Source: Acutalibacter sp. 1XD8-36 (GTDB taxonomy: Bacteria > Bacillota > Clostridia > Oscillospirales > Acutalibacteraceae). Taken from it: DNA of 64,000 bases. Positions 1 to 64,000 of this stretch are shown in pieces. Where the stretch lies: positions 1 through 64,000 of the forward strand of contig NZ_QZDU01000007.1 of the NCBI RefSeq assembly GCF_009917525.1, read 5' to 3'. Numbering within the stretch: the first letter of the stretch is position 1; each line of letters begins with the position of its first letter. Both the position numbers and the translations under genes were made by a program. The notes under the pieces were generated by a model, which ran no database searches, was not told the origin of the DNA, and saw only the letters and a program-made list of their open reading frames with translations.

Positions 1-225
1 AAATATCATATGCACCGAATGTTTACAGATACGGTAGGGTTGACAATTCACGATTATGTACAACGCCGCCAGTTGACCGAAGCCGCAAAACTGCTTGTTC
101 TTTCCGGCCGACCAATCCTTGAAATTGCGCTTTCTGCCGGATATGAGAGCCAGCAGTCCTTTATGGATATTTTCAAAGCCATGTATAAAAAATCCCCCAA
201 CAGATACAGGGAGGAAAGATTATAA
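1..225 (+). CDS. AraC-type regulator, C-terminal DNA-binding domain (partial)
   Basis: The frame is open from the first base of the window, so only the C-terminal 74 residues are visible. They form the second half of an AraC/XylS helix-turn-helix domain: KYHMHRMF resembles the end of the first recognition helix, and the stretch around residues 38-70 (ILEIALSAGYESQQSF followed by FKAMYKKSPNRYR) is the typical second helix-turn-helix with its closing signature. The effector domain lies outside the window, so the inducer is unknown. Divergence, operon partners and start cannot be judged. A weak hairpin (aaagaag/cttcttt, near 229-244) just after the stop may end the transcript. Confidence 0.85.
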   Translation, partial: KYHMHRMFTDTVGLTIHDYVQRRQLTEAAKLLVLSGRPILEIALSAGYESQQSFMDIFKAMYKKSPNRYREERL

Positions 226-298
226 AAAAGAAGACCTTCTTTGATATAATGGAAACGGGTAACGGCAGCCGTACCAAAAACAAAGGAGGTCAGTCCAA

Positions 299-761
299 AT
301 GAAGGAGCAAAATTTATCACATACGAAGTGGAAGTGTTAATATCACCATAGTAATCGTACCAAAGTATCGCAGGAAAGTAGTATACGGGAAACTGCGAGC
401 GGATATAGGAAAAATCTTGAGGAAGCTATGTGAGTATAAGCATGTAGAAATCATAGAGGCCCACGATATGCCGGATCATATTCACATGTTGCTGTCCATT
501 CCGCCAAAGATGAGTGTGGGTAAGTTTAAGGGATATTTGAAAGGGAAAAGCACATTGATGATATTCGAGCGGCATGTAAATCTGAAGTATAAATATGGCC
601 GCAGAGTGTTCTGGGCAAAGGGATATTATGTAAGCACAGTAGGAGGAAATAAAAAGGCCATTCAGAAATACATCCAGGATCAAGAAAGAGAAGACCAGAT
701 CATGGATCAGATGAGATTTAAAGAGTACGAAGATCCCTTTAAAGAATTAGAAGAAATGTAA
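299..761 (+). pseudogene. tnpA: IS200/IS605-type transposase TnpA, broken near the N-terminus
   Basis: The protein is a Y1 HUH single-strand DNA transposase. The intact part shows the HUH motif in DMPDHIHMLLSIPP, the central GKFKGYLKGKS segment and the C-terminal YYVSTVGGNKKAIQKYI helix that carries the catalytic tyrosine. A good start (aaaggagg then ATG at 299) reads MKEQNLSHTKWKC and then meets TAA at 338-340. The family sequence (about PKYRRKVVY) resumes in another frame just downstream, so one stop and about one inserted base disrupt the gene. A shorter frame from TTG at 417 keeps the HUH motif but lacks the first beta-strands. The gene is best read as inactive. Confidence 0.8.
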
Positions 762-766
762 GTAAA

Positions 767-799
767 GAAACGCCTAACCCTAAGTGCGGTTGGCGTTTC
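767..799 (+). repeat. Terminal hairpin of the IS200-like element
   Basis: The arms gaaacgcctaacc (767-779) and ggttggcgtttc (788-799) pair over 12 positions with one bulged T and an 8-base loop. It starts five bases after the transposase stop and has no T-tract, so it looks like the right-end structure of the element rather than a terminator. A second small hairpin (gcgcc/ggcgc, 807-820) follows. Confidence 0.6.
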
Positions 800-842
800 T
801 CATAGTGCGCCTTTAGGCGCTACTGGTATTATGCCATTTTAG

Positions 843-1034
843 GGTTTATTATTCATACAACGTCCTTTGGGCGTGGTATTGATGATAGGTGACTCACTTT
901 CAAGTGATATTATGGGGGCAAAAAACGCCGGCATAGCCACCTGCTGGTACGACCATAAAGGACAGGGAGTTTCCGGGCGAGATGCGGCGGATTATCACAT
1001 CTCTAACCTCCGTGAGCTGCTATCCCTGGTCTGA
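843..1034 (+). pseudogene. C-terminal stub of a HAD-superfamily phosphatase (YjjG-like)
   Basis: This frame encodes about 63 residues ending at TGA 1032-1034. It carries HAD motif IV, VLMIGDSLSSDIMGAKNAG, followed by IATCWYDHK, which is very close to the C-terminal third of YjjG/YfnB-type nucleotidases. There is no nucleophile aspartate (DxD/T) motif and no start with a ribosome site, and the frame is closed by a stop at 840-842. The N-terminal two thirds are missing and the IS remnant lies immediately upstream, so insertion and deletion probably destroyed the gene. It is unlike the intact HAD gene at 9720-10466. Confidence 0.75.
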
Positions 1035-1471
1035 TTTTCTTACGCTAAGATTGTGGCCCTGGCCTGATTCAAGAATAAAGGCCTACCCTGAGCACTGCCG
1101 GGTTAAACTGAGGGCTTTCGTCATCCGGCTGGTGGAGGCGGCGATGGGTAAAGAAAAGCAGTTGCTTTTTAGGCTGAATTCGGGTATAATGTACTTAAAA
1201 GGAGGGTGTTCTCAAGCACTGTGAGTTTCCCCCGCCCGCAAAGCGGCCGCCTTTTATTGTACAAAAGTGCCGGTAAACTTGAATCGGATTTTGTAACTTA
1301 AAGGGTATCTTTTAAGCACGGTAGGGCCAAAAGACATTGGCGCTGCCAAGTCTACAATCCCTAGAAACTGTAAAGTTTCTGTGGATTTCGCTTTTGCCGG
1401 ACATCCGGGGGAAATGCGCCTGAGTGCCCGGCAAAACAGTCCAGGCAATCATATTTTGGAGGATGGATACC
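1035..1471. other. Intergenic stretch with promoter and inverted repeats
   Basis: No convincing coding frame was seen in these 437 bases. They contain a good sigma-A promoter (1162-1190), an aggaggg sequence right after it (about 1201-1207) with no gene following in phase, a small perfect hairpin (agaaact, loop gtaa, agtttct, 1363-1380) and a longer inverted repeat (ttttgccgg 1392-1400, ccggcaaaa 1428-1436). The transcript leader would be about 270 nt. I did not recognise a known riboswitch in it. Confidence 0.5.
1162..1190 (+). promoter_or_regulatory. Sigma-A promoter for the O-acetylation operon
   Basis: TTGCTT at 1162-1167 and TATAAT at 1185-1190 are separated by exactly 17 bases. It points toward the lipoprotein-MBOAT-DHHW gene set beginning at 1472. 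Confidence 0.7.
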
Positions 1472-2074
1472 ATGAAAGCAATGAATACTATGAAAAAAAT
1501 CCTTGCGGCACTTTTGGCGGTGCTGTTTACCTTCGCCTTCGCGGCGTGCGGTGGTGACGGCAAGCAGGGCTCCGGCTCTCAGGGAGAAGGTGAAAACGCC
1601 ATAGGCAGCGCTTTGGAGCTGCTCACCACCGTATGGGACAGCTATGGGGAAGAGGAGCGCTTTGCCGCCGCCGGAGGCGATATGTCTGAGGAAAACATGA
1701 CTATGGACGGCCCTGGCAAATTCAGCGTCAGCGACGCCGTCGCGTTGAATACCACGCTGGGGTTCCCGGAGGCTGCTGTGGACAAAATTGACGACGCGGC
1801 CTCACTGGTGCACATGATGAACGCCAATACCTTTACCTGTGGCGTGTACCATGTCAAGGAGGCCGGGGACCTCCAAGAGGTTTCATCTGCCCTGAAGGAC
1901 AATATCCTGCAGCGGCAGTGGATGTGCGGTTTCCCGGACCGGCTGGTGATAATGCAGGCCGGCGGCTATGTGGCGGCCTTCTTTGGCGAGGAGGAGATTA
2001 TAAGCAACTTCCGGGAGAAACTGACAGCCGCGTACCCCGACGCGGAAACCATGTGCGATGAGCCCGTGGTGTAG
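1472..2074 (+). CDS. Putative lipoprotein, DUF4358-like
   Basis: The 200-residue protein starts with a lysine-containing n-region, a hydrophobic stretch and the lipobox FAAC, so it should be exported and lipid-anchored on the outer face of the membrane. The C-terminal ~110 residues (NANTFTCGVYHVKE, then ILQRQW and GGYVAAFFG) resemble DUF4358, a small domain of unknown role; this assignment is from memory of the family pattern and is moderate. ATG 1472 was chosen because ggagg at 1458-1462 sits nine bases before it; the ATG at 1463 touches the ribosome site. It is followed after 25 bases by the MBOAT gene, so it probably serves the same envelope-modification system. Confidence 0.7.
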   Translation: MKAMNTMKKILAALLAVLFTFAFAACGGDGKQGSGSQGEGENAIGSALELLTTVWDSYGEEERFAAAGGDMSEENMTMDGPGKFSVSDAVALNTTLGFPEAAVDKIDDAASLVHMMNANTFTCGVYHVKEAGDLQEVSSALKDNILQRQWMCGFPDRLVIMQAGGYVAAFFGEEEIISNFREKLTAAYPDAETMCDEPVV

Positions 2075-2099
2075 TCGGCGGCAGGGTAAAGGCTGAGCG

Positions 2100-3500
2100 A
2101 TGTTATTTTCCAGCGTAACCTTCCTGTTTTACTTTCTGCCCGTGGTGGTGGCCCTGTACTTTATCTCGCCCATGTGCCTGAAAAACGGCGTGCTGCTTCT
2201 TGCCAGCCTCTTTTTCTATGGCTGGGGCGAGCCCAGATACCTGGCCTTTATGCTCCTCTCCATCACCCAAGGGTATATTTTCGGGCTGCTGATTGAAAAA
2301 TACCGGGGAAAAGGACGGACCAAAGCCCTTCTGACGGCCTCTGTCCTTTTCAGCCTGCTGCTGTTGGGATACTGCAAGTACGCGGACTTCTTTATCAGCA
2401 ATTTCAACCTGGCAACAGGGCTGTCTGTTCCGCTGCTTAAAATTGCGCTGCCGGTAGGTATCAGCTTTTATACCTTTCAGGTAATCAGCTATACGGTGGA
2501 CGTATACCGGGGCACGGTGCCCGCACAGCGGAACTATGTGGACCTGGCGGCATATATAGCCATGTTCCCCCAGCTGGTGGCAGGGCCCATCGTCCGGTAC
2601 GCGGACATAGCAGGTCAGCTGCGGGACAGGACCCACAGCCTCAGCGGGGCCGCAATGGGCGTCCGCCGGTTTATCATTGGCTTATCAAAAAAAGTTCTGA
2701 TTGCTAATCAGCTGGGGGCTCTGGTGGCTGTCTTTAAGGAGTCAGCGGAGCCCTCTGTACTGTTCTACTGGCTGTATGCCGCCGCCTATATGCTGCATAT
2801 TTATTTTGATTTCTCCGGCTACAGCGACATGGCGATTGGCCTGGGGTATGTGTTCGGCTTCCGCTTCCCGGAAAACTTTGACTATCCATATATCTCCCGC
2901 AGCATTACGGAATTCTGGCGAAGATGGCATATCTCGCTGGGGGCCTGGTTCAGGGACTATCTCTACATCCCGCTGGGCGGCAACCGGGTGGGCAAGCCTC
3001 GCTGGTTGTTCAATATAGCGGTGGTCTGGGCGGCGACCGGGCTCTGGCACGGCGCGGCGTGGAATTTTGCCCTTTGGGGCCTGCTGTTTGCGGCCCTGCT
3101 GATGATGGAAAAGCTGTGGCTGTCCGGGTGGCTTAAAAGGCATAGGGTGATAAGCCATCTGTATGTGCTGTTCCTTGTCATGGTCAGCTTTGTTATATTT
3201 GACGCGGAAAGCGTGGCAGCGGCGTTCTCACGTATCTCCGCCATGTTTGGGGGACAGGCCATGCCGGTCCTTACGGTGGAGAGCGTCTATTACCTGAAAA
3301 GCTATCTGGTGATTTTGGCCCTGGCCCTGATAGGCGCGACCCCTCTGCCCAAAAAGCTGGCGGCTCTGGCAGGGAAAGGCAGGTATACCCGCGTGGCCTG
3401 CCATATAGCGGAGCCGGTGGCCTGCCTGGTACTGTTGACGGTATGCACAGCCTATCTCATAGACGGTTCCTTCAATCCCTTCTTATATTTTAGATTTTAG
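2100..3500 (+). CDS. MBOAT-family membrane O-acyltransferase (AlgI/DltB-like)
   Basis: The 466-residue polytopic membrane protein belongs to the MBOAT family, which moves acyl groups (usually acetyl) across the membrane to extracellular polymers. Diagnostic segments are the PVGISFYTFQ block, the HIYFDFSGYSDMAIGLG block, FWRRWHISLGAWFRDYLYIP, and GLWHGAAWNF near residue 318, which holds the invariant catalytic histidine. Length and topology fit AlgI-type enzymes. It lies between a lipoprotein and a DHHW/AlgJ-like protein, ten bases before the latter, the usual arrangement for polymer acetylation. The polymer is unknown since no polysaccharide synthase is nearby. Confidence 0.93.
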   Translation: MLFSSVTFLFYFLPVVVALYFISPMCLKNGVLLLASLFFYGWGEPRYLAFMLLSITQGYIFGLLIEKYRGKGRTKALLTASVLFSLLLLGYCKYADFFISNFNLATGLSVPLLKIALPVGISFYTFQVISYTVDVYRGTVPAQRNYVDLAAYIAMFPQLVAGPIVRYADIAGQLRDRTHSLSGAAMGVRRFIIGLSKKVLIANQLGALVAVFKESAEPSVLFYWLYAAAYMLHIYFDFSGYSDMAIGLGYVFGFRFPENFDYPYISRSITEFWRRWHISLGAWFRDYLYIPLGGNRVGKPRWLFNIAVVWAATGLWHGAAWNFALWGLLFAALLMMEKLWLSGWLKRHRVISHLYVLFLVMVSFVIFDAESVAAAFSRISAMFGGQAMPVLTVESVYYLKSYLVILALALIGATPLPKKLAALAGKGRYTRVACHIAEPVACLVLLTVCTAYLIDGSFNPFLYFRF

Positions 3501-3510
3501 GAGCGATGGT

Positions 3511-4611
3511 ATGCCGGAAAAACGGAAGAATATGGCCCTTGTGGCTCTCACCTGCATCTTTTTATATGGCTTTTTGCTGTGGGCAGTTATCAAGCCTGTG
3601 GACGCCCAGTCGGTCAGCGAGCGAAGGCCTCTGGCTGCCCCGCCGGCTGCCAGCTGGGATGCCGTTTTTTCAGGAAAATTTATGACAGACTTTGAGGAAT
3701 ACGCGCTAGACCAGTTCCCATTGCGGGACGGGCTGCGCACAGTCAAGGCCATCACCTCCCTTTACGCCTTCAGGCAGAAGGACAACAACGGGGTCTACAT
3801 GCAGGACGGCTATATCTCCAAGCTGGATTACCCCCTGGATATGCCGTCTGTGGACTATGCGGCGTCACGGTTCCGGTATGTCTACGAGCAGTATATGGAG
3901 GACAAAGACATGGCGGTATATCTGTCTGTCATCCCGGACAAAAACTATTATATGGCGGAGGAACACAGCGCCCCGGCCCTTGACTATGCCGGGCTGACAG
4001 CCGCCCTGCGGGACCGGCTGGATTTTGCCAGGTATATAGATATCTTCCCCTTTTTAGAGCTGTCAGACTATTACCGCACAGACAGCCATTGGCGGCAGGA
4101 AAATATAACAGACGCCGCCAGGTACCTTGCGGGGCAGATGGGGGTCACCCTGTCAGGCGGCTACACCCAAAGTCTGGCTGAGGTTCCCTTTTATGGGGTG
4201 TACTATGGGCAGGCGGCTCTGCCGCTTCCGGGGGAGGAGCTGTACTGCCTGAGCAGCGCCGCCCTGGAGGACTGCCGGGCCTATGACTATGAAACACGCA
4301 CGTATATCCCCATTTACGACCCGGAGCAGGCCGAGGGCCGTGACCCCTACGCCTTTTTCCTGGCAGGGCCAAAATCGCTGCTGAAAATTGAAAACCCCAA
4401 CGCTACTACCGGGAAGGAGCTGATTCTCTTCCGGGACTCCTTCGGGAGCAGTATAGCCCCCCTGCTGGCAGAGGGCTATGCCTCTATCACGCTGGTGGAT
4501 ATCCGTTATATATCCCCTCAGATGCTGGGTCAGTTTATTTCCTTTACCAATCAGGACGTTTTGTTCCTTTACAGCACTTCTGTTCTCAATAACAGCGAGA
4601 CCATCAAGTGA
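3511..4611 (+). CDS. DHHW-family / AlgJ-AlgX-like extracytoplasmic acetylation protein
   Basis: The 366-residue protein has one N-terminal hydrophobic anchor (about residues 7-25) and a large outside domain. The pair D191-S-H193-W and the later FRDSFG (serine about residue 310) correspond to the catalytic Asp-His and Ser of the SGNH-like fold seen in AlgJ and AlgX, which pass acetyl groups from the MBOAT partner to the polymer. The motif is DSHW rather than the more common DxHW or DHHW. It is translated from ATG 3511 with agga upstream, ten bases after the MBOAT gene, so the pair should act together. A role in peptidoglycan or teichoic acid acetylation is possible but not shown. Confidence 0.85.
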   Translation: MPEKRKNMALVALTCIFLYGFLLWAVIKPVDAQSVSERRPLAAPPAASWDAVFSGKFMTDFEEYALDQFPLRDGLRTVKAITSLYAFRQKDNNGVYMQDGYISKLDYPLDMPSVDYAASRFRYVYEQYMEDKDMAVYLSVIPDKNYYMAEEHSAPALDYAGLTAALRDRLDFARYIDIFPFLELSDYYRTDSHWRQENITDAARYLAGQMGVTLSGGYTQSLAEVPFYGVYYGQAALPLPGEELYCLSSAALEDCRAYDYETRTYIPIYDPEQAEGRDPYAFFLAGPKSLLKIENPNATTGKELILFRDSFGSSIAPLLAEGYASITLVDIRYISPQMLGQFISFTNQDVLFLYSTSVLNNSETIK

Positions 4612-4644
4612 CCGGGCATAGGAAGATTGTGCAGAAAGAATCTG

Positions 4645-5343
4645 TCATTTACCAACTTCTGAAAAAGGGCAGCGTTTGCCAATACATTGATTGTTCTTGT
4701 GGGCGTAGTGACAGACCGCCTTGGATTCTCCCATTGTGATGCCGAAATGCTCCTTCACAAAATCAACAGCGGCTAATATGGAGAGGAAGGAATCTCTTTT
4801 ACAGCATCTTGGCCCTCCGACTTCTCCAATTTTACCGAGGGCTGTCGAGGTCATCTGATGGGACAGGGCAAAAGGCTCATTAGCTAGAGGCGTGGACTTT
4901 GATATGATGGAAATGAACATGCCGGAGCTTATGCCTGCTCCACAAGCTCCCCAAAACCCACAGACCCCACCGGGGACGCTTTTTCCCCGGTTCATCATCT
5001 CAATCAGGGCGGCCGGGAGGTCAATATCACCGCCTGCGTTTTTATAGGCAGTCAGAAGGGCGGCGCCCACTATAACATGGTGCTCCGGCCCGTGCATATG
5101 GCAAAATGGCTGGGACATCAGCTTTTCCATTATCTCAATAGGGTCATGGGAGGTTTCATCCAGACAGATTTTGATTATGCTGTCCATACCCTTGGTATGG
5201 CACTCATTACAGACATAGTGGCCGTTCACACATCTGGTTTTACTGTTTTCTGTTTTGTGGCAAATGGCGCATTCCATAAGCTCGTCCTGCTCTAAATATT
5301 CCAGAATTTCACGGCAAATCAGGCATTCATCTTTCATGTTCAT
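4645..5343 (-). CDS. DUF5714 domain protein (cysteine-rich)
   Basis: The 232-residue protein is cysteine-rich: an N-terminal zinc-finger-like part (CLICREILEYLE, then CAIC, C..GHYVC..C) is followed by a domain with CHMHGPEHHVIVGAALLTAY and GVCGFWGACGAG and a final CxxKRCPFS. This is the pattern of DUF5714, found in anaerobes and often near radical-SAM enzymes; the function is unknown, with metal or Fe-S binding a fair inference. The start at 5343 is preceded by gggagg at a spacing of nine; a second ATG two codons later is possible. It has its own promoter and is transcribed divergently from the cyclophilin gene. Confidence 0.8.
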   Translation of the reverse strand: MNMKDECLICREILEYLEQDELMECAICHKTENSKTRCVNGHYVCNECHTKGMDSIIKICLDETSHDPIEIMEKLMSQPFCHMHGPEHHVIVGAALLTAYKNAGGDIDLPAALIEMMNRGKSVPGGVCGFWGACGAGISSGMFISIISKSTPLANEPFALSHQMTSTALGKIGEVGGPRCCKRDSFLSILAAVDFVKEHFGITMGESKAVCHYAHKNNQCIGKRCPFSEVGK

Positions 5344-5391
5344 GTGGCTGGACCTCCCGAAAGTTTTAAGTTGACCGGCGAAACTAATCCC

Positions 5392-5420
5392 AGTATAGCA
5401 CAGCAAAACGGCGGAGTCAA
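5392..5420 (-). promoter_or_regulatory. Promoter of the DUF5714 gene
   Basis: On the minus strand TTGACT (5420-5415) and TATACT (5397-5392) are separated by 17 bases, about 50 bases before the start codon. Confidence 0.7.
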
Positions 5421-5487
5421 CAATGCCAAGGCTGCGGCGATAGTTGAAATGTTTACCCCCGACTCCAATTACACAAAAAATAAAAGC

Positions 5488-5516
5488 TTGCATATTCCCC
5501 CGCTCTTTGCTACAAT
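5488..5516 (+). promoter_or_regulatory. Promoter of the cyclophilin lipoprotein gene
   Basis: TTGCAT (5488-5493) and TACAAT (5511-5516) are 17 bases apart and lie about 34 bases before the TTG start. Confidence 0.75.
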
Positions 5517-5549
5517 AGTGGGGAAATATTTTTGTAGGAGGACAAACAC

Positions 5550-6452
5550 TTGAAAAGATTATTATGCTTATTGATGCCGCTGGTCCTGGTGCTGGGCCTT
5601 GCCGGATGCGGGGGCAGCGGGAGCGGCAGCAGCTCGCCTGCAGGGAAGGTGCTGGATGGCGGGAGCGAGCCGGTGCCTGCAGAGGAGCTCAAGGCCAGCA
5701 GCTCCGGGAAAAAGCTGGGCTGGCAGACGGAGGCTCCGGAGAAGGGCGAGGAGATAGCCGTTGTCACCATGAAGAGCGGCGAGGTTTTTAAGATTCGCTT
5801 CTTCCCCAACGAGGCGCCGAAGGCTGTCTATAACTTCAAGCACCACGCTATGAACGGTTATTTCGACGGCATGGCTTTCCATAGGGTGATTGAAAACTTT
5901 ATGATACAGGGTGGCAGCCCCAACGGCACCGGCACTGACGGCGAGAGCGTCTGGGGCGGGAGCTTTGAGGATGAGTTTGACAAGTCCCTGGTGAACATCG
6001 ACGGCTCGCTGTCCATGGCGAACAGCGGCCCAAATACCAACGGCAGCCAGTTCTTCATCAACTGCACCGGCACACCGGCGTCAAGCGAGATGTGGGCGTA
6101 TTATGAGGGCCAGTACGAGCAGTTCCAGGAGCTCTATAAGGAGAACAAGGAGGCCTTTGACCAGAATCCCAACGCCAAGACCCTGGACACAAGCAAGATA
6201 ACCGACGATTACAAGAAGCTCTATGAGGAGCACGGCGGGAATATGCACCTGGACGGGGCCTACTCCACCAACGGTACCGGGCACACGGTATTCGGGCAGG
6301 TGTTCGAGGGCATGGACGGCGTGTACGAGCTGTCCAGAGCCGAGACCGACAGCAACGATAAGCCCGTCACTGATATGGTCATAGAGAGCGTGAAGATAGA
6401 GGTTTACGACGGCGGCACCCCGGGCACGGCCCAAAGCAAGGCAGCGGATTGA
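5550..6452 (+). CDS. Cyclophilin-type peptidyl-prolyl cis-trans isomerase, lipoprotein
   Basis: The 300-residue protein begins with a signal peptide and lipobox (LAGC), a Gly/Ser-rich linker, then a cyclophilin domain from about residue 65. Hallmarks are [19 protein letters not shown] (catalytic Arg in FHR), [19 protein letters not shown] and [12 protein letters not shown]. About 60 charged residues are inserted between the last two blocks, as in several clostridial surface PPIases. It should assist folding of secreted proteins at the membrane surface. Translation starts at TTG 5550, with aggagg at 5536-5541, eight bases upstream. It has its own promoter and terminator, so it is monocistronic. 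Confidence 0.93.
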
Positions 6453-6463
6453 CTTAAATGGCA

Positions 6464-6492
6464 GCGGCGGACTTTTGTCCGCCGCCTATTTT
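6464..6492 (+). terminator. Rho-independent terminator of the cyclophilin gene
   Basis: Perfect 9-bp stem gcggcggac/gtccgccgc (6464-6472, 6477-6485), loop TTTT, then ctattttt. Confidence 0.85.
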
Positions 6493-6510
6493 TGTGGCTT
6501 TAGCGAAAGT

Positions 6511-6541
6511 GTAACCCCTTTCCAAAGAGGAAAGGGGTTAC
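6511..6541 (-). terminator. Hairpin ending the acn-icd transcript
   Basis: A perfect 13-bp stem, gtaacccctttcc/ggaaaggggttac with a 5-base loop, lies ten bases past the icd stop. The following minus-strand sequence is only moderately T-rich. Confidence 0.65.
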
Positions 6542-6551
6542 AAATTTATAC

Positions 6552-7769
6552 TCAAAGCTTACTCTCGAGCCTCTCTTTAATAGCCATCAAAAAGTCCTGG
6601 GTATTGACCTTCTTAATCTCAGGCAGCGTAGACATAGCCGCCAAATCACCTGTCATTATCCCAGCCTCAATGGTCTCAACAGTGGCCTCCTCCAGCTTCC
6701 CGGCAAAGTCCACGAGCCTTCCGTTGCCGTCAAGCTGCCCGCGCTTTCTAAGGGCACCCGTCCATGCAAACAGCGTCGCCACAGAGTTTGTGGAGGTCTC
6801 CTCCCCCTTCAGGTGCTTATAATAGTGCCGGGTGACGGTGCCGTGGGCGGCCTCGTACTCGCAGGTGCCGTCGGGGGCCACCAGCACCGAGGTCATCATG
6901 CCCAGGCTGCCAAAGGCTGTGGCGACCATATCGCTCATCACGTCGCCGTCGTAGTTCTTGCAGGCCCATATAAACCCGCCCTCGCTGCGGACCACCCGGG
7001 CCACTGCGTCGTCTATGAGGGTGTAGAAATACTCGATTCCGGCTTCGGCAAACCTTTTGGCGTACTCGGCGTCATATATTTCCTGGAAAATATCCTTGAA
7101 CCGGTGGTCGTACTTCTTGGAGATGGTGTCCTTGGTGGAGAACCAGATATCCTGCTTGGTGTCAAGGGCGAAGTTGAAGCAGGAGCGGGCGAAGCTAGCT
7201 ATGCTCTCGTCAACATTAAACTGCCCCTGGAACACGCCGCCGCTCTCCTTAAACTCATGGACCGTAAGGCGCTCCTCTGAGCCGTCAGCCTTTGTCACGA
7301 CTATCTCGGCCTTCGCCCCGGGAGGCACGACAGTTTCGGTGTTCTTATAGATGTCCCCGAAGGCGTGGCGGGCGATGGTGATGGGCTTCCGCCAGCCCGG
7401 GATATAGGGGGTGATACCCTTGACAAGGATTGGCGCGCGGAAGACGGTGCCGTCTAAAATAGCCCGGATGGTGCCGTTGGGGGACTTCCACATCTCATGG
7501 AGCTTATACTCCTCCATACGCTGGGCGTTGGGGGTTATGGTGGCGCATTTCACAGCCACGCCGTGCTTTTTGGTGGCATTGGCTGAGTCGATTGTAACCT
7601 GGTCGCCGGTCTCGTCCCGGTGGGGGAGGCCCAGGTCGTAATACTCCAGGTTCAGGTCGATATAGGGGGCAAGCAGCATGTCCTTTATCATCTGCCAGAT
7701 GACCCTCGTCATCTCGTCGCCGTCCATCTCCACCAGCGGGGTCTTCATAGGTATCTTTTCAAAGCTCAT
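6552..7769 (-). CDS. icd: NADP-dependent isocitrate dehydrogenase, eukaryotic-like type
   Basis: The 405-residue enzyme oxidises isocitrate to 2-oxoglutarate and CO2 with NADP. It belongs to the homodimeric class shared with mitochondria and some bacteria, not the E. coli type: the N-terminus [43 protein letters not shown] and [12 protein letters not shown] are diagnostic, and [14 protein letters not shown] matches the cofactor loop. Length is normal. Its ATG overlaps the stop of the aconitase gene by four bases, so the two are translationally coupled and supply 2-oxoglutarate for glutamate synthesis. No citrate synthase is present in the window. Confidence 0.95.
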
Positions 7770-9700
7770 ATTTTTTCTCCCTTCGTGTAGTTTAAGAGGC
7801 CGCCAACTAAGACCATATCCCGCTGGCGTGGGGTGAGCACAGCCCGCAGCCTGAACTGCAGGCCGGTGGACTCGTCTGCCATTGTCACGTCATTTCCTGA
7901 CTCAAACTCAGCCCTGATATTGGGCAGGGAGAGCATGTCCATCTGGCTGATTTTGTCATAGTCGCTTTCGTCCGTAAACTGCAGGGGCAGTATGCCGGTG
8001 TTGGCAAGGTTCGCCGCGTGTATCCGGGCGTAGCTCTTGGCGATAACGGCCTTTACGCCCAGGTACAGGGGCACCAGCGCCGCGTGCTCACGGGAGGAGC
8101 CCTGGCCGTAGTTATGTCCGGCTATGACAATGCCGCCGCCCTCCTGCTTACAGCGCTCCGGGAACTCCTTGTCGCAGACGGCGAAGCAGAACTGGCTGAG
8201 ATAGGGCACATTGGAGCGGTAGGGCAGTATCTTTGCCCCGGCGGGCATGATATGGTCGGTGGTGATGTTGTCGCCCACCTTGAGCACAGCCTTCCCGGAG
8301 ACGCTGTCAGCTAAGGCTCCGGCAATGGGCAGGGGCTTGATGTTGGGCCCGCGCTGTACCTCCACGGTCTCCATCAGGGGCTCCTCGATGGGGGGGAGGA
8401 TAAGGTTGTCGTTTATCAGGAAGCGCTGGGGCATGTCTATCTTCACATATTCCCCAAGGCTCCGGGGGTCTGTGAAGACTCCGGCGATTGCCGAGGCGGC
8501 GGCGGTCTCGGGGCTCACAAGGTAGACCTTCGCGTCGGCGGTACCGGTGCGGCCCTCGAAGTTGCGGTTGAAGGTGCGAAGGGACACGCCCGCAGAGCTG
8601 GGGGACTGGCCCATGCCGATACAGGGCCCGCAGGCGCACTCCAGTATGCGGGCCCCCGCTGAAATCATGTCGGCCAGGGCGCCGTTTTCAGCCAGCATCT
8701 GGTATACCTGCTTGGAGCCGCAGCCGATAGTCAGGCTCACGTCCGGGTGTACGGTTTTCCCCTTGAGTATAGCCGCCACGCGCATCATGTCAAGATAGGA
8801 GGAGTTGGTGCAGGAGCCGATACAGCACTGGTCTATCTTCATCCCCTCGAGCTCATCCACAGGCTTCACGGCGTCAGGGCTGTGAGGGCATGCGGCAAGG
8901 GGCACAAGGGACGAGAGGTCGATTTCTATGGTCTCGTCGTACTGGGCATTCGGGTCTGAGGAGAGCTCCACCCACTGGTCCCCACGGCCCTGGGCCTCCA
9001 TAAACTGCCGGGTGATATGGTCTGAGGGGAACAGGGAGGTGGTGGCACCCAGCTCAGCGCCCATATTGGTGATGGTGGCCCGCTCGGGGACAGTGAGGGT
9101 CTTAACACCCTCGCCGGTGTACTCAATAATCTTGCCAACGCCCCCCTTGACGCTCATTTTGCGCAGCACTGCCAGGATAACGTCCTTGGCGCTGACCCAG
9201 GGGGAGAGGGAGCCGGTAAGCTCGACCCTTGTCATGGTGGGCATATTTATATGGTACTCGCCGCCGCCCATGGCAACCGCAACGTCCATGCCACCGGCAC
9301 CGAAGGCCAGCATACCTATGCCGCCGCCGGTGGGGGTGTGGCTGTCCGAGCCTATAAGGGTCTTGCCCGGCGCGCCGAAGCGCTCAAGGTGGAGCTGGTG
9401 GCAAATGCCGTTGCCCGGGCGGGAGAAGTAAATGCCGTGCTTCCTGGCGACCGTCTGGATGTACCTGTGGTCGTCGGCATTCTCGAAGCCGCTCTGCAGG
9501 GTGTTATGGTCCACATAGGCCACGCTCTTTTCGGTCTTCACCCTTGGCACTCCCATGGCCTCGAACTCAAGGTAGGCCATGGTGCCTGTGGCGTCCTGGG
9601 TCAGGGTCTGGTCGATACGCAGGCCGATGTCCTCGCCCGCCCTCATTTCGCCGCTGACAAGGTGTGCCTCGATGATTTTCTGTGCGATAGTCTTGCCCAT
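7766..9700 (-). CDS. acn: Aconitate hydratase (short monomeric type)
   Basis: The 644-residue enzyme interconverts citrate and isocitrate using a 4Fe-4S cluster. [22 protein letters not shown] holds part of the active site, and the three cluster cysteines are visible in CIGSCTNSS and [10 protein letters not shown]. The swivel domain follows with [12 protein letters not shown] and [10 protein letters not shown]. The length fits the short archaeal/clostridial aconitase rather than the ~900-residue AcnA. Ribosome site aaaggag lies well placed before ATG 9700. It overlaps icd by four bases and follows the HAD gene by only 19 bases, so it may also be read from the AEC promoter upstream. Confidence 0.95.
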
Positions 9701-9719
9701 TGTACTCGCTCCTTTACAG

Positions 9720-10466
9720 TTAATTTAGCATCAGTATATTGGTAAATTCCCGCCAGCTGCCGACGCAGAGACAGGGAATATCTGCTTTTTCCGGCGGCTC
9801 CCCGCCACTTTCGTTGAACCACACCGGGAACATCCCGGCGGCGTGGGCACCCAGCACGTCGGCATACCAGTCGTTGCCGCAGTACCAGACTTTTTCCGCA
9901 GGCGGGCAGGTCTTTTTCAGCGCTATGCGGAACAGCAGCGGGTCCGGCTTGCGGATGCCGTATTCGCTGGAGGCGATTACAAACTCAAAGCTGTGTAAGG
10001 GGAACAGCCTGCCCAAGCGGTTAGCCAGCGCATTGCCAGACCAGCCGATATTGCTGATGACCCCGGTGGGGATATTCCGGCTGCGCAGGAAGTTTATCAT
10101 CTCGGACGCGCCGGGCTTCAGGAAGCTGGGGCAGGAATTTTCCATCAATATCAGCTCGGCTTCCTCCAATGGGACGGAGGTTTTCAGGCCCAGCGCCTCC
10201 ATAACAGTACGGAGCTGCTGCCATTCATGTATTTCCCAGCCCCCATTGCGGGCAGCGGAGAGGCTTCGTGAGCCGGAAAAGCGCTGCCAGAGTTCGTCGC
10301 CGATATTTTTGGCGTCCTCCGGCGCCGCACCGTCGGGATTCTCGGAGACATACCGAAAAACCGCCCGCCAGCCACGGAGAAAGTCCGGCACAGGCTCCCA
10401 GGCTAGGGTATCCCCATAGTCGAATATAATAATGTCAGGCCGTGTCAGCTCCATAGTGCACCTCAT
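9720..10466 (-). CDS. HAD-superfamily hydrolase (subfamily IA)
   Basis: The 248-residue protein carries HAD motif I as FDYGDTLAW (nucleophile aspartate in DxGDT), motif II in GVISNIGWSG, and motif IV as WYCGNDWYADVLGAHAAG. It is a soluble phosphatase-like enzyme, and the substrate cannot be predicted. It starts at ATG 10466, overlapping the stop of the GNAT gene by the ATGA arrangement, and belongs to the same leftward operon. Motif I has D-Y-G-D-T instead of the common D-x-D-G-T, as in other members of this branch. Confidence 0.85.
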   Translation of the reverse strand: MRCTMELTRPDIIIFDYGDTLAWEPVPDFLRGWRAVFRYVSENPDGAAPEDAKNIGDELWQRFSGSRSLSAARNGGWEIHEWQQLRTVMEALGLKTSVPLEEAELILMENSCPSFLKPGASEMINFLRSRNIPTGVISNIGWSGNALANRLGRLFPLHSFEFVIASSEYGIRKPDPLLFRIALKKTCPPAEKVWYCGNDWYADVLGAHAAGMFPVWFNESGGEPPEKADIPCLCVGSWREFTNILMLN

Positions 10467-10927
10467 AGGGTCTTCTCCATAAAGTAATTCAAGAGCTCGA
10501 TACCTTGCCTCACCGCCCGGTTTTCCCGCACCACCCGGTACCCGCGCTTCAGGAAGAAGGGCCGGGCGGTTATGGAGGCGTAGGTTGTGATACGCTCATG
10601 CCCCATTTCCAGCCGGTCGCACAGAGCCGCTGCTATGCCCATGTCCTGGAAGTCTTTATGCACATAGAGCCTGTCCAGGTACCCGCTGTTATCAATGTCT
10701 CCAAATCCTGATATAATGCCGGAAGTCTCGGCTACCAGGGTAAAATGCTCCGAGAGTGAGCGCCCCCACGCCTCTGTGTCCGGCCTGCCGCCGGCCCAGG
10801 CGTCAAGCTGCTCCGGGGAGTAGTCCCGAGCATTGACGGTGTGCACCGTGTCAAAAAACAGCCTCAGGAGCTCCGGGCAGTCGGCGGGCCGGTAGGCTCT
10901 TATAATAATATCAGACGGCATGTTCAT
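10463..10927 (-). CDS. GNAT-family N-acetyltransferase
   Basis: The 154-residue protein has the GNAT order: IIIRAYRPADCPELLRLF at the N-terminus, FGDIDNSGYLDRLYVHKDFQDMGIAAALCDRLE for the acetyl-CoA site (the Q/RxxGxA loop appears as QDMGIA), and PFFLKRGYRVVRENRA at the end. It resembles the YafP/ElaA-like acyltransferases of unknown substrate. ATG 10927 was chosen because ggaggg stands six bases upstream and because it overlaps the DUF5655 stop by four bases. It sits between DUF5655 and HAD genes in the operon. Confidence 0.87.
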   Translation of the reverse strand: MNMPSDIIIRAYRPADCPELLRLFFDTVHTVNARDYSPEQLDAWAGGRPDTEAWGRSLSEHFTLVAETSGIISGFGDIDNSGYLDRLYVHKDFQDMGIAAALCDRLEMGHERITTYASITARPFFLKRGYRVVRENRAVRQGIELLNYFMEKTL

Positions 10928-11313
10928 CTCTTTCCCTCCGCAAATTCCACAGCCTGGACAAGCCAATCCAGCAGCTCGCCGTCAATCCCGCCGGGCCCGG
11001 TTATTACCGCGTGATGGGTCCAGCGGCCAGAGTACGGCTCCGTGGCGGTGAGCCTGGGGGAGCTGAGCCTTTGGCCCAGCCCAAAGGTGACTGTGAGGAA
11101 ATCGCCCTTTATCCCCGGGCGCACCCGGTTAAAGGACACACAGGCGAACATGCGCCGCCGGAAAAAGGATATTTGGGTGGCCTTCACCTGCACCTCAAAG
11201 GGGCCGGCCTGCTCTGTAAGCATCTTTAATAGCCTTTCGTAAATGGGCAGAGCCCCGGGCCTTTTATTAAAGAAAAGCAGTATGTTTTCATCTATGGCAT
11301 TAGAAGAATCCAA
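10924..11313 (-). CDS. DUF5655 domain protein
   Basis: The 129-residue protein matches the DUF5655 pattern: KATQISFFRRRMFACVSFNR, then LTVTFGLGQRLSSPR, RWTHHAVI and LLDWLVQAVEFA. The domain also occurs at the C-terminus of DUF4287 proteins and is thought to bind small ligands or nucleic acid, but no function is established. The frame begins with TTG at 11313, overlapping the AEC gene by 14 bases; no in-frame ATG exists nearby. It ends in a four-base overlap with the GNAT gene, so expression is tied to both neighbours. Confidence 0.75.
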   Translation of the reverse strand: MDSSNAIDENILLFFNKRPGALPIYERLLKMLTEQAGPFEVQVKATQISFFRRRMFACVSFNRVRPGIKGDFLTVTFGLGQRLSSPRLTATEPYSGRWTHHAVITGPGGIDGELLDWLVQAVEFAEGKR

Positions 11314-12238
11314 AATAATTCAACCCCCATATAGAAAGGAACATGGTGCCGATAGACAGCACCGAGCTGAACACTACCAGCTGCCCGGCAAGCTGGTCGT
11401 CCCCGCCCATCTGCTGGGCCATTGTGAAGCTGGACACGGCGATTGGCGAGCCGAATACCGTAAGCAGCACCGCTAGGTTGGCGCCCCTGAAGCCCATGAG
11501 GATGGCGGCGCCCACGAAGGCCGCGGGGTAGACGATAAGCTTCATGAAAAGGGTTATGAGCAGGGGGCGCGCGCAGCGCCCGGTCTCGCCAAAGCTCATT
11601 GACGCCCCCAGCACCACGAAGGCAAGGGGAGTGGCGATACCGCCAATGGTAGACATGGTGCTGTGGAGCACATTGGGCAGGTACCAGTTGAAGCGGGTGA
11701 AAAGTATGCCGATAATGGAGGCAATTATAAGCGGGTTTGTGGCTATCCCAAGGAGCACCCCCCAGAGGTTCGGGCGCTGTCCGTTGAACATCTCCAGGGC
11801 CAGCACAGCAAGGGCGTTAAACATGGGGATTATAACGGCTATCAGCAGCGAGGCAGTTCCCGCGGCCCTGTCCCCGAAAAGGGCCATGCTGATGGGTATG
11901 CCGAAGAGTACAAAATTGCTGCGGAACATCCCCTGGAGCATTACCCCCCGCCGGGAGTTGTCCTGCTCTGTCAGGAGCACCAGCACCAGGGACACCAGGA
12001 ACTCTATGAGCACCCCGGCAGCGGCGAAGAACAGCAGATTGTTCTGGAGGCTGACTCCTTCCCCGGTATCGTATATGTTTATAAAAATCATCAGCGGCAG
12101 GAAGACCTTGAAGATACACTTATTAACCTGCCGGGCCGAGGCCTCGTTTAAAAGGCCTGTGAGCCGTATAATATAGCCCGCTACCATTATAAGGAATAGG
12201 GGGACTACGGCGTTGACGGATATAAAAAGGCTGTCCAA
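11300..12238 (-). CDS. AEC-family transporter (auxin efflux carrier-like)
   Basis: The 312-residue membrane protein has about ten hydrophobic segments and the AEC/PIN-like signature NKCIFKVFLPLMIF near residue 40, and MQGMFRSNFVLFGIPI in the middle. Bacterial members move organic anions such as malate or other carboxylates. A di- or tricarboxylate substrate would suit the aconitase and isocitrate dehydrogenase genes in the same leftward run, but this is inference. It starts at TTG 12238 with aaggaggg about nine bases upstream, and is the first gene of the operon. Confidence 0.85.
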   Translation of the reverse strand: MDSLFISVNAVVPLFLIMVAGYIIRLTGLLNEASARQVNKCIFKVFLPLMIFINIYDTGEGVSLQNNLLFFAAAGVLIEFLVSLVLVLLTEQDNSRRGVMLQGMFRSNFVLFGIPISMALFGDRAAGTASLLIAVIIPMFNALAVLALEMFNGQRPNLWGVLLGIATNPLIIASIIGILFTRFNWYLPNVLHSTMSTIGGIATPLAFVVLGASMSFGETGRCARPLLITLFMKLIVYPAAFVGAAILMGFRGANLAVLLTVFGSPIAVSSFTMAQQMGGDDQLAGQLVVFSSVLSIGTMFLSIWGLNYFGFF

Positions 12239-12304
12239 CTTTGGGACCCTCCTTGGCTATAGGGGTTATATAGCTTTGAATTTATATGGCTTTAATATGC
12301 TAAT

Positions 12305-12333
12305 AGTATATCACAAAACTAACCCCTTGGCAA
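12305..12333 (-). promoter_or_regulatory. Promoter of the AEC to icd operon
   Basis: On the minus strand TTGCCA (12333-12328) and TATACT (12310-12305) have 17-bp spacing. It lies back to back with the larB promoter, with 14 bases between the two -35 boxes. Confidence 0.7.
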
Positions 12334-12347
12334 GTTGTCCCCGGGGC

Positions 12348-12376
12348 TTGTAAACTCTCCCCAAATGCAGTATAAT
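12348..12376 (+). promoter_or_regulatory. Promoter of larB
   Basis: TTGTAA (12348-12353) and TATAAT (12371-12376) are 17 bases apart, about 30 bases before the larB start. Confidence 0.75.
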
Positions 12377-12405
12377 ATAGGTAATTTGCGAAAAGGAGAG
12401 GGAAA

Positions 12406-13152
12406 ATGGACCAGGCAGACATTAAAAATATACTCGAGCAGGTGAAATCCGGGGGCTGCACCGTGGACGAGGCCCTGCTGAAGCTCAAAATGGAGCCCTT
12501 CCGAGACCTGGGCTTTGCCAAGGTGGACGGCCACAGGGGACTGCGCCAGGGGGCCGCTGAGGTCATCTATGGCGCGGGGAAGACCCCTGAGCAGATAAGG
12601 GACATTGCCGCCAGCATGAGAAAGGACGGAGAGCAGGCGGTGCTCATAACCCGCATGAGCCCGGAAGCGGCGGGGGTGGTGGGGGAGGCCCTGCCCCTTG
12701 AATACCATGAGATGGGAAGGGTCGGCATTGTGGGCCGTATGCCGGAGCCCACCGGGAAGGGGAATATTGTCGTTGCCACCGGCGGCACCAGCGATATGCC
12801 TGTGGCTGAGGAGGCGGCCCTCACCGCCCAGGTGCTGGGCAACCGGGTCGTAAGGCTCTATGACGTGGGTGTGGCGGGGCTGCACAGGACCCTTGCCCAC
12901 CTTGAGGACCTTATGAGCGCCCGGGTGATAGTAGCCATAGCCGGGATGGAGGGGGCGCTTGCCAGCGTTATAGGCGGCCTTGCGGACTGTCCGGTGATAG
13001 CCGTGCCCACAAGCGTGGGGTATGGGGCGTCCTTCGGGGGGCTCTCCGCCCTGCTGTCCATGCTGAATTCCTGTGCCAGCGGGGTGAGTGTGGTGAACAT
13101 TGACAACGGCTTCGGCGCGGGGTACCTTGCAAGCATGATAAACCATATCTAG
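12406..13152 (+). CDS. larB: LarB, pyridinium-3,5-biscarboxylic acid mononucleotide synthase
   Basis: The 248-residue enzyme carboxylates and hydrolyses nicotinic acid adenine dinucleotide, the first step to the nickel-pincer nucleotide cofactor of lactate racemase and related enzymes. The C-terminal ~150 residues are PurE-like: IVVATGGTSDMPVAEEAA, VYDVGVAGLHR-like YDVGVAGLHRTL, VAIAGMEGALASVIGGL, and PVIAVPTSVGYGASFGG. The N-terminal ~90 residues with VDEALLKLKMEPFRDLGFAKVD and the H-R-G motif are typical of LarB. Length is full. The start is preceded by aaaaggag. A LarC-type gene follows 36 bases later; larE and larA are not in the window. Confidence 0.95.
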   Translation: MDQADIKNILEQVKSGGCTVDEALLKLKMEPFRDLGFAKVDGHRGLRQGAAEVIYGAGKTPEQIRDIAASMRKDGEQAVLITRMSPEAAGVVGEALPLEYHEMGRVGIVGRMPEPTGKGNIVVATGGTSDMPVAEEAALTAQVLGNRVVRLYDVGVAGLHRTLAHLEDLMSARVIVAIAGMEGALASVIGGLADCPVIAVPTSVGYGASFGGLSALLSMLNSCASGVSVVNIDNGFGAGYLASMINHI

Positions 13153-13188
13153 CAATATACTTATATATTATAGCAGGGGGGAACGGCT

Positions 13189-13608
13189 ATGACCGATGAG
13201 ATAACAGAGCTGAGCTGCAACCTGGACGACATGTCCCCCGAGGGCATTGGCTTTGCCATGGAGGTGCTGCTGAACGAGGGGGCGCTGGACGTGTTTACCA
13301 CGGCTATAGGCATGAAGAAATCAAGGCCTGGCACAATGCTCACCTGCCTCTGTAAGCCCGGCGACAGCGAGAAAATGGCCCGGCTTATCTTTAAGCACAC
13401 CACCACCCTGGGGATAAGGGAGAGCCGCTGCAGGCGCTATACCCTGGAGCGGAGCTTTACAGAGGCCGAGACTGAGTACGGCCCGGTGCGCATAAAGCAC
13501 GTTGAGGGCTGGGGGACAGAGAGGGAGAAGGCCGAGTATGAGGACCTTGCGAAAATTGCCCGGGAGCAGGGGCTGAGCCTTGAGGAGGCCCGCAGGCTTT
13601 TGGAATAA
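13189..13608 (+). CDS. larC: LarC C-terminal domain (LarC2-type nickel insertion protein)
   Basis: The 139-residue protein corresponds to the C-terminal third of LarC, the CTP-dependent nickel insertase for the pincer cofactor. LSCNLDDMSPEGIGFAMEVLLNEGALDVF, and AIGMKKSRPGTMLTCLC, then TTTLGIRESRC are the known LarC2 blocks. In Lactobacillus plantarum the full protein is made by frameshifting from larC1 into larC2. Here no LarC1 sequence lies upstream: the gene has its own ribosome site (aggggg) and ATG and directly follows larB. It may be a stand-alone subunit with the N-terminal part encoded elsewhere. Confidence 0.85.
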   Translation: MTDEITELSCNLDDMSPEGIGFAMEVLLNEGALDVFTTAIGMKKSRPGTMLTCLCKPGDSEKMARLIFKHTTTLGIRESRCRRYTLERSFTEAETEYGPVRIKHVEGWGTEREKAEYEDLAKIAREQGLSLEEARRLLE

Positions 13609-13649
13609 AAATTTTAATTATTATATTATAATATAAGGAGGACTATATA

Positions 13650-14267
13650 ATGAATGTACTTATGATTAACGGCAGCCCGCATAAAGAGGGGAACACCTAT
13701 ATTGCCCTGCACGAGATGGAGAAGGTATTCCAGGCCGAGGGCTTTGAAACGGAGATTCTGCACATAGGCAATAAGGCCATAAGGGGCTGCGTGGGGTGCA
13801 GAAGGTGCGGGGAGCTGGGCCGCTGTGTGTTTGACGACGCTGTAAACGAGGCCGCGGAGAAGTTCGCCCGGTGTGACGGCCTGGTTGTGGGCAGCCCGGT
13901 GTACTATGCCTCGGCAAACGCCACGCTGGTTGCATTTCTCACTAGGCTTTTCTATAGCTGCGGCTGTGACAAGACAATGAAGGTGGGCGCGGCTGTGGCG
14001 GCGGCCAGAAGGGGCGGGCTCACGGCGACCTATGACGAGCTAAACAAATTTTTCGCCATCTCGGGCATGCCCATTGCCAGCGGGCAGTATTGGAACGGCA
14101 TACACGGACAGACCCCAGGGCAGGCCCTGGAGGACGCGGAGGGCCTGCAGATGATGAGGACACTTGCCAGTAACATGAGCTTTTTGATGAAGAGCATAGC
14201 CCTTGGGCGGGAAAGGTACGGCCTGCCCGAAAAGGAGCCCAAGACGTTTACAAACTTCGTAAGGTAA
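13650..14267 (+). CDS. Flavodoxin-fold NAD(P)H-dependent reductase, Fe-S flavoprotein-like
   Basis: The 205-residue protein starts MNVLMINGSPHKEGNT, the FMN phosphate loop of the NADPH-dependent FMN reductase/iron-sulfur flavoprotein family. CVGCRRCGELGRCVFDD supplies the compact cysteine cluster that usually binds a 4Fe-4S centre, and VVGSPVYYASANATLVAFLTR is the second FMN block. It should shuttle electrons or reduce quinone-like compounds in the cytoplasm. It follows the larC-like gene by 41 bases with aggagg upstream, so it may belong to the lar transcript. The electron partner is unknown. Confidence 0.87.
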   Translation: MNVLMINGSPHKEGNTYIALHEMEKVFQAEGFETEILHIGNKAIRGCVGCRRCGELGRCVFDDAVNEAAEKFARCDGLVVGSPVYYASANATLVAFLTRLFYSCGCDKTMKVGAAVAAARRGGLTATYDELNKFFAISGMPIASGQYWNGIHGQTPGQALEDAEGLQMMRTLASNMSFLMKSIALGRERYGLPEKEPKTFTNFVR

Positions 14268-14283
14268 AATTTAATTGTAAGGG

Positions 14284-14312
14284 TTGCAAAATTTCGCCTA
14301 TTCGTGTATGAT
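14284..14312 (+). promoter_or_regulatory. Promoter of the CZB chemoreceptor gene
   Basis: TTGCAA (14284-14289) and TATGAT (14307-14312) are separated by 17 bases. It is a housekeeping-type promoter, not a flagellar sigma-28 type. Confidence 0.65.
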
Positions 14313-14376
14313 AGTAGCAGTACGCACTCCGTGGCGGCGGTACCGCCGAAAGCTGACGAAAGAAAGGACAATAAGT

Positions 14377-16026
14377 ATGGGAAAGAGTATCAAACGGTCG
14401 ATAGCTATAAGGGCAGCGTTAGCGCTGGCGGCAATGCTGCTGTTTAGTTTTATCACCACTGCAAACACCTTCAAAATCGATAACACCCAGGAGCAGGCTA
14501 AGCAGGCCAGCGCCCTTCTGGAACGAGCCCAGAAGGCTGAGGCCGCACACTATAAGTGGTCCCAAAATCTGTCGAACGCTCTGTACGCAGGGACCGAGTT
14601 TACCGGCAGCACAGACCCTACCGGCTGTGTTTTAGGCCAGTGGCTCTATGGGGAAGCCGGCACGGAGAACGAGGCAGTGCTCAGCCTGCGCTCGAAGCTT
14701 GAGCCCCTGCATAAGGAGCTGCACGAGTCTGCTACATATGTCCTGGATTTGCATAAGAGCGACCCCCAGGCCGCGCAGGAGTATTACCAGCAGACCATAG
14801 GCACAAACCTTTCCACCCTGGTGGGGTATCTGGACCAGGTGGTGGAGGAGGGCACGCTCCTAAGGGACGAGACCCAGAAGACCATGGATGATACAACATT
14901 CACCATGCAGGTCACAACAGGCACCTGCCTGCTGCTGGCGCTGGTATGCCTTATGAGCCTTATCTACTATGTGATTACCCGGGCCGTAAACCCGATAGTC
15001 GCCATAAGCAAGAGCAGCTCCGTAATGCAGGAGGGGCGGCTCAACCTGGAGCTGGACTACCGGTCGCAGAACGAGCTGGGCAGGCTTGCCGATATCCTCA
15101 GGGACAGCCTTGCGACCATAAACGGCTATGTCTCAGACATCAACCGTATTATGGGCGAGATGTCCAACGGCAACTTTGATGTGAGCACATCTGAGGAGTA
15201 TATCGGAGACTTTGCCAGCATACAGGCCTCTATTGAGAGCCTGACTACCACCCTATCTATGGCTATGGGCCAGATAAACCAGTCGGAGATAAGGATATCC
15301 GGCAACGCCGAACAGCTCTCAAGCAGCGCCCAGTCCCTGGCCCAGGGAGCTACCGAGCAGGCCAGTGCCGTGCAGGAGCTGTACGCCACGCTGGACGGCG
15401 TATCCCGCAGCGCCCAGAGCAATGTGCAGACGGCTACCGAGGCACAGGAGCGCGCGCGCCTTACCGGGGAACAGGTCGCCCAGAGCGAGCAGAAGATGGA
15501 GCAGATGGTGTCCGCAATGGAGGACGTGAGCTCCTCCTCCGAGCAAATAGGACAAATCATCACCACTATCCAGAATATCGCGTTCCAGACCAATATACTT
15601 GCCCTGAATGCCGCGGTTGAGGCCGCAAGGGCCGGTGAGGCCGGCAAGGGCTTTGCGGTCGTTGCCGACGAGGTGCGCAGGCTTGCCGCCCAGTCTGACG
15701 AGGCCGCCGCCGCTACCACTGAGCTTATAGACAACTGTGTGGCCGCAGCCAGCCGCGGCAGCGGGATAGTGGCGGAAGTCTCCGCCGCCCTGGAGGAGAC
15801 CATGGAGCTGGTGAGCCGGTCCAATGAGGATATCGGCGTTATCGCTGACGCTGTGCGCGGAGAGGCCGAGTCCATTGCCCAGGTCACCGAGGGCATTGGT
15901 CAGATATCCGCGGTGGTGCAGACCAACTCCGCAAGCAGTGAGGAGTCCGCAGCCGTAAGCTCCGAGCTCTTTGCCCAGGCGAAGAACCTGAGGGAGCAGA
16001 CCAGCCGTTTCAGGCTGAAGGATTAA
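14377..16026 (+). CDS. Methyl-accepting chemotaxis protein with extracytoplasmic CZB-like sensor
   Basis: The 549-residue receptor has TM1 at about residues 8-28, an outside domain to ~177, TM2 at ~178-203, HAMP to ~260 and a signalling domain with the hairpin tip [23 protein letters not shown]. The outside domain shows the spacing of a chemoreceptor zinc-binding (CZB) domain: H58-x-x-W, C84-V-L-G-Q-W and the LHKELH helix (H112, H116). CZB domains bind zinc and are redox or hypochlorite sensors in other receptors, usually in the cytoplasm. ATG 14377 follows agaaagga; the open frame extends upstream without a better start. No flagellar or che genes are nearby. Confidence 0.87.
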
Positions 16027-16052
16027 AAGTTTCGTCCACCTTTTCAAAGGTG

Positions 16053-16078
16053 GCAGGGTGCGGGGCAGAGCCCCGCGG
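16053..16078. repeat. Dispersed intergenic palindrome, copy 1
   Basis: The 26-base core contains gcagggtg, then the stem gcggggc/gccccgc with a 3-base loop. A near copy lies at 21372-21397, likewise just behind a gene. A second small stem (ccaccttt/aaaggtgg) precedes this copy. Confidence 0.6.
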
Positions 16079-16137
16079 CCCACTTCGGGCAGCGCCTATA
16101 GCGCAGTGCCCGCCAAATCACCCCATAAACCCTAAAG

Positions 16138-16167
16138 AAAAAGCACCCGCTTCGGCAGGTGCTTTTT
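16138..16167 (+). terminator. Terminator after the CZB chemoreceptor gene
   Basis: Stem aaaaagcacc/ggtgcttttt (16138-16147, 16158-16167) with an inner gcttcggc tetraloop structure and a T-run. Confidence 0.85.
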
Positions 16168-16242
16168 AATGTATACCCCTAAACTCATTTATAAAATATT
16201 TACAACCCGGCAACAATCTCTTAAAAATATTTATAAAAGGAC

Positions 16243-16271
16243 TGGAAAAACCCGGAGACCTGTGATATAAT
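16243..16271 (+). promoter_or_regulatory. Probable promoter of the ABC exporter-MATE operon
   Basis: A consensus TATAAT (16266-16271) is preceded at 17 bases by the weak -35 TGGAAA (16243-16248). A weak -35 often means activator dependence, but no activator is evident. Confidence 0.5.
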
Positions 16272-16320
16272 ATTAGCTTGTGATGACAACCCCAAACGGC
16301 GAAAAAAGGAGGAAAACAGC

Positions 16321-18105
16321 GTGATTTTCGGCAGGCATATGAACCGTTATTATCTGAAGTTTGCCCCCATACTGCTAATGGGCCTCGGGGCCCTCATAGC
16401 GGTGGACTACTTCCAGCTGGTGATACCAAACCTTTATCAGATGGTGATAAACGGCATAAACCAGGGCTTTGTGGAGGTTGACGGGCAGACGGTGCCATTT
16501 GATATGGGCTTCCTGCTAGACAGGATATGTATGCCCATGGTAGTGGTAATCCTGATAATAGTTGCCGGGCGCTTTTTCTGGAGGCTCTGCTTTATGGGCA
16601 GCGCAATCCGGCTTGAAGCGGACCTTCGCAACCGGATGTTTGACAACTGCAAGAATCTCAGCCGGGAGTTCTATCAGGAGAACAAGGTCGGCAATCTGAT
16701 GAGCCTTTTCACCAACGACCTTGATACCGTGCAGGACTGCTTCGGCTGGGGAGTGCTCATGTTCTTCGACGCGTTCTTTATGGGCGGCATGGCAATAGTA
16801 AAGATGTGGAGCATGAACCCGCTGCTCACAGGCCTCTCAATGATACCCATGGCCTTCCTGCTCTGCTGCGCCACAATAATCGGGCGCAAAATGATGGAGC
16901 GCTGGGAGATACGCCAGGAGGCCTTCTCCAAGCTCTCGGACTTCTCTCAGGAGAGCTTCTCAGGGATAGCCGTTGTGAAGGCCTTTGTGAAGGAGGCAAA
17001 GGAGCTTCTGGCCTTTAAGGAGCTCAATAAGGAGAACGAGGTGGCGAACATAAACCACACCAAGATATCCGTGCTCTTCAGGATATTCGTCTCCCTGTTT
17101 ATTGAGAGCGTGGTCTGCGTTATCCTTGGCTACGGCGGCTTCCTGGTTTATAAGGGCATATTTAATGCCGGCCAGCTTGTGGAGTTCATCGGTTACTTTA
17201 ACGCGGTAATTTGGCCCATTATGGCTGTGGGCGAGCTTATCGACATGACCTCCAGGGGCCAGGCCAGCATGAACCGGGTAAGCGAATTGCTGGATGCGGC
17301 ACCCACCGTGGTGGACAGGCCCGGCGCAAAGCCCCTGGAGCAGGTGAAGGGCGGCATAGAGTTCAGGAACCTGACCTTCAAGTACCCCGACGGTGAGTAC
17401 GACGCCCTGGAAAATATCAGTTTCAGGATTGAGCCCGGTGAGAACGTGGGCCTGGTGGGCAAGACCGGCTCAGGCAAGACCACATTGGTGGATTTGATAC
17501 TGCGTACATATAACGTGCCTGACGGGACCCTGTTTGTAGACGGCCACGATGTGAACGATATTACAATCCGCTCCCTGAGGGACGGCTGCTCCTATGTGCC
17601 CCAAGATAATTTCCTGTTCTCGGACACTATAGAGCATAATATAGCCTTCGGCGTAGAGGACTACGACGACAAGACAATCACCCAGTATGCCAAGCTGGCA
17701 GACATTGCAAACGACATAAAGAAGTTCCAGCACGGCTATCATACTGTCCTTGGGGAGCGCGGCGTGACGGTCTCCGGCGGGCAGAAGCAGCGAATCTCCA
17801 TAGCTAGGGCCTTGATGAAGAACGCCCCCATACTAATACTGGACGACTCAGTTTCGGCGGTGGACACCAAGACCGAGCGCGCCATACTCCAGAACCTCAG
17901 GGAGACCCGGGCGGGCAAGACCACCATACTTATCGCCCACCGGATTTCCACCATCGAGCAGATGGACAAGGTGCTCTTTATTGACGAGGGCAGGCTTGTG
18001 GCGGCTGGCACCCATGAGGAGCTCTACAGAAGCTGCCTGGAGTACACAAAGATGGTAGACTTGCAAAAGCTGGACGAGGAAGGAGCTGAATATCACAATG
18101 CGTGA
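16321..18105 (+). CDS. ABC exporter half-transporter, degenerate-site subunit
   Basis: The 594-residue protein has an N-terminal six-helix exporter domain (to ~320) and a nucleotide-binding domain with Walker A GKTGSGKTTL, signature VSGGQKQRIS and Walker B ILILDDSVSAVD. The catalytic glutamate after Walker B is aspartate (LDD rather than LDE), the usual mark of the degenerate-site half in heterodimeric multidrug exporters such as BmrCD, LmrCD and EfrAB. It starts at GTG 16321 with ggagg eight bases upstream, and overlaps the next half-transporter by eight bases. The two surely form one complex. The substrate is unknown, with drugs or lipids likely. Confidence 0.92.
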   Translation: MIFGRHMNRYYLKFAPILLMGLGALIAVDYFQLVIPNLYQMVINGINQGFVEVDGQTVPFDMGFLLDRICMPMVVVILIIVAGRFFWRLCFMGSAIRLEADLRNRMFDNCKNLSREFYQENKVGNLMSLFTNDLDTVQDCFGWGVLMFFDAFFMGGMAIVKMWSMNPLLTGLSMIPMAFLLCCATIIGRKMMERWEIRQEAFSKLSDFSQESFSGIAVVKAFVKEAKELLAFKELNKENEVANINHTKISVLFRIFVSLFIESVVCVILGYGGFLVYKGIFNAGQLVEFIGYFNAVIWPIMAVGELIDMTSRGQASMNRVSELLDAAPTVVDRPGAKPLEQVKGGIEFRNLTFKYPDGEYDALENISFRIEPGENVGLVGKTGSGKTTLVDLILRTYNVPDGTLFVDGHDVNDITIRSLRDGCSYVPQDNFLFSDTIEHNIAFGVEDYDDKTITQYAKLADIANDIKKFQHGYHTVLGERGVTVSGGQKQRISIARALMKNAPILILDDSVSAVDTKTERAILQNLRETRAGKTTILIAHRISTIEQMDKVLFIDEGRLVAAGTHEELYRSCLEYTKMVDLQKLDEEGAEYHNA

Positions 18106-19981
18106 GTATCTTCCTGTTTTGATAGTGGGCGGCATAATCGGGCTGTTCGCCCTTGTATTCCTTATTGCATACCTCACCGCAAGGCGCAGGAACATCCTGG
18201 AAAACCGGGAGCGCAATATGCCCGACTCAGAGATAATCCGGCGGCTTCTCCGCTATGCGAAGCCCTATAAAATGCAGTTTGTGCTGGTGTTCTTCGTGAT
18301 GATGCTCTCAATATGGTACGAGGTGGTCTCACCGCTGCTGGTGGGCCATATTGAGGAGACAGTGGTGGGGGACTTTGAGATGTCCTACCTGCTGAGCATT
18401 GTGGGCGGCTATGTGGCTGTGCTCCTGGTGTCCCTGGTGTGCACCTACATCCAGGCCATGGTGCTGCAGAAGGTGGGGCAGAAGATACTGTCCGCCATGC
18501 GCGAGGATGTGTTCACCCATATTGAGGGCCTCTCCCATGAGCAGCTGAACAATATCCCTGTGGGCAAGTTGGTCACCAGGGTGAGCAACGACCCCAACGC
18601 CATATCCTTTATGTTTACAAATATCATTGTGACCCTGGCAAAGAATGTCATGGTGATATTCGGGGTCCTTGCCGCCATGCTCATGCTGAACTACCTTCTG
18701 ACCCTGATGGTGCTCTGCTTCGTGCCCTTCGTGGTACTTTTCACCGTAATCTTCCGCAAGTTCTCCCGCTCGGTGCACCTGCGGGTGAACGACGCCACCA
18801 CGGACCTGAACACCTACCTTTCGGAGAACCTTTCAGGTATCAAGATAACCCAGATATTTAACCAGGAGGACCGTAAAATGCGGGACTTCCTGGAGCGCTC
18901 CAGGACCCTGCAGGGGGCCAAGCGCAGCCGCATGTTTGTCTTCGGCATTTTCCAGCCCATGGTATATATGCTCTATATCTCCTCGGTGCTCTGCCTGCTG
19001 TACCTGGGCGGCAAGGGCTATATAGGAGACTGGAACGTGTTCGGGCAGGTGATGTCCAGCGGCGTTATCGTCTCCTTCTATATGTATATCTCAAAGTTCT
19101 TCAACCCAATTCAGCAGCTTGCCGAGCAGTTCGACATGCTCCAGCGCTCCTTTGCAGCCGCTGAGAAGATATTTACTGTCATGGACATGGTGCCCGAGGT
19201 TGTGGACACCCCCAATGCCCGGGAGCTCAGCGATATTAAGGGCGAGATTGAATTTAAGGACGTATGGTTTGCCTATAACCCCGGCGAGTGGGTATTAAAG
19301 GGAGTGAGCTTCCATATCAGCCCCAGGGAGACTGTGGCCTTTGTGGGCTCCACAGGCTCCGGCAAATCCACCATACTATCCCTTATCTGCCGCAACTACG
19401 ACATACAGAAGGGGCAGATACTGATAGACGGTGTGGACATCAAGGATATTAAGATAGCCTCCCTTAGGAAGCATTTCGGGCAGATGCTGCAGGATGTGTT
19501 TCTGTTCTCGGGGACCATCAGAAGCAATATAGTTCTGAGGGACGAGTTCCCTGAGGAGGACATAAAGCAGGCCTGTGAGTACGTGAACGCCGACAAGTTT
19601 ATCTACCGTCTTGAGGGCGGCCTTGACGAGGTAGTCAGGGAGCGGGGCAACAACTTCTCGGCAGGGCAGCGACAGCTCCTGAGCTTCGCAAGGACCATAC
19701 TCCATAAGCCCGCCGTGATGATTCTGGACGAGGCCACAGCGAATATCGACACGGAGACAGAGCTCCTTATCCAGGACTCCCTTGAGAAGATGAAGAATAT
19801 CGGCACAATGCTCATTGTGGCCCACAGGCTCTCCACTATTCAGCATGCGGACAATATTATCCTGCTGAGCCACGGCGAGATTCTGGAGCAGGGGACCCAC
19901 CAGGAGCTGCTGCATAAGAAGGGGAGATATTATAATCTCTATACCTTGCAGTATAATAAGGAGCAGCTACAGAGGGCGTAA
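18098..19981 (+). CDS. ABC exporter half-transporter, catalytic subunit
   Basis: The 627-residue partner carries an extra N-terminal hydrophobic helix (residues 4-27), then the exporter transmembrane domain, and an NBD with Walker A GSTGSGKSTIL, signature NFSAGQRQLLSFAR and Walker B VMILDEATANID with the catalytic glutamate intact. The additional helix and LDE motif match the BmrD/LmrD type subunit. It overlaps the preceding gene by eight bases and is followed after 21 bases by a MATE pump with a good ribosome site, so all three are probably co-transcribed. Confidence 0.92.
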   Translation: MREYLPVLIVGGIIGLFALVFLIAYLTARRRNILENRERNMPDSEIIRRLLRYAKPYKMQFVLVFFVMMLSIWYEVVSPLLVGHIEETVVGDFEMSYLLSIVGGYVAVLLVSLVCTYIQAMVLQKVGQKILSAMREDVFTHIEGLSHEQLNNIPVGKLVTRVSNDPNAISFMFTNIIVTLAKNVMVIFGVLAAMLMLNYLLTLMVLCFVPFVVLFTVIFRKFSRSVHLRVNDATTDLNTYLSENLSGIKITQIFNQEDRKMRDFLERSRTLQGAKRSRMFVFGIFQPMVYMLYISSVLCLLYLGGKGYIGDWNVFGQVMSSGVIVSFYMYISKFFNPIQQLAEQFDMLQRSFAAAEKIFTVMDMVPEVVDTPNARELSDIKGEIEFKDVWFAYNPGEWVLKGVSFHISPRETVAFVGSTGSGKSTILSLICRNYDIQKGQILIDGVDIKDIKIASLRKHFGQMLQDVFLFSGTIRSNIVLRDEFPEEDIKQACEYVNADKFIYRLEGGLDEVVRERGNNFSAGQRQLLSFARTILHKPAVMILDEATANIDTETELLIQDSLEKMKNIGTMLIVAHRLSTIQHADNIILLSHGEILEQGTHQELLHKKGRYYNLYTLQYNKEQLQRA

Positions 19982-20002
19982 TAAGTCAAGGAGGGATAAA
20001 AG

Positions 20003-21364
20003 TTGGAGGCAAGGAAAAGAGCGGGCCTTGACATGACCCAGGGGAGCCCGGCAAGGCTGCTGATACTCTTCGCCATCCCCATGTGGATAGGCGGCATATT
20101 CCAGCTGATGTACAACTTGGTGGACACAATAGTTGTGGGCAGGTTTGTGAGCATAGACGCCCTGGCGGCTATAGGCGCGGCGGCGTCAACCAGCATGTTT
20201 ATTATGTTCATGGGCAACGGCCTCACAAACGGCCTTTCAATAATCGTGTCCCAGGCCGAGGGCGCAAAGCAGGAGGAGAGGCTGAAAAAGGCCGTGGCCC
20301 ACGCGGCGTATATGGTGCTGGGTGGCGGGGCGGTACTGGGCGCTTTGTCTTTCTTCGGGGCAAGGCCCCTGATGGAGCTTTTGGGCGCGCCGGAGAACAT
20401 CATCGACCAGTCGGTTTTGTACATACAGATAACCGGCGGGCTGACCGTTATACAGCAGGCCTATAACGGCGTGTCCTCGGTACTGCGGGCGGTTGGGGAC
20501 TCGAAGACCCCGCTATACTTCCTGATATTCAGCTCCCTGCTCAATGTGGGCCTGGACCTTCTGTTTGTGCTGGGCTTTAACGGGGGCGTAGCCGGGGTGG
20601 CCTTCGCCACGGTGCTCTCCCAGCTGGTATCGGCTGTGCTCTGCGGGCTGTATATGTCGAAGCGGCACAAAAGGCTCGTGCCGGACAGGGAGTCCTGGCG
20701 GCTTGATAAGGCCATGATAAAGGAGTACCTCTCCATTGGCCTGCCCATGTGCGCCCAGAGCATGGTGCTCTGCGTGGGGATGTTCGTGATAACGGCGGTG
20801 ATAAACTCCTTCGGCTCTGACATTGTGGCGGCCTACACAGTGGGCGGCAAGGTGGAGCAGCTGGCAACGGTATCCTTCAGCAACGTGGCCTTCTCCTTCT
20901 CCGTATATGCCGGGCAGAACTTCGGGGCGAAGAAGTTCCAGAGGATAAAGGAGGGCCTTAGGAAGGGCCTCCTGATAGTCTGCGGGCTGTCGGTAGTCTC
21001 AACGGCGGTAATGCTGATTTTCGCCCGGCCCCTGGCGCTGGTGTTTATGGAGAGCCCCAGCGAGTACGTGCTGGAGGCGGCGGTGAGCATGGTGCGCATA
21101 GAGGCCATGTTCTTCTGGGCGCTGGGAGGTATCTGGACGGTAAACTCGGCCCTGAGAGGCATGGGCAAGGTGAAGGCAACCCTGGTGTCCAGCATAGTGG
21201 AGCTGACGGCGAAGATAGGCGGGTCGGTGCTGCTGCCCATTTGGATGGGGTATGTGGGCATATGGCTGTCTGCGCCCATAGGCTGGGTGCTGGGCATGGC
21301 GCCGTCGCTGTTTATCCTGCTCAGGTGGATTGCAAAGCAGAACGACGCGGTCAAGGCGCGTTAG
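20003..21364 (+). CDS. MATE-family efflux transporter
   Basis: The 453-residue protein has the twelve-helix MATE layout with two homologous halves; PMWIGGIFQLMYNLVDTIVVG near residue 25 and the equivalent PMCAQSMVLCVGMFVI near 248 are the helix 1 and 7 blocks. It exports cationic or polar drugs or metabolites using a sodium or proton gradient. It begins at TTG 20003 with aaggaggg eight bases upstream. Position directly behind an ABC exporter suggests a shared resistance role. A perfect 10-bp stem terminator follows. Confidence 0.93.
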   Translation: MEARKRAGLDMTQGSPARLLILFAIPMWIGGIFQLMYNLVDTIVVGRFVSIDALAAIGAAASTSMFIMFMGNGLTNGLSIIVSQAEGAKQEERLKKAVAHAAYMVLGGGAVLGALSFFGARPLMELLGAPENIIDQSVLYIQITGGLTVIQQAYNGVSSVLRAVGDSKTPLYFLIFSSLLNVGLDLLFVLGFNGGVAGVAFATVLSQLVSAVLCGLYMSKRHKRLVPDRESWRLDKAMIKEYLSIGLPMCAQSMVLCVGMFVITAVINSFGSDIVAAYTVGGKVEQLATVSFSNVAFSFSVYAGQNFGAKKFQRIKEGLRKGLLIVCGLSVVSTAVMLIFARPLALVFMESPSEYVLEAAVSMVRIEAMFFWALGGIWTVNSALRGMGKVKATLVSSIVELTAKIGGSVLLPIWMGYVGIWLSAPIGWVLGMAPSLFILLRWIAKQNDAVKAR

Positions 21365-21371
21365 GCACCTT

Positions 21372-21397
21372 GCAGGGTGTGGGGCAGCGCCCCACGG
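21372..21397. repeat. Dispersed intergenic palindrome, copy 2
   Basis: The element begins gcagggtg and has the stem tggggc/gcccca around a 3-base loop. It differs from the copy at 16053-16078 mainly by paired changes in the stem (c-g versus t-a), which preserves the hairpin. Confidence 0.6.
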
Positions 21398-21401
21398 TCT
21401 T

Positions 21402-21429
21402 GGAGGTGAGCGAAAGCTCACCTCCTTTT
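21402..21429 (+). terminator. Terminator of the ABC-MATE operon
   Basis: Perfect stem ggaggtgagc/gctcacctcc (21402-21411, 21416-21425) with a GAAA loop and tttta. Confidence 0.87.
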
Positions 21430-21622
21430 ATATACCTAAAACTAGTGATTTTACACAGAAACACCCGGAGGTTTTTCGGTAAGTTCACATATTGAGATTT
21501 TATGTATAATGATATATAATTAACTTCCCTGCCCTCAAAAGCCAGAGGCCGGGGCCCCGGAGCGGCTGCCGGGGACGTCATCAGGAAAGCTCTTGAAAAC
21601 CCAGGAAAGGACTGCTTTTGCG

Positions 21623-22168
21623 ATGAAAACTATTTCTGTAGCCGCGGTTACAGCGGGCGGCAAAACAACTGTTGTAGGCGAACTGAAAAAACGGCTCCCC
21701 AATTCCCGGTCGCTGCACTTTGACGAGTATAGCTTTGACGGCAGTGTAGAGGACTTCCCGGAGTGGGTGCGAAACGGCGCGGACTATCAGCTCTGGGACC
21801 TGGCCCCGCTGGAGGAGGACATTCTCAAGGCCCGGGAGGAGGGGGACTGTGATTATCTTCTGCTGGACTACCCCTTCGCCTACCGTCATAACGCTGTCAA
21901 AAATTATATTGACGCGGCCTTCTTCATTGACACGCCCTTGGACATCGCCCTTGCAAGGCGAATCCTAAGGGATATGAGCTCAGCCACAGGGGAGGAGATA
22001 CGCCTTGACCTTGAGACGTACCTAAAGCACGCGCGTCCCGCCTTTGTGCAGATGCACAGGGACATACTGCCCTCATCCGACTATGTGATAGACGGCGCTC
22101 AGAGCGTGGAAAAAATCGCCGTGGATATCCTTGCAAAGCTTACAGAAGGGGGTGTTCTCCATGATTGA
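21623..22168 (+). CDS. P-loop nucleoside kinase-like protein (uridine kinase/AAA type)
   Basis: The 181-residue protein opens with the Walker A loop AAVTAGGKTTVV, followed by LHFDEYSFD (substrate-binding strand with acidic residues), YLLLDYPFAYRH as the Walker B-like strand, and DTPLDIALARRILRD as the lid with arginines. This is the layout of uridine kinase-like and related small-molecule kinases; the substrate is not clear. ATG 21623 matches the natural N-terminus, though a TTG at 21593 also has a purine-rich site. Its end overlaps the ABC ATPase start by eight bases, so it is the head of the ABC-2 operon. Confidence 0.72.
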   Translation: MKTISVAAVTAGGKTTVVGELKKRLPNSRSLHFDEYSFDGSVEDFPEWVRNGADYQLWDLAPLEEDILKAREEGDCDYLLLDYPFAYRHNAVKNYIDAAFFIDTPLDIALARRILRDMSSATGEEIRLDLETYLKHARPAFVQMHRDILPSSDYVIDGAQSVEKIAVDILAKLTEGGVLHD

Positions 22169-22949
22169 AGTAAAAGACCTTCGCAAGACCTTCAAGGTGG
22201 CCCGCCGGGAGGCAGGCTTTGGCGAGGCTGTAAAAGCTCTGTTCCACCGGGAGTATGAGTATATCCACGCTCTCGACGGAGTCAGCTTCTCCATCAGGGA
22301 CGGCGAGATGGTGGGCTATATCGGTCCAAACGGCGCGGGCAAGTCCAGCACCATTAAGATTCTAAGCGGCATATTAACTCCCGACAGCGGCATATGCACC
22401 GTAGGGGGGCGCACCCCCTGGAAGGAGCGCCGAGCCCATGTTAAGGGGATAGGCGTGGTATTCGGACAGCGCTCCCAGCTTTGGTGGGATGTGCCGGTGA
22501 TAGACTCCTTTGAGCTTTTAAAGGAGATTTACAGCATACCAGGCAGTGTCTACAGCAAAAATCTCAGCGAGCTTACTGAGACCCTGGACCTGTCAAAAAT
22601 TGTTAAGACCCCTGCCCGCCAGCTCTCCCTGGGCCAGCGTATGCGCTGTGAGATAGCGGCTTCCCTTTTACACGACCCAAAGGTGCTCTTCCTGGACGAG
22701 CCCACCATAGGCCTGGACGCCGTGTCGAAGCTTGCGGTGCGGGATTTCATCAAGCGCCGGAACCAGGACCACGGCACTACCGTGATACTCACCACCCACG
22801 ACATGCAGGACATCGAGGCCCTTGCCAGCCGTATTATACTTATCGGCAAGGGGAAAATCCTACTGGACGGCACTCTCGACGACATACGCCGGGGCGGGGA
22901 GCATATTGACGAGACCGTGGCAGAGCTCTACAAGAAGTTTGACGTGTGA
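22161..22949 (+). CDS. ABC-2 type exporter ATPase
   Basis: The 262-residue ATPase has Walker A GPNGAGKSSTIK, the Q-loop region VFGQRSQLWWDVPV, the signature LSLGQRMRCEIAASLLHDPKVLFLDEP (signature, Walker B) and the switch histidine in TTHDM. The QRSQLWWDVP block and the EYIHALDGVSF start are typical of the ATPases paired with two DUF990-type permeases. ATG 22161 follows agaaggggg. It powers the two permeases encoded next, forming an exporter of unknown cargo. Confidence 0.93.
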   Translation: MIEVKDLRKTFKVARREAGFGEAVKALFHREYEYIHALDGVSFSIRDGEMVGYIGPNGAGKSSTIKILSGILTPDSGICTVGGRTPWKERRAHVKGIGVVFGQRSQLWWDVPVIDSFELLKEIYSIPGSVYSKNLSELTETLDLSKIVKTPARQLSLGQRMRCEIAASLLHDPKVLFLDEPTIGLDAVSKLAVRDFIKRRNQDHGTTVILTTHDMQDIEALASRIILIGKGKILLDGTLDDIRRGGEHIDETVAELYKKFDV

Positions 22950-22958
22950 GGGCGGGCC

Positions 22959-23762
22959 ATGAGAAAATACTTAGCATTCTTCCGGACACGATTTAATATG
23001 GGGCTCCAGTACCGCACGGCGGCTATAGCGGGCCTTGCCTGCCAGTTCTTCTGGGGGGCCATGGCTATTCTTGCATTCAAGGCCTTCCATGATACGGACC
23101 CCTCGTCCTTCCCTATGTCCCTGCCTGCCATGTCCAGCTATATCTGGCTCCAGCAGGCCCTGCTGACCCTTCTGACCATGGGCGGCATGGACAACGAGTT
23201 TTTCAGTGTGATAGAGAGCGGCAACGTGGCCTACGAGCTCTGCCGCCCGGTGGACGTGTACGGCATGTGGTACTCCCGCTCGGCGGCTACCAGGGTGTCA
23301 AATGCCCTGCTGCGGTGCGTGCCGGTTATAGTAATCGCGGCGCTGCTGCCCGCTCCCTACGGCCTCTCGGCCCCGCCGGACCTGCTTACCTTCCTCACAT
23401 TCCTGCTCTCCCTGGTCCTGGCTCTGGCTGTCATAAACGCCATGGGTATGATTGTGTACATGATAACCTTTCATACCATCACCCCCCGGGGTGTGCGGCT
23501 GATAGCGGTGAATATCTGCGACTTCTTCTCCGGGGACATTATTCCCCTGCCCTTCTTCCCGGCGGGCTTTAAGGAGTTTGTGGAGCTGCTGCCATTCTCC
23601 GCTACGGCTAATGTGCCCCTGCGTATCTATTCCGGGGACCTGCACGGCCCGGAGATGGTGAAGCTAATGCTCCTGCAGGTGTTCTGGGCGGCGGTGCTGA
23701 TAGCGGTTGGCAAGCTCATAGAGCGCCGTGAGCTTAGGCGAGTAACAGTACAGGGAGGCTGA
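22959..23762 (+). CDS. ABC-2 family permease (PF06182/DUF990 type), first subunit
   Basis: The 267-residue protein has about six hydrophobic segments and the conserved MDNEFFSVIESGNVAYELCRPVD block that marks this permease group, plus FSGDIIPLPFFPAGFKEFVELLPF near residue 190. The family is usually encoded as ATPase plus two unequal permeases, as here. It starts at ATG 22959, nine bases after the ATPase stop, and ends five bases before the second permease start. Transport direction is outward by analogy; the cargo is unknown. Confidence 0.88.
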   Translation: MRKYLAFFRTRFNMGLQYRTAAIAGLACQFFWGAMAILAFKAFHDTDPSSFPMSLPAMSSYIWLQQALLTLLTMGGMDNEFFSVIESGNVAYELCRPVDVYGMWYSRSAATRVSNALLRCVPVIVIAALLPAPYGLSAPPDLLTFLTFLLSLVLALAVINAMGMIVYMITFHTITPRGVRLIAVNICDFFSGDIIPLPFFPAGFKEFVELLPFSATANVPLRIYSGDLHGPEMVKLMLLQVFWAAVLIAVGKLIERRELRRVTVQGG

Positions 23763-23767
23763 GCATT

Positions 23768-24544
23768 ATGAAATTATACTTGAAATATTTTGAGATTCAC
23801 CTAAAGAGCGCCATGCAGTTTAAGGGCTCATTCTTTGCCACCATAATCTCCCAGTTCCTCACCGCCTTTACCGTGTTCCTGGGCATAACCTTCATGTTCG
23901 GGCGCTTCAACAGCGTGGACGGCTTCACCTATGAGGAGGTGGTGCTCTGCTATGCAATCATCCTCATGGGATTCGGGCTGTCACAGCTCTTTGCCTCGGG
24001 CTTCAAGGTCTTCGACTCTATGATAGGCAACGGCCAGTTCGACCGCATACTCTGCCGCCCCAGGAACGAGATTTTTCAGGTGCTGTCACAGCGTATAGAC
24101 TTTGTGCGCCTGGGTATGCTCTTTCAGGCGGTGGTAATGCTGGTATACAGCCTTGTGACCTGCCCGGTGGACTGGACCTTCAGCAGGGTGCTGACGGTGA
24201 TATTCATGATAGCGGGCGGCTTCGTGCTGTTCTCGGCCCTGTTCCTTCTGGACGGCTCCATTGCATTCTTCACCATTCAGGGGCTGGAGGTTATGAACGT
24301 CTTCACCTACGGTGCCCTGGAGCACGGCAAGTATCCCCTCTCAATCTACGGTAGGAAAATGCTCACCTTCTGCACCTTTGTGATACCCTATGCCCTCATA
24401 CAGTATTATCCCCTGACCTACGTACTGGGCCGCACTGAACGGCTCTGGTACATGTTCCTGCCAATAATAGCCTGCCTGTTTGTGGTGCCCTGCTGGATAG
24501 TCTGGCGTATCGGCGTGAGCAGATATAAGTCAACGGGGTCCTGA
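23768..24544 (+). CDS. ABC-2 family permease, second subunit
   Basis: The 258-residue membrane protein resembles the first permease: FKVFDSMIGNGQFDRILCRPRNEIFQVL parallels its GNVAYELCRP block, and YPLSIYGRKMLTFCTFVIPYALIQYYPLTYVLG is the C-terminal signature of the family. It is expected to heterodimerise with the 22959 product. The ribosome site lies in the end of the preceding gene (ggaggc), five bases separate them, and a GNAT gene follows after 12 bases. Confidence 0.88.
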   Translation: MKLYLKYFEIHLKSAMQFKGSFFATIISQFLTAFTVFLGITFMFGRFNSVDGFTYEEVVLCYAIILMGFGLSQLFASGFKVFDSMIGNGQFDRILCRPRNEIFQVLSQRIDFVRLGMLFQAVVMLVYSLVTCPVDWTFSRVLTVIFMIAGGFVLFSALFLLDGSIAFFTIQGLEVMNVFTYGALEHGKYPLSIYGRKMLTFCTFVIPYALIQYYPLTYVLGRTERLWYMFLPIIACLFVVPCWIVWRIGVSRYKSTGS

Positions 24545-24556
24545 GAGGAGGATGTT

Positions 24557-25063
24557 ATGATAGAGACTAAAGATTTGATTCTGGACAAGGCAAAGTATGA
24601 TGACTGGCTCCCCATGTATAAGAACCTGTGGAGCCGTACGGAGAGCTTCCAATATATGGTGATTGAGAACAGCCCTGGCGAAGGGGAGGCCCGCTCCCGA
24701 ATGGAGCGCACCATCGCCTTTCAGCAGGGCCGGGAGTCTTACCTGGTTTACCTTAGGTCCGGCGGCGAGGCCATAGGATTTACCGGCATAGCTCCCCTGG
24801 AGGATGATACCTGGGAGGAGACCGGCATTGCCATTGGCCCGGATTTCTGGGGCAGGGGCTACGGCTGGCAGATACTCCAGGCGCTGATATCCAGGGCCAA
24901 GGAGCTGGGGGCTAAGGAGTTCCACTACTCCTCATGGGAGGAAAACCTGGCCTCCAGGGCCCTGGCAGCGAAGGCGGGCTTCAGGCAGTATGCTGAGGAG
25001 AGGCATGTCAGGGAGCACGACGGCAGGGAATACACTCTGCTAAAGTATAGGCTTCTCTGCTAG
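24557..25063 (+). CDS. GNAT-family N-acetyltransferase (RimJ-like)
   Basis: The 168-residue protein starts METKDLILDK-like (MIETKDLILDKAKYDDW), with EAIGFTGIAPLEDDTWEETGIAIGPDFWGRGYGWQILQALI as the acetyl-CoA binding region (GRGYG loop) and HYSSWEENLASRALAAKAGFR as the final helix. This is the Acetyltransf_3 pattern seen in RimJ/RimL-type and small-molecule enzymes. It is probably the last gene of the kinase-ABC operon, with gaggagg before the ATG and a terminator 48 bases after the stop. The substrate is unknown. Confidence 0.85.
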   Translation: MIETKDLILDKAKYDDWLPMYKNLWSRTESFQYMVIENSPGEGEARSRMERTIAFQQGRESYLVYLRSGGEAIGFTGIAPLEDDTWEETGIAIGPDFWGRGYGWQILQALISRAKELGAKEFHYSSWEENLASRALAAKAGFRQYAEERHVREHDGREYTLLKYRLLC

Positions 25064-25110
25064 CAGCCGCCAGGCTGGGCTCTTGGCGCATAATATCTGA
25101 ATAATAAAAG

Positions 25111-25143
25111 AACAGTACCCGGGGAAACCCCTCGGGTACTGTT
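25111..25143. terminator. Bidirectional terminator between convergent operons
   Basis: Perfect 11-bp stem aacagtacccg/cgggtactgtt (25111-25121, 25133-25143), flanked by A-rich and T-rich sequence, so it can serve both strands. Confidence 0.85.
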
Positions 25144-25149
25144 TTCTTA

Positions 25150-27846
25150 TTATCCCCTGTTCTGCTCAGGCACCTGGAAAAAGGAGGCGGTAGAGTCGTC
25201 TTTTTTCATAAACAATAGGCCAAAAGACCCCGGCCCGCAGTTGCTGGCAATGGCTGACGAGGCCTTGTGCAGGTATACCCGCTCGAAGGGGCAGTATTGC
25301 TGTACAAGGCTCTGGATGTACTTGAGCTTCTTATCATCCATCCCGCAATAGGTGATGAACAGTATGCGCCGGTCAATGTTTCTGGTCTCTAAGAGCAGCT
25401 TACGCACATAGCTTCTCGCCACCCGGTTAAACCCGCCCATCTTCATGCCGCCGACCACCATCCTGGATTTCCTCAGCACAAGGACCGGGTGCAGCAGCAA
25501 CGAGTCGCAGAGAATCTGTATCTTCTTGGATATCCGCCCGGACTGGCGGAGCATATGGGTATCGTTTATAACAAAGGCGGAGGAGATAAAGCGCTTCATC
25601 CGCTTTGCCGCATCTATGATATCCTCCTTAGAGGCGTGGTGCTCAGCCATATATGCCGCGCATAGCACCACCAGGCCCATGCTGCTGGAGAGGTGCCCGG
25701 AGTCTATGATCGTGACATTCTCAAAGGATTTTGCCGCTTCGCAGGCATTATGATATCCCGCGCTCACATGCTTTGCCATGGTGATATGTATTATGTTCTG
25801 GGCCTCTGTCAGCTTCTGGGCAAAGAAGCGCTCATAGTCCTCAACCTCAGGGGCTTTGGAGTACCCGCTGCGCCCCTCGGCAATATGCATCAGCAGTTCG
25901 TCGGCCTTCAGCTCATCTTCGTCCAGGAAGCGGCCCTCGTCGGTGCACACATAGTACGGGCATACAGGGACGCCAAACTTTTTCCGAAGGGAGCTTGGAA
26001 GGTCGCAGACACTGTCTGTGGTGACCAGAATAGAGCGGCGCTGTACCTGCTCGAAGATTAAGATATCCTTCTCGATATCCGACTGGCTGGCCTCCTCGTT
26101 CAGGTGCACCAGATCCTTGGGCAGGATGCTCAGCACAGCTGCCTCAAGCAGTGCGCCGCTGACAGGCTTTGCCAGGTATCCGCTGAAGCCCTCCTTGCGG
26201 TAGAGTAGCTGGTTGTCGCTGCCGGCGTTGGCGGTGAGGGCCACCACAGGAACGTCCTGGCATAATCCCACAGGCTGGTCCCGCAGGGCGTGCAGGCACT
26301 CTATGCCGTCCATCCCGGGCATCATATGGTCCATTAGTATACAGTCATAGCGGTGGTTTTGGGTGAGCTTCAGGCACTCGGCCCCGCTCTTTGCCGTGTC
26401 TATCTGTATCTTGGTGTCAGACAGCAGCTTGCTCACCACCATCAGGTTCATGTCATTATCGTCCACAATAAGAATATGCGCGTCGGGTGCCTCGAAGCTC
26501 TGCTTGTACTGCTCCCCCTCGTGGCTCCTCGCCCGGGAGGCCAGGGTAAACGTCCCCAGCTCCTTATCATCCACAATGTCCTGGTCCAGCCGGACAATGA
26601 AGGTGGAGCCCTTGGTATAGACGCTGTTCACGCTTATCTCGCCGCCCATCATGTCCACCAGCTGCTGCACAATGCTGAGCCCCAGCCCGGTGCCCTCAAT
26701 ATAGCGGTTGCGCTCCTCGTCCACGCGCCTGAAGGCGTTGAAGATATAGGGGATATTCTCTTTCTTCACCCCCTGGCCGGTGTCCTCCACCGCGTACCAC
26801 ACCCGCACCCGGTTCAGCGCCTGGCGCTCACAGCGCACGGAAAGGGTAACGGAGCCCTCGCTGGTATACTTAACGGCGTTATTAAGAAGGTTTATAAGTA
26901 TCTGTTTAATGCGCACCTCGTCGCCGCAGAGCATACTCGGTATGGAGGAGTCCACGTGCAGCTTGAACTCGAGCCCCTTCTCCTTGGCCTTAATCCATAT
27001 CATATTGACGATTTCCGAGAAGAGCGCTCCTGTCTCGTAGGAGACGTTGACAATTTCCATCTTCCCCGACTTTATTTTAGACAGGTCCAGGGTGTCGTTT
27101 ATCAGGGTGAGCAGCAGTTTGCTGGCCCCCTGGATGTTCCTGGCGTTTTCAGCCACATCCTCGGGGATGTCCCCACGCAGGATTATCTCGTTGAGCCCGA
27201 TGATTGTGTTGATGGGTGTGCGTATCTCGTGGCTCATGCTGGAAAAGAAGTGGTTTTCCGCCCGGTTTAGCTCCTCAATCTCCTTCCTCTGCTGCTTGGA
27301 GAGCTCGTTCTCCTCCTCATACATCCGGTTGAGGAACATGAGCAGAATACTTGTCAAAAGGCCCACCATCACTACCGAAAAGGCGGAGTCAAAGAAGGAG
27401 GACTGCTGAGTGCTCTGGGCGGCAAGGTCGGGATAATAGAAGGCAGCAGCGTAGCATATCAGGGTCTCCGCTATGCAGAGGGTGAAAAACACAGCCATAC
27501 GCCTCCCCCGCAGGGTGAGGCAGACATAGATGAAGCAGAAGATAAACCACTCGGGCACCCCGCTGTAAAACCCGCCCGCCGAGAAAAAACTGACGGGGAA
27601 AAGCAGGAGCAGCAGGATTGTGATAGCCGTGGCCCCGGTCTGTATGCGCTCCTTCTGAATGCTGACCTTTACAATCATCCCCATGGCCACAAGGCTTACC
27701 ACCAACGCCAGGATATTCCATATGCTCCTGCCCATTGGCATGATAAGCAGCAGCGCTACCATGCAGGTGAGGGTCACAATGCGGAACATCCGGTCGCGCA
27801 GGCTTACCCGGTGGTCGTTGATGAGTTCAAACCATTTTTTAATCAC
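25150..27846 (-). CDS. Hybrid histidine kinase-receiver fused to a DegV/FakB-like lipid-binding domain
   Basis: The 898-residue protein has about six membrane helices (residues 22-172), a HisKA domain with FFSSMSHEIRTP (H206), a HATPase domain (N-box 319-328, DTGQGV 355, GTGLGLSI 385), and a receiver (VDDNDMN 461, acceptor D506, lysine K560). From about residue 606 to the end it is a DegV domain: LVTTDSVCDLPSSL, ITMAKHVSAGYHNA, DTHMLRQSGRIS and GPGSFGLLFM. DegV proteins, such as FakB, bind a fatty acid. The fusion suggests a lipid-responsive output or input, which is inference. It starts at GTG 27846 with a weak ribosome site and follows the 27898 kinase by 51 bases, as the third gene of an operon. 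Confidence 0.88.
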   Translation of the reverse strand: MIKKWFELINDHRVSLRDRMFRIVTLTCMVALLLIMPMGRSIWNILALVVSLVAMGMIVKVSIQKERIQTGATAITILLLLLFPVSFFSAGGFYSGVPEWFIFCFIYVCLTLRGRRMAVFFTLCIAETLICYAAAFYYPDLAAQSTQQSSFFDSAFSVVMVGLLTSILLMFLNRMYEEENELSKQQRKEIEELNRAENHFFSSMSHEIRTPINTIIGLNEIILRGDIPEDVAENARNIQGASKLLLTLINDTLDLSKIKSGKMEIVNVSYETGALFSEIVNMIWIKAKEKGLEFKLHVDSSIPSMLCGDEVRIKQILINLLNNAVKYTSEGSVTLSVRCERQALNRVRVWYAVEDTGQGVKKENIPYIFNAFRRVDEERNRYIEGTGLGLSIVQQLVDMMGGEISVNSVYTKGSTFIVRLDQDIVDDKELGTFTLASRARSHEGEQYKQSFEAPDAHILIVDDNDMNLMVVSKLLSDTKIQIDTAKSGAECLKLTQNHRYDCILMDHMMPGMDGIECLHALRDQPVGLCQDVPVVALTANAGSDNQLLYRKEGFSGYLAKPVSGALLEAAVLSILPKDLVHLNEEASQSDIEKDILIFEQVQRRSILVTTDSVCDLPSSLRKKFGVPVCPYYVCTDEGRFLDEDELKADELLMHIAEGRSGYSKAPEVEDYERFFAQKLTEAQNIIHITMAKHVSAGYHNACEAAKSFENVTIIDSGHLSSSMGLVVLCAAYMAEHHASKEDIIDAAKRMKRFISSAFVINDTHMLRQSGRISKKIQILCDSLLLHPVLVLRKSRMVVGGMKMGGFNRVARSYVRKLLLETRNIDRRILFITYCGMDDKKLKYIQSLVQQYCPFERVYLHKASSAIASNCGPGSFGLLFMKKDDSTASFFQVPEQNRG

Positions 27847-27897
27847 TATGTCTTACATCCCTTCAAACACGATATTTAAAGACAGAGCCGGGAGCCC

Positions 27898-30426
27898 TTA
27901 TATCCCGGCAATCTGTCCGCACAGCTCCTTATATGCCTGCAAAAGGGCTGAGTGGTGCTCGCGGATAAAGTCTCCGTCGTCCCGCTTGCCCGCAAGCTCC
28001 AGCTCCTTGGCCTGGGCGGAGAGCTGCTCCGCGCCGATAGTCAGGGAGGTGCTCTTGAGGGCGTGGACCTTTACGGCGTACTCGCCCCAGTCCCCGCTGT
28101 CAAACAGGGAGGCTATCTCGTCACTCTTGGCCTGGCACTGGTCCCGGAACATGCAGAGCATTTCCCGGTAGAAGTCCTCGTCTCCGGCGCAGTAGTCAAG
28201 CCCAAGCTGTACGTTTACCCCGGCTTCTGCAAGGGGGGCAAAGGGGGAGGAGGCAGCGGCCCCTGAAACTATAGGCTGGCTCTCCGGGACAGCGGCCTCA
28301 GGCACGGAAATTTCCTCAGGCGCCGGATTTTCCTGCTCAATACCGGCCTCCTCAGAGCCGTGGCTCTGGCTGTACAGAATAGAGCTCTTTGGCAGCACCT
28401 TCCGAAGCACCCGCTCCAATACGGTGCGCTCAATGGGCTTTGGCACAAATTCCGTAAAGCCCTCGCTGCGGAACATCTCCCTGGCGCCGCTGACCGTGTT
28501 GGCAGTCAGGGCAATAACTGGCAGGTCCTGATACATGCCGTCCTTCAGCTCGCGGATACATTTTAATGTCTCCACACCGTCGAAGCCGGGCATCATATGG
28601 TCAAGGAAGATAATATCATAGGACTCATTCTCACACTGCTCTATTGCCTCTCTGCCGCTAAGACAGGTCTCCACGTCTATCCCATAGGTCCCAAGTACGC
28701 CCTTTGCAACAACCAGGTTCATCTCCTCGTCGTCCACCGCCAAAGCCCTGACTCCGACGCAGGTAAAGGGCTTGCGGCCAGCGGCCTGGTCTTCGGCAAA
28801 CCCACGCTCACCGAGCTCACCGTTAAGGATATTGGCGACAGACAGCGCGGAGAAGGGCTTATGTATCACAAGCAGTCCGCTCATGCTGTCCAGGGTGAAG
28901 CCGCGCTCGGCAATAACTATCACCCTCTTGGTATTTGCAAGCTCCTCGTAGTATTCACGGTTTTCCTCGTATTCCGGCTGGGCAATGAACACATGGGTCA
29001 AGTCGTGGGCGCGCTGTATTCTGAGCAGGCCCTCAAAGTTATGGGCCTGATAGCCGTTTACGCCAAGGCCCTTCATCAGGCTGAGTATCAGCCCGTCATA
29101 GTAGCCCTTGACCTCGTCGCTGGCGTACTTATCCGGCTTAAAATAGCACCCGATACATAGCTCGTCCGCATTGGTAAGCATTATACAGGGCCGGTCGTCC
29201 ACAATCCACTGGGGTATAACTATATGGGCGTGGAGCCCCTGCTGGGTCTTGCTGGAGAAATGTATAAAGCCGCCCATGGCGTTTAAGAGCCCCCGGGCAA
29301 TGGGGAGGCCAAGGCCAAGCCCTCCCGCAAGGCGGCTGCTGCCGCTGTCGGCCTGGTAGAAGTCGTCGTACATTTTGGTGAGCTGGGCGTCGGTCATTCC
29401 GATACCGGTGTCGTGGATATCGATAATCAGGTTGATACCGTACCCCTCCCGGCGGTATCCTATGCGGACGTTTACGCCGCCCTCCTCCGTAAACTTTATG
29501 GAGTTCTCCACCAGGATTTTCAGCACATGGGATATCTTTTCCGCGTCCCCGATAAGTACTGCGGGCACCTTCGGGTCGATATCAAAGACCAGCTCAAGGT
29601 GCTGGCGGTTGGACTGCAGGGCGGTGGAGGTTATAACATCGTTTAGCACAGAGGTTATCATATATTCCTCTTTAGCAGGGGTCAGCGTACCGGTCACTAT
29701 CTCTGTATAGTCCATCATATTGCTTATCTGGCTCGACAGACGTTTTCCGGCCATATTTATGGAGGTCACGTCCGAGCGGATATCCGAATTGAGCTCCTTC
29801 CCAAGGGCCACCTCGCTGATACCGATTACCATATTGATGGGGGTGCGCAGCTCGTGGGAGACGTTGGAGAGGAAGACCGCATTCTGCCGCTCTACGGTCC
29901 GCAGCTCTGCAAATATATTCTCGTACCACTTATGCTGGGCAGTGCGGCGGCTAATCCAGTATCTTGCAAGGGAAGTGCCGCCTAGGACTATCACAGCCCC
30001 AAGGACCAGCCGCAGGATGTCGTGGAAACTAAGGGAAGGGGAGATAGTGTGCAGAACAAAAGCATGGTACAGTATTGCCAGGGCATACAGGGCAACCGTC
30101 ACATGCAAAATCCACTTTCTGTTCAGGATAAACAGGGAAAATACCATAATCCCGGCTATAGCCGGGATATCAAATAGACTGGCCTCATGCACGCTGAAGA
30201 AAAAGAACTCAAACAGCAGCAGGCCAGAGCAGAGGCTCTCATAAAGGGTGTCCGAGCCGATTCTCGCAATATGCAGAAACCATACGCTAAAGCAGCCCGC
30301 TATCATCAGGGGGATAATCCAAAGCTCCCAGGCTGTAAGGACTGTGACGATACATAGGACGCTGCTGAAAACAGTAGCTAGAACAGCCAGCAGCAGATGT
30401 TTGCCTGTTTGTTCATCCGCCCTCAT
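27898..30426 (-). CDS. Hybrid sensor histidine kinase with receiver and Hpt domains
   Basis: The 842-residue protein has about six N-terminal membrane helices (residues 11-158), no obvious separate sensor domain, HisKA with FLSNVSHELRTPIN (H191), HATPase to ~420, a degenerate receiver-like stretch (~425-545), a proper receiver from about 560 (LAVDDEEMN, acceptor in IIFLDHMMPG) and a C-terminal Hpt domain with VHALKSTS. This is a complete phosphorelay chain in one protein. Its ATG overlaps the stop of the upstream receiver gene as TAATG, so the two are coupled. The stimulus is probably sensed within the membrane. Confidence 0.9.
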   Translation of the reverse strand: MRADEQTGKHLLLAVLATVFSSVLCIVTVLTAWELWIIPLMIAGCFSVWFLHIARIGSDTLYESLCSGLLLFEFFFFSVHEASLFDIPAIAGIMVFSLFILNRKWILHVTVALYALAILYHAFVLHTISPSLSFHDILRLVLGAVIVLGGTSLARYWISRRTAQHKWYENIFAELRTVERQNAVFLSNVSHELRTPINMVIGISEVALGKELNSDIRSDVTSINMAGKRLSSQISNMMDYTEIVTGTLTPAKEEYMITSVLNDVITSTALQSNRQHLELVFDIDPKVPAVLIGDAEKISHVLKILVENSIKFTEEGGVNVRIGYRREGYGINLIIDIHDTGIGMTDAQLTKMYDDFYQADSGSSRLAGGLGLGLPIARGLLNAMGGFIHFSSKTQQGLHAHIVIPQWIVDDRPCIMLTNADELCIGCYFKPDKYASDEVKGYYDGLILSLMKGLGVNGYQAHNFEGLLRIQRAHDLTHVFIAQPEYEENREYYEELANTKRVIVIAERGFTLDSMSGLLVIHKPFSALSVANILNGELGERGFAEDQAAGRKPFTCVGVRALAVDDEEMNLVVAKGVLGTYGIDVETCLSGREAIEQCENESYDIIFLDHMMPGFDGVETLKCIRELKDGMYQDLPVIALTANTVSGAREMFRSEGFTEFVPKPIERTVLERVLRKVLPKSSILYSQSHGSEEAGIEQENPAPEEISVPEAAVPESQPIVSGAAASSPFAPLAEAGVNVQLGLDYCAGDEDFYREMLCMFRDQCQAKSDEIASLFDSGDWGEYAVKVHALKSTSLTIGAEQLSAQAKELELAGKRDDGDFIREHHSALLQAYKELCGQIAGI

Positions 30427-30785
30427 TATGCTTTTATCTCCTGCGCGACCCTTTTGAGCAGCTCCTGGGGCTGGAAGGGTTTTTTCAGATAGTTCACTGC
30501 ACCCATTTTGATAGCGCTTACCACGTCCCCCTCAAGGCCTGAGGCTGTCAAAAATATCACAGGTACGTCTTCCACAAATTCCTTCATGCGCTGGAAGGTC
30601 ACAAAGCCGTTCATCTTTGGCATCTCAATATCCAGCAAGACCAAATCCACCTTCTCATGCCTTAGCATATGCAGCGCATCCATGCCGGAGCTTGCAAGAA
30701 GCACGTCATAATTTTTCTTTAGTATGATTTTGGTTCTAGTCAAGTTCATTTCGTCGTCATCCACAACTAAAATGCGTTTTTGCAT
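30426..30785 (-). CDS. Single-domain response regulator
   Basis: The protein of about 119 residues is only a receiver domain: ILVVDDDEMNLTRTKIILKK with the acidic pocket, LVLLDIEMPKMNG with the acceptor aspartate, FLTAS and NYLKKPF with the invariant lysine. It has no DNA-binding output, so it should relay phosphate, for instance to the Hpt domain of the next gene, or act by protein contact. The start at 30785 has ggtgg six bases upstream; an ATG four codons earlier (30797) is equally possible. It is the first gene of the three-gene signalling operon. Confidence 0.85.
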   Translation of the reverse strand: MQKRILVVDDDEMNLTRTKIILKKNYDVLLASSGMDALHMLRHEKVDLVLLDIEMPKMNGFVTFQRMKEFVEDVPVIFLTASGLEGDVVSAIKMGAVNYLKKPFQPQELLKRVAQEIKA

Positions 30786-30912
30786 ATAAGCCACCATGCC
30801 GGCCCCTGTACAGTCTGCGCGGATATATGTGAAAAAGTGCAGACGAAGGGCTCCCTTTCTTTAAAATATAGGCTGCGCTATAGAATAATTTATTAGCACA
30901 TATACACAATAT

Positions 30913-30941
30913 ATTATAAGTGAAACCTGCCGGAAAATCAA
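30913..30941 (-). promoter_or_regulatory. Promoter of the receiver-kinase-kinase operon
   Basis: On the minus strand TTGATT (30941-30936) and TATAAT (30918-30913) have a 17-base spacer. The leader is about 120 nt. Confidence 0.65.
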
Positions 30942-30980
30942 GACATATTTTGCGAATATCACAATAAGATTAGGCCAAAT

Positions 30981-31016
30981 GAAAGCGCCCCTGCCGTATC
31001 TGGCAGAGACGCTTTC
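30981..31016 (-). terminator. Probable terminator of the metallo-hydrolase gene
   Basis: Stem gaaagcg/cgctttc with an inner ctgcc/ggcag pair, located 17 bases past the stop at 31033. The T-run is weak. Confidence 0.55.
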
Positions 31017-31032
31017 AGACCTTACCTGCCGG

Positions 31033-31884
31033 TCAAATATCCTTCTTCCATATCCTGTCCCTGGAGTAGGCGATATTGGCAATGCCGCCGTCCAGCCGCC
31101 GGAAGCGCTCGTCCTTCTTTTTGGCGTACAGGCAGGGCCGCCCGCCGAAGCCCATGGCCTCGATACCGTCGTCGGTCCCGGCCATTATCTCGTCACAGAG
31201 GGATATAGCGTCCTCAACAATGTCGGGGGTCTCTGCGCCGCCGCCGTGACCGCCCCAGAGCCCGTCAAAGGCGGGCAGGAAGTCTTTAAGGTGCAGCAGG
31301 CTCTCCTTATACTCCTCAATAGAGGCGGACTCAGTGCCGTACAGCAGGGTGTTCCTGTTGCAGGAGTCGCCGGAGTACACTACGCGCAAATCCCGGTCCA
31401 GGAATACCACCGTGCCCCATGTGTGCCCCGGCACGGCAATTACCTCCAGCTCCACGCCACCCAGGTCAAAGATGTCACCGTCCTTCACCGGCAGAGTCTT
31501 CACAGGCCCTGGCACGGTCACATCCGAGAGCCTGGGCTCAGTGGGCAGCGGGGCAAACATTGCGCCGCTTTTTGCAAAGTCCAGGCGCATTTCCCGGCTG
31601 CTGTGGGCGTACATCAGCTCTATATCCTCCGGCGCGATACGGACCTCTCCGTATTCAAAATCCGCGCCGATATGGTCCACATGGCCGTGGGTGTTCACAA
31701 GGGTCACAGGCAGCTCTGTCAGCTCGCGCACGAAGGCTTTTAGGCTGCCCACCCCGGAGAGCCCGTCTATAAGCAGGGCCCGCTCGCCGCCCTCGATAAG
31801 ATAGGCCTGCTCCCCGCCAAGGCCAGTGATAAGGGTCACATGCCCGAATATCTTGCGCGCCCTGAAAAATTTTGACTCATACAT
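31033..31884 (-). CDS. MBL-fold metallo-hydrolase
   Basis: The 283-residue protein has the metallo-beta-lactamase fold motif HGHVDHIGADF (HxHxDH), with further ligands expected in VPGHTWGTVVF (H about residue 163) and YSGDSC. It is a soluble hydrolase similar to glyoxalase II-like enzymes, with no lactamase signature. The substrate is unknown. ATG 31884 has aaagga about nine bases upstream. It is separated from the signalling operon downstream by a hairpin and a new promoter, so it is likely a single-gene unit. Confidence 0.85.
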   Translation of the reverse strand: MYESKFFRARKIFGHVTLITGLGGEQAYLIEGGERALLIDGLSGVGSLKAFVRELTELPVTLVNTHGHVDHIGADFEYGEVRIAPEDIELMYAHSSREMRLDFAKSGAMFAPLPTEPRLSDVTVPGPVKTLPVKDGDIFDLGGVELEVIAVPGHTWGTVVFLDRDLRVVYSGDSCNRNTLLYGTESASIEEYKESLLHLKDFLPAFDGLWGGHGGGAETPDIVEDAISLCDEIMAGTDDGIEAMGFGGRPCLYAKKKDERFRRLDGGIANIAYSRDRIWKKDI

Positions 31885-31954
31885 GGCAATCGTCCTTTCC
31901 GGTAGATTTGATTTTATTTGGTATAAGCTTTAGCCGCTAAAGCAGCTTTTTCAC

Positions 31955-33322
31955 TCAGGTTCTTCCCGCAAAGAATTCATCTATCTCTTTTCTAATCTCC
32001 TCATGCTTCATATGCTTCAGCAGATACCCCGACGGATTCAGGGGCATTACCTTTATCATGCTCTGAGGGTCCCTGCGCCCTGTGAGGAAGATGACCGGCA
32101 CCTTCTCAAACTCCGGGACAGTGCGGAGCATTTCCAGAGTCTGGGCCCCGTCGCATACGGGCATTTCATAGTCCAGCAGCACCAGGTCCGGCTGGTCCAG
32201 GGAGATGGCTCTGAAGGCCGCAGCGCCGGAGTCCACCAGAGACACCTCGTAGTCCGGCTCCAAAAGGGACTTCATGCCCTGGCGTATGGTGGCGGAGTCG
32301 TCCACCACCAGTATCTTTTTCCTGTAGTGCTCCTCCTCATACTGCTCCTTGGCGCTGCGCTCGCTGAGGTATCTTTCAACCTCCTTCATGGCGTTCTCGT
32401 TCTCAAGGGGCGTGAGCACCGAGGCCTCCAGCAGGTGGGGTGCTATGGCGCAGTAGGCGAAATACCCCGCGCCGCCGGTGTTGAACAGCAGGCTGACCTG
32501 GGGCTTCTCCCGCTCAAATATATCCTGGAACTGCTCAAAGGAGAGAAGGTTTTCCTCCTTGAGCTCGCAGTTTTTGCCGGTCTCGATAAACTCCATGACC
32601 TTGCCCACAAACTGCCTGGCTGTATACCTTGCCGCGTGCACCAGCATACTGTCCATGCGGTTTGACTGTATTCCAAGTATCTTGCCCACGGTGTTCACAA
32701 GCAGGGTCTCCTCAAAGACCATCAGAACCTCCTGGCGGGTCTCGGAGTCCTTTGAGCCGTAGGCAAGCCTGTAGTACACGCCCTTGCCGAACTTCTCGCC
32801 TCCATATGTCTCGCTGACTACCTTGGACTCCAGGTGGAACAAGTCAAAGACCAGCTGGATTATGACCTTCTTCAGCGCCTCCAGCTCGTCCTCGGGGAGA
32901 AGCTCTCCCCATTTGCTTATGTTCTTCCCGGCGATGGCCTGGTCCTCAGTGAGGGTATGGCCCACAAGCCACCCGGTGCATACGCCGATAAAATGCTCTA
33001 TGGCCTCCTGGGAGTAGTTGCTCTGCTCCAGCTCCTGCTCAAGGGCGGGAAGGGTGTCTTCCCTGAAGCCCTTATGTATCTTCTTGTGCCGCTCCAAGCC
33101 CTCATAGCCCATAGTGGCCATATAGAGCTCCTCCTCGGCGAAATGCTTCACGGCGTGCCCGCGGAAGAACTTGATACCCTCCTGGCAGGTGCGCCGGTAA
33201 TTCTCGCCGTCTTCGGCTGAGGAGAACAGCTTATTGATGATTTTGAAAAGCCGTTTATGCTCCTTGTCAATCTCCTCAACCCCGATTTCATATTCTTCGA
33301 GCCACTCAAGTTGACCGTCCAT
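31955..33322 (-). CDS. Bacteriohemerythrin-(CheX-like)-receiver protein
   Basis: The 455-residue protein starts with a complete hemerythrin domain: H22, H60, E64, H79, H83, H122 and D127 stand in the spacing of the di-iron site, in DKEHKRLF, HFAEEELYM, ERHKKIH and GHTLTEDQ. Residues ~165-315 look like a CheX/CheC-type phosphatase domain, a tentative call. Residues 334-455 are a receiver with ILVVDDSATIRQ and acceptor D383. The combination would link oxygen or nitric oxide binding to a phosphorelay. The true start at 33322 has aggagg six bases upstream; the frame is open further up without a ribosome site. Confidence 0.85.
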   Translation of the reverse strand: MDGQLEWLEEYEIGVEEIDKEHKRLFKIINKLFSSAEDGENYRRTCQEGIKFFRGHAVKHFAEEELYMATMGYEGLERHKKIHKGFREDTLPALEQELEQSNYSQEAIEHFIGVCTGWLVGHTLTEDQAIAGKNISKWGELLPEDELEALKKVIIQLVFDLFHLESKVVSETYGGEKFGKGVYYRLAYGSKDSETRQEVLMVFEETLLVNTVGKILGIQSNRMDSMLVHAARYTARQFVGKVMEFIETGKNCELKEENLLSFEQFQDIFEREKPQVSLLFNTGGAGYFAYCAIAPHLLEASVLTPLENENAMKEVERYLSERSAKEQYEEEHYRKKILVVDDSATIRQGMKSLLEPDYEVSLVDSGAAAFRAISLDQPDLVLLDYEMPVCDGAQTLEMLRTVPEFEKVPVIFLTGRRDPQSMIKVMPLNPSGYLLKHMKHEEIRKEIDEFFAGRT

Positions 33323-33435
33323 ATATATCCTCCTGTGCTGAGTATTTCCCATAAAGTATAGCACAAAAAAACAGGCCTGTCCATTCCTAAAAGGGAAAAT
33401 AATACGCCATTTAAGGCACCCTGAAAACAGCAAAA

Positions 33436-33459
33436 GGACCCGCGCAAAAGCGCAGGTCC
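33436..33459 (-). terminator. Terminator of the LplABC-type operon
   Basis: Stem ggacccgcgc/gcgcaggtcc with one mismatch and an AAAA loop; on the minus strand it is followed by TTTT. Confidence 0.8.
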
Positions 33460-33480
33460 CAAGGCTTATAAAGGAACTAT

Positions 33481-35151
33481 TTAGCGGGCCAGGTAGCGGT
33501 CATAAGCGCCCTGAGTAATCTCGATAGCGCGCTGTACGCCGTGCTGCTCCAGCTCGGCAATGTAGGAATCCCAGTTCTCCTCGATGTCCAGAGCGCCGCT
33601 GATGAACTTAGCGGTGTTCTCCTTAACGCAGGTGCTCATATCGGCATAGAGGGCCGCACGCTCGGTGGACTCCTCCTGGGTCAGGGAGATGGTGGGCACA
33701 CGCCAGTCATCCTTGGCGTTGGTGGTCCAGACGGTGTAGCAGGTCTGGTCCTTCTCGGGCACGCCGCCCAGCTCACGGGTCCAGTCAGACCAGTTGGCAA
33801 CGCCGGCGGAGGGGCAGAGGTAGCTGTCCATGGTCTGGGCCAGGTTCCAGCCGTTCTCGTTGTTGGTAATCTTCTCGGTGTAAACAGGCTTGTCGCCCTC
33901 GAAGGTGAAGGTGTCGCCCTCAACGCCGTAGTTGGCAAGCAGGGCGCCCTCCTCGGTGAACAGGTAGTCCAGCCACTTCATGGCGACTTCCCAGTTCTCG
34001 CAGTCTGCAGAGATGGCGGTGTTGCCGGAGGTGTAGGAGTCCCTGAGGCGGATATGCAGCTCGTCGCCGGCATTCTTAACAGGAGGGTTGATGGGAGCCC
34101 AGTTCATGTTCTTGTCCTCAGAGGAGCTCTCATACAGGGAGGGCATGGTGTACACGGCGGGGATAGCACCGGTCTTGCCGGTGACAACGGTAGCCATGTC
34201 GGCAGTACGCTCGTCGGTGGACATGAAGTCGGGGTCGATAAGGCCCTCCTCATACCACTGGCGCATGGTGGTGACGTACTCCTTCCAGGCGTCGTTATAG
34301 GGGCCGTAGGTGACCTTGCCCTCGGCGTTCAGCTGCCAGCCGTTGAGCACGCCAAGGCCTGCGGACATCATGCCGAACTCGCCGTCGCTGCCGGAGAAGT
34401 TCAGAATCAGGGGGGCGGTGGCGCCCTTCTCGTCCTTGAAGGCCTTCAGAACGTCGTGCCACTGCTCATAGGTCTCGGGAGTCTCCAGGCCCAGGTCGTC
34501 CAGCCAGTCCTGACGAATCCACAGGCCCAGCCAGGGGCCCTGCTTTGTCTGGCGCAGCTCGTAAACAGCGCCCAGGCGGCCGGAGTCGGTGGTGGAGAGC
34601 AGCTCATAGTTCTTGTCGGACTTGCGAATTTTCTGATAGTTGGGCATGTACTCGTCAACCTTATCGGTGAGGTCCATGAAGTAGCCGTCGTCGATAGCGG
34701 CGTCAACGCCCTCGGCGTAGTAGGAAGCGCCGTAGCAGATAAGGTCGGGCAGGGTGCCGGAGGCTATCATCAGGTTGAAGTTGGTCTGATAGTCGGCGGA
34801 TGAGACCATCTCGAAGTTCAGGTGAACACCGGTGCGGCGCTCCATCTCCTGATAGAACTCGTTGTCGTTGTAGTCGGTGGTGACGATGGCGGCGTTGGTG
34901 CTGGCAGACACGAAGTAGCTCAGCTCAACGGGCTCGTCAACGATGGGCAGCTTGAACTCCCCAGTGGCGGTCTCGCCCTCAGTGGCTTCGGAGCTCTCCT
35001 CGCCGGAGCTCTCGGAATTCTCAGAGCTCTCGGTGCTGCCGGAGCTCTCGGAGCTGCTGGTGCTAGAGCCGGAATTGCCCCCGCAGGCTGCCAGAGACAG
35101 CACCAGTGCAAGGCACATCAGCAGTGCAATGGCTTTCTTTAAGCTTTTCAT
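33481..35151 (-). CDS. Extracellular solute-binding lipoprotein (LplA-like)
   Basis: The 556-residue protein has a signal peptide with lipobox LAAC, then a Ser/Glu-rich flexible linker (residues ~25-65), then a family 1 solute-binding fold with PVELSYFVSAST, GVHLNFEMVSSADYQ and FNLMIASGTLPDLICYG. The size and companion permeases match the LplA/YtcQ group that binds complex oligosaccharides. The sugar is unknown. It is the last gene of the operon, 92 bases after the second permease, and its terminator is clear. Higher expression than the permeases would be typical, but no separate promoter was confirmed. Confidence 0.9.
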   Translation of the reverse strand: MKSLKKAIALLMCLALVLSLAACGGNSGSSTSSSESSGSTESSENSESSGEESSEATEGETATGEFKLPIVDEPVELSYFVSASTNAAIVTTDYNDNEFYQEMERRTGVHLNFEMVSSADYQTNFNLMIASGTLPDLICYGASYYAEGVDAAIDDGYFMDLTDKVDEYMPNYQKIRKSDKNYELLSTTDSGRLGAVYELRQTKQGPWLGLWIRQDWLDDLGLETPETYEQWHDVLKAFKDEKGATAPLILNFSGSDGEFGMMSAGLGVLNGWQLNAEGKVTYGPYNDAWKEYVTTMRQWYEEGLIDPDFMSTDERTADMATVVTGKTGAIPAVYTMPSLYESSSEDKNMNWAPINPPVKNAGDELHIRLRDSYTSGNTAISADCENWEVAMKWLDYLFTEEGALLANYGVEGDTFTFEGDKPVYTEKITNNENGWNLAQTMDSYLCPSAGVANWSDWTRELGGVPEKDQTCYTVWTTNAKDDWRVPTISLTQEESTERAALYADMSTCVKENTAKFISGALDIEENWDSYIAELEQHGVQRAIEITQGAYDRYLAR

Positions 35152-35243
35152 TTTGGTTTCCTCCTAACAGATTTTTGTGGATTTCTCTATGCAAAAGCAC
35201 CTGTTACATTTAAGCTTCAGGCGCTGTATGCAACTTTTGAAGC

Positions 35244-36152
35244 TTACCCCTTGATGGCGCCAATCATAACGCCAGACTCGAAGTACTTCTGTACAAAGGG
35301 GTAGAAAATGAACATGGGGACGGTGGAGACAATTATCGTGCAGTATTTCACCAGCTGCTTATAGAGTATGGCATCGGCGGAATCGCCTGAGCCCAGCACG
35401 CTTATGTCCACGTTAGTATTGCTGTTGCTGGTGGTGACAAGTATCTCCTTGAGCACCAGCTGCAGGGGGAACTTATCCTTGCTGCGCAGGTAAATCATGG
35501 CGCTGAACCAGGAGTTCCAGTTGCCTATAATATAGTATAGTATAACAGTCGCGAGAGTGGCCTTAATAAGCGGCAGCATTATCTGGAAGAGTATAGTGAA
35601 CCTTCCGGCGCCGTCCAGCATTGCGGACTCCTCCAGGCTCTCGGGCACGTTCTGCATGGCGGTGCGCACAAGTATCAGATAGAAGGCGCTCATGCAGTGG
35701 GGGAGTATAAGAGCCCAGCGGCTGTCGAACATGTGCAGGTCCTGAGTCACCAGGATGTAAAGGGGCACGATACCGCCGGAAAACAGCATTGTGAAGGATA
35801 TGAGGAACATAATGGGGCTGGCCCAGAGGAAGTCCTTCCTTGAGAGGGCATAGGCCGCCATTACAGTCAGGAACATTCCAAGGGCGGTGGTGCCGAACAC
35901 GTATAAGAGGGTGTTCAGGTAGCCGGTCCATATCCTGTTGTCGTGGAACACCAGCAGGTAGCCGTTGATATTGAAATCCTTTATCCTCCAGATAAGGCCG
36001 GTCTGGTTCATGACCCAGCCCGCGTCGGAGAAGGAGGCGCATATTACGTGCCAGACCGGAAGGATGCAGACGACGATGACCAGGGCGAAGAAGACGACGT
36101 TTACGCCGTTGAATATCTTGCTTCCCACTGACCTGTTTCTTACCATAGCCAT
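35244..36152 (-). CDS. Carbohydrate ABC transporter permease (LplC/MalG-like)
   Basis: The 302-residue permease has six hydrophobic segments and the cytoplasmic EAA loop as ESLEESAMLDGAGRFTILFQI, which contacts the ATPase. LSFTMLFSGGIVPLYILV and the ending FESGVMIGAIKG are typical of the LplC/YtcP family. It pairs with the permease at 36185-37144, 32 bases upstream, and the binding protein at 33481. No ATPase is encoded here; in this family a shared MsmX-type ATPase from elsewhere is normal. Confidence 0.92.
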   Translation of the reverse strand: MAMVRNRSVGSKIFNGVNVVFFALVIVVCILPVWHVICASFSDAGWVMNQTGLIWRIKDFNINGYLLVFHDNRIWTGYLNTLLYVFGTTALGMFLTVMAAYALSRKDFLWASPIMFLISFTMLFSGGIVPLYILVTQDLHMFDSRWALILPHCMSAFYLILVRTAMQNVPESLEESAMLDGAGRFTILFQIMLPLIKATLATVILYYIIGNWNSWFSAMIYLRSKDKFPLQLVLKEILVTTSNSNTNVDISVLGSGDSADAILYKQLVKYCTIIVSTVPMFIFYPFVQKYFESGVMIGAIKG

Positions 36153-36184
36153 TACAGCATATCTCCTTTCATCGAGAGTTCAGT

Positions 36185-37144
36185 TTAGAACAGTCCGGAC
36201 TCCGTGTACTTCTTGCTGAAGGCGTTGGCAAATATCAGCAGGAAGAAGTTCACAACGGAGTTGAACAGGGACACGGCGGTGGAGTAACCGTAGTTTGCCT
36301 CCTGCAGGCCCTTGCGGTACACGAAGCTGGAGAGGATGTCGGCGGTTTCATACACCTGGGGGTTATAGAGCAGTATGGTCTTCTCATAGCCCACAGAGAG
36401 CATCTGGCCTATACGCAGTATGAGCATTATCATAATGGTGTCGATTATGCCCGGGATGGTAACCCGCATAATGCGCTGCAGGCGGTTGGCCCCGTCTATC
36501 TCCGCGGCCTCATAGAGGGTCTGGTCTATGCCCGCAAGGGCTGCGACGTATATGATAGAGTCAAAGCCAAGGTTTTTCCACAGGTCCGACACAACATATA
36601 TGGTCCGCCAGTTGTCCGGGTTGCCCAGCAGGTTGTCGTAGTTGCCGGTGACAGCGCCCACTATAGCTGTAACGGCGCCCTCGGTGGAGCAGAAGTCGAT
36701 TATGATACCGGCCACCACCACCATGGAGATGAAGTAGGGCATATAGGACACGGTCTGGATGGTCTTGCGGTAGCGCTTGCTTCTGAGCTCGTTGAGCAGC
36801 AGAGCGAAGAGTATTGTAAGCGGGAACTCTATGCCAATCTGCAGAAGGCTCAGTATGAGCGTGTTGCGGATGGTCCGCCCGGCGAAGGCGGAGCCGAAGA
36901 AGTCCGCAAAGTTCTTCATGCCCACAAAGGGGGAGTTGAAGAATCCAAGCTTCGGCTTGAAATTCTCAAAAGCCATCAAAAGGCCGCCCATGGGTATGTA
37001 GTGGAAGATAATGTAGAAAGCAACGGCGGGCAGGACCATGATGAACAGGGGCCAGTTCTTGACAAGGTCCTTTTTGATGTTGGACCAAGTGAACTTGCGC
37101 GGCCTGCGCGGTTTTGCTTCCAGCGCTGACGTAGAGCTTCGCAT
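36185..37144 (-). CDS. Carbohydrate ABC transporter permease (LplB/YteP-like)
   Basis: The 319-residue permease has an Arg/Lys-rich N-terminus, then NWPLFIMVLPAVAFYIIFHYIPMGG and six membrane helices, with the EAA loop as TLYEAAEIDGANRLQRIMRVTIPG. The start at 37144 was chosen because gaaagga lies eight bases upstream; the frame is open for 17 more codons. It is the first gene of the transporter operon and has a good promoter about 85 bases upstream. Confidence 0.92.
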   Translation of the reverse strand: MRSSTSALEAKPRRPRKFTWSNIKKDLVKNWPLFIMVLPAVAFYIIFHYIPMGGLLMAFENFKPKLGFFNSPFVGMKNFADFFGSAFAGRTIRNTLILSLLQIGIEFPLTILFALLLNELRSKRYRKTIQTVSYMPYFISMVVVAGIIIDFCSTEGAVTAIVGAVTGNYDNLLGNPDNWRTIYVVSDLWKNLGFDSIIYVAALAGIDQTLYEAAEIDGANRLQRIMRVTIPGIIDTIMIMLILRIGQMLSVGYEKTILLYNPQVYETADILSSFVYRKGLQEANYGYSTAVSLFNSVVNFFLLIFANAFSKKYTESGLF

Positions 37145-37227
37145 AACATCTTTCCTTTCTTGCCTCTTGCCGCCACAGACCCTATGGACTTGCAATACGG
37201 TCGGACGGCTGGGGAATATTTGACTTT

Positions 37228-37256
37228 ATATTAACAAATTGTTTCCAAAGTGTAAA
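37228..37256 (-). promoter_or_regulatory. Promoter of the LplB-LplC-LplA operon
   Basis: On the minus strand TTTACA (37256-37251) and TAATAT (37233-37228) are 17 bases apart. The wider gap 37145-37466 holds this promoter and the AraC terminator, and I saw no gene in it. Confidence 0.65.
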
Positions 37257-37348
37257 GCGCCAGAATTTTATGGGGGACACGGCGCAAATACTGGTACTAA
37301 TTCAGCTATAGTCGCAATTTTTGCCGCCTGCCGGTGCAAAAACAGCAA

Positions 37349-37384
37349 AAAACAGGAACGGCACGCTTCTGCCGCCCCTGTTTT
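37349..37384 (-). terminator. Terminator of the AraC-type regulator gene
   Basis: Arms aaaacaggaacggca (37349-37363) and tgccgcccctgtttt (37370-37384) with two mismatches; on the minus strand a T-rich tract follows. Confidence 0.75.
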
Positions 37385-37466
37385 CCCGGTATCCACAGTG
37401 CTGATATGTTATTACAGCAATCTCAATTTTGCATAATTGCTTTAAGAAAATTTCAAAACCGCGCCT

Positions 37467-39623
37467 TTATGACGCTCCCTTGGCGTACTGCCCGGGGGTA
37501 ATCCCCTCGTACCGCTTGAAGGCCCGGATAAGTGCCCGCGGGTCCGCATAGCCTGTGCGCTCGGCGGTCTCCCGGACGCTGGCCCCCTCTGTGAGCAGCT
37601 TCTTCGCAGCTTCCAGCCGCACGGCGTGCAGCTCGTCTAAAAGCCCGCTGCCTGTGGCGGCCTTGTACTGGTGGCTGAGGGTTGAGAGGTTCATGCCCAG
37701 ATGGTCGGCTATCATGCTGGCATTCAGGGCCTGGTCTTGGTAGTTTGCGCGGATAAACTCCAGAACGCTGCCAGTAAGCTCCCGCTTCAGCTCTGAGAGC
37801 TCAGACTTGGGCTCCCAGGAGATACCGTCAAAGAGCTCCCTTAAGCCAGCCTCCATCTCCCGGGCGGTCTCATACTGCTGGAACCGGTGCATTATGTCCC
37901 CGGCCCGGCTCTCTGTCACGTAAGGCAGGATGACCTCGGCGGTGTCAGCATACCGCCGCCGGATACGCTCCACCGGCAGGGACATATTGGAGAGGTCCCC
38001 GGAGATTATCTTCTCAAGGCAGCCCTCGGCCCGCTGTCTTTTGCCTGCGCCAAGATATTCTGTAAGGGCCTTCTGATGTGATAGGAAATCACGGTAGGAC
38101 TCGGCGCCGTCGCTTTCGGGCAGGCCTCCCGCAGGACAGACCCCGCGCCCGCGCTCCACCCGCCAGAAGCTGTCGTGATAGAGGGTCCTATATATTGTGG
38201 CCCAGGCCCTTGGCGCCTCCTCAAGGCGGGTATAGGTGTCGCTCATATAGCAGACAAGGGGCATGGACATGGACTGCTCCGCGGCAAAATGTATCTCAGC
38301 TGTCTCCTCATAGCTCAGCGCCCGCTGTATGAGCACCGCCGCACAGCGCTGGAACTGCAGGCTGACGCCGCCGCTTTTGTCCAGAAGGATATCGTCAAGG
38401 TGCTCCCTAAGATTCATAAGCACGGAAAAGCTGTTGTCCCTATGCCTTGCCGGGGCGAAGGCCAGGAGCTGATAGGGCTGGCCCTCCTCGATGTACTGTG
38501 AGAGTATGGAGGGGCTCTCGGTTATCCCCAGCAGATACTGGGCCAGGGCCGCGCTGAGTATCTGCTGCTCAGAGCTCATTACCTGGCTCGCAAGGTCTTC
38601 CTTTTCCTGGGCGAAGCTCACCAGCGCAGAGCCGAGCTCCGAGATGGACCGGCACTCAATCTCCGGGCTCCCAGTGCCAACATAGGGGAGGATACTCTTT
38701 ATGGGGTGGTAGGTGCGCCTGCTCCAGAAGACGGCAAAGAAGACGCTGATTATAAGTATGACAGCAATCTCTATCAGCAGGTCAATCCAGACTATGCGCA
38801 GCTGCTGGTAGTAGGCGTCCCGGCGGGTGAGAAAGCCGTAGCGCACCCGGCTGAACCCGGAAGGGTACTGGGAGTACACATACCGCTGGCCCTCAAGGTC
38901 CACCTCCCCGGACTCGGAGCCATTCTGGGCCAGAAGCTCACACAGGGCCCCGGCCCGCTCCCCGCCGCATATGAGGCGGTAGCTGTCGTCGGTGACAAAG
39001 GCCTCGAAGTCCCCCGAGCTCCAGGGGGAGAAGCTGCGGTCGAGCTGTATAATTATTCCAACGCAGGAGATGAACTCCTGTGTGCTGGAGTCATACTGGC
39101 TGCGCAGGACCATTACCCAGCCGCCGTTTGTCTCCTTATACACTGTGGCGATATGCTCGGAACTGCTGCCGCTGTCCAGAAGGGAGTAGAAGCTCCCGTT
39201 GTCCAGCTGCAAATCCCAGGGCAGCAGGCCGGCGGCCTCAGGATGGTAGGTGCGCCGGTCGGTTACCAGGAAGCCGCTTTTGGCAAAATAGCAGAAGCCC
39301 CTGTAAAAGGACGCATTTTGTCCTATAGCCCGGGAGAGGGATTCGCTCAAATCACATAGGGCAAAGAGTTCCTCGGCGCTAAGCTCACTTTTCTCTGACA
39401 GGTAGGAGGCCACGGTGTCTTCTGAAAATATGGATACAAGGTTTGCCGCGTGGCCCAGGGTGCGGTCGCACTCCTGACGGACAAGCTGCATGGAGCTCTC
39501 CTGGTCCGACATGATAGAGTCCTGGACCCGGCGCTCCAGCCTGACGATGGTGAAGAAGGAGAGCAGCAGAGGCAGGAGGCAGACGGATAAATATGAGGCG
39601 AGAAACCGTTTATACACATTCAT
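37467..39623 (-). CDS. Membrane-bound AraC-family regulator of the sugar transporter
   Basis: The protein of about 718 residues has a TM helix near the N-terminus (YLSVCLLPLLLSFFTIV), an outside domain to about residue 260, a second TM (IDLLIEIAVILIISVFFAVFW), and a C-terminal AraC DNA-binding domain with ASMIADHLGMNLSTLSHQYK and VRETAERTGYADPRALIRAFKRYEGITPGQY. Such one-component sensors control the neighbouring LplABC-type transporter genes in Paenibacillus and clostridia. It lies directly upstream of that operon in the same direction. Start choice is uncertain: ATG 39623 gives a natural N-terminus, while GTG 39638 overlaps its own purine-rich site. Confidence 0.87.
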   Translation of the reverse strand: MNVYKRFLASYLSVCLLPLLLSFFTIVRLERRVQDSIMSDQESSMQLVRQECDRTLGHAANLVSIFSEDTVASYLSEKSELSAEELFALCDLSESLSRAIGQNASFYRGFCYFAKSGFLVTDRRTYHPEAAGLLPWDLQLDNGSFYSLLDSGSSSEHIATVYKETNGGWVMVLRSQYDSSTQEFISCVGIIIQLDRSFSPWSSGDFEAFVTDDSYRLICGGERAGALCELLAQNGSESGEVDLEGQRYVYSQYPSGFSRVRYGFLTRRDAYYQQLRIVWIDLLIEIAVILIISVFFAVFWSRRTYHPIKSILPYVGTGSPEIECRSISELGSALVSFAQEKEDLASQVMSSEQQILSAALAQYLLGITESPSILSQYIEEGQPYQLLAFAPARHRDNSFSVLMNLREHLDDILLDKSGGVSLQFQRCAAVLIQRALSYEETAEIHFAAEQSMSMPLVCYMSDTYTRLEEAPRAWATIYRTLYHDSFWRVERGRGVCPAGGLPESDGAESYRDFLSHQKALTEYLGAGKRQRAEGCLEKIISGDLSNMSLPVERIRRRYADTAEVILPYVTESRAGDIMHRFQQYETAREMEAGLRELFDGISWEPKSELSELKRELTGSVLEFIRANYQDQALNASMIADHLGMNLSTLSHQYKAATGSGLLDELHAVRLEAAKKLLTEGASVRETAERTGYADPRALIRAFKRYEGITPGQYAKGAS

Positions 39624-39740
39624 GCTTTCCGTATTCACCCCTTTTGCGGATTTTAGAGCAATATATATAACTATACAGGAAAATTGTCAGAATTGCAAGA
39701 AGTTTCACCAGCGGAAATAAAAATTTGCAATTTATTTTCA

Positions 39741-39774
39741 GGGGCTTGACACCGTAAGCCCCCCGTGATACAAT
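39741..39774 (+). promoter_or_regulatory. Promoter with overlapping inverted repeat, before the leader peptide
   Basis: TTGACA (39746-39751) and TACAAT (39769-39774) have a 17-base spacer, a near-consensus promoter. The inverted repeat ggggctt (39741-39747) / aagcccc (39756-39762) covers the -35 box and could be an operator; it could also be chance. Confidence 0.72.
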
Positions 39775-39824
39775 TTCCTGGAGCTGGGATTGGCTCAAAA
39801 TAATGCTGAAAGGAACGGTATGAT

Positions 39825-39881
39825 ATGAAAGCCATTACTGTTAAAACCATGAGAAATCTCGGGAGGGTTTTAGGTATCTAA
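39825..39881 (+). CDS. Leader peptide of 18 residues
   Basis: An 18-codon frame encodes MKAITVKTMRNLGRVLGI and stops at TAA 39879-39881. It has a good ribosome site (aaagga, about eight bases before ATG) and lies about 45 bases after the -10 box and 35 bases before the ABC exporter start. Its codons 13-14 (GGGAGG) form one arm of a hairpin with CCTCCC located behind its stop. The position and structure suggest a regulatory leader like bmrB, which precedes the bmrCD exporter genes of Bacillus subtilis. The peptide is basic and shows no known stalling motif that I recognise. Confidence 0.65.
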   Translation: MKAITVKTMRNLGRVLGI

Positions 39882-39907
39882 GGCTTCCTCCCGCATATTT
39901 TAGGAGG
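39860..39907 (+). promoter_or_regulatory. Possible attenuator with competing hairpins
   Basis: cgggagg (39860-39866, inside the leader gene) can pair with cctcccg (39887-39893), with an inner ttag/ctaa pair. The same cctcc (39887-39891) can instead pair with ggagg (39903-39907) of the exporter ribosome site. The two pairings exclude each other. The T-run behind the first hairpin is poor, so translational control seems more likely than termination. Confidence 0.5.
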
Positions 39908-39916
39908 AAATCTGTT

Positions 39917-41644
39917 TTGTTTAGAAAAAATTTCAAGCTGCTGTCAGCTTTCTACAAGCCCTACCGCGGCCTCTTTGCCGCCGACCTTATCTGCGCCATG
40001 CTGGTGTCTGGAATCGCCCTGATAGTGCCCCTTGGGGTACGGTACATAGCCGACACCCTGCTTAACAAAGGGGAGTACCAGCTCGTGCTCCGGGCGGGGC
40101 TTCTCCTGCTGGGGCTGGTGATAGTGCAGGCCCTCTGCACCTATTTCTACGACTACCAGGGCCACTACCTTGGGGCGAAGATAGAGCGGGATATGCGCTC
40201 AAAGCTATTCAGCCATTGCCAGAGGCTGTCCTTCTCCTATTACGACAGCCACACCGTCGGGGACCTGATGTCGCGAATCACCAACGACACTCTGTCCCTG
40301 GCTGAGTTCTTCCACCACGTGCCGGAGGACCTGCTGATAAACTCAGTGAAGCTGGTGGGCGCGGCTGCAATACTCATGTCCGTGCACTGGCAGACCACCT
40401 GCATAATTCTGGCTTTCCTGCCCTTTATGCTCATGTACACCCTGTATTTTAACCGCAGGATGGGCAGGGCCATGGAGGGCGCCCGGCAGAGCATGGGACA
40501 GATAAACGCCCAGGCCGAGGACTCCCTCTCGGGCATCCGGGTGGTACAGTCCTTCTGCGGGGAGGCCATGGAGGAGGAGAAATTCTCCAGGCTGAACAGC
40601 CGGTTCCTGGAGGACCGCCGGGTGGGTTACCAGAGCGAGAGCAGGCTCTACACCGGCATGGACGCTTTTGCGGCTATAATACCCATCGCGGTGGTGGTGT
40701 TCGGAGGACTTGCAATTCTTCAGGGCGGGATGGACGTCTCGGACCTGCTGCTCTTTCTATTATATATAGGCTACTTCACAGGGCCTGTCCAGAGCCTTGT
40801 GAACACCAGCCGCCTGCTGCAGGAGGGCCGCACCAGCTTCAGGCGCTATAGGGAGCTGATGGACACACAGCCCGGCGTAACCGAAAAGCCGGGCGCCGGG
40901 GCCCCGGAGAGCGTGCGCGGGGATATAGAGTTCCGCAACGTGAGCTTCCGCTACGGCGAGGGGGATGAGGTCTTCCAGGGCCTGGACCTCAAGGTCAAGG
41001 CCGGGGAGTACGTGGCCCTGGTAGGCGCGTCGGGAGTGGGGAAGACCACTCTATGCGCCCTGCTGCCGAGGTTTTACGAGTCCGGGGAGGGCACGGTGCT
41101 TCTGGACGGCAGGGATGTGCGGGACATATCCCTCTCTGCCCTGCGCAGGAGCATAGGAGTGGTACAGCAGGACGTGTACCTTTTCACCGGCACCGTCGCT
41201 GAGAATATCGCATACGGCAGGCCCGGGGCCAGCCGGGAGGACATAGTAAATGCCGCGAAGCTTGCCGGGGCAGATGAATTCATAAGAGAGCTCCCCGGGG
41301 GATACGACGCGGACATCGGCCCCCACGGGGTACGGCTCTCCGGCGGACAGCAGCAGAGGCTGTCCATAGCCCGGGTCTTTCTGAAGGACCCGCCGGTGCT
41401 CATACTGGACGAGGCCACCAGCGCCCTGGATAACCTCAGCGAGAAGCTTATCCAGCACAACCTGGAGGGCATGGCAGGGCGGCGCACCACTCTGGTCATA
41501 GCCCATAGGCTGTCGACCGTGCGCAACGCCGGCCGGATAGTGGTGCTCGACGAGAACGGCGTCCGGGAGCAGGGGACCCACGAGGAGCTCATGCAAAGGG
41601 GCGGCGTATACGCGGGGCTCTACAGGGCCTCGGAGCAAATATAA
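39917..41644 (+). CDS. ABC exporter, ATP-binding/permease protein (homodimer type)
   Basis: The 575-residue half-transporter has six membrane helices (to ~300) and an NBD with Walker A GASGVGKTTLC, signature [14 protein letters not shown] and Walker B VLILDEATSALD with the catalytic glutamate, then the switch histidine in IAHRLST. All sites are canonical, so a homodimer is expected. It resembles MsbA/lipid or multidrug exporters. Translation starts at TTG 39917, nine bases after aggagg. It follows an 18-codon leader with alternative hairpins, which suggests induction by a translation inhibitor or similar cue. A terminator follows. Confidence 0.92.
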   Translation: MFRKNFKLLSAFYKPYRGLFAADLICAMLVSGIALIVPLGVRYIADTLLNKGEYQLVLRAGLLLLGLVIVQALCTYFYDYQGHYLGAKIERDMRSKLFSHCQRLSFSYYDSHTVGDLMSRITNDTLSLAEFFHHVPEDLLINSVKLVGAAAILMSVHWQTTCIILAFLPFMLMYTLYFNRRMGRAMEGARQSMGQINAQAEDSLSGIRVVQSFCGEAMEEEKFSRLNSRFLEDRRVGYQSESRLYTGMDAFAAIIPIAVVVFGGLAILQGGMDVSDLLLFLLYIGYFTGPVQSLVNTSRLLQEGRTSFRRYRELMDTQPGVTEKPGAGAPESVRGDIEFRNVSFRYGEGDEVFQGLDLKVKAGEYVALVGASGVGKTTLCALLPRFYESGEGTVLLDGRDVRDISLSALRRSIGVVQQDVYLFTGTVAENIAYGRPGASREDIVNAAKLAGADEFIRELPGGYDADIGPHGVRLSGGQQQRLSIARVFLKDPPVLILDEATSALDNLSEKLIQHNLEGMAGRRTTLVIAHRLSTVRNAGRIVVLDENGVREQGTHEELMQRGGVYAGLYRASEQI

Positions 41645-41657
41645 ATCATTAAGTGGG

Positions 41658-41687
41658 AAGGAGCGGGATAAACACCCGCTCCTTTTG
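41658..41687 (+). terminator. Terminator of the ABC exporter gene
   Basis: Perfect 10-bp stem aaggagcggg/cccgctcctt (41658-41667, 41675-41684), then TTT. Confidence 0.83.
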
Positions 41688-41726
41688 TAGTTAGTGCAAT
41701 TTAAGAAAGAAATTTTGTTTAATCTG

Positions 41727-41756
41727 TTGACAAACACGAATTAGGTGGAGTATAAT
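41727..41756 (+). promoter_or_regulatory. Promoter of the small exported protein gene
   Basis: TTGACA (41727-41732) and TATAAT (41751-41756), both full consensus, with an 18-base spacer. Confidence 0.78.
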
Positions 41757-41796
41757 TTATTAACAATACAATATTTTCAGCAAGGAGGGGTCCAGT

Positions 41797-42285
41797 GTGA
41801 GGCGCAAGTCCTATACTATTTCAATAATTGCCGGCGTAATATTACTTCTCTTTTGCGTAATAGCAGGCATATCGGCCTGGGATAACCGTATTGAAAATCA
41901 ATTCCCCCTCTGGATGGATTTTGACCCTAAGTGGAGGACTGATATAGACCCCGATGTTGAGCTTGTATTTGCAGGAATAGACTTTGACGTGCAGAAGCCG
42001 TCGGGGGAAAAATACGACGATGTGCTTATAGTTATTAAAATCAAATCGGGTGGTGTTGCATCCGGGGCTCCGGAGACTTACTCAGTAGATTATTTCTATG
42101 AAGACCAGTGGCATATGGTATGGGACCAAGGCGCAAAGCTATCCGTAACGGAATATCATGACGGCACGTGGACCTTCCCGGTACCTGCGGGGCTTTTCGC
42201 GAAAGATGGGAAATACCGTATGTTTATTCATGGACTGGGCTACTGTGATATGGACATAATGGGCATTGAATCGGCAAATGGATAG
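41797..42285 (+). CDS. Small exported or membrane-anchored protein of unknown function
   Basis: I do not recognise the 162-residue product. It has a basic start (MRRKSY), one hydrophobic segment (residues ~8-26, SIIAGVILLLFCVIAGISAW) without a lipobox, and an acidic outer part rich in Asp, Tyr and Trp (WMDFDPKWRTDIDPDVELVF, then GTWTFPVPAGLF), which could be a small beta-sandwich. The start is GTG 41797 with aaggagggg six bases upstream. It has a full-consensus promoter and a strong terminator of its own, so it is well expressed as a single gene. It lies between two efflux systems but shares no transcript with them. Confidence 0.7.
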   Translation: MRRKSYTISIIAGVILLLFCVIAGISAWDNRIENQFPLWMDFDPKWRTDIDPDVELVFAGIDFDVQKPSGEKYDDVLIVIKIKSGGVASGAPETYSVDYFYEDQWHMVWDQGAKLSVTEYHDGTWTFPVPAGLFAKDGKYRMFIHGLGYCDMDIMGIESANG

Positions 42286-42307
42286 TTCTGATTATAGCGT
42301 AGTTATG

Positions 42308-42340
42308 AGAAAGCACGTTCCGGCTTGGAACGTGCTTTCT
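42308..42340. terminator. Bidirectional terminator
   Basis: Perfect 14-bp stem agaaagcacgttcc/ggaacgtgctttct with a 5-base loop, between convergent genes. Confidence 0.85.
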
Positions 42341-42351
42341 GCATGATACTA

Positions 42352-43680
42352 TTAGTAGTGGAATTTCTTTCTCTTGCCAATAAGGAACGCCAAAGTTACC
42401 ACAGCCGCCATGACCTCGGCGGCGACGATTGACAGCCAAATGCCGTCAAGCCCCCATATCAGCGGGAATATGAGCACTGCCGCAACCTGGAACACAAGGG
42501 TGCGCAGGAAGGAGATAAGCGCCGAGGTGAGGCCGTCGTTCAGGGCGGTGAAGAATGCTGAGCCGAATATTGCTATGCCGGAGAAAAGGAAGGAGAAGGA
42601 GTAAATGCCAAAGGCGCTTACGGTTATATCAAAGAGCACCGGGTCATAGCCCACGAATATAGTGGATAGAGGCCGGGCCAGCACCTCAGCCAGCCCAAGC
42701 ATTGCGGCGGAGCTTGCGAGGATAATAACCGTGCTCTTGCGGTAAAGGCTCCGAAGCTCGTCCCTGTTGTCCGCGCCGAAGTGATACCCTACCACCGGGG
42801 CCACCCCTGTGGAGTAGCCGATAAAGATAGCCATGAAAATCATGCTCACATACATGAGCACCCCATAGGCCGCAATGCCGTCCTCACCGGCGTAGCGGAT
42901 TAACTGGGCGTTATACAGCATGCTGACAATGGACATGGATATATTGCTCATAAGCTCAGAGGAGCCGTTTGTGCAGGCTTTGAGCAGGGCCCTGCCGTCA
43001 AAGGAGGTCTTGCACAGCCGCAGGCGGCTTGAGTTTCTGCGCCCGAAATAGAACAGCGGTATTATGCCGCCAAGAGCCTGGCTGATAGCCGTGGCAGAGG
43101 CCGCGCCCGCCAGGCCAAAGGGCAGGACAGCGGTAAACAGGGCGTCCAGCACCATATTCGCTACACCGGCTATCACGGTGACCATAAGGCCAAGCTGTGG
43201 CTTCTCGGCGGTGATGAAAAAGCTCTGGAACTCATACTGCAGCATCAGGGCGGGCAGGACCGGCAGGATAATGCGCCCATAGAGCACGCAGTTTTCAAGC
43301 ATTTCACCCTCGGCCCCCAGCCAAGCGGCAATGGGACGGATAAACACAAAACCTATCAGGCCAAGTACCACGCCGCACCCGGCGGTCACATACACAAAAA
43401 GCGAGAACAGCCGCTGGGCTTTATGGTTGTCCCCCTCGCCCATGGTCCGGGCAATTAGGGCGCTGCCGCCCGCGCCGAACATAAACCCGACCGTACCCAG
43501 TATCATCAGGAAGGGGAAGATAAAGTTGACGGCGGCAAAGGACGTCTTGCCCACAAAGTTGGACACAAAGAAGCCGTCTACCACTCCGTAAATTGAGGTG
43601 AATACCATCATAACCACAGAGGGCAGTGTAAAGCGGAACAGCTTTCCATATGTAAAACGGTCGGACAGTTGTATATTCAT
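42352..43680 (-). CDS. MATE-family efflux transporter under MarR control
   Basis: The 442-residue protein has the twelve-helix MATE fold: FTLPSVVMMVFTSIYGVVDGFFVS at the start and SSELMSNISMSIVSMLYNAQLI for the second half. It is a different branch from the pump at 20003 (similar to MepA/DinF-like clostridial pumps). It exports drugs or metabolites by an ion gradient. It follows the MarR-type regulator gene by 37 bases with aggagg upstream, so the two form one operon under the operators at 44173-44220. Confidence 0.92.
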   Translation of the reverse strand: MNIQLSDRFTYGKLFRFTLPSVVMMVFTSIYGVVDGFFVSNFVGKTSFAAVNFIFPFLMILGTVGFMFGAGGSALIARTMGEGDNHKAQRLFSLFVYVTAGCGVVLGLIGFVFIRPIAAWLGAEGEMLENCVLYGRIILPVLPALMLQYEFQSFFITAEKPQLGLMVTVIAGVANMVLDALFTAVLPFGLAGAASATAISQALGGIIPLFYFGRRNSSRLRLCKTSFDGRALLKACTNGSSELMSNISMSIVSMLYNAQLIRYAGEDGIAAYGVLMYVSMIFMAIFIGYSTGVAPVVGYHFGADNRDELRSLYRKSTVIILASSAAMLGLAEVLARPLSTIFVGYDPVLFDITVSAFGIYSFSFLFSGIAIFGSAFFTALNDGLTSALISFLRTLVFQVAAVLIFPLIWGLDGIWLSIVAAEVMAAVVTLAFLIGKRKKFHY

Positions 43681-43717
43681 AATTATTACCTCCTAACAAA
43701 AAACAGAAAATATACTC

Positions 43718-44155
43718 TTAAAGCTCCTTTACCTTCTCCCGCAGCGCCTCAAGATACCGGCGGGTCAGGGACAGATACAGCTCCCGCTCCTCCGGCAGCC
43801 ATTTCCCGATTATCTCGTCCTCAATGTCCATCAGCCGCAGCACCGTGCCCACACATAGCTCCCGGCCCTTTTCCGTCAGGCAGGCCCGCTTTTTCCGGCC
43901 GTCCACCGACTCCAGATAGAGCACCCCGCCGCCCTCCAGCTTCCGCAGGGCAGAGTTGACGGTCTGCTTGGGTATGCCCGAGTAGGCTATAATGTCCCTT
44001 AAGGAGCACTCGCCATCAAACAGGCAGATGGTATACAGCACGCTCATGGCGCTGTCTGTAAGGCCCAGCTTCAGCGTGGCCTCGTGATAAATGGCGTCGG
44101 TCTCGCTAATGAGCAGGTCCAGGCGCTTGGACTGCTCCCGGATAGCGTCAGACAT
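43718..44155 (-). CDS. MarR-family transcriptional regulator
   Basis: The 145-residue protein is a winged-helix regulator: LGLTDSAMSVLYTICLF, then CSLRDIIAYSGIPKQTVNSALRKLEGGGVLYLE for the recognition helix, and KKRACLTEKGREL for the wing. It should act as a dimer that represses its own gene and the MATE pump until a ligand binds. Two palindromes in its promoter fit autoregulation. The start at ATG 44155 has aaggag eight bases upstream. Confidence 0.92.
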   Translation of the reverse strand: MSDAIREQSKRLDLLISETDAIYHEATLKLGLTDSAMSVLYTICLFDGECSLRDIIAYSGIPKQTVNSALRKLEGGGVLYLESVDGRKKRACLTEKGRELCVGTVLRLMDIEDEIIGKWLPEERELYLSLTRRYLEALREKVKEL

Positions 44156-44172
44156 ACGGCTTCACTCCTTAA

Positions 44173-44229
44173 GTACGATTTCGTACACGGCACAATTTGT
44201 ATTATAGTACGTTTTCGTACATTTGTCAA
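44173..44229 (-). promoter_or_regulatory. MarR operon promoter with two operators
   Basis: On the minus strand TTGACA (44229-44224) and TATAAT (44206-44201) are 17 bases apart. The palindrome gtacgttttcgtac (44207-44220) fills the spacer, and a second copy gtacgatttcgtac (44173-44186) lies just downstream of the start of transcription. Binding would block both polymerase entry and escape. Confidence 0.88.
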
Positions 44230-44308
44230 GAGCGTTTTTGTTGCTATAGCTTACTAATCCAAAAATTTAATAACTAAAAAATTAATATGATAATTCAAAA
44301 AATCTGTA

Positions 44309-44337
44309 TTGCATGAATTACCCAACTGTGGTATAAT
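44309..44337 (+). promoter_or_regulatory. Promoter of the dCache chemoreceptor gene
   Basis: TTGCAT (44309-44314) and TATAAT (44332-44337) are 17 bases apart. Confidence 0.75.
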
Positions 44338-44386
44338 ATTTCGGAAAACGGAAAAAACCGGAATAACTGTGGAAGGAAGATGCAAA

Positions 44387-46333
44387 ATGAAGTCAATCAA
44401 ATCCAAGATACAGGCCAGTATGCTGTCGGTGGTATTAGTTGGGTCAATTTTGATTGGCATAGTAACCGCACTGCTCAATGCCCAGGGTATTGACTATACC
44501 ATGGAGAAGACCCTGGGTCCGGCCACCCATATTGCCGCCCATGCGGTGGAGTGGCAGATGGATAAGTATTGGATAGCCCTGGAGGAGGCCGCGGCCTCGG
44601 ATATATTCAGGGAGTCCGAGCCGGACGCCGAGGAGCTGGTGTCTGTGCGGAACTCACTTGCCGAGCGCAACGGATTTATCTATACCGGCAAGATAGACGC
44701 CCAGGGGATGTCCTCTACAGGTGATGACTATGGGGACCAGGAATACTTCCTGCAGTGCAAGTCCACCATGAAGCCATATATCTCGGACATTATGAACGAC
44801 GGCAGTCAGATGATTTTCCTGATGGAGGTGCCCATAATCACTGACGGACGCTTTGACGGAGTTGTGTACGGCGGCATAGATGCCGACTTCCTGTCGGAGA
44901 TTGTGGCAGACCTGGCGATGGGTGAGAGCGGCATAGCCTATGTTATGGACCAGAGGGGCAACGTCATAGGGCATAAGGACCGCGACGTGGTGGAGAAGGG
45001 CTCCAACATGATAGAGGCGGCAAAATCTGACCCCAGCGTAGCGGACGTGGCGGCTGTAAACCAGCGGATGATAAATGGCGAGTCCGGCTTCGGGGAATAT
45101 AAATTCTATGGGGACAACAAGTTTGTGGGCTTTGCCCCGGTGGAGGGCAACCAGAACTGGAGCATTGCCATCGAGGCCAGCCAGAAGGAATTTAAATCTA
45201 CACTGGACCAGAGTATCCTACTAACCATAGTGGTGGTGCTGCTGGTGATAATTGCCACCTTCCCGGTGGCGGTGAAGGTGGGGCGCTCTATCTCCGGGCC
45301 CATCCGCGCCTGTGTAGCAAGGCTTGAGGGGCTGGCGGACGGAGACCTGCAGACCCCCGCCCCGGATATAACCTCCCGGGACGAGACCGCCGAGCTGATA
45401 GAGGCTATGGACACCACCAGGGCCAGGCTTAACGACGTGGTGCAGGACGTCTCCCACCACCTGGGCAAGATGGCTGACGGTGACTTTCGGGAGGAGCCGG
45501 ACCGCACCTACTGGGGGGATTTCATCGCCATAGAGAACTCCATCAAGTCCATACATAGCGCCCTAAGGGACACTCTGGCAAGAATCAGGAGCTCCGCGGG
45601 CACCCTGGCCCAAAGCGCCGGGCAGGTAGCGGACAGCTCCCAGTCCCTTAGCCAGGGGGCTACAGAGCAGGCCAGCGCCGTGCAAGAGCTCTCAGCTACG
45701 GCGGCGGATATCTCTGAAAATGCCAAGCGGACCCTTGCCGCGGCTGAGGAGGCCGGGGACTTTGTGAACCAGGCCGGGGCCCAGCTCAATGTCAGCATAG
45801 GCTATGTAAATGAGCTCAATTCCGCAACTGAGGCCATGCGCAGGTCCTCTGAGGAAATAAGCAAGATTATCGAGACCATTGAGAATATCGCCTTCCAGAC
45901 AAATATCCTGGCGCTGAACGCCTCTGTGGAGGCTGCCAGGGCGGGCACGGCAGGAAAGGGTTTTGCAGTTGTAGCGGACGAGGTGCGCAGCCTGGCCTCA
46001 AGGTCTGACGAAGCTGCCAAGGCCACAAAGGACCTGATAAGCAACTCCATTGAGGCTATTTCAGAGGGAGGCCGCATTGTGGATAAAGTTACGGACTCCC
46101 TGGATAAGACCGGCGTCCTTGCCGGAAACGTGACCGTGAAGATGAACAGCATGGTGGAGGAGGTTGAGGGCCAGACCGACGCCATCACCCAGGTCACAGA
46201 TGGAATCGAGCAGATTTCAAATGTGGTGCAGAACACCTCCGTAACCTCAGAGGAGAGCGCCATGACCTCCCAGGCCCTGTCCGAGCAGTCCCGCCTGATG
46301 AACGAGCTTGTCAGCCGCTTCCGGCTGGAGTGA
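44387..46333 (+). CDS. Methyl-accepting chemotaxis protein with dCache sensor
   Basis: The 648-residue receptor has TM1 (residues ~8-30), an outside double-Cache domain (~35-275) with [35 protein letters not shown] and [21 protein letters not shown]2 ([20 protein letters not shown]), HAMP and a signalling domain with [23 protein letters not shown]. dCache domains bind amino acids, carboxylates or other small ligands. ATG 44387 follows ggaagga; the frame is open 26 codons further up through the promoter. It is a single-gene unit with its own promoter and terminator. Confidence 0.92.
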
Positions 46334-46346
46334 GCAGCATAAATAA

Positions 46347-46392
46347 CATAAGCAAGAGGACCCGGCAACTCGGCCGGGTCCTCTTGCTTATG
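46347..46392. terminator. Bidirectional terminator with 19-bp stem
   Basis: Perfect stem cataagcaagaggacccgg/ccgggtcctcttgcttatg (46347-46365, 46374-46392) between the chemoreceptor and the convergent kinase gene. Confidence 0.88.
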
Positions 46393-46399
46393 TGTTGGC

Positions 46400-48955
46400 T
46401 CATCTCAAATATTTCTTCAGCTTCCGGGCAACAGCCTGTATGTCTATGGGCTTTGCCAAATGGTCGTTCATCCCGCACTCAAGGCACCTTTGGATATCCT
46501 CTGAAAATGCATCGGCAGTCATGGCGATAATCGGTAACACGGTGTCCCCACGCTCCAGCCCGCGGATAGTGGCGGTGGCCTCGTAGCCGTCCATAACCGG
46601 CATTCGTACATCCATAATGATTGCGTCATAATACCCCACAGGGGATTTTTCAAACTTCTCAACGCAGATTTGACCGTTTTCCGCCCAATCCAGTTCCATC
46701 TCCAGCACTGAGAGCAGCTCGCTTGCAACCTCCCAGTTCAGCTCGTTATCCTCAGCCAGCAGGATATGCTTGCCGCGCAGCACCCGGTCGCCCTTATTTT
46801 TGGCGTGGACATTTTCCCTGGAGCTATCACCTGAGTAGGGCTTCAAAGCGTCTGTCAGGGTGGATTTGAACAGCGGCTTTGAGACGAATCCGGAGATACC
46901 GGCCTCCCTGGCTTTCTCTTCCATCCCGCTGTAATCGCAGGCCGACAGCAGTATATCTGGGCAGTCCTCCCCAAGGCCGGAGCGTATAGACCGGGCGGCC
47001 TCAATACCGTTCGTGCCCTGAAGCTCCCAGCCAAGAAGTATAAGCTGATATCCGCCGTTTAACTTACCGGCCTGCTCAACAGCCTGCTGCGGGCTTGAGC
47101 ACCAGTCGGCGCTAAGCCCCATGGATTCAAGGGCCTTAACAGTATTTGTACACAGCCTCTGGTCGCTGTCTACCACCAGTATGCTCCAGCCGGGAAGCCC
47201 GGCGGCGCTCTCAGGTTCCTCGGCCTTTGCCAGGTCGAGGATTACATGAAATTTACTCCCCATGCCCTGTTCACTGCTCACAGAGATGGAGCCGCCCATG
47301 TTGTCTACAATACACTTGGTAATTGTCATCCCAAGGCCAGAGCCTTCAGTCTTCTGCACCCGGGCGTTATCCTCCCGGCTGAAAGACTCGAATATCACCT
47401 TCTGATACTCCTTAGACATGCCTATGCCAGTATCGCTCACCAGGAAATGGGTGCGCACACATGATGTGTCCTCAGGCAGCTCCTCCTGATAGACTGTCAC
47501 GTCGACCGAGCCATTATCCGGGGTAAATTTCACGGCGTTGCCTAAAAGGTTTATAAGCACCTGGTTTAGCCTAACACTGTCGCAGCAGACATTTTCCGAG
47601 AGGATATCGTAGGCGGCGGCGTTAAACCGCTGATTTTTCGCCTTTGCCTGTGGCATGATGATATTGACAATGCTGTCCATCACTTCCCTTAAAGATATGG
47701 GCTCGATATTCAGCGCCATTTTACCGCTCTCTATCTTTGAGATATCCAGCACGTCGTTGATAAGCCCAAGGAGATGATTGCTGGACAGGGATATCTTTTG
47801 CAGGTAATTCCTGACCTGCTCCGGGTTGCCGGCATTGTTCGTGGCAAGGGCGGTCATGCCGATGATGGCGTTCATTGGGGTGCGAATATCGTGGCTCATA
47901 CTGGAGAGAAATTCCTGTTTGGCAGCATTGGCCTGTTCCGCTTCCCGTCTGGCCGCGTCCATCTCAATGTTCATACGCTTCAGCTCGGCCACCTGGCTTC
48001 TGAACAATCTGAAATACCGGAAGAATATATAGAGCAGCATGACAATGACCGCGAAGGATGAGATATAGACGATGGTAAGCCAGTTGGTGCCCATGCCTGA
48101 AATCTCGTGGTCCAGCATATCGAAGGGGAGGACCGTCACCAGATACCAGTCGCAATAGGGGAGGCTGGTACAGTAAAGGTGCCGGCGGGAGCCGCCGCTT
48201 TGGATTATCAGGGAATAGTCGTCGTCCGTGCTCATGGCTTCCTTCAGCTGCTCAATATATGGGGCGGAGTCCAGCTCCTCGTCGCCGAAAATGTCGGAAA
48301 GCCTGTCGAAATAATTCGTATGCCCGCCGTCGTCGCCTCTGACCACGTAGTTGCCGTCCTTGCAGATAACAAAGGAATAGCTCAGCGAACGGTTTGAATC
48401 CAGAAAAAGGACCTCGCCCATATATTGAGTAGAAAGCCCCACCACCATAGACAGGCTGTTTTTACCGCTTGACATAGGGTATTCACAGGGCACGCTGAAC
48501 AGAATCACACCCTCGCCGCTGCTGTCAGTGGCGGGAGCCACCTTGCGCTCGCCGTTTACTATGCTGTCTAAAAACAGCTCCGGGTGGTTCAGAGCTACAG
48601 GGTCGCCGTAAATCATTTCAATCTCGCCGTCGGAGGAATACAGGGCGGCGCACATGAAATGCCGCGCTATCGCGCCGTATTCAATATCCTCCTTTGAGCC
48701 ATAGCCCGAGCTTCCGTCACCTGTAGCTATGTGGGCTATGGATTCAGCCATTGTAAGCCTGAGCTCAATTACAGTCTTGAAGTGCAGGGATATCTGCTCG
48801 TTCATGCCCTCCATATAAGAGGTGCCGATATCTATAACTGTGTTTTCACTCATATTGTGAATGTATATCCCCATAAAGGAAAACACGAAAACAGTCAGAC
48901 AAATCATTACCGCTATGCTAACTTTGAAGGAATGCGGTAAAGCGTTGATTTTCAT
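46400..48955 (-). CDS. Hybrid sensor histidine kinase with two receiver domains
   Basis: The 851-residue protein has TM1 (residues 11-32), a ~255-residue outside sensor domain of Cache-like aspect, TM2 (~291-314), HisKA with FLSSMSHDIRTPMN (H355), HATPase with NLLGNAVKFT, DTGIGM and GSGLGMTI, and two receivers. The first (~590-705, ILVVDSDQR) has LILLGWELQG, where glycine replaces the acceptor aspartate, so it cannot be phosphorylated there. The second (from ~730) is intact, with IIMDVRMPVMDG and HLAKP. It has no linked response regulator. It follows the GAF-PAS kinase gene by 61 bases in the same direction. Confidence 0.9.
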   Translation of the reverse strand: MKINALPHSFKVSIAVMICLTVFVFSFMGIYIHNMSENTVIDIGTSYMEGMNEQISLHFKTVIELRLTMAESIAHIATGDGSSGYGSKEDIEYGAIARHFMCAALYSSDGEIEMIYGDPVALNHPELFLDSIVNGERKVAPATDSSGEGVILFSVPCEYPMSSGKNSLSMVVGLSTQYMGEVLFLDSNRSLSYSFVICKDGNYVVRGDDGGHTNYFDRLSDIFGDEELDSAPYIEQLKEAMSTDDDYSLIIQSGGSRRHLYCTSLPYCDWYLVTVLPFDMLDHEISGMGTNWLTIVYISSFAVIVMLLYIFFRYFRLFRSQVAELKRMNIEMDAARREAEQANAAKQEFLSSMSHDIRTPMNAIIGMTALATNNAGNPEQVRNYLQKISLSSNHLLGLINDVLDISKIESGKMALNIEPISLREVMDSIVNIIMPQAKAKNQRFNAAAYDILSENVCCDSVRLNQVLINLLGNAVKFTPDNGSVDVTVYQEELPEDTSCVRTHFLVSDTGIGMSKEYQKVIFESFSREDNARVQKTEGSGLGMTITKCIVDNMGGSISVSSEQGMGSKFHVILDLAKAEEPESAAGLPGWSILVVDSDQRLCTNTVKALESMGLSADWCSSPQQAVEQAGKLNGGYQLILLGWELQGTNGIEAARSIRSGLGEDCPDILLSACDYSGMEEKAREAGISGFVSKPLFKSTLTDALKPYSGDSSRENVHAKNKGDRVLRGKHILLAEDNELNWEVASELLSVLEMELDWAENGQICVEKFEKSPVGYYDAIIMDVRMPVMDGYEATATIRGLERGDTVLPIIAMTADAFSEDIQRCLECGMNDHLAKPIDIQAVARKLKKYLR

Positions 48956-49016
48956 AGTTCTTCCCTTTCTATAGCTTTGTATTCCAAAGGCCCCAATTAC
49001 GGGACGTTCTGGGCTT

Positions 49017-51593
49017 TCAGCCCTTCAAACGGCTCATGGCCTGGAACATCTTGCGCATGTCCACAGGCTTTGCCAAATGCTCATTCATTCCCGCGTCCTT
49101 TGCCATGACGATATCCTCTTCAAAGGCATTTGCGGACAGGGCGATTATTGGTACGGTGCCCGCGTCCGCACGGTTCAGCCCGCGGATGACCCGGGTGGCC
49201 TCATAGCCGCTCATAACCGGCATCATCAAATCCATAAGTATGCAGTCGAAGGCTCCCGGCTCAGCGGCGGCAAAGGTGTCGACGGCGGCCTTGCCGTCAT
49301 TGGCGGTCACCACCTGGGCCCCGGCCTCCCGGAGGATGTACTCAACAATCTCACAGTTAATCTCGTTGTCCTCCACTAGCAGCACCCGCATTCCGGCAAC
49401 GCTGCCGGAGCTTATATCCTCGTACTTGGGCTGGCCGCTCCAGGCCTCGTCCACCCGGATTGGCAGGGTAATCTTCACTACGCTGCCCTCGCCAAGCCTG
49501 CTGCCTATCTCCACAGACCCCTTCATCTGGTCCACAAGCTTCTTTACAATGGACATGCCAAGCCCCACGCCGTTATAGTCTGTCCTGGCGTCCTGGTGCT
49601 CCTGGGTGAAGGGCTCAAAAATATGGGGCTTAAAGTCCTCTCCAATGCCGATTCCCGTATCCTCCACCGTAAAGAGGCAGCGGGCGGCGCCGTCATTAAA
49701 GGAGGTCTCCTCCGCCCGGACAAATACGGAGCCGTTGGGACGGTTGTATTTGAGGGCGTTGTCGATGACATTCATGAGTATCTGCTTTAAGTGCAGGGAA
49801 TTTCCTATGACCCTGTTATGGCGAAGGCCGGACTGGTCCAGCTTCAGGCATACACCCCGCTCGCTTGCCTGAGGAGAGAGGATAGTGATACAGTCCTCAA
49901 GGGTATCGTGAAGGTCGAAGGGCTCCTCCACCTTTGCCGGGCGCCCTGTATCCAGCTTGCTCACCTGCAGGACGTCGTTTACCAAGGACAGCAGGTGCTC
50001 TGTGGACACGCGTATTTTCCTGCGGCACTCCTCACGCTGCTCCGTGCTGACGCGGCCCCCTTCAAGGATAGCCAGCATTCCAAGTATTCCGTTGATGGGC
50101 GTGCGCAGGTCGTGGGACATATGGGAGAGGAATTCGCTTTTTGCGGAGTTTGCCTGGCGCACCCGCTCCAGAAGCTCCATTATTGACTGCTCCTGCTTCC
50201 TTCTTGTCACCATGGTCTCAGTGATGTCCTGGTGGTAGCCGTTCAGACAGACGCCGGACTTCTGGAAGGTGCTGTCCGGCACGCCGCCGCAGCGGACGTA
50301 GATTTTCCCAAGGGACGGATGGTTCCAGGGGTATATCACCTCGGAGCGCCCTGTGTCCAGAATCTCCTGCACAGCCTCCTGGACCATCTCAACGTAGTCC
50401 GGCTCGATATGCTCAAACCAGTGACTATAGCAGTCCTCAGGCCCTATGTCCTCGGACACGTCCAAGAGTATGCGCATGGTACGGTCGGCATACATCCTTG
50501 GCTTGCAGCCGTTCTCAAGCTCAATGGTCCAGGTGCCCATCCGGGCCCCCTCCAAAACATCCTCAAGGCTGCGCCGGGCCTCAAGCCTGTATTTCTCCTC
50601 CTGCTCCACCACGGCGTTTACATCCCGTAGGGCAAAAATGGCGCAGTTCTCCCCGCTGGTCTCCTCGGTAGCGGAAAAATGCATTTCAAGGTGCTTGAGC
50701 CCGAAGGAGCTGCCCTTCGCCTGATACCGTACAGAGAGCTTTTTCTCGGCCCTGAGCTGGGCCAGCACATATTCCTTTTTTGTGGCGGCAAGCAACCTCT
50801 CCTGGTCGGCGGGGGCCACGTGCTGTGATATGTACCGCTCCATTGCCGCCTGATAGCCGTCTTTGAAGCTGGCGGCCCAGTCTATCTCCCAGCGGCTGCT
50901 GCTGCGGTAGACCTCGCAATCGCCTGTGTCAAAATTTACTTGATAAATACAGAGGTAGTCCACACTGAGGGCGTGGAGCACATTATAGCTGCGCTTCTGA
51001 AGCTCCCTGAACAGGTTGCGGCGCTTCAGGGAGGACACGATAAAGTATGCCGCGGTCTGGAGCATATTCGACGCATATTCCAGGGACTTCACAGGGGGAT
51101 TGTCCACGCCGTAGAAGCCGATAATTTTTTTGTCGTCGTAAAGAGGGACCACCACAAGGGAATGTATACCCTGCCGCTTCAGATTTGCATATTGAAGGGG
51201 CTCCGTTTCCCGGATATCCTCCAAATGCTCGATAACAATATGGTTGCCAATGCGGAAATTGCGGTACCAGCTGGCGCATATTTCCGGGGGAAGATTCTGA
51301 AGATTTTCCTTTTCCGGAGCAACACCTTCGGCGGCCCATTCATAGGTGTTGTCGTCACAGCCGGACTCGTTCTGTTCAAATATATAGGTGCGCTCTCCGT
51401 TCAGCGCCTTCCCCAGGCGCTCCAACAGCACCTCCAGGGACTGGTCCGGGGTCTCCTCCAACAGAGCTACGCGAAGGCCCTCATTGAGAACAGCCTCAAG
51501 GTTCTGAACATTCTGCATACCGCTGTGCTGCTCACTGGCACAGGGCTCCTTTGATTTCCCGCAAAGCTCCAAAACTCCCCCTGAATTGTCCAT
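49017..51593 (-). CDS. Cytosolic GAF/PAS hybrid histidine kinase
   Basis: The 858-residue protein has no membrane helices. A GAF domain (~40-190, with YVPLYDDKKIIGFYGVDNPP-like VVPLYDDKKIIGFYGVD) is followed by two PAS-like regions (~200-325 and ~340-460), HisKA with EFLSHMSHDLRTPING (H494), HATPase with NVIDNALKYN, DTGIGI and GVGLGMSI, and a receiver with LLVEDNEINCEI, ILMDLMMPVMSG and HLAKP. It senses a cytosolic ligand or redox state. The start is uncertain: ATG 51593 has ggagg eight bases upstream, and in-frame ATGs at 51599 and 51608 lie too near. It heads the two-kinase run. Confidence 0.9.
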   Translation of the reverse strand: MDNSGGVLELCGKSKEPCASEQHSGMQNVQNLEAVLNEGLRVALLEETPDQSLEVLLERLGKALNGERTYIFEQNESGCDDNTYEWAAEGVAPEKENLQNLPPEICASWYRNFRIGNHIVIEHLEDIRETEPLQYANLKRQGIHSLVVVPLYDDKKIIGFYGVDNPPVKSLEYASNMLQTAAYFIVSSLKRRNLFRELQKRSYNVLHALSVDYLCIYQVNFDTGDCEVYRSSSRWEIDWAASFKDGYQAAMERYISQHVAPADQERLLAATKKEYVLAQLRAEKKLSVRYQAKGSSFGLKHLEMHFSATEETSGENCAIFALRDVNAVVEQEEKYRLEARRSLEDVLEGARMGTWTIELENGCKPRMYADRTMRILLDVSEDIGPEDCYSHWFEHIEPDYVEMVQEAVQEILDTGRSEVIYPWNHPSLGKIYVRCGGVPDSTFQKSGVCLNGYHQDITETMVTRRKQEQSIMELLERVRQANSAKSEFLSHMSHDLRTPINGILGMLAILEGGRVSTEQREECRRKIRVSTEHLLSLVNDVLQVSKLDTGRPAKVEEPFDLHDTLEDCITILSPQASERGVCLKLDQSGLRHNRVIGNSLHLKQILMNVIDNALKYNRPNGSVFVRAEETSFNDGAARCLFTVEDTGIGIGEDFKPHIFEPFTQEHQDARTDYNGVGLGMSIVKKLVDQMKGSVEIGSRLGEGSVVKITLPIRVDEAWSGQPKYEDISSGSVAGMRVLLVEDNEINCEIVEYILREAGAQVVTANDGKAAVDTFAAAEPGAFDCILMDLMMPVMSGYEATRVIRGLNRADAGTVPIIALSANAFEEDIVMAKDAGMNEHLAKPVDMRKMFQAMSRLKG

Positions 51594-51745
51594 ACGCATG
51601 TCCTCCATTCATAACGCTTCATGCCGTAAATACCACAGCAAATTCCAGCACGGAAGAGTTCCTTGCTGGAAAGCACTGTTTATATATCTTGAGCTTAATT
51701 AATTCCTTTTCGCGGTTTAGCCGTAAATTCCAAAAAATCAATATA

Positions 51746-51774
51746 ATAATACCACGTGATGAGGGTCCTGTCAA
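51746..51774 (-). promoter_or_regulatory. Promoter of the two-kinase run
   Basis: On the minus strand TTGACA (51774-51769) and TATTAT (51751-51746) are 17 bases apart. The leader of about 150 nt contains the inverted repeat ttccagca/tgctggaa, and gccgtaaat occurs twice (51624 and 51720). No known riboswitch was recognised. Confidence 0.7.
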
Positions 51775-51850
51775 TGATAAAAAGGGAGAAACTTACAATT
51801 AGCAGACTGCGGAAAAGCTATATCATTTTTTCACCCCACCCCCAATATGC

Positions 51851-51879
51851 TTGACAGCTATACCGATTTCTGCTATGCT
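51851..51879 (+). promoter_or_regulatory. Promoter of the LysR-hydrolase gene
   Basis: TTGACA (51851-51856) and TATGCT (51874-51879) are 17 bases apart, about 35 bases before the start codon. Confidence 0.72.
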
Positions 51880-51913
51880 GTAGGCAGTAATTTCAACAGG
51901 AGGCAGGCAGATT

Positions 51914-53539
51914 ATGGAACTTCGCTTGCTGCAATACTTTTTAGCCGTCACCCGGGAACAGAATATCCTGCGCGCGGCAGGGGCGCTGCACCTTTCCCAG
52001 CCCACACTCTCCAGGCAACTCAGGGACATGGAGCGGGAGCTGGGCAAGCAGCTTTTCATCCGCGGCACCAGGAGCATTACCCTCACGGAGGAGGGGATGA
52101 TTCTGCGCAAGCGGGCCGAGGAGATATTGGAGCTGGTTAAAAAGGCCGAGGACGAGATTGCCCTGGCCGAGAAGTCGGCTGCCGGCAATATCACCGTGGG
52201 GGCAGGGGAGACCGACGGCCTGCGGGTACTGGTGCGGGCGGTGCAGGCCCTGCGTGAGGAGTGCCCGGGGGTGCATTTCCATGTGGTCAGTGGGGACAAA
52301 TGCTCAGTGATAGAGCAATTGGACGGCGGGCTTATCGATTTCGGAGTGGTATTCGGCAACTTTGATACATCTAAATATGGATACTTTCGAATCCCGCGCC
52401 CTGAGCACTTCGGGGTGCTCATGCGCCGGGATGACCCACTTGCGGACAGGACCAGCATTGACCCCGAGGAGCTTTGGGACAAGCCCCTGATTGTCTCCCG
52501 CCAGGCCATCTGCGACCAGGGTGTGGAGGAGATTTTAGGCCGCAGGCAGAGCAAGCTGAACATCGTGGGCAGCTATAATCTGCTGTACAGCGGCTCGCTG
52601 ATGGTGGAGGAGGGCATGGGGTACGCCCTGGCTTTTGACAATATCATCAACACCACCGGGGACAGCGAGTTGTGCTTCCGGCCACTTACGCCGCGGAACG
52701 AGACCCCAATGTTTGTGCTGTGGAAAAAGGACCAGGTGTTTACAAAGGCCGCCGAGAGGTTCCTGGTGAAGCTGCGGGGGATGGAGGAAAGTGAATACGA
52801 AATGAAGGTGCTGTATTTTGAGCGCGGCAGAAAGAGGATTTATGGCGAGCTGTACCTGCCTGAGGGCAGCGGCCCCTTCCCGGCTGTGATAATGGCCCAC
52901 GGCTTCGGCGGGAAGTGCGTCCATAACCGCCCATATGCGGAGGCCTTTGCCAAAAACGGCATTGCCGCCTATATCTTCGACTTCATAGGCGGAGGCAATG
53001 ACATTCAGAGCGATGGGAAGACCACTGAGATGTCCGTGCTCACCGAGGCAGCGGATATGTCGGCGGTGCTGGACGGCATATCCGCTATGGAAGAAATTGA
53101 CAGCAGAAACATCTTCCTGTCCGGTCAGAGCCAGGGCGGTTTTGTGGCCTCATACCTGGCTGGCACCCGCCCGGAGCTGGTGCGGGGGCTTGTGCCCATC
53201 TTCCCGGCCTATGTTTTGCAGGACGACGCGAAAAAGCGCACAGAGGGCCGGGAGCTGCCGGAGACAGAGAAGATAATGGGCCTGCTGCTGGGCCGTGTTT
53301 ATGCTAAGGACGCCATGTCCTTTGACATCTACGATGTGATAAAAAATTACCCCGGCCCGGTACTGCTCATCCACGGCACCGCTGACGACGTAGTACCCAT
53401 CAGGTATTCCCAACGTGCGGCAGAGGTGTTTCCCTCGGCTAAGCTTATAGAGATTGAGGGCGCGGGGCATGGGTTCTTCGGAGCGGCCGAGGATAGGGCT
53501 GTCAGTCTGGCGCTGGATTTTGTGAAAGGAAACATTTAG
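51914..53539 (+). CDS. LysR regulator fused to an alpha/beta hydrolase
   Basis: The 541-residue frame encodes a full LysR protein (residues 1-295): helix-turn-helix with ILRAAGALHLSQPTLSRQLR and the periplasmic-binding-like effector domain. It continues without a stop into a complete serine hydrolase (297-541): AVIMAHGFGGK oxyanion region, nucleophile S406 in GQSQGG, acid D491 in HGTADD and H519 in GAGHGF. The hydrolase resembles feruloyl/cinnamoyl esterase-like enzymes. An internal ATG at 52802 has only a distant ggagg, so separate translation is possible but weakly supported. The start is ATG 51914, with aggaggc upstream. A regulator that tests or makes its own ligand is an attractive inference. 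Confidence 0.85.
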   Translation: MELRLLQYFLAVTREQNILRAAGALHLSQPTLSRQLRDMERELGKQLFIRGTRSITLTEEGMILRKRAEEILELVKKAEDEIALAEKSAAGNITVGAGETDGLRVLVRAVQALREECPGVHFHVVSGDKCSVIEQLDGGLIDFGVVFGNFDTSKYGYFRIPRPEHFGVLMRRDDPLADRTSIDPEELWDKPLIVSRQAICDQGVEEILGRRQSKLNIVGSYNLLYSGSLMVEEGMGYALAFDNIINTTGDSELCFRPLTPRNETPMFVLWKKDQVFTKAAERFLVKLRGMEESEYEMKVLYFERGRKRIYGELYLPEGSGPFPAVIMAHGFGGKCVHNRPYAEAFAKNGIAAYIFDFIGGGNDIQSDGKTTEMSVLTEAADMSAVLDGISAMEEIDSRNIFLSGQSQGGFVASYLAGTRPELVRGLVPIFPAYVLQDDAKKRTEGRELPETEKIMGLLLGRVYAKDAMSFDIYDVIKNYPGPVLLIHGTADDVVPIRYSQRAAEVFPSAKLIEIEGAGHGFFGAAEDRAVSLALDFVKGNI

Positions 53540-53556
53540 TAAACCCCAATATATAA

Positions 53557-53600
53557 GGCAGGCCGGGGAGCATTTCGTATGCCCGCCGGCCCGCCTGTTT
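53557..53600. terminator. Terminator between the LysR fusion and the permease gene
   Basis: Long imperfect hairpin (ggcaggccgg.. with ..ccggcccgcc) followed by tgttttct on the plus strand. Confidence 0.65.
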
Positions 53601-53607
53601 TCTCACG

Positions 53608-55440
53608 CTACTCTTTTTCTCTCGTGCTCAAAAGATATATGGGGTCGGTGCGGAAGCCGGCTGCCATCAGCATCAGCGCCAAAACCAGCACCAGTAAGCT
53701 TATGCAAAGCGGTATAGTATAGCTTACATACACCGGCACCTCCACGTCTATCTCAGTCTTCTCTGCAAGCTCCCGGCCCGCCGCCCAGGTGCTGTAGCGG
53801 GTGTCGTAGCTGTATAGGCTGTCCCGCTCCTCTGCGGTCGAGGCCGTGACCTGGGGCTCGCGCACCTTATCCAGGGCCAGCGTGCCGCATACGCTCCCAG
53901 CGCACGCCGAGAATACCGTCAGTATTATCAGTCCCGCTAAAAAGAAGTAAAGCAGGAGCGCCACTATGGACAGCGCCGCCATGATACCCGCAAGCAACAG
54001 GAGGAGCGCCATGGTCCGGCTGTTGTCAAGGGACTTCCTTATCTCCGAGTAGCCCCTATCGTCATAGATGATGTTAAGCCGCCCGGCCTCGGGGACGTGC
54101 TCCTTTAGAGCCGCGTCGAACTGCTGGATAGTACTGTTTGGAATCTGGAAGGAGGCTGTGAATGGGGTCATAGGCGTATAGTAGGCAATATTATTATCGT
54201 CGCTGGCTGTGACGGACTTTGCAGGGATTATGAGCGTGTCCGGCCCGGCCTCGATACCATACATTTCAAGACAATCAACAAGCCCGACTACCTCATACTC
54301 CTGCTCAAAGAAAGGCTCGTAAAACTCGCCGTCAGCGTCCAGAAGGCTGAAGGAGGCGTGGGGTCTGCCGCCTATTGAGCTTAAGTCCCGGTACATTGCG
54401 CAGACAAAGGGCATGTTCACCTTGTCGCCAACCTTTAGCCCGTTCCTTCCGGCAAATTCCTTTGATATCATACAAACCGGCGCACCGGCCTCAAACTCCT
54501 CCGGGGTTATCTCCCTGCCATCCCTCAGGACGCTGGTTTTTTTGTGCCACCTGGGAAGAAGTTCAAGTGAGTTGGTGCCCAGGGAACAGAAGCTGTGCAC
54601 CCTCTGTTCAACATTCTTGGCCCACTGGACGAAATTATATCCGGGACTGCCCTTCTCATAGAAATCTTTTCCGGTAACATGGGCAATCTGGGGGTAATAA
54701 GGAGATTGAAAGCCCCAGTCTTTATCGTCCGGGAAATTCTCTGTGCCGATATGCTTTCCATTCCGGTCCGTCCGGCCTGAGTGTGGGCGGCTATACACCA
54801 CATATTCGTCCACCTGGTGCTCCGGGCAGTTCCACCACTTTGCCAGCTCGGCCGCATACTTCTCCCCGGGCTCCATAGGATAGCGGGTCGCGCCCCAGCA
54901 CTGGCACACGGTGATATGGTCGCCCTCGTGCAGGGCAGTGTCCGGCGTAACGCAGGTTCCCTGGCTCTTGTTGTCCTTGCTGAACAGGACTTTGGTTATC
55001 TCTACTTCCACCGGCGCGCCATCGTCCTCCACCGGCTCAAGGGGCGTAAACTCCACTACATGAAAAGTGTCGCCATCACCAAATTGTGAAAACTCGGGCT
55101 CATTAAAAATGTAATACGGCCTATGCTCGGGCTTCAGGATGTAGTCCGCCCCGGGAAAGTCCAGGTCCTCCGGGTAGATATACTCGCCATAGTCAGTGGT
55201 AGTGACAAAGTTGATTCCGCCGCAGGCGTTTGGAACCGGCACGCGCTCCGTGTTGACGGCCGGCTGCTCCACAAAGCCCACTGTAGAGTATGTATCCTCC
55301 ACTATCCGTAGGCGCTCGTTGTTTTCTATTGTCAGCACGGCCCCGGTGACCACCAGCGCGGTGCTTACCGCCATCAGCAGGAAAAAGAGCATAGCCTTCC
55401 ACGGCTGCCGGAACAGTTGCTTTATACTGAAATTAAACAT
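53608..55440 (-). CDS. FtsX-like ABC permease, apparently internally shortened
   Basis: The 610-residue membrane protein has TM1 (FRQPWKAMLFFLLMAVSTALVVTGAVL), a large outside domain (~40-460), and a C-terminal membrane part. In FtsX/MacB permeases the second helix is followed by a cytosolic loop with a KKE-x-x-x-LRALG-like motif and a third helix. Here MALLLLLAGIMAALSIVALLLYFF runs directly into LAGLIILTVFSACAGSVCG, so the loop seems deleted in frame. The last helix is near residue 590. Translation starts at ATG 55440 after ggggg. With the neighbouring ATPase and second permease it formed an export complex, perhaps for peptides or antibiotics, which may no longer work. Confidence 0.75.
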   Translation of the reverse strand: MFNFSIKQLFRQPWKAMLFFLLMAVSTALVVTGAVLTIENNERLRIVEDTYSTVGFVEQPAVNTERVPVPNACGGINFVTTTDYGEYIYPEDLDFPGADYILKPEHRPYYIFNEPEFSQFGDGDTFHVVEFTPLEPVEDDGAPVEVEITKVLFSKDNKSQGTCVTPDTALHEGDHITVCQCWGATRYPMEPGEKYAAELAKWWNCPEHQVDEYVVYSRPHSGRTDRNGKHIGTENFPDDKDWGFQSPYYPQIAHVTGKDFYEKGSPGYNFVQWAKNVEQRVHSFCSLGTNSLELLPRWHKKTSVLRDGREITPEEFEAGAPVCMISKEFAGRNGLKVGDKVNMPFVCAMYRDLSSIGGRPHASFSLLDADGEFYEPFFEQEYEVVGLVDCLEMYGIEAGPDTLIIPAKSVTASDDNNIAYYTPMTPFTASFQIPNSTIQQFDAALKEHVPEAGRLNIIYDDRGYSEIRKSLDNSRTMALLLLLAGIMAALSIVALLLYFFLAGLIILTVFSACAGSVCGTLALDKVREPQVTASTAEERDSLYSYDTRYSTWAAGRELAEKTEIDVEVPVYVSYTIPLCISLLVLVLALMLMAAGFRTDPIYLLSTREKE

Positions 55441-55450
55441 GATATACCCC

Positions 55451-56331
55451 CTATTCTACCGCGGTGAGCAGCGTAAAAGCGTTGAAGCGAAGGAGCAGCA
55501 GTAGCGCCACGATATCCCCTGCGCAGGCGCACAGGAGAAACGCCCCGCATTATCAGGAATATAGCTAATATTATCATACCTATCGCCAGCACGAAGAAAG
55601 GTATCTGAAACTGCCTAAAGAGCACAACTGTCTGGCCCAAGGTCTCCGCTGAGGTGATGTATTGTTCGTCATCCACTACTATGGCTGCGCCGGTGTAGTC
55701 CTTATAAGTAGCTGGAGCGGGCTCCAAAAAAATGAGGCTTTGTATGCTCTCTTTAAAGACGCTAAGCTGCCGAGGGTCCTTCAGTACGGCCCTCAGTTCG
55801 TTATAGTATACATCTGTACCCTGGGACTCCATCTCGGCTCGTATCCAGCTTGCCGGGACAATAAATTCCCAGAAATTTATTTTGGAAAAGCAGGTGCCCA
55901 CCACCTTTATGGTCTGTTCACCTAGTGGAGTATAGATAATGTCTTTTCCTACTTCGTAGGACATGGAGTAGAGAGGCATGGAAACCTCGTCTCCGACCTC
56001 AATGCCATTGCGTTCGGCAAAATTCCGCTCTACAAGGCATATGGGCTTGTTGGTTTTGAACATGCTCTCGTCATAGCCATATGAGAAAGCATACTCGCCG
56101 TCGGACACCCAGAGGTGGTCCAGGCTGCTGACGGCACTTACTGTACAGTCAGCCTGGGGTATCTCGCTTTGCCGGCTCTCCTGGCTATAGGTGCCTTCAC
56201 AGTAGATACGAGCGTAAAAATCTTCCAGATACGGACTTGAAAGAAAGTTGTCATGTCTGAAAGCGTTTATGTTCAGCATAGAATCTCTGTCCCCGCCGGG
56301 ATTAGTCACACTCACCACCACGGGTACATCC
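55451..56331 (-). pseudogene. Second FtsX-like permease, truncated and frameshifted
   Basis: The coding similarity begins abruptly at PVVVSVTNPGGDRDSM with no start ATG and no N-terminal membrane helix, directly behind the ATPase stop. The outside domain (LCLVERNFAERNGIEVGD-like ICLVERNFAERNGIEVGDEV) matches the first permease (ISKEFAGRNGLKVGDKV). After helix FVLAIGMIILAIFLIM the frame goes out of register: the next helix reads GAFLLCACAGDIVALLLLL and ends FTLLTAVE in another frame, with TAG at 55453-55451. The central loop is missing here too. At least two deletions are needed, so the gene is very probably dead. Confidence 0.75.
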
Positions 56332-57003
56332 TCAGCCCTCCATCTCGATTTTGCCGTCGCGCATACGGTAGATAACGTCGGCCTGGGCCGCAATCTCCCG
56401 GTCATGGGTAATGACTATTATGCAGCGCATCTCTTCTTTTGCCAGGTATTTCAGCAGGGTGATTATGTTCCTGCCGTTTTCACTGTCCAGGTTGCCGGTG
56501 GGCTCGTCCGCGAGCAGGACCTTTGCTTCGCTGGCAAGGGCCCGGGCGATAGCCACCCTCTGCTGCTGTCCGCCGGAGAGCATGGCGGGACGCTTGCGGG
56601 GGTCAACATCCTCGAGGCCCACCGCCGCCAAAAGCTCCTGGGCTCGGGGGACAGCCTGGCGCATGGGCACCCTTACTACCCGCATGGGGTAGGCCACATT
56701 TTCAAGTATTGTCAGGTGGGGGAACAGGTTGAAGGACTGGTATATGACGGAAACATTCTCCCGCCTATGGCGTTCGCTGCCTATCTCCCGGACTGTACGG
56801 CCCTCGGAGACCACCCGGCCCTCGTCCGGGTTCCCGAGCCCCGCTAACATGGACAGCAGAGTTGTTTTACCGCTGCCGGACTGCCCTACAATGGCATAGA
56901 ACCTGCCCAGCTCAAAATCACAGCTCACGTTGTCCAGGGCGTGGACCTTCTGATACTTGCTCTGGTAGGTAAAGGATAGTTCTTCGGCGCTCAGAACACT
57001 CAT
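56332..57003 (-). CDS. ABC transporter ATPase (MacB/LolD type)
   Basis: The 223-residue ATPase has Walker [19 protein letters not shown], the signature [17 protein letters not shown], Walker [14 protein letters not shown] and the switch histidine in ITHDRE. This is the group that powers FtsX-like permeases, and both adjacent genes encode such proteins. All its own motifs are intact although the permeases look damaged. ATG 57003 has gaggg about seven bases upstream. It has a near-consensus promoter and is divergent from a BlaI-like repressor gene, which may control it. Confidence 0.92.
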
Positions 57004-57094
57004 AGTTGACCCTCAAATCAAAACCCATTATAGTTTTATTATGCTATTTGTGCACGATATAGAAGCTGCTATTTCCCTTAAATATCGCTATTTC

Positions 57095-57123
57095 ACTATA
57101 ACATATCTCTGGCGTCCTGTCAA
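57095..57123 (-). promoter_or_regulatory. Promoter of the MacB-type ABC operon
   Basis: On the minus strand TTGACA (57123-57118) and TATAGT (57100-57095) are separated by 17 bases. Confidence 0.72.
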
Positions 57124-57155
57124 TAATAGAATAAATAATTTATACTATTTTTTAG

Positions 57156-57184
57156 TTGACATTCTGTCAGGAATATAATATAGT
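57156..57184 (+). promoter_or_regulatory. Promoter of the BlaI-like gene with a palindrome
   Basis: TTGACA (57156-57161) and TATAGT (57179-57184) have a 17-base spacer. The palindrome tgaca-ttc-tgtca (57157-57169) overlaps the -35 box and could be the repressor site. Confidence 0.65.
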
Positions 57185-57221
57185 ATTGCTATATAAGATT
57201 ATCAGAAAAGGAGTGCGTCCC

Positions 57222-57635
57222 ATGTCAAAGCAGCCTCACGCACCGGTAACATCCTCAGAGCTGGCCCTGCTGCAGATACTCTGGGAGGCCTCAAGGCCCC
57301 TAAATAAACAGGAGATTCTGGAAAAGGCCAGCGCCGACGAGCATATGTTCGCGAAAAACTCATTTCACCTGCTGGCAAACGAGCTGATTGCAAAAGGCTA
57401 CCTGATACCAATCGACAATGGCGGCATAGGCCGCAAGAACGCCCGGCGGTATGCCCCCACGGTCTCCTGCAATGAGTTCCTTGCCCTGCAGGTGTACTCC
57501 GCAAAGAGCTATAAGCCCTCGGACATCCCCGACATACTTACAGCCCTTTTGGACCTCACTCCCGGTATAGACTTTGAGCCGGTGCTGGCCGGGATTGAGG
57601 CGGTGATTAAGAAGAGAAGGCTGGCGCAGGGGTGA
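57222..57635 (+). CDS. BlaI/MecI/CopY-family transcriptional repressor
   Basis: The 137-residue protein has the winged-helix pattern of penicillinase repressors: TSSELALLQILWEASRPLNKQEILEKA at the N-terminus, a recognition helix with KNSFHLLANELIAKGYL and a wing with NARRYAPTVS. The C-terminal part mediates dimerisation in this family. There is no BlaR1-like sensor protease and no beta-lactamase nearby, so its signal is unclear. ATG 57222 follows aaaggag at eight bases. It is divergent from the MacB-type ABC operon and may repress it together with itself. Confidence 0.82.
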   Translation: MSKQPHAPVTSSELALLQILWEASRPLNKQEILEKASADEHMFAKNSFHLLANELIAKGYLIPIDNGGIGRKNARRYAPTVSCNEFLALQVYSAKSYKPSDIPDILTALLDLTPGIDFEPVLAGIEAVIKKRRLAQG

Positions 57636-57774
57636 GGGGGATTTTCGGGATAGTATAGCAAAGCTTTAGTTTATCCGACTCGCGCTGCTCTTTTTAGGTT
57701 ACTTATTTTACAGTCTAAATCATCAAGCAGACTACCTACTGAGTATAAGCATTATAAACCAAAATACAGCCCAA

Positions 57775-57819
57775 CAAAGAAGTGACGCATTGCAGCCGCT
57801 GCAATGCGTCACTTCTTTG
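57775..57819. terminator. Bidirectional terminator with 21-bp stem
   Basis: Arms 57775-57795 and 57799-57819 pair perfectly around the 3-base loop ccg; the outer sequence is caaag/ctttg. It lies between the BlaI-like gene and the convergent Cof-type gene. Confidence 0.85.
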
Positions 57820-57845
57820 TATTCTTAAAGAGTAAAAATCAGCTT

Positions 57846-58676
57846 TCAAGACTCAAGGCAAAAATCCCCCTCATCAAGCACCCCCAGCCCAATCAACGCG
57901 TTCTTTACCCCGTCATCCGAAACCGGTGTGGTAACATAGTCGGCTTCCCTCTTCACCTCGTCCAGTGCGTTGCCCATGGCGACCCCAACGCCAGCCCAGC
58001 GCAGCATTCCCACGTCATTGAGGCCGTCCCCAAATGCGATAGTTTCCTCCTGAAGGATGCCGTAATGCTTCGCCACGGCGCTGAGTCCGGTCTCCTTTCC
58101 GCCGCCCTTTGGGATTATATCCAGAACGTCAAAGCCTGAGCTGGTTATTTCAATATGCTCCAGCGGAGCCAGGATTTTCATGCCCTTTTCCAGCGGAAGG
58201 AATATGTTAAACTGTATTACTGGGTGCTCCATAAGCCTGGAGCTGTCGTAAAAGGGCGGGCATGGGACGCCCATCCACTCATAGTGCTGCCGTATCTCCG
58301 GGCAGTCTGTTATGGGGAAGCTCAGCTCGTCCTCAAGTACAAAGCATTTAAGCCCATGCTGCTTTGCAAGGGTAATAAACCTCAGCACCTCCTGCGGGTC
58401 ATGGGCCAGGCGGTGTATAACTGAGCCGTTACGCTCTAAAACAAGCTGTCCGTTGAAGGTGCAGAAGCCGTCAAAGGGGAAGAGGTCCCGCACGGCAGGC
58501 AGGTCCCTCCCGACGCTGCCGAGCATGGCGGGGGAGCGGCCTGTGGATATGAAGACCTTAATCCCCCTGCGCTGCAGGGCGGTTAAAGCCGCCTTTGTGG
58601 ACTTTGGGAATACGCTCCGCTCGCCGGAGTGGTCGAGAAGAGTTCCGTCAATATCAAAAAACGCTGCTTTTATCAT
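57846..58676 (-). CDS. Cof-type HAD-IIB family phosphatase
   Basis: The 276-residue enzyme shows HAD motif I FFDIDGTLLDH, motif II in VFISTGRSP, the conserved lysine in PKGGGKETGLS and motif IV AFGDGLNDVGMLRWAGVGVAMGNA. Members of the Cof/YbiV group dephosphorylate sugar phosphates, FMN or pyridoxal phosphate with low specificity. Length is normal. It starts at ATG 58676 with aggagg upstream, and is divergent from the LacI-PfkB sugar operon. A sugar-phosphate role next to a sugar kinase is plausible but not shown. Confidence 0.92.
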   Translation of the reverse strand: MIKAAFFDIDGTLLDHSGERSVFPKSTKAALTALQRRGIKVFISTGRSPAMLGSVGRDLPAVRDLFPFDGFCTFNGQLVLERNGSVIHRLAHDPQEVLRFITLAKQHGLKCFVLEDELSFPITDCPEIRQHYEWMGVPCPPFYDSSRLMEHPVIQFNIFLPLEKGMKILAPLEHIEITSSGFDVLDIIPKGGGKETGLSAVAKHYGILQEETIAFGDGLNDVGMLRWAGVGVAMGNALDEVKREADYVTTPVSDDGVKNALIGLGVLDEGDFCLES

Positions 58677-58776
58677 TATGTTTCCTCCTGAGAATCATAT
58701 GGGCTTACGGCGGATATAGCAGTATTATAATAGCACAAATTTGAGGCAGGCTCAACGGGTTTTTACCGATGCAGAC

Positions 58777-58794
58777 AGGGAAACAGTTTTCCCT
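58777..58794. promoter_or_regulatory. Candidate operator upstream of the sugar operon
   Basis: Inverted repeat agggaaa/tttccct with a 4-base centre. A second palindromic site, gtttgcgaaac (58911-58921), lies after the promoter, followed by another attttccct. Both would suit a LacI-type dimer; the assignment is tentative. Confidence 0.4.
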
Positions 58795-58867
58795 AAAGAT
58801 TTTCTTGATTTTAAAGCTTTTTAGGCGTATTTTTGCAGAAAAATATAAAATAATTTAGGATGTAGGC

Positions 58868-58895
58868 TTGACAAGTTAATGATTTTGTGTATAAT
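58868..58895 (+). promoter_or_regulatory. Promoter of the LacI-PfkB sugar transport operon
   Basis: TTGACA (58868-58873) and TATAAT (58890-58895), both full consensus, with a 16-base spacer. Confidence 0.78.
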
Positions 58896-58971
58896 GTAGC
58901 CGCCAAAACGGTTTGCGAAACATTTTCCCTGCTCATTAGGATAATATCCGGCCTGCGGAAAGAGAAAACTT

Positions 58972-60933
58972 ATGAACATTAGAGAGATTGCCAAGCTAGC
59001 CGGAGTATCGGTTGCCACAGTGTCAAAGGTTATAAACAAGAAGGACCAGAACATCAGCGAGGATACCCGGCGTAGGGTCCTGAAGATAGTCAAGGAGTAC
59101 AACTATACGCCATATGCCGGCGTGGCAAAGCGGCGGGAGGGGAAGACCTTCCTGGTTGCAATAGCCCTTGACGCCTCACAGGACCACGAGTATCTGGGCT
59201 CGCTGCTCATGGAGGACTTCCGGCGGGAGGGGTACTCGACCCTTGTATGCCGCTCGGGGAGCGCGGAGGAGGAGTTCAGGAACCTGACCGCCATGTGCGG
59301 CTATAACCCCGACGGCCTGGTGTGGGACAAGAGGGAGGACTCCATGGAGGGCTGCCTTGAGATGATAAGGGCGGGGAATATGAGCTTCCACCTTATAGAC
59401 TCCCACGCGCCGCCCTCGCCGAACAACTCCTGCATTGATTACTGGCAGGTGGGCTATACCGCCGCCCAGTACCTTATTGAGAGAAAGCACAACTCGCTGT
59501 TCTGCTTAGCAAGGCGGCGGGGGTATCCCGAGAGCCGCTTTTTCCAGGGGTTTCAGATGGCCTGCTTAAACAGGGGCATTGCCGCCAACGAGAGTATGAT
59601 ATGCGTGCTGGAGGAGCAGGACGGTGAGGTGCCGGGAAGGCTGCTGCTGGGCAGCACCGGGGCTGTATGCTTCTCGGAGGATATGGCGGCGTACCTGTAT
59701 GAAGTCTCCACCCTGAAAAACCGCCGGGTGCCAAAATACCTCTCGGTCATGGGCGTGCGTGGCAGCGACAGGGACAATTATCTACAGCCCGGGCTGACCT
59801 CGGTGCTGCTCCCCTATAAAGAGCTCTCCGCAAACGTCTGCTATAGGCTTACGGCGGATATGGATGGCTTCAGGGCGGTAGAGGCGGCCTTTGCCACAAA
59901 GCCAAAAGTGATAGACGGCCAGAGCGTGGACATGCCCTTCGACTTCCAGAAGAAAAAAGTGGTGGTAGTGGGCTCGGTAAATGTGGACACCCTGATATCC
60001 CTGGAGAGATTTCCCCAGATGGGTGAAACCAACCTTGTGCAGAGCGTGGCGGTTATGCCAGGGGGGAAGGGCCTGAACCAGGCGGTGGGCATATCAAGGC
60101 TTGGGCTTGAGGCTTATCTTATAGCGAAGATAGGCAAGGACTACGACGGGGCAGACGCCTTCAACTATCTCAAGGACCAGCATGTGAGCACGGAAGGGGT
60201 CTCCCACACCTCAAAGTCCAGCACCGGCCGGGCGTATATACACATCCAGGGGGACGGCGAGGGAGGCATAGCCATATACCGGGGTGCCAACGACATGCTA
60301 ACAGCCCACGATATTTCCCAGAACATTTTCGTCTTTCAGATAGCAAGCTTCTGCCTTTTGCAGACGGAGGTCAGCATGGACGCGGTGGAGTACGCCGCAA
60401 GGCTTGCCTATAACGAGCACGTGAAAATACTGCTGAAGCCCTCGGCTATAGACTCTGTTCCCGACAGCCTGCTGCAAAAGGTATTCATATTCCTGCCAAA
60501 TGAGAACGAGATAGGACGGCTCTGCCCCGGCGGGGACACCTACGAGGACAAGGCCGGGTATTTCCTAAAAAAAGGGGTAAAGAATGTAATAATTACCCTG
60601 GGCAACAGGGGATGCTACTGGAGCGACGGTGTAAGGTCCCAGTACTTTAAAGCCGCCAGCTTCAGCGCGGTGGACACCACCGGAGCCGCCGACGCCTTTG
60701 CCGCGGCCCTTGTAGCCTGCCTGATAAGGGGCGAGCAGATGGAGACGGCAATACGTAATGCAAACTTCGCGGCGGGCTTCTCAACAGTGAAGCTGGGGGC
60801 CTGTGCGGGGATGATAGACCTGCCGACCCTGGAGTTTCACATAAACTCAGGGCATACCGGCCAGGAGGTATCGGGCGATACACCCGTTCACTCATATACA
60901 GACCCTACACAAAATAAAGGAGGACGAGATTAA
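58972..60933 (+). CDS. LacI-family regulator fused to a PfkB-type sugar kinase
   Basis: The 653-residue protein begins with a LacI helix-turn-helix (MNIREIAKLAGVSVATVSKV, hinge to ~55) and a periplasmic-binding-like effector domain (~60-300). From about residue 323 it is a ribokinase-type PfkB enzyme: VVVVGSVNVDTLISLERFP, AVMPGGKGLNQAVGISRLG, and the C-terminal DTTGAADAFAAAL with catalytic base D574. The usual GAGD anion hole reads GAAD here. The protein could repress the operon and phosphorylate the imported sugar. Its stop overlaps the ATG of the binding-protein gene (TAATG). The start at 58972 follows ggaaagagaa. Confidence 0.9.
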   Translation: MNIREIAKLAGVSVATVSKVINKKDQNISEDTRRRVLKIVKEYNYTPYAGVAKRREGKTFLVAIALDASQDHEYLGSLLMEDFRREGYSTLVCRSGSAEEEFRNLTAMCGYNPDGLVWDKREDSMEGCLEMIRAGNMSFHLIDSHAPPSPNNSCIDYWQVGYTAAQYLIERKHNSLFCLARRRGYPESRFFQGFQMACLNRGIAANESMICVLEEQDGEVPGRLLLGSTGAVCFSEDMAAYLYEVSTLKNRRVPKYLSVMGVRGSDRDNYLQPGLTSVLLPYKELSANVCYRLTADMDGFRAVEAAFATKPKVIDGQSVDMPFDFQKKKVVVVGSVNVDTLISLERFPQMGETNLVQSVAVMPGGKGLNQAVGISRLGLEAYLIAKIGKDYDGADAFNYLKDQHVSTEGVSHTSKSSTGRAYIHIQGDGEGGIAIYRGANDMLTAHDISQNIFVFQIASFCLLQTEVSMDAVEYAARLAYNEHVKILLKPSAIDSVPDSLLQKVFIFLPNENEIGRLCPGGDTYEDKAGYFLKKGVKNVIITLGNRGCYWSDGVRSQYFKAASFSAVDTTGAADAFAAALVACLIRGEQMETAIRNANFAAGFSTVKLGACAGMIDLPTLEFHINSGHTGQEVSGDTPVHSYTDPTQNKGGRD

Positions 60934-62252
60934 TGAAGAAAATTACATCACTGCTGCTGGTCCTTGCGCTGCTGCTGACTCTGGCTGCATGCGGCAATAC
61001 AGGAGGCAGCGCCGACCAGAGCTCAGGCTCAAATGAGGGCAAGACCTCCTCAACTGCCGGCAATAAGGACAGCGGGGAGACCGTCACCATCCAAATCGCC
61101 GTAAGCGGCAGCGCCCAGGAGCTGGATATCCACCAGGAGAAGTTCGACGGCTTCATGAAGGAGCACCCGAACATCAAGGTGGAGCCTGTTGACATCGGCA
61201 GCGAGCGCGCCCAGAAGCTGATGACCCTTATCGGCTCCGGCACCGCCCCCGACATTATCTACCTGAACGAGTGGACCTACGTGTTCGCCAATAAGGGCGC
61301 CCTGGAGCCCCTGGACGGGTATGTAGAGCGGGACAGCTTCGACACCTCGGTTTACCCCGAGTCCCTTCTGACCCCTCTGCGCTTTGAGGACAAGCTCTAC
61401 GCCTTCCCCCAGGAGATATCCCCCTACTGCATGTACTACAATAAGACCATGTTCGAGGATGCCGGAGTGCCCCTGCCCACTGACGACTGGACCTGGGACG
61501 ATTTCTATGAGGCAGCCAAGGCGCTTACAAACCCTGAGAAGAAGGTATACGGCTACCGCCATCCCGGCAACTGGGCCGACCAGGACCTTAACTGGATAGC
61601 CACCGCCGGCGTTACCTTCGATATCAGCGGCACCGAGCAGAAGGGCCTGGAGACCCCCGAGGCACTGGACGCCCTGAACTTCCTCTACAAGATGGTAGTG
61701 GAGGACAAGGTGTCCCCCAACCCTGCAGAGCTCACCTCTATGGGCAAGACCGCCGACTCTATGTTCCAGAACCAGCAGGTTGCCATGCAGGCCGCGGGCC
61801 TCTGGCTGCTCCCACAGTATCAGGCGGAGGGCCTGGACTTTGAGTGGGACGTGGTTCGCTTCCCCAAGAACAAAAGCCAGAAGGTAAAGGCCGGCGTGCT
61901 CAACTGGGGCATATCCGCTTCCAGCAAGCATAAGGACGAGGCCTGGGAGCTGCTCAAGTACCTGGTCGGTCCCGAGGGACAGAAGATAGTGGCAAAGGCA
62001 AACATGGCCCTGCCCGGCAGCACCGACGAGGAGGCGCTGCAGATAGTGCGCGACGCGAAGGTCTGCGACAACGTGGAGGCTTTCATCGCCTCTGTGGACG
62101 ACTGCGACCTGGTGGACGAGCTCTCTGTCTACCGCACCGAGGTCAATACCGCCCTCGGCAAGACCATCGACGAGATGCTCATCGGCAAGCGCAGCCCGGA
62201 GGAGACACAGCAGGAGCTGATATCCCAGATAAACAAAATCCTGGCTGGCTGA
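60933..62252 (+). CDS. Sugar ABC transporter substrate-binding lipoprotein
   Basis: The 439-residue protein has a signal peptide with lipobox LAAC, a short Ser/Gly-rich linker, and a family 1 solute-binding fold: IQIAVSGSAQELDIHQEKFDGF, TLIGSGTAPDIIYLNEW and GVLNWGISASSKHKDEAWELLKYL. It binds a mono- or oligosaccharide outside and hands it to the permeases encoded next. aggagg lies before the ATG, which overlaps the LacI-PfkB stop. A 68-base gap with a GC-rich hairpin separates it from the permeases and may reduce their expression. Confidence 0.93.
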   Translation: MKKITSLLLVLALLLTLAACGNTGGSADQSSGSNEGKTSSTAGNKDSGETVTIQIAVSGSAQELDIHQEKFDGFMKEHPNIKVEPVDIGSERAQKLMTLIGSGTAPDIIYLNEWTYVFANKGALEPLDGYVERDSFDTSVYPESLLTPLRFEDKLYAFPQEISPYCMYYNKTMFEDAGVPLPTDDWTWDDFYEAAKALTNPEKKVYGYRHPGNWADQDLNWIATAGVTFDISGTEQKGLETPEALDALNFLYKMVVEDKVSPNPAELTSMGKTADSMFQNQQVAMQAAGLWLLPQYQAEGLDFEWDVVRFPKNKSQKVKAGVLNWGISASSKHKDEAWELLKYLVGPEGQKIVAKANMALPGSTDEEALQIVRDAKVCDNVEAFIASVDDCDLVDELSVYRTEVNTALGKTIDEMLIGKRSPEETQQELISQINKILAG

Positions 62253-62320
62253 TGGATTTTTTATGTGAGAGGGGAGGCTCAAAGGAGAGGCTCCCCCTCC
62301 GCTTTTAAGGAGGGTTTTCA

Positions 62321-63229
62321 ATGTTGAATTCCGCAAATGCCGCAAGAAAACCGAGAAAGCCGCTGGGCACCAATGAGACCTTTTGGGGGTATGTGTTCCT
62401 GGCCCCTGTCATAATAGGCTTTCTGGTCTTTACGGCGGTGCCAGTAGTAGTATCCCTATACTACAGCCTGACAAACTACGACGGCATAACCGCCCCGAAA
62501 TTCGTAGGGCTCAGCAACTATATCGACCTGTTTCAAAATGGCGAGTTCGGGCACGCGCTATTAAACTCGGTATACTTTACCATAGGCACCGTGCCGCTGG
62601 GGGCTTTTCTGGCCCTTCTGGTGGCGATACTTTTAAACCAGAAGATAAAGGCCCAGAGCCTCTACCGCTCAGCCTTCTTCATCCCCTGCATAGTTTCCTA
62701 TGTTGCTATTGCAATGGTATGGCAATGGATGTATAATCAGGATTATGGACTGATTAACTCCGTCTTAGGGGCACTGGGGCTTCCGCAGCCCGGCTGGCTG
62801 GCGACAGAGGAGCTGGCAATGCCCTCGGTGATAATCATGACCATATGGAAGGGCCTGGGGTATAACGGCGTCATACTGCTGGCAGGGCTCCAGGGGATAT
62901 CCACTTCCCTGTATGAGGCGGCTGAGATAGACGGCGCCAGCGCCTTTCAGCGCTTCACCCGCATTACCCTGCCCATGATACGCCCCACCATGATGTTCGT
63001 GCTGCTCACAAGCATGATAGGCGCGCTCCAGGCCTTCGACCAGATATATATTATGACAAGCGGCGGGCCCGGGCGCGCTACCGAGGTGGTGTGCTACCTT
63101 ATCTATATGAACGCCTTCCAGTATTTTAAACAGGGATACGCCTCGGCTATGGCCTATATACTGTTCATAATCATTTTCGCTGCCAGCGTCATACAGCTGA
63201 AGGTCAGCGAAAAGAACAGTGAGATTTGA
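62321..63229 (+). CDS. Sugar ABC transporter permease (MalF/UgpA-like)
   Basis: The 302-residue permease has six membrane helices, starting TFWGYVFLAPVIIGFLVFTAVPV, and the EAA loop as SLYEAAEIDGASAFQRFTRITLP. SGGPGRATEVVCYLIYMNAF is the typical C-terminal block of MalF-like permeases. ATG 62321 follows aaggagg. It works with the next permease and the 60933 binding protein. No ATPase is seen before the window ends; one may follow or a shared MsmX-type ATPase may be used. Confidence 0.93.
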   Translation: MLNSANAARKPRKPLGTNETFWGYVFLAPVIIGFLVFTAVPVVVSLYYSLTNYDGITAPKFVGLSNYIDLFQNGEFGHALLNSVYFTIGTVPLGAFLALLVAILLNQKIKAQSLYRSAFFIPCIVSYVAIAMVWQWMYNQDYGLINSVLGALGLPQPGWLATEELAMPSVIIMTIWKGLGYNGVILLAGLQGISTSLYEAAEIDGASAFQRFTRITLPMIRPTMMFVLLTSMIGALQAFDQIYIMTSGGPGRATEVVCYLIYMNAFQYFKQGYASAMAYILFIIIFAASVIQLKVSEKNSEI

Positions 63230-63243
63230 AAGGGGGGACGGTC

Positions 63244-64000
63244 ATGCATCAGGGTAAAACAAAGAAAATCGTCTATAAGACCGCCATACACATCATCCTT
63301 ATTATACTGTCCCTTACCATGCTGGTCCCGTTCCTGTGGATGATTTCAAGCTCGCTGAAGACAACCCAGGAGATGTTCGCCTCCCCGCCCACATGGATAC
63401 CAAGGTATGTGGCCTGGGAGAACTATACCTATATGCTCCAGGCCGCGCCGTGGTTTAAGTATTTCGCCAACACCTTCTTTATCTCGGTGCTGACTATTAT
63501 AGGGCAGCTCGTCACCTGCAGCATGGCGGCCTATGCCTTTGCACGCCTGCGCTTCAAGGGGCGCAACCTCATCTTCCTTATATACCTCGGCACGATGATG
63601 ATACCCTTCCAGGTCGTCATGATACCCCAGTTCAAGATAGTGAAGCTGCTGGGGCTGGTAAATACCCACTGGTCGCTGATAGTCCCGGGCATATTCAACG
63701 CCTTCGGCACATTCCTGCTGCGCCAGTTCTTCCTGACAATCCCAAGGGAGCTGGAGGAGGCCGCCAAGATAGACGGCTGCGGATACCCCAGGATATTCTG
63801 GGAGATAGTCATCAAGAACTCAAAGCCCGCCATTATAACCCTGGTGGTGTTCACCTTCATGAACACCTGGAACGACTTCCAGCGTCCGCTGATATTCCTG
63901 AACGACGACTCCCTCTGGACGCTGTCAATGGGCCTTGCCAAGTTCCAGGGCACATATGTGACCCAGTGGAACCAGATGATGGCGGGGGCGCTGATAACTA
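63244..64000 (+). CDS. Sugar ABC transporter permease (MalG/UgpE-like), partial
   Basis: The frame opens at ATG 63244 after agggggg, 14 bases behind the first permease, and runs off the window after about 252 residues. It shows TMLVPFLWMISSSLKTTQEMF, CSMAAYAFARLRFKGRN, and the EAA loop as ELEEAAKIDGCGYPRIFWEIV, followed by NTWNDFQRPLIFLND, all typical of MalG-like permeases. About 25-30 residues should be missing at the C-terminus. It is the inner-membrane partner of the 62321 product. Confidence 0.93.
   Translation, partial: MHQGKTKKIVYKTAIHIILIILSLTMLVPFLWMISSSLKTTQEMFASPPTWIPRYVAWENYTYMLQAAPWFKYFANTFFISVLTIIGQLVTCSMAAYAFARLRFKGRNLIFLIYLGTMMIPFQVVMIPQFKIVKLLGLVNTHWSLIVPGIFNAFGTFLLRQFFLTIPRELEEAAKIDGCGYPRIFWEIVIKNSKPAIITLVVFTFMNTWNDFQRPLIFLNDDSLWTLSMGLAKFQGTYVTQWNQMMAGALIT

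Follow-up and report, generated by a model that had tools for sequence, protein, structure and literature searches.

We propose a single phosphorelay shared by the hybrid histidine kinase carrying a C-terminal DegV domain (here the DegV kinase), the partner hybrid kinase encoded directly upstream and a receiver protein. In this relay the DegV domain, a former FakB, would act as a cytoplasmic regulator that probably binds lipid. We give this reading a probability of about 0.55. The window, meaning the whole 64,000-nucleotide stretch of DNA that was analysed, encodes all three proteins (Table 1).

Table 1. Kinase cassette of the window, with the domains of the DegV kinase.
Feature	Positions	Strand	Evidence
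Hybrid histidine kinase 6TM-HisKA-HATPase-REC-DegV, 898 aa	25150..27846	-	ORF, Pfam, at least 80 relatives, active-site residues
Membrane part at the N-terminus (residues 1-180; six modelled helices)	27307..27846	-	Full-length model, hydropathy
HisKA + HATPase_c, residues 198-422, H206	26581..27255	-	Pfam, conservation
Receiver, residues 458-571, D506	26134..26475	-	Pfam, conservation
Flexible receiver-DegV linker, residues 585-603	26038..26094	-	pLDDT <50, full-length model
DegV (ex-FakB) domain, residues 606-881	25204..26031	-	Pfam, own-genome search, model pLDDT 92.3, Foldseek to FakB structures
Partner hybrid kinase HisKA-HATPase-REC-Hpt, 842 aa	27898..30426	-	ORF, Pfam, conserved directly upstream
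Lone receiver, 123 aa, 1 nt common with partner kinase	30426..30797	-	ORF, Pfam, census

The DegV kinase is read from a GTG start in one uninterrupted frame, as the original prediction had stated; that prediction omitted the strand, and the plus-strand translation of the same interval contains stops. Every Pfam match in the protein exceeded its curated cut-off: HisKA (198-261, 57 bits), HATPase_c (308-422, 94 bits), Response_reg (458-571, 87 bits) and DegV (PF02645, 606-881, 139 bits vs. a cut-off of 27). The features that define a hybrid kinase, namely the HisKA phospho-histidine, the HATPase N and G boxes and the receiver aspartate, are all present. The phospho-acceptors are those predicted earlier: H206 was kept in 81 of 82 aligned proteins, the remaining one showing a gap, and D462, D463, D506, T538 and K560 were invariant in all 82 aligned proteins. 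All four predicted DegV landmarks (TDSVCDLP, HVSAGYH, LRQSGRIS and GPGSFG) were found in the translation. The membrane helices also predicted number six in the full-length model, and a hydropathy scan gave six stretches, partly overlapping. The full-length model had a pTM of 0.41 and does not fix the domain-to-domain geometry.

We have then searched for the HisKA-HATPase-REC-DegV architecture, as had been proposed, and retrieved at least 80 loci from gut and rumen clostridia; at least three families have such fusions. The relatives include Schaedlerella arabinosiphila DSM 106076, Butyrivibrio sp. XPD2002 and Butyrivibrio sp. VCB2006, strain names that suggest that cultured hosts exist. Scanning of the genome contigs revealed that, among the matches listed, the kinase core and DegV were encoded in 80/80 loci and shared one frame in 79/80. 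The DegV-kinase gene lay in two frames at locus L085, and at L066 undetermined residues left the beginning of the domain unreadable. This recurrent one-frame fusion excludes a sequencing error that joined two genes, which had been named as a possible refutation. The same data bear on the view that DegV is a decayed passenger domain without function, or an assembly artefact. The domain is indeed less conserved than HK and REC, with a median identity to the window of 0.45 (HK 0.68, REC 0.63), but the conserved frame, the spread over at least three families and the domain's own conserved signature positions already contradict this view, which we consider hardly tenable. In the class sample, fused DegVs scored at least 281 bits and standalone DegVs at most 262 bits. 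Outside that sample there was no clean score gap between the two, since in sets f31 and f46 the scores of long frames extended as low as 262 bits, and those of 287-319-aa frames reached 269-297 bits. Genes in the 80 listed loci were called by greedy choice of the longest ORF, which missed L038, L070, L099 and L114. L006, L066, L071 and L085, and then near-identical sequences (77 to 72), were left out before alignment; alignment A1 comprised the window and all 72 sequences, A2 the window and 51 of them. The sequences are kin to each other, so that counts across loci are not independent.

The domain was predicted to be a FakB-like module, and a comparison of its structural model with FakB had been suggested. 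The model kept the FakB fold, with Foldseek TM scores of 0.83 to 2dt8 (a fatty-acid-binding DegV of T. thermophilus) and 0.82 to 5uto (palmitate-loaded FakB1 of S. aureus). The FakA C-terminal domain and DhaK (EDD fold) were distant fold relatives with a much weaker TM to the query (0.45-0.54). Besides fold and DegV profile, the domain shares with FakB1 and 2dt8 the TDS and GPG motifs and, where FakB has Thr62 and Ser95, residues with a hydroxyl (the window has S663 and S695); it differs in being part of a membrane kinase and in its Fak residues. Thus, the FakB-like fold of the original prediction was borne out, whereas the attributed carriage of fatty acids for FakA was not, Arg205 and His270 being replaced.

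Arg205 of FakB serves in docking to FakA and the membrane and is completely conserved in FakB (PMC8892158). Its position corresponds to M803 in the window, and none of the 108 kinase-fused DegVs had R or K there (Met, Phe, Ile, Val or Leu instead), while the 55 standalone DegVs had R in 53 and K in one. We have considered G804 as the Arg205 counterpart and dropped it, the same Gly being present in 53/55 standalone DegVs; Arg205 is lost whichever register (803 or 804) applies. The basic residues of columns 801 and 803 have turned hydrophobic in the fused family. His270, part of the carboxylate hydrogen-bond network, corresponds to N869 and was replaced in 105/108 fused domains (N in 101, H in 2, one gap). 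Arg173, required for catalysis, is kept in the window as R771 and was found in 51/109 fused domains, about half, and in 55/55 standalone ones; the Ser171 position was partially lost in the fused family. The hydroxyls were kept in 93/109 (Thr62 position) and 78/109 (Ser95 position) fused domains, the counts over 109 including L017. Taken as a set, Arg173, Arg205 and His270 were all kept in 0/108 fused DegVs vs. 52/55 standalone DegVs. The fused set counts L007, L148, L085, the second DegV frame in L102 and L114, which are cut, split or partly matched, and leaves out L017, whose DegV follows 500 aa of unrelated sequence, and identical domain strings; the 55 standalone DegVs exclude those standing free in the kinase cassette.

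These residues also decide on the idea of an ordinary FakB fused to a kinase and serving FakA. The match to FakB/DegV was significant in both sequence and fold, and the host genome encodes a FakA and three further DegVs besides the fused one. However, with the Fak residue set absent from every fused domain, and with Arg205 and His270 lost in 4/4 free-standing cassette forms too, we have rejected a working FakB, and this idea is very improbable. Judged from its residues, the DegV domain is a former FakB and not a FakA carrier. With His270 lost, and Arg173 and Ser171 lost in part, it is equally conceivable that the pocket has ceased to accommodate a fatty acid; if an acyl ligand is bound, its head group is possibly other than a free carboxylate, given the change of His270 to Asn.

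The free-standing forms of 287-319 aa were found directly downstream of an HK-REC-Hpt kinase in four genomes. All four have a hydroxyl residue at both the Thr62 and the Ser95 position. At L173 the order is DegV and then kinase, and L204 has a 419-aa DegV-Hpt protein behind a kinase lacking Hpt. Searching the f31 genomes in which a DegV stands free (299) added no form beyond the three that were already known. In the tree, 114 ex-FakB domains formed one clade (support 0.94), within which the four free forms split from the 110 others (support 0.97). This branching beside all fused forms supported an order in which entry of the domain into the kinase operon preceded its fusion.

The second kinase and the lone receiver that had been noticed beside the DegV kinase were both recovered as ORFs with Pfam matches. 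The partner kinase has a hydrophobic N-terminus and ends 51 nt before the DegV-kinase start. Among the matches listed, a hybrid kinase, or its visible part, lay directly upstream of the DegV kinase in 73/80 loci; the others were L085, one contig edge, one call on the opposite strand and four loci with no call. At L085 the census took the first half of the DegV kinase itself as the upstream gene, and the partner kinase precedes that half. A direct search found an upstream ORF in 79/80 listed loci, one being this first half. The two kinase genes overlapped by 4 nt in 16/72 pairs.

The distribution of Hpt domains follows the pair. In the listed loci, a DegV kinase with a C-terminal Hpt had an upstream kinase lacking Hpt in 5/5 cases, and the other loci carried the Hpt histidine on the upstream kinase in 72/74. 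L110 has Asn in place of the Hpt histidine. Across 36 further regions, 9/9 readable DegV-Hpt kinases sat behind a kinase without Hpt and 21/26 other DegV kinases behind a kinase with one. An Hpt stood behind DegV in 15 loci, a count in which the two locus sets may overlap; the sets have at least two loci in common, judged by contigs of equal length (G953/L055 and G721/L075). By these domain counts, the kinase pair carries one Hpt, which sits either C-terminal to DegV or on the upstream partner. The pattern applies to the kinase pair and not to the neighbourhood, extra separate Hpt-like ORFs being present close to pairs already provided with one (L069, L075, L168, L169 and L180).

Kinases can pair as heteromers, as in RetS/GacS, and the DegV domain might be a ligand-free module for protein-protein interaction that holds the twin kinases in such an assembly. 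The hydrophobic columns 801 and 803 would fit a former FakA-docking face now packing on protein, and the identities of the twin kinases co-varied (Pearson 0.91, 3153 pairs, shared descent not removed). The retained DegV fold speaks against a module without ligand, as do the Thr62- and Ser95-position hydroxyls present in most fused and all four free-standing forms, and we regard it as doubtful.

Across the 80 listed loci, the nearby receiver protein was a lone receiver in 33 and carried GGDEF and/or HD-GYP in 23 (HD-GYP in 20/80); in some relatives, REC-HD-GYP or REC-GGDEF proteins occupy the place of the lone receiver. Within the limits used, a receiver protein was not found in 23/80 listed loci, six of them near a contig edge, and the caller misses small genes. 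Since the lone receiver encoded in the window lacks an output domain, control of c-di-GMP in this organism is suggested by analogy only.

DegV could alternatively be the output of the receiver that precedes it: its lipid loading would change once D506 is phosphorylated, and the kinase would in this way steer lipid handling directly. The REC-effector order, the intact receiver and the flexible linker between receiver and DegV agree with this. The replacement of Arg205 (108/108) and His270 in fused domains would, however, preclude lipid hand-over to FakA in the known way. The four free-standing forms have no receiver of their own, L173 has the order DegV then kinase, and in 15 loci an Hpt follows DegV. 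These observations have lowered our estimate for this alternative, which is improbable.

The finding of the free-standing forms slightly raised the odds of the shared-relay reading, from about even. Under this reading, the two membrane-anchored hybrid kinases would work together, probably as a complex, and the pair's single Hpt would serve both before phosphate passes to the response regulator, that is the lone receiver here and a c-di-GMP phosphodiesterase or cyclase in relatives. The DegV domain, a FakB-type fold devoid of the FakA-docking Arg and the active-site His, would have left fatty-acid metabolism. Most likely it still holds an acyl chain or another hydrophobic ligand, and the domain would set the state of the kinase. 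It would have come in as a separate protein beside an HK-REC-Hpt kinase and been fused later to the second kinase. A fuller scenario can be put forward tentatively. After a single recruitment next to an HK-REC-Hpt kinase of Clostridia, a FakB-type protein would have given up its role with FakA and subsequently become part of a second hybrid kinase; in the resulting lipid-gated twin-kinase relay it would now signal the presence of an internal acyl ligand to a c-di-GMP output, with horizontal spread between families of gut Clostridia.

The original prediction had not covered the signs of horizontal spread, the c-di-GMP partners of relatives, the free-standing form or the arrangement of twin kinases that share a single Hpt. 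It did state that no experimentally described system of this type was known, and among the papers listed by our literature searches on the DegV-kinase fusion nothing relevant was seen either; in the accessible part of PMC12688256, DegV comes up solely as one of the genes in a deletion. Two known systems can be compared. In Xanthomonas, RpfC/RpfG senses the fatty acid DSF, RpfC doing so via its N-terminal region according to the accessible text of PMC5391125. Our partner kinase resembles RpfC in layout, being a multi-TM hybrid kinase with REC and Hpt, and the REC-HD-GYP proteins of related loci resemble RpfG. By contrast, that text describes no DegV, the present cassette has a further hybrid kinase as well as the DegV fold, and the window has a lone receiver in place of a REC-HD-GYP protein. 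In S. aureus, as far as the available portion of PMC5539427 goes, free fatty acids act on the two-component system SaeRS through a fatty-acid pool kept low by FA kinase. Fatty acids thus influence a two-component system in a Gram-positive there as well, but no DegV domain is described in the kinase in that portion.

If the proposed relay is true, gut and rumen Clostridia would possess a lipid receptor in the cytoplasm that feeds into a phosphorelay, and in relatives into c-di-GMP, in a layout comparable to the DSF sensing of Xanthomonas. It would also represent the conversion of a metabolic carrier into a signalling domain through specific, testable residue changes, with a free-standing stage surviving.

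ORF and Pfam analyses placed the HisKA-HATPase-REC-DegV architecture of the original prediction in a single uninterrupted frame on the minus strand, and the second kinase and the lone receiver proposed as its neighbours were both found upstream on the same strand. A full-length model of the DegV kinase displayed six N-terminal helices, followed by the kinase core, the receiver, a linker and the DegV fold.

Features of the DegV kinase and of its neighbours
Feature	Position	Strand	Details
DegV kinase	27846 to 25150	minus	single 898-aa frame, GTG start
HisKA	residues 198-261 of DegV kinase		Pfam, above cut-off
HATPase_c	residues 308-422 of DegV kinase		Pfam, above cut-off
Response_reg	residues 458-571 of DegV kinase		Pfam, above cut-off
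Receiver-DegV linker	residues 585-603 of DegV kinase		low confidence in full-length model
DegV	residues 606-881 of DegV kinase		Pfam, above cut-off
Partner kinase (HisKA-HATPase-REC-Hpt)	27898-30426	minus	842 aa; 51 nt gap to DegV kinase; Pfam
Lone receiver		minus	123 aa; upstream of partner kinase, one base common to both; Pfam

Farther upstream of the lone receiver, Pfam analysis of the window revealed a gene for a protein with a metallo-beta-lactamase fold and another (31955-33433, minus strand) whose single 492-aa product has a hemerythrin domain and, after it, a receiver (ORF, Pfam); a 97% match adjoins the cassette in locus L037, and other loci had at most partial matches. Between the HATPase and the receiver of the partner kinase, ~150 residues (about 407-560) matched no Pfam family and by eye resemble a degenerate receiver.

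A scan of genome contigs confirmed at least 592 relatives, of which the best 80 loci were kept. Kinase and DegV shared one frame in 79 of these 80, the exception being L085, where the gene lies in two frames; the beginning of the L066 DegV domain was unreadable. The concern that a sequencing error had joined two genes was not borne out, and such an artefact is ruled out as the source of the fusion. Across 82 aligned proteins, the window's included, the proposed phospho-acceptors H206 and D506 were invariant, as were N323, the two acidic residues of the receiver, T538 and K560, with a single gap at H206 as the sole departure.

Structure prediction of the DegV domain gave a confident fold (mean pLDDT 92.3, pTM 0.90), and the best solved relatives retrieved with Foldseek were fatty-acid-binding DegV and FakB proteins (TM 0.83 to 2dt8 and 0.82 to palmitate-loaded FakB1, 5uto). 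According to two reports, the network that holds the carboxylate in FakB1 consists of Thr62, Ser95, His270 and Ser171, and FakB proteins have a completely conserved Arg173, required for catalysis, and Arg205, required for FakA binding and membrane contact (PMC8892158, PMC9136124). In a comparison of 108 distinct kinase-fused and 55 distinct standalone DegV domains, none of the fused domains (0/108) had the full set of Arg173, Arg205 (or Lys there) and His270, versus 52/55 standalone DegVs, the remaining three showing a gap at His270. Columns 803 and 801 (window protein numbering) were the most diverged. At column 803 (Arg205), the fused domains had Met (41), Phe (30), Ile (11) or Val (9), whereas 53/55 standalone DegVs had Arg; at column 801, Met, Ile, Val or Leu stood against Lys in 53/55. 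Column 869 (His270) was Asn in 101 of the 108 fused domains. When the fused domains were taken together with L017, a hydroxyl was kept at the Thr62 position in 93/109 and at the Ser95 position in 78/109. Since the hydroxyls are mostly kept and columns 801 and 803 are hydrophobic, the pocket side has been partly retained and the FakA side has changed from basic to hydrophobic.

Judged by these residues, the kinase-fused DegV domain is an ex-FakB, a domain with the FakB fold that lacks the residues of FakA function. The predicted DegV/FakB identity thus held for the fold and failed for the role of FakA carrier, the Fak residue set being absent from all fused domains. The window's genome encodes one FakA and three other DegVs, and these three DegVs keep Arg173, Arg205 and His270. 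In L017 (1-2343, plus strand), ~500 residues that match no Pfam family precede a DegV of the standalone type, which retains Arg205 and His270; in L039 a standalone DegV that has the Fak residues (4829-5773, plus strand) lies just upstream of the cassette's lone receiver.

Free-standing ex-FakB forms were rare. An unfused DegV of 287-319 aa lay directly behind an HK-REC-Hpt kinase in four genomes (L198, L199, L200 and L201), corresponding to 3/299 genomes in family f31 and 1/58 in family f46. All four had Arg205 replaced by Phe or Ile, His270 replaced by Asn and the hydroxyls present; a REC-GGDEF or REC-HD-GYP gene was also within the stretch read at L199 and L200. Other arrangements behind a kinase without Hpt were a 419-aa DegV-Hpt protein (L204) and a permuted DegV-HisKA-HATPase frame (L173, 5410-7599, plus strand, gene end beyond the fetched region), the latter locus also encoding a separate Hpt protein of 134 aa. 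In FastTree analysis, with the root placed by assumption within the standalone DegV group, 114 ex-FakB domains formed one clade apart from standalone DegVs (support 0.94), with the four free forms separating from the other 110 (0.97); in the tree without the free forms, 106 fused domains formed one clade (0.73). By parsimony, the Fak residues would have been lost on joining the kinase operon, prior to fusion.

A hybrid kinase, or its visible part, was directly upstream of the DegV kinase in 73 of the best 80 loci. The other seven comprised L085 (its own first half upstream), one contig edge, one opposite-strand call and four uncalled cases, and direct search found an upstream ORF in 79/80. In five of these loci (L082, L083, L102, L103 and L109) the partner kinase lacked Hpt and the DegV kinase carried one behind its DegV domain. 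The upstream kinase had the Hpt histidine in 72/74 of the other loci, the exceptions being L110 (gene upstream of 8801-11467), with Asn instead, and L085. The pattern was then tested in 36 further regions. Ten DegV kinases there had an Hpt (HxLKS motif) at the C-terminus, and the partner lacked Hpt in all nine cases where it was readable. In the other 26 regions, the partner carried Hpt in 21 (genes being split in L172 and L181); in three (L177, L189 and L173) the partner lacked it and the locus encoded a separate Hpt protein, and two (L192 and L193) were not classifiable. Extra separate Hpt-like ORFs near five pairs already with Hpt (L069, L075, L168, L169 and L180) count against a strict one-Hpt rule. 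The Hpt shifts position within the kinase pair and was never seen twice in it, as a shared relay predicts. Two DegV-kinase cassettes lie in tandem in L073, the second (11669-17810, plus strand) accompanied by a separate Hpt-like protein.

Regarding output proteins, a lone receiver was found within 6.5 kb upstream or immediately downstream in 33 of the best 80 loci, a group that includes the window, and receiver proteins bearing GGDEF and/or HD-GYP were found in 23 (HD-GYP in 20). The receiver was a REC-Hpt fragment of the upstream kinase in one locus, and no receiver protein was found in this range in 23, six of them near contig edges. The HD and GYP motifs were present in 20/20 HD-GYP domains and the GGDEF motif in 11/11. 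In L068, a 1122-aa HisKA-HATPase-REC-Hpt-REC-HD-GYP protein (1400-4768, plus strand) directly adjoins the twin kinases, bringing relay and c-di-GMP output into a single chain.

The taxonomic range of the architecture, as mapped here, covers the window's own family, f31, f46 and rumen or gut clostridial records. Relatives among the listed matches came from Lachnospiraceae, Oscillospiraceae, Butyrivibrio, Schaedlerella and an Anaerotruncus strain, with many rumen or gut assemblies; from named records, f31 is probably Lachnospiraceae. The profile used for searching was built from fused DegV domains (72 relatives plus the window), kinase domains being confirmed for fetched regions only. Class-wide, 9/391 genomes had a match in a frame of at least 724 aa (five from f31, three from f46 and that of the window), with scores of 281 bits or more against 262 for the best shorter frame. 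In f31, 50/299 genomes matched at E<=1e-72 (65 matches, 58 in frames of at least 724 aa); in f46, 34/58 matched, 33 of these in frames of 890-958 aa. Within the family of the window, at least 3/300 genomes (own, G125 and G147) were recognised by identity among the matches listed in a single-sequence search.

The window's genome was compared with 16 others, those of f31 being chosen mainly for strong DegV matches. Identities of kinase and FakA were 90% and 75% for the congener G125, 74-78% (in two contig pieces) and 58% for G147 of the same family, and 46% and 31% for G357 of f46. Nine f31 genomes showed 72-79% (eight) or 62% (one) for the kinase and 40-43% for FakA; a tenth, G499, showed 51% and 41%. 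The congeners G217 and G282 gave no match at the cut-off used. Because the kinase is about equally similar between families and within one, the data point to horizontal movement between families, with FakA as a single yardstick gene rather than a species tree.

Phosphate transfer from His to Asp, then to Hpt and a response regulator is the established logic of hybrid-kinase relays. In the proposed mechanism, signals would reach two membrane kinases, and phosphate would follow this route through the Hpt of the pair to the response regulator. The DegV domain, which cannot serve FakA, is most likely a sensor of an internal hydrophobic ligand that would shift the kinase balance, and this regulator would have been a separate protein first and a fused domain later. 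RpfC/RpfG offers the best parallel in function: there a fatty acid is detected by a multi-TM hybrid kinase that regulates a phosphodiesterase of the HD-GYP type (PMC5391125). In RpfC the sensing part is the N-terminus (PMC5391125), whereas the DegV domain is the proposed sensor here, and the window, with a lone receiver only, falls outside the RpfC/RpfG type. Free fatty acids can also act on a Gram-positive two-component system, according to a report on SaeRS (PMC5539427). In agreement with the original prediction, no description of an HK-REC-DegV protein was found in the open-access literature searched, a scope with few subscription journals and no bioRxiv preprints. The architecture is presumably listed in domain databases. 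Overall, the system is probably a hybrid-kinase phosphorelay of a known kind into which a repurposed DegV domain has been built.
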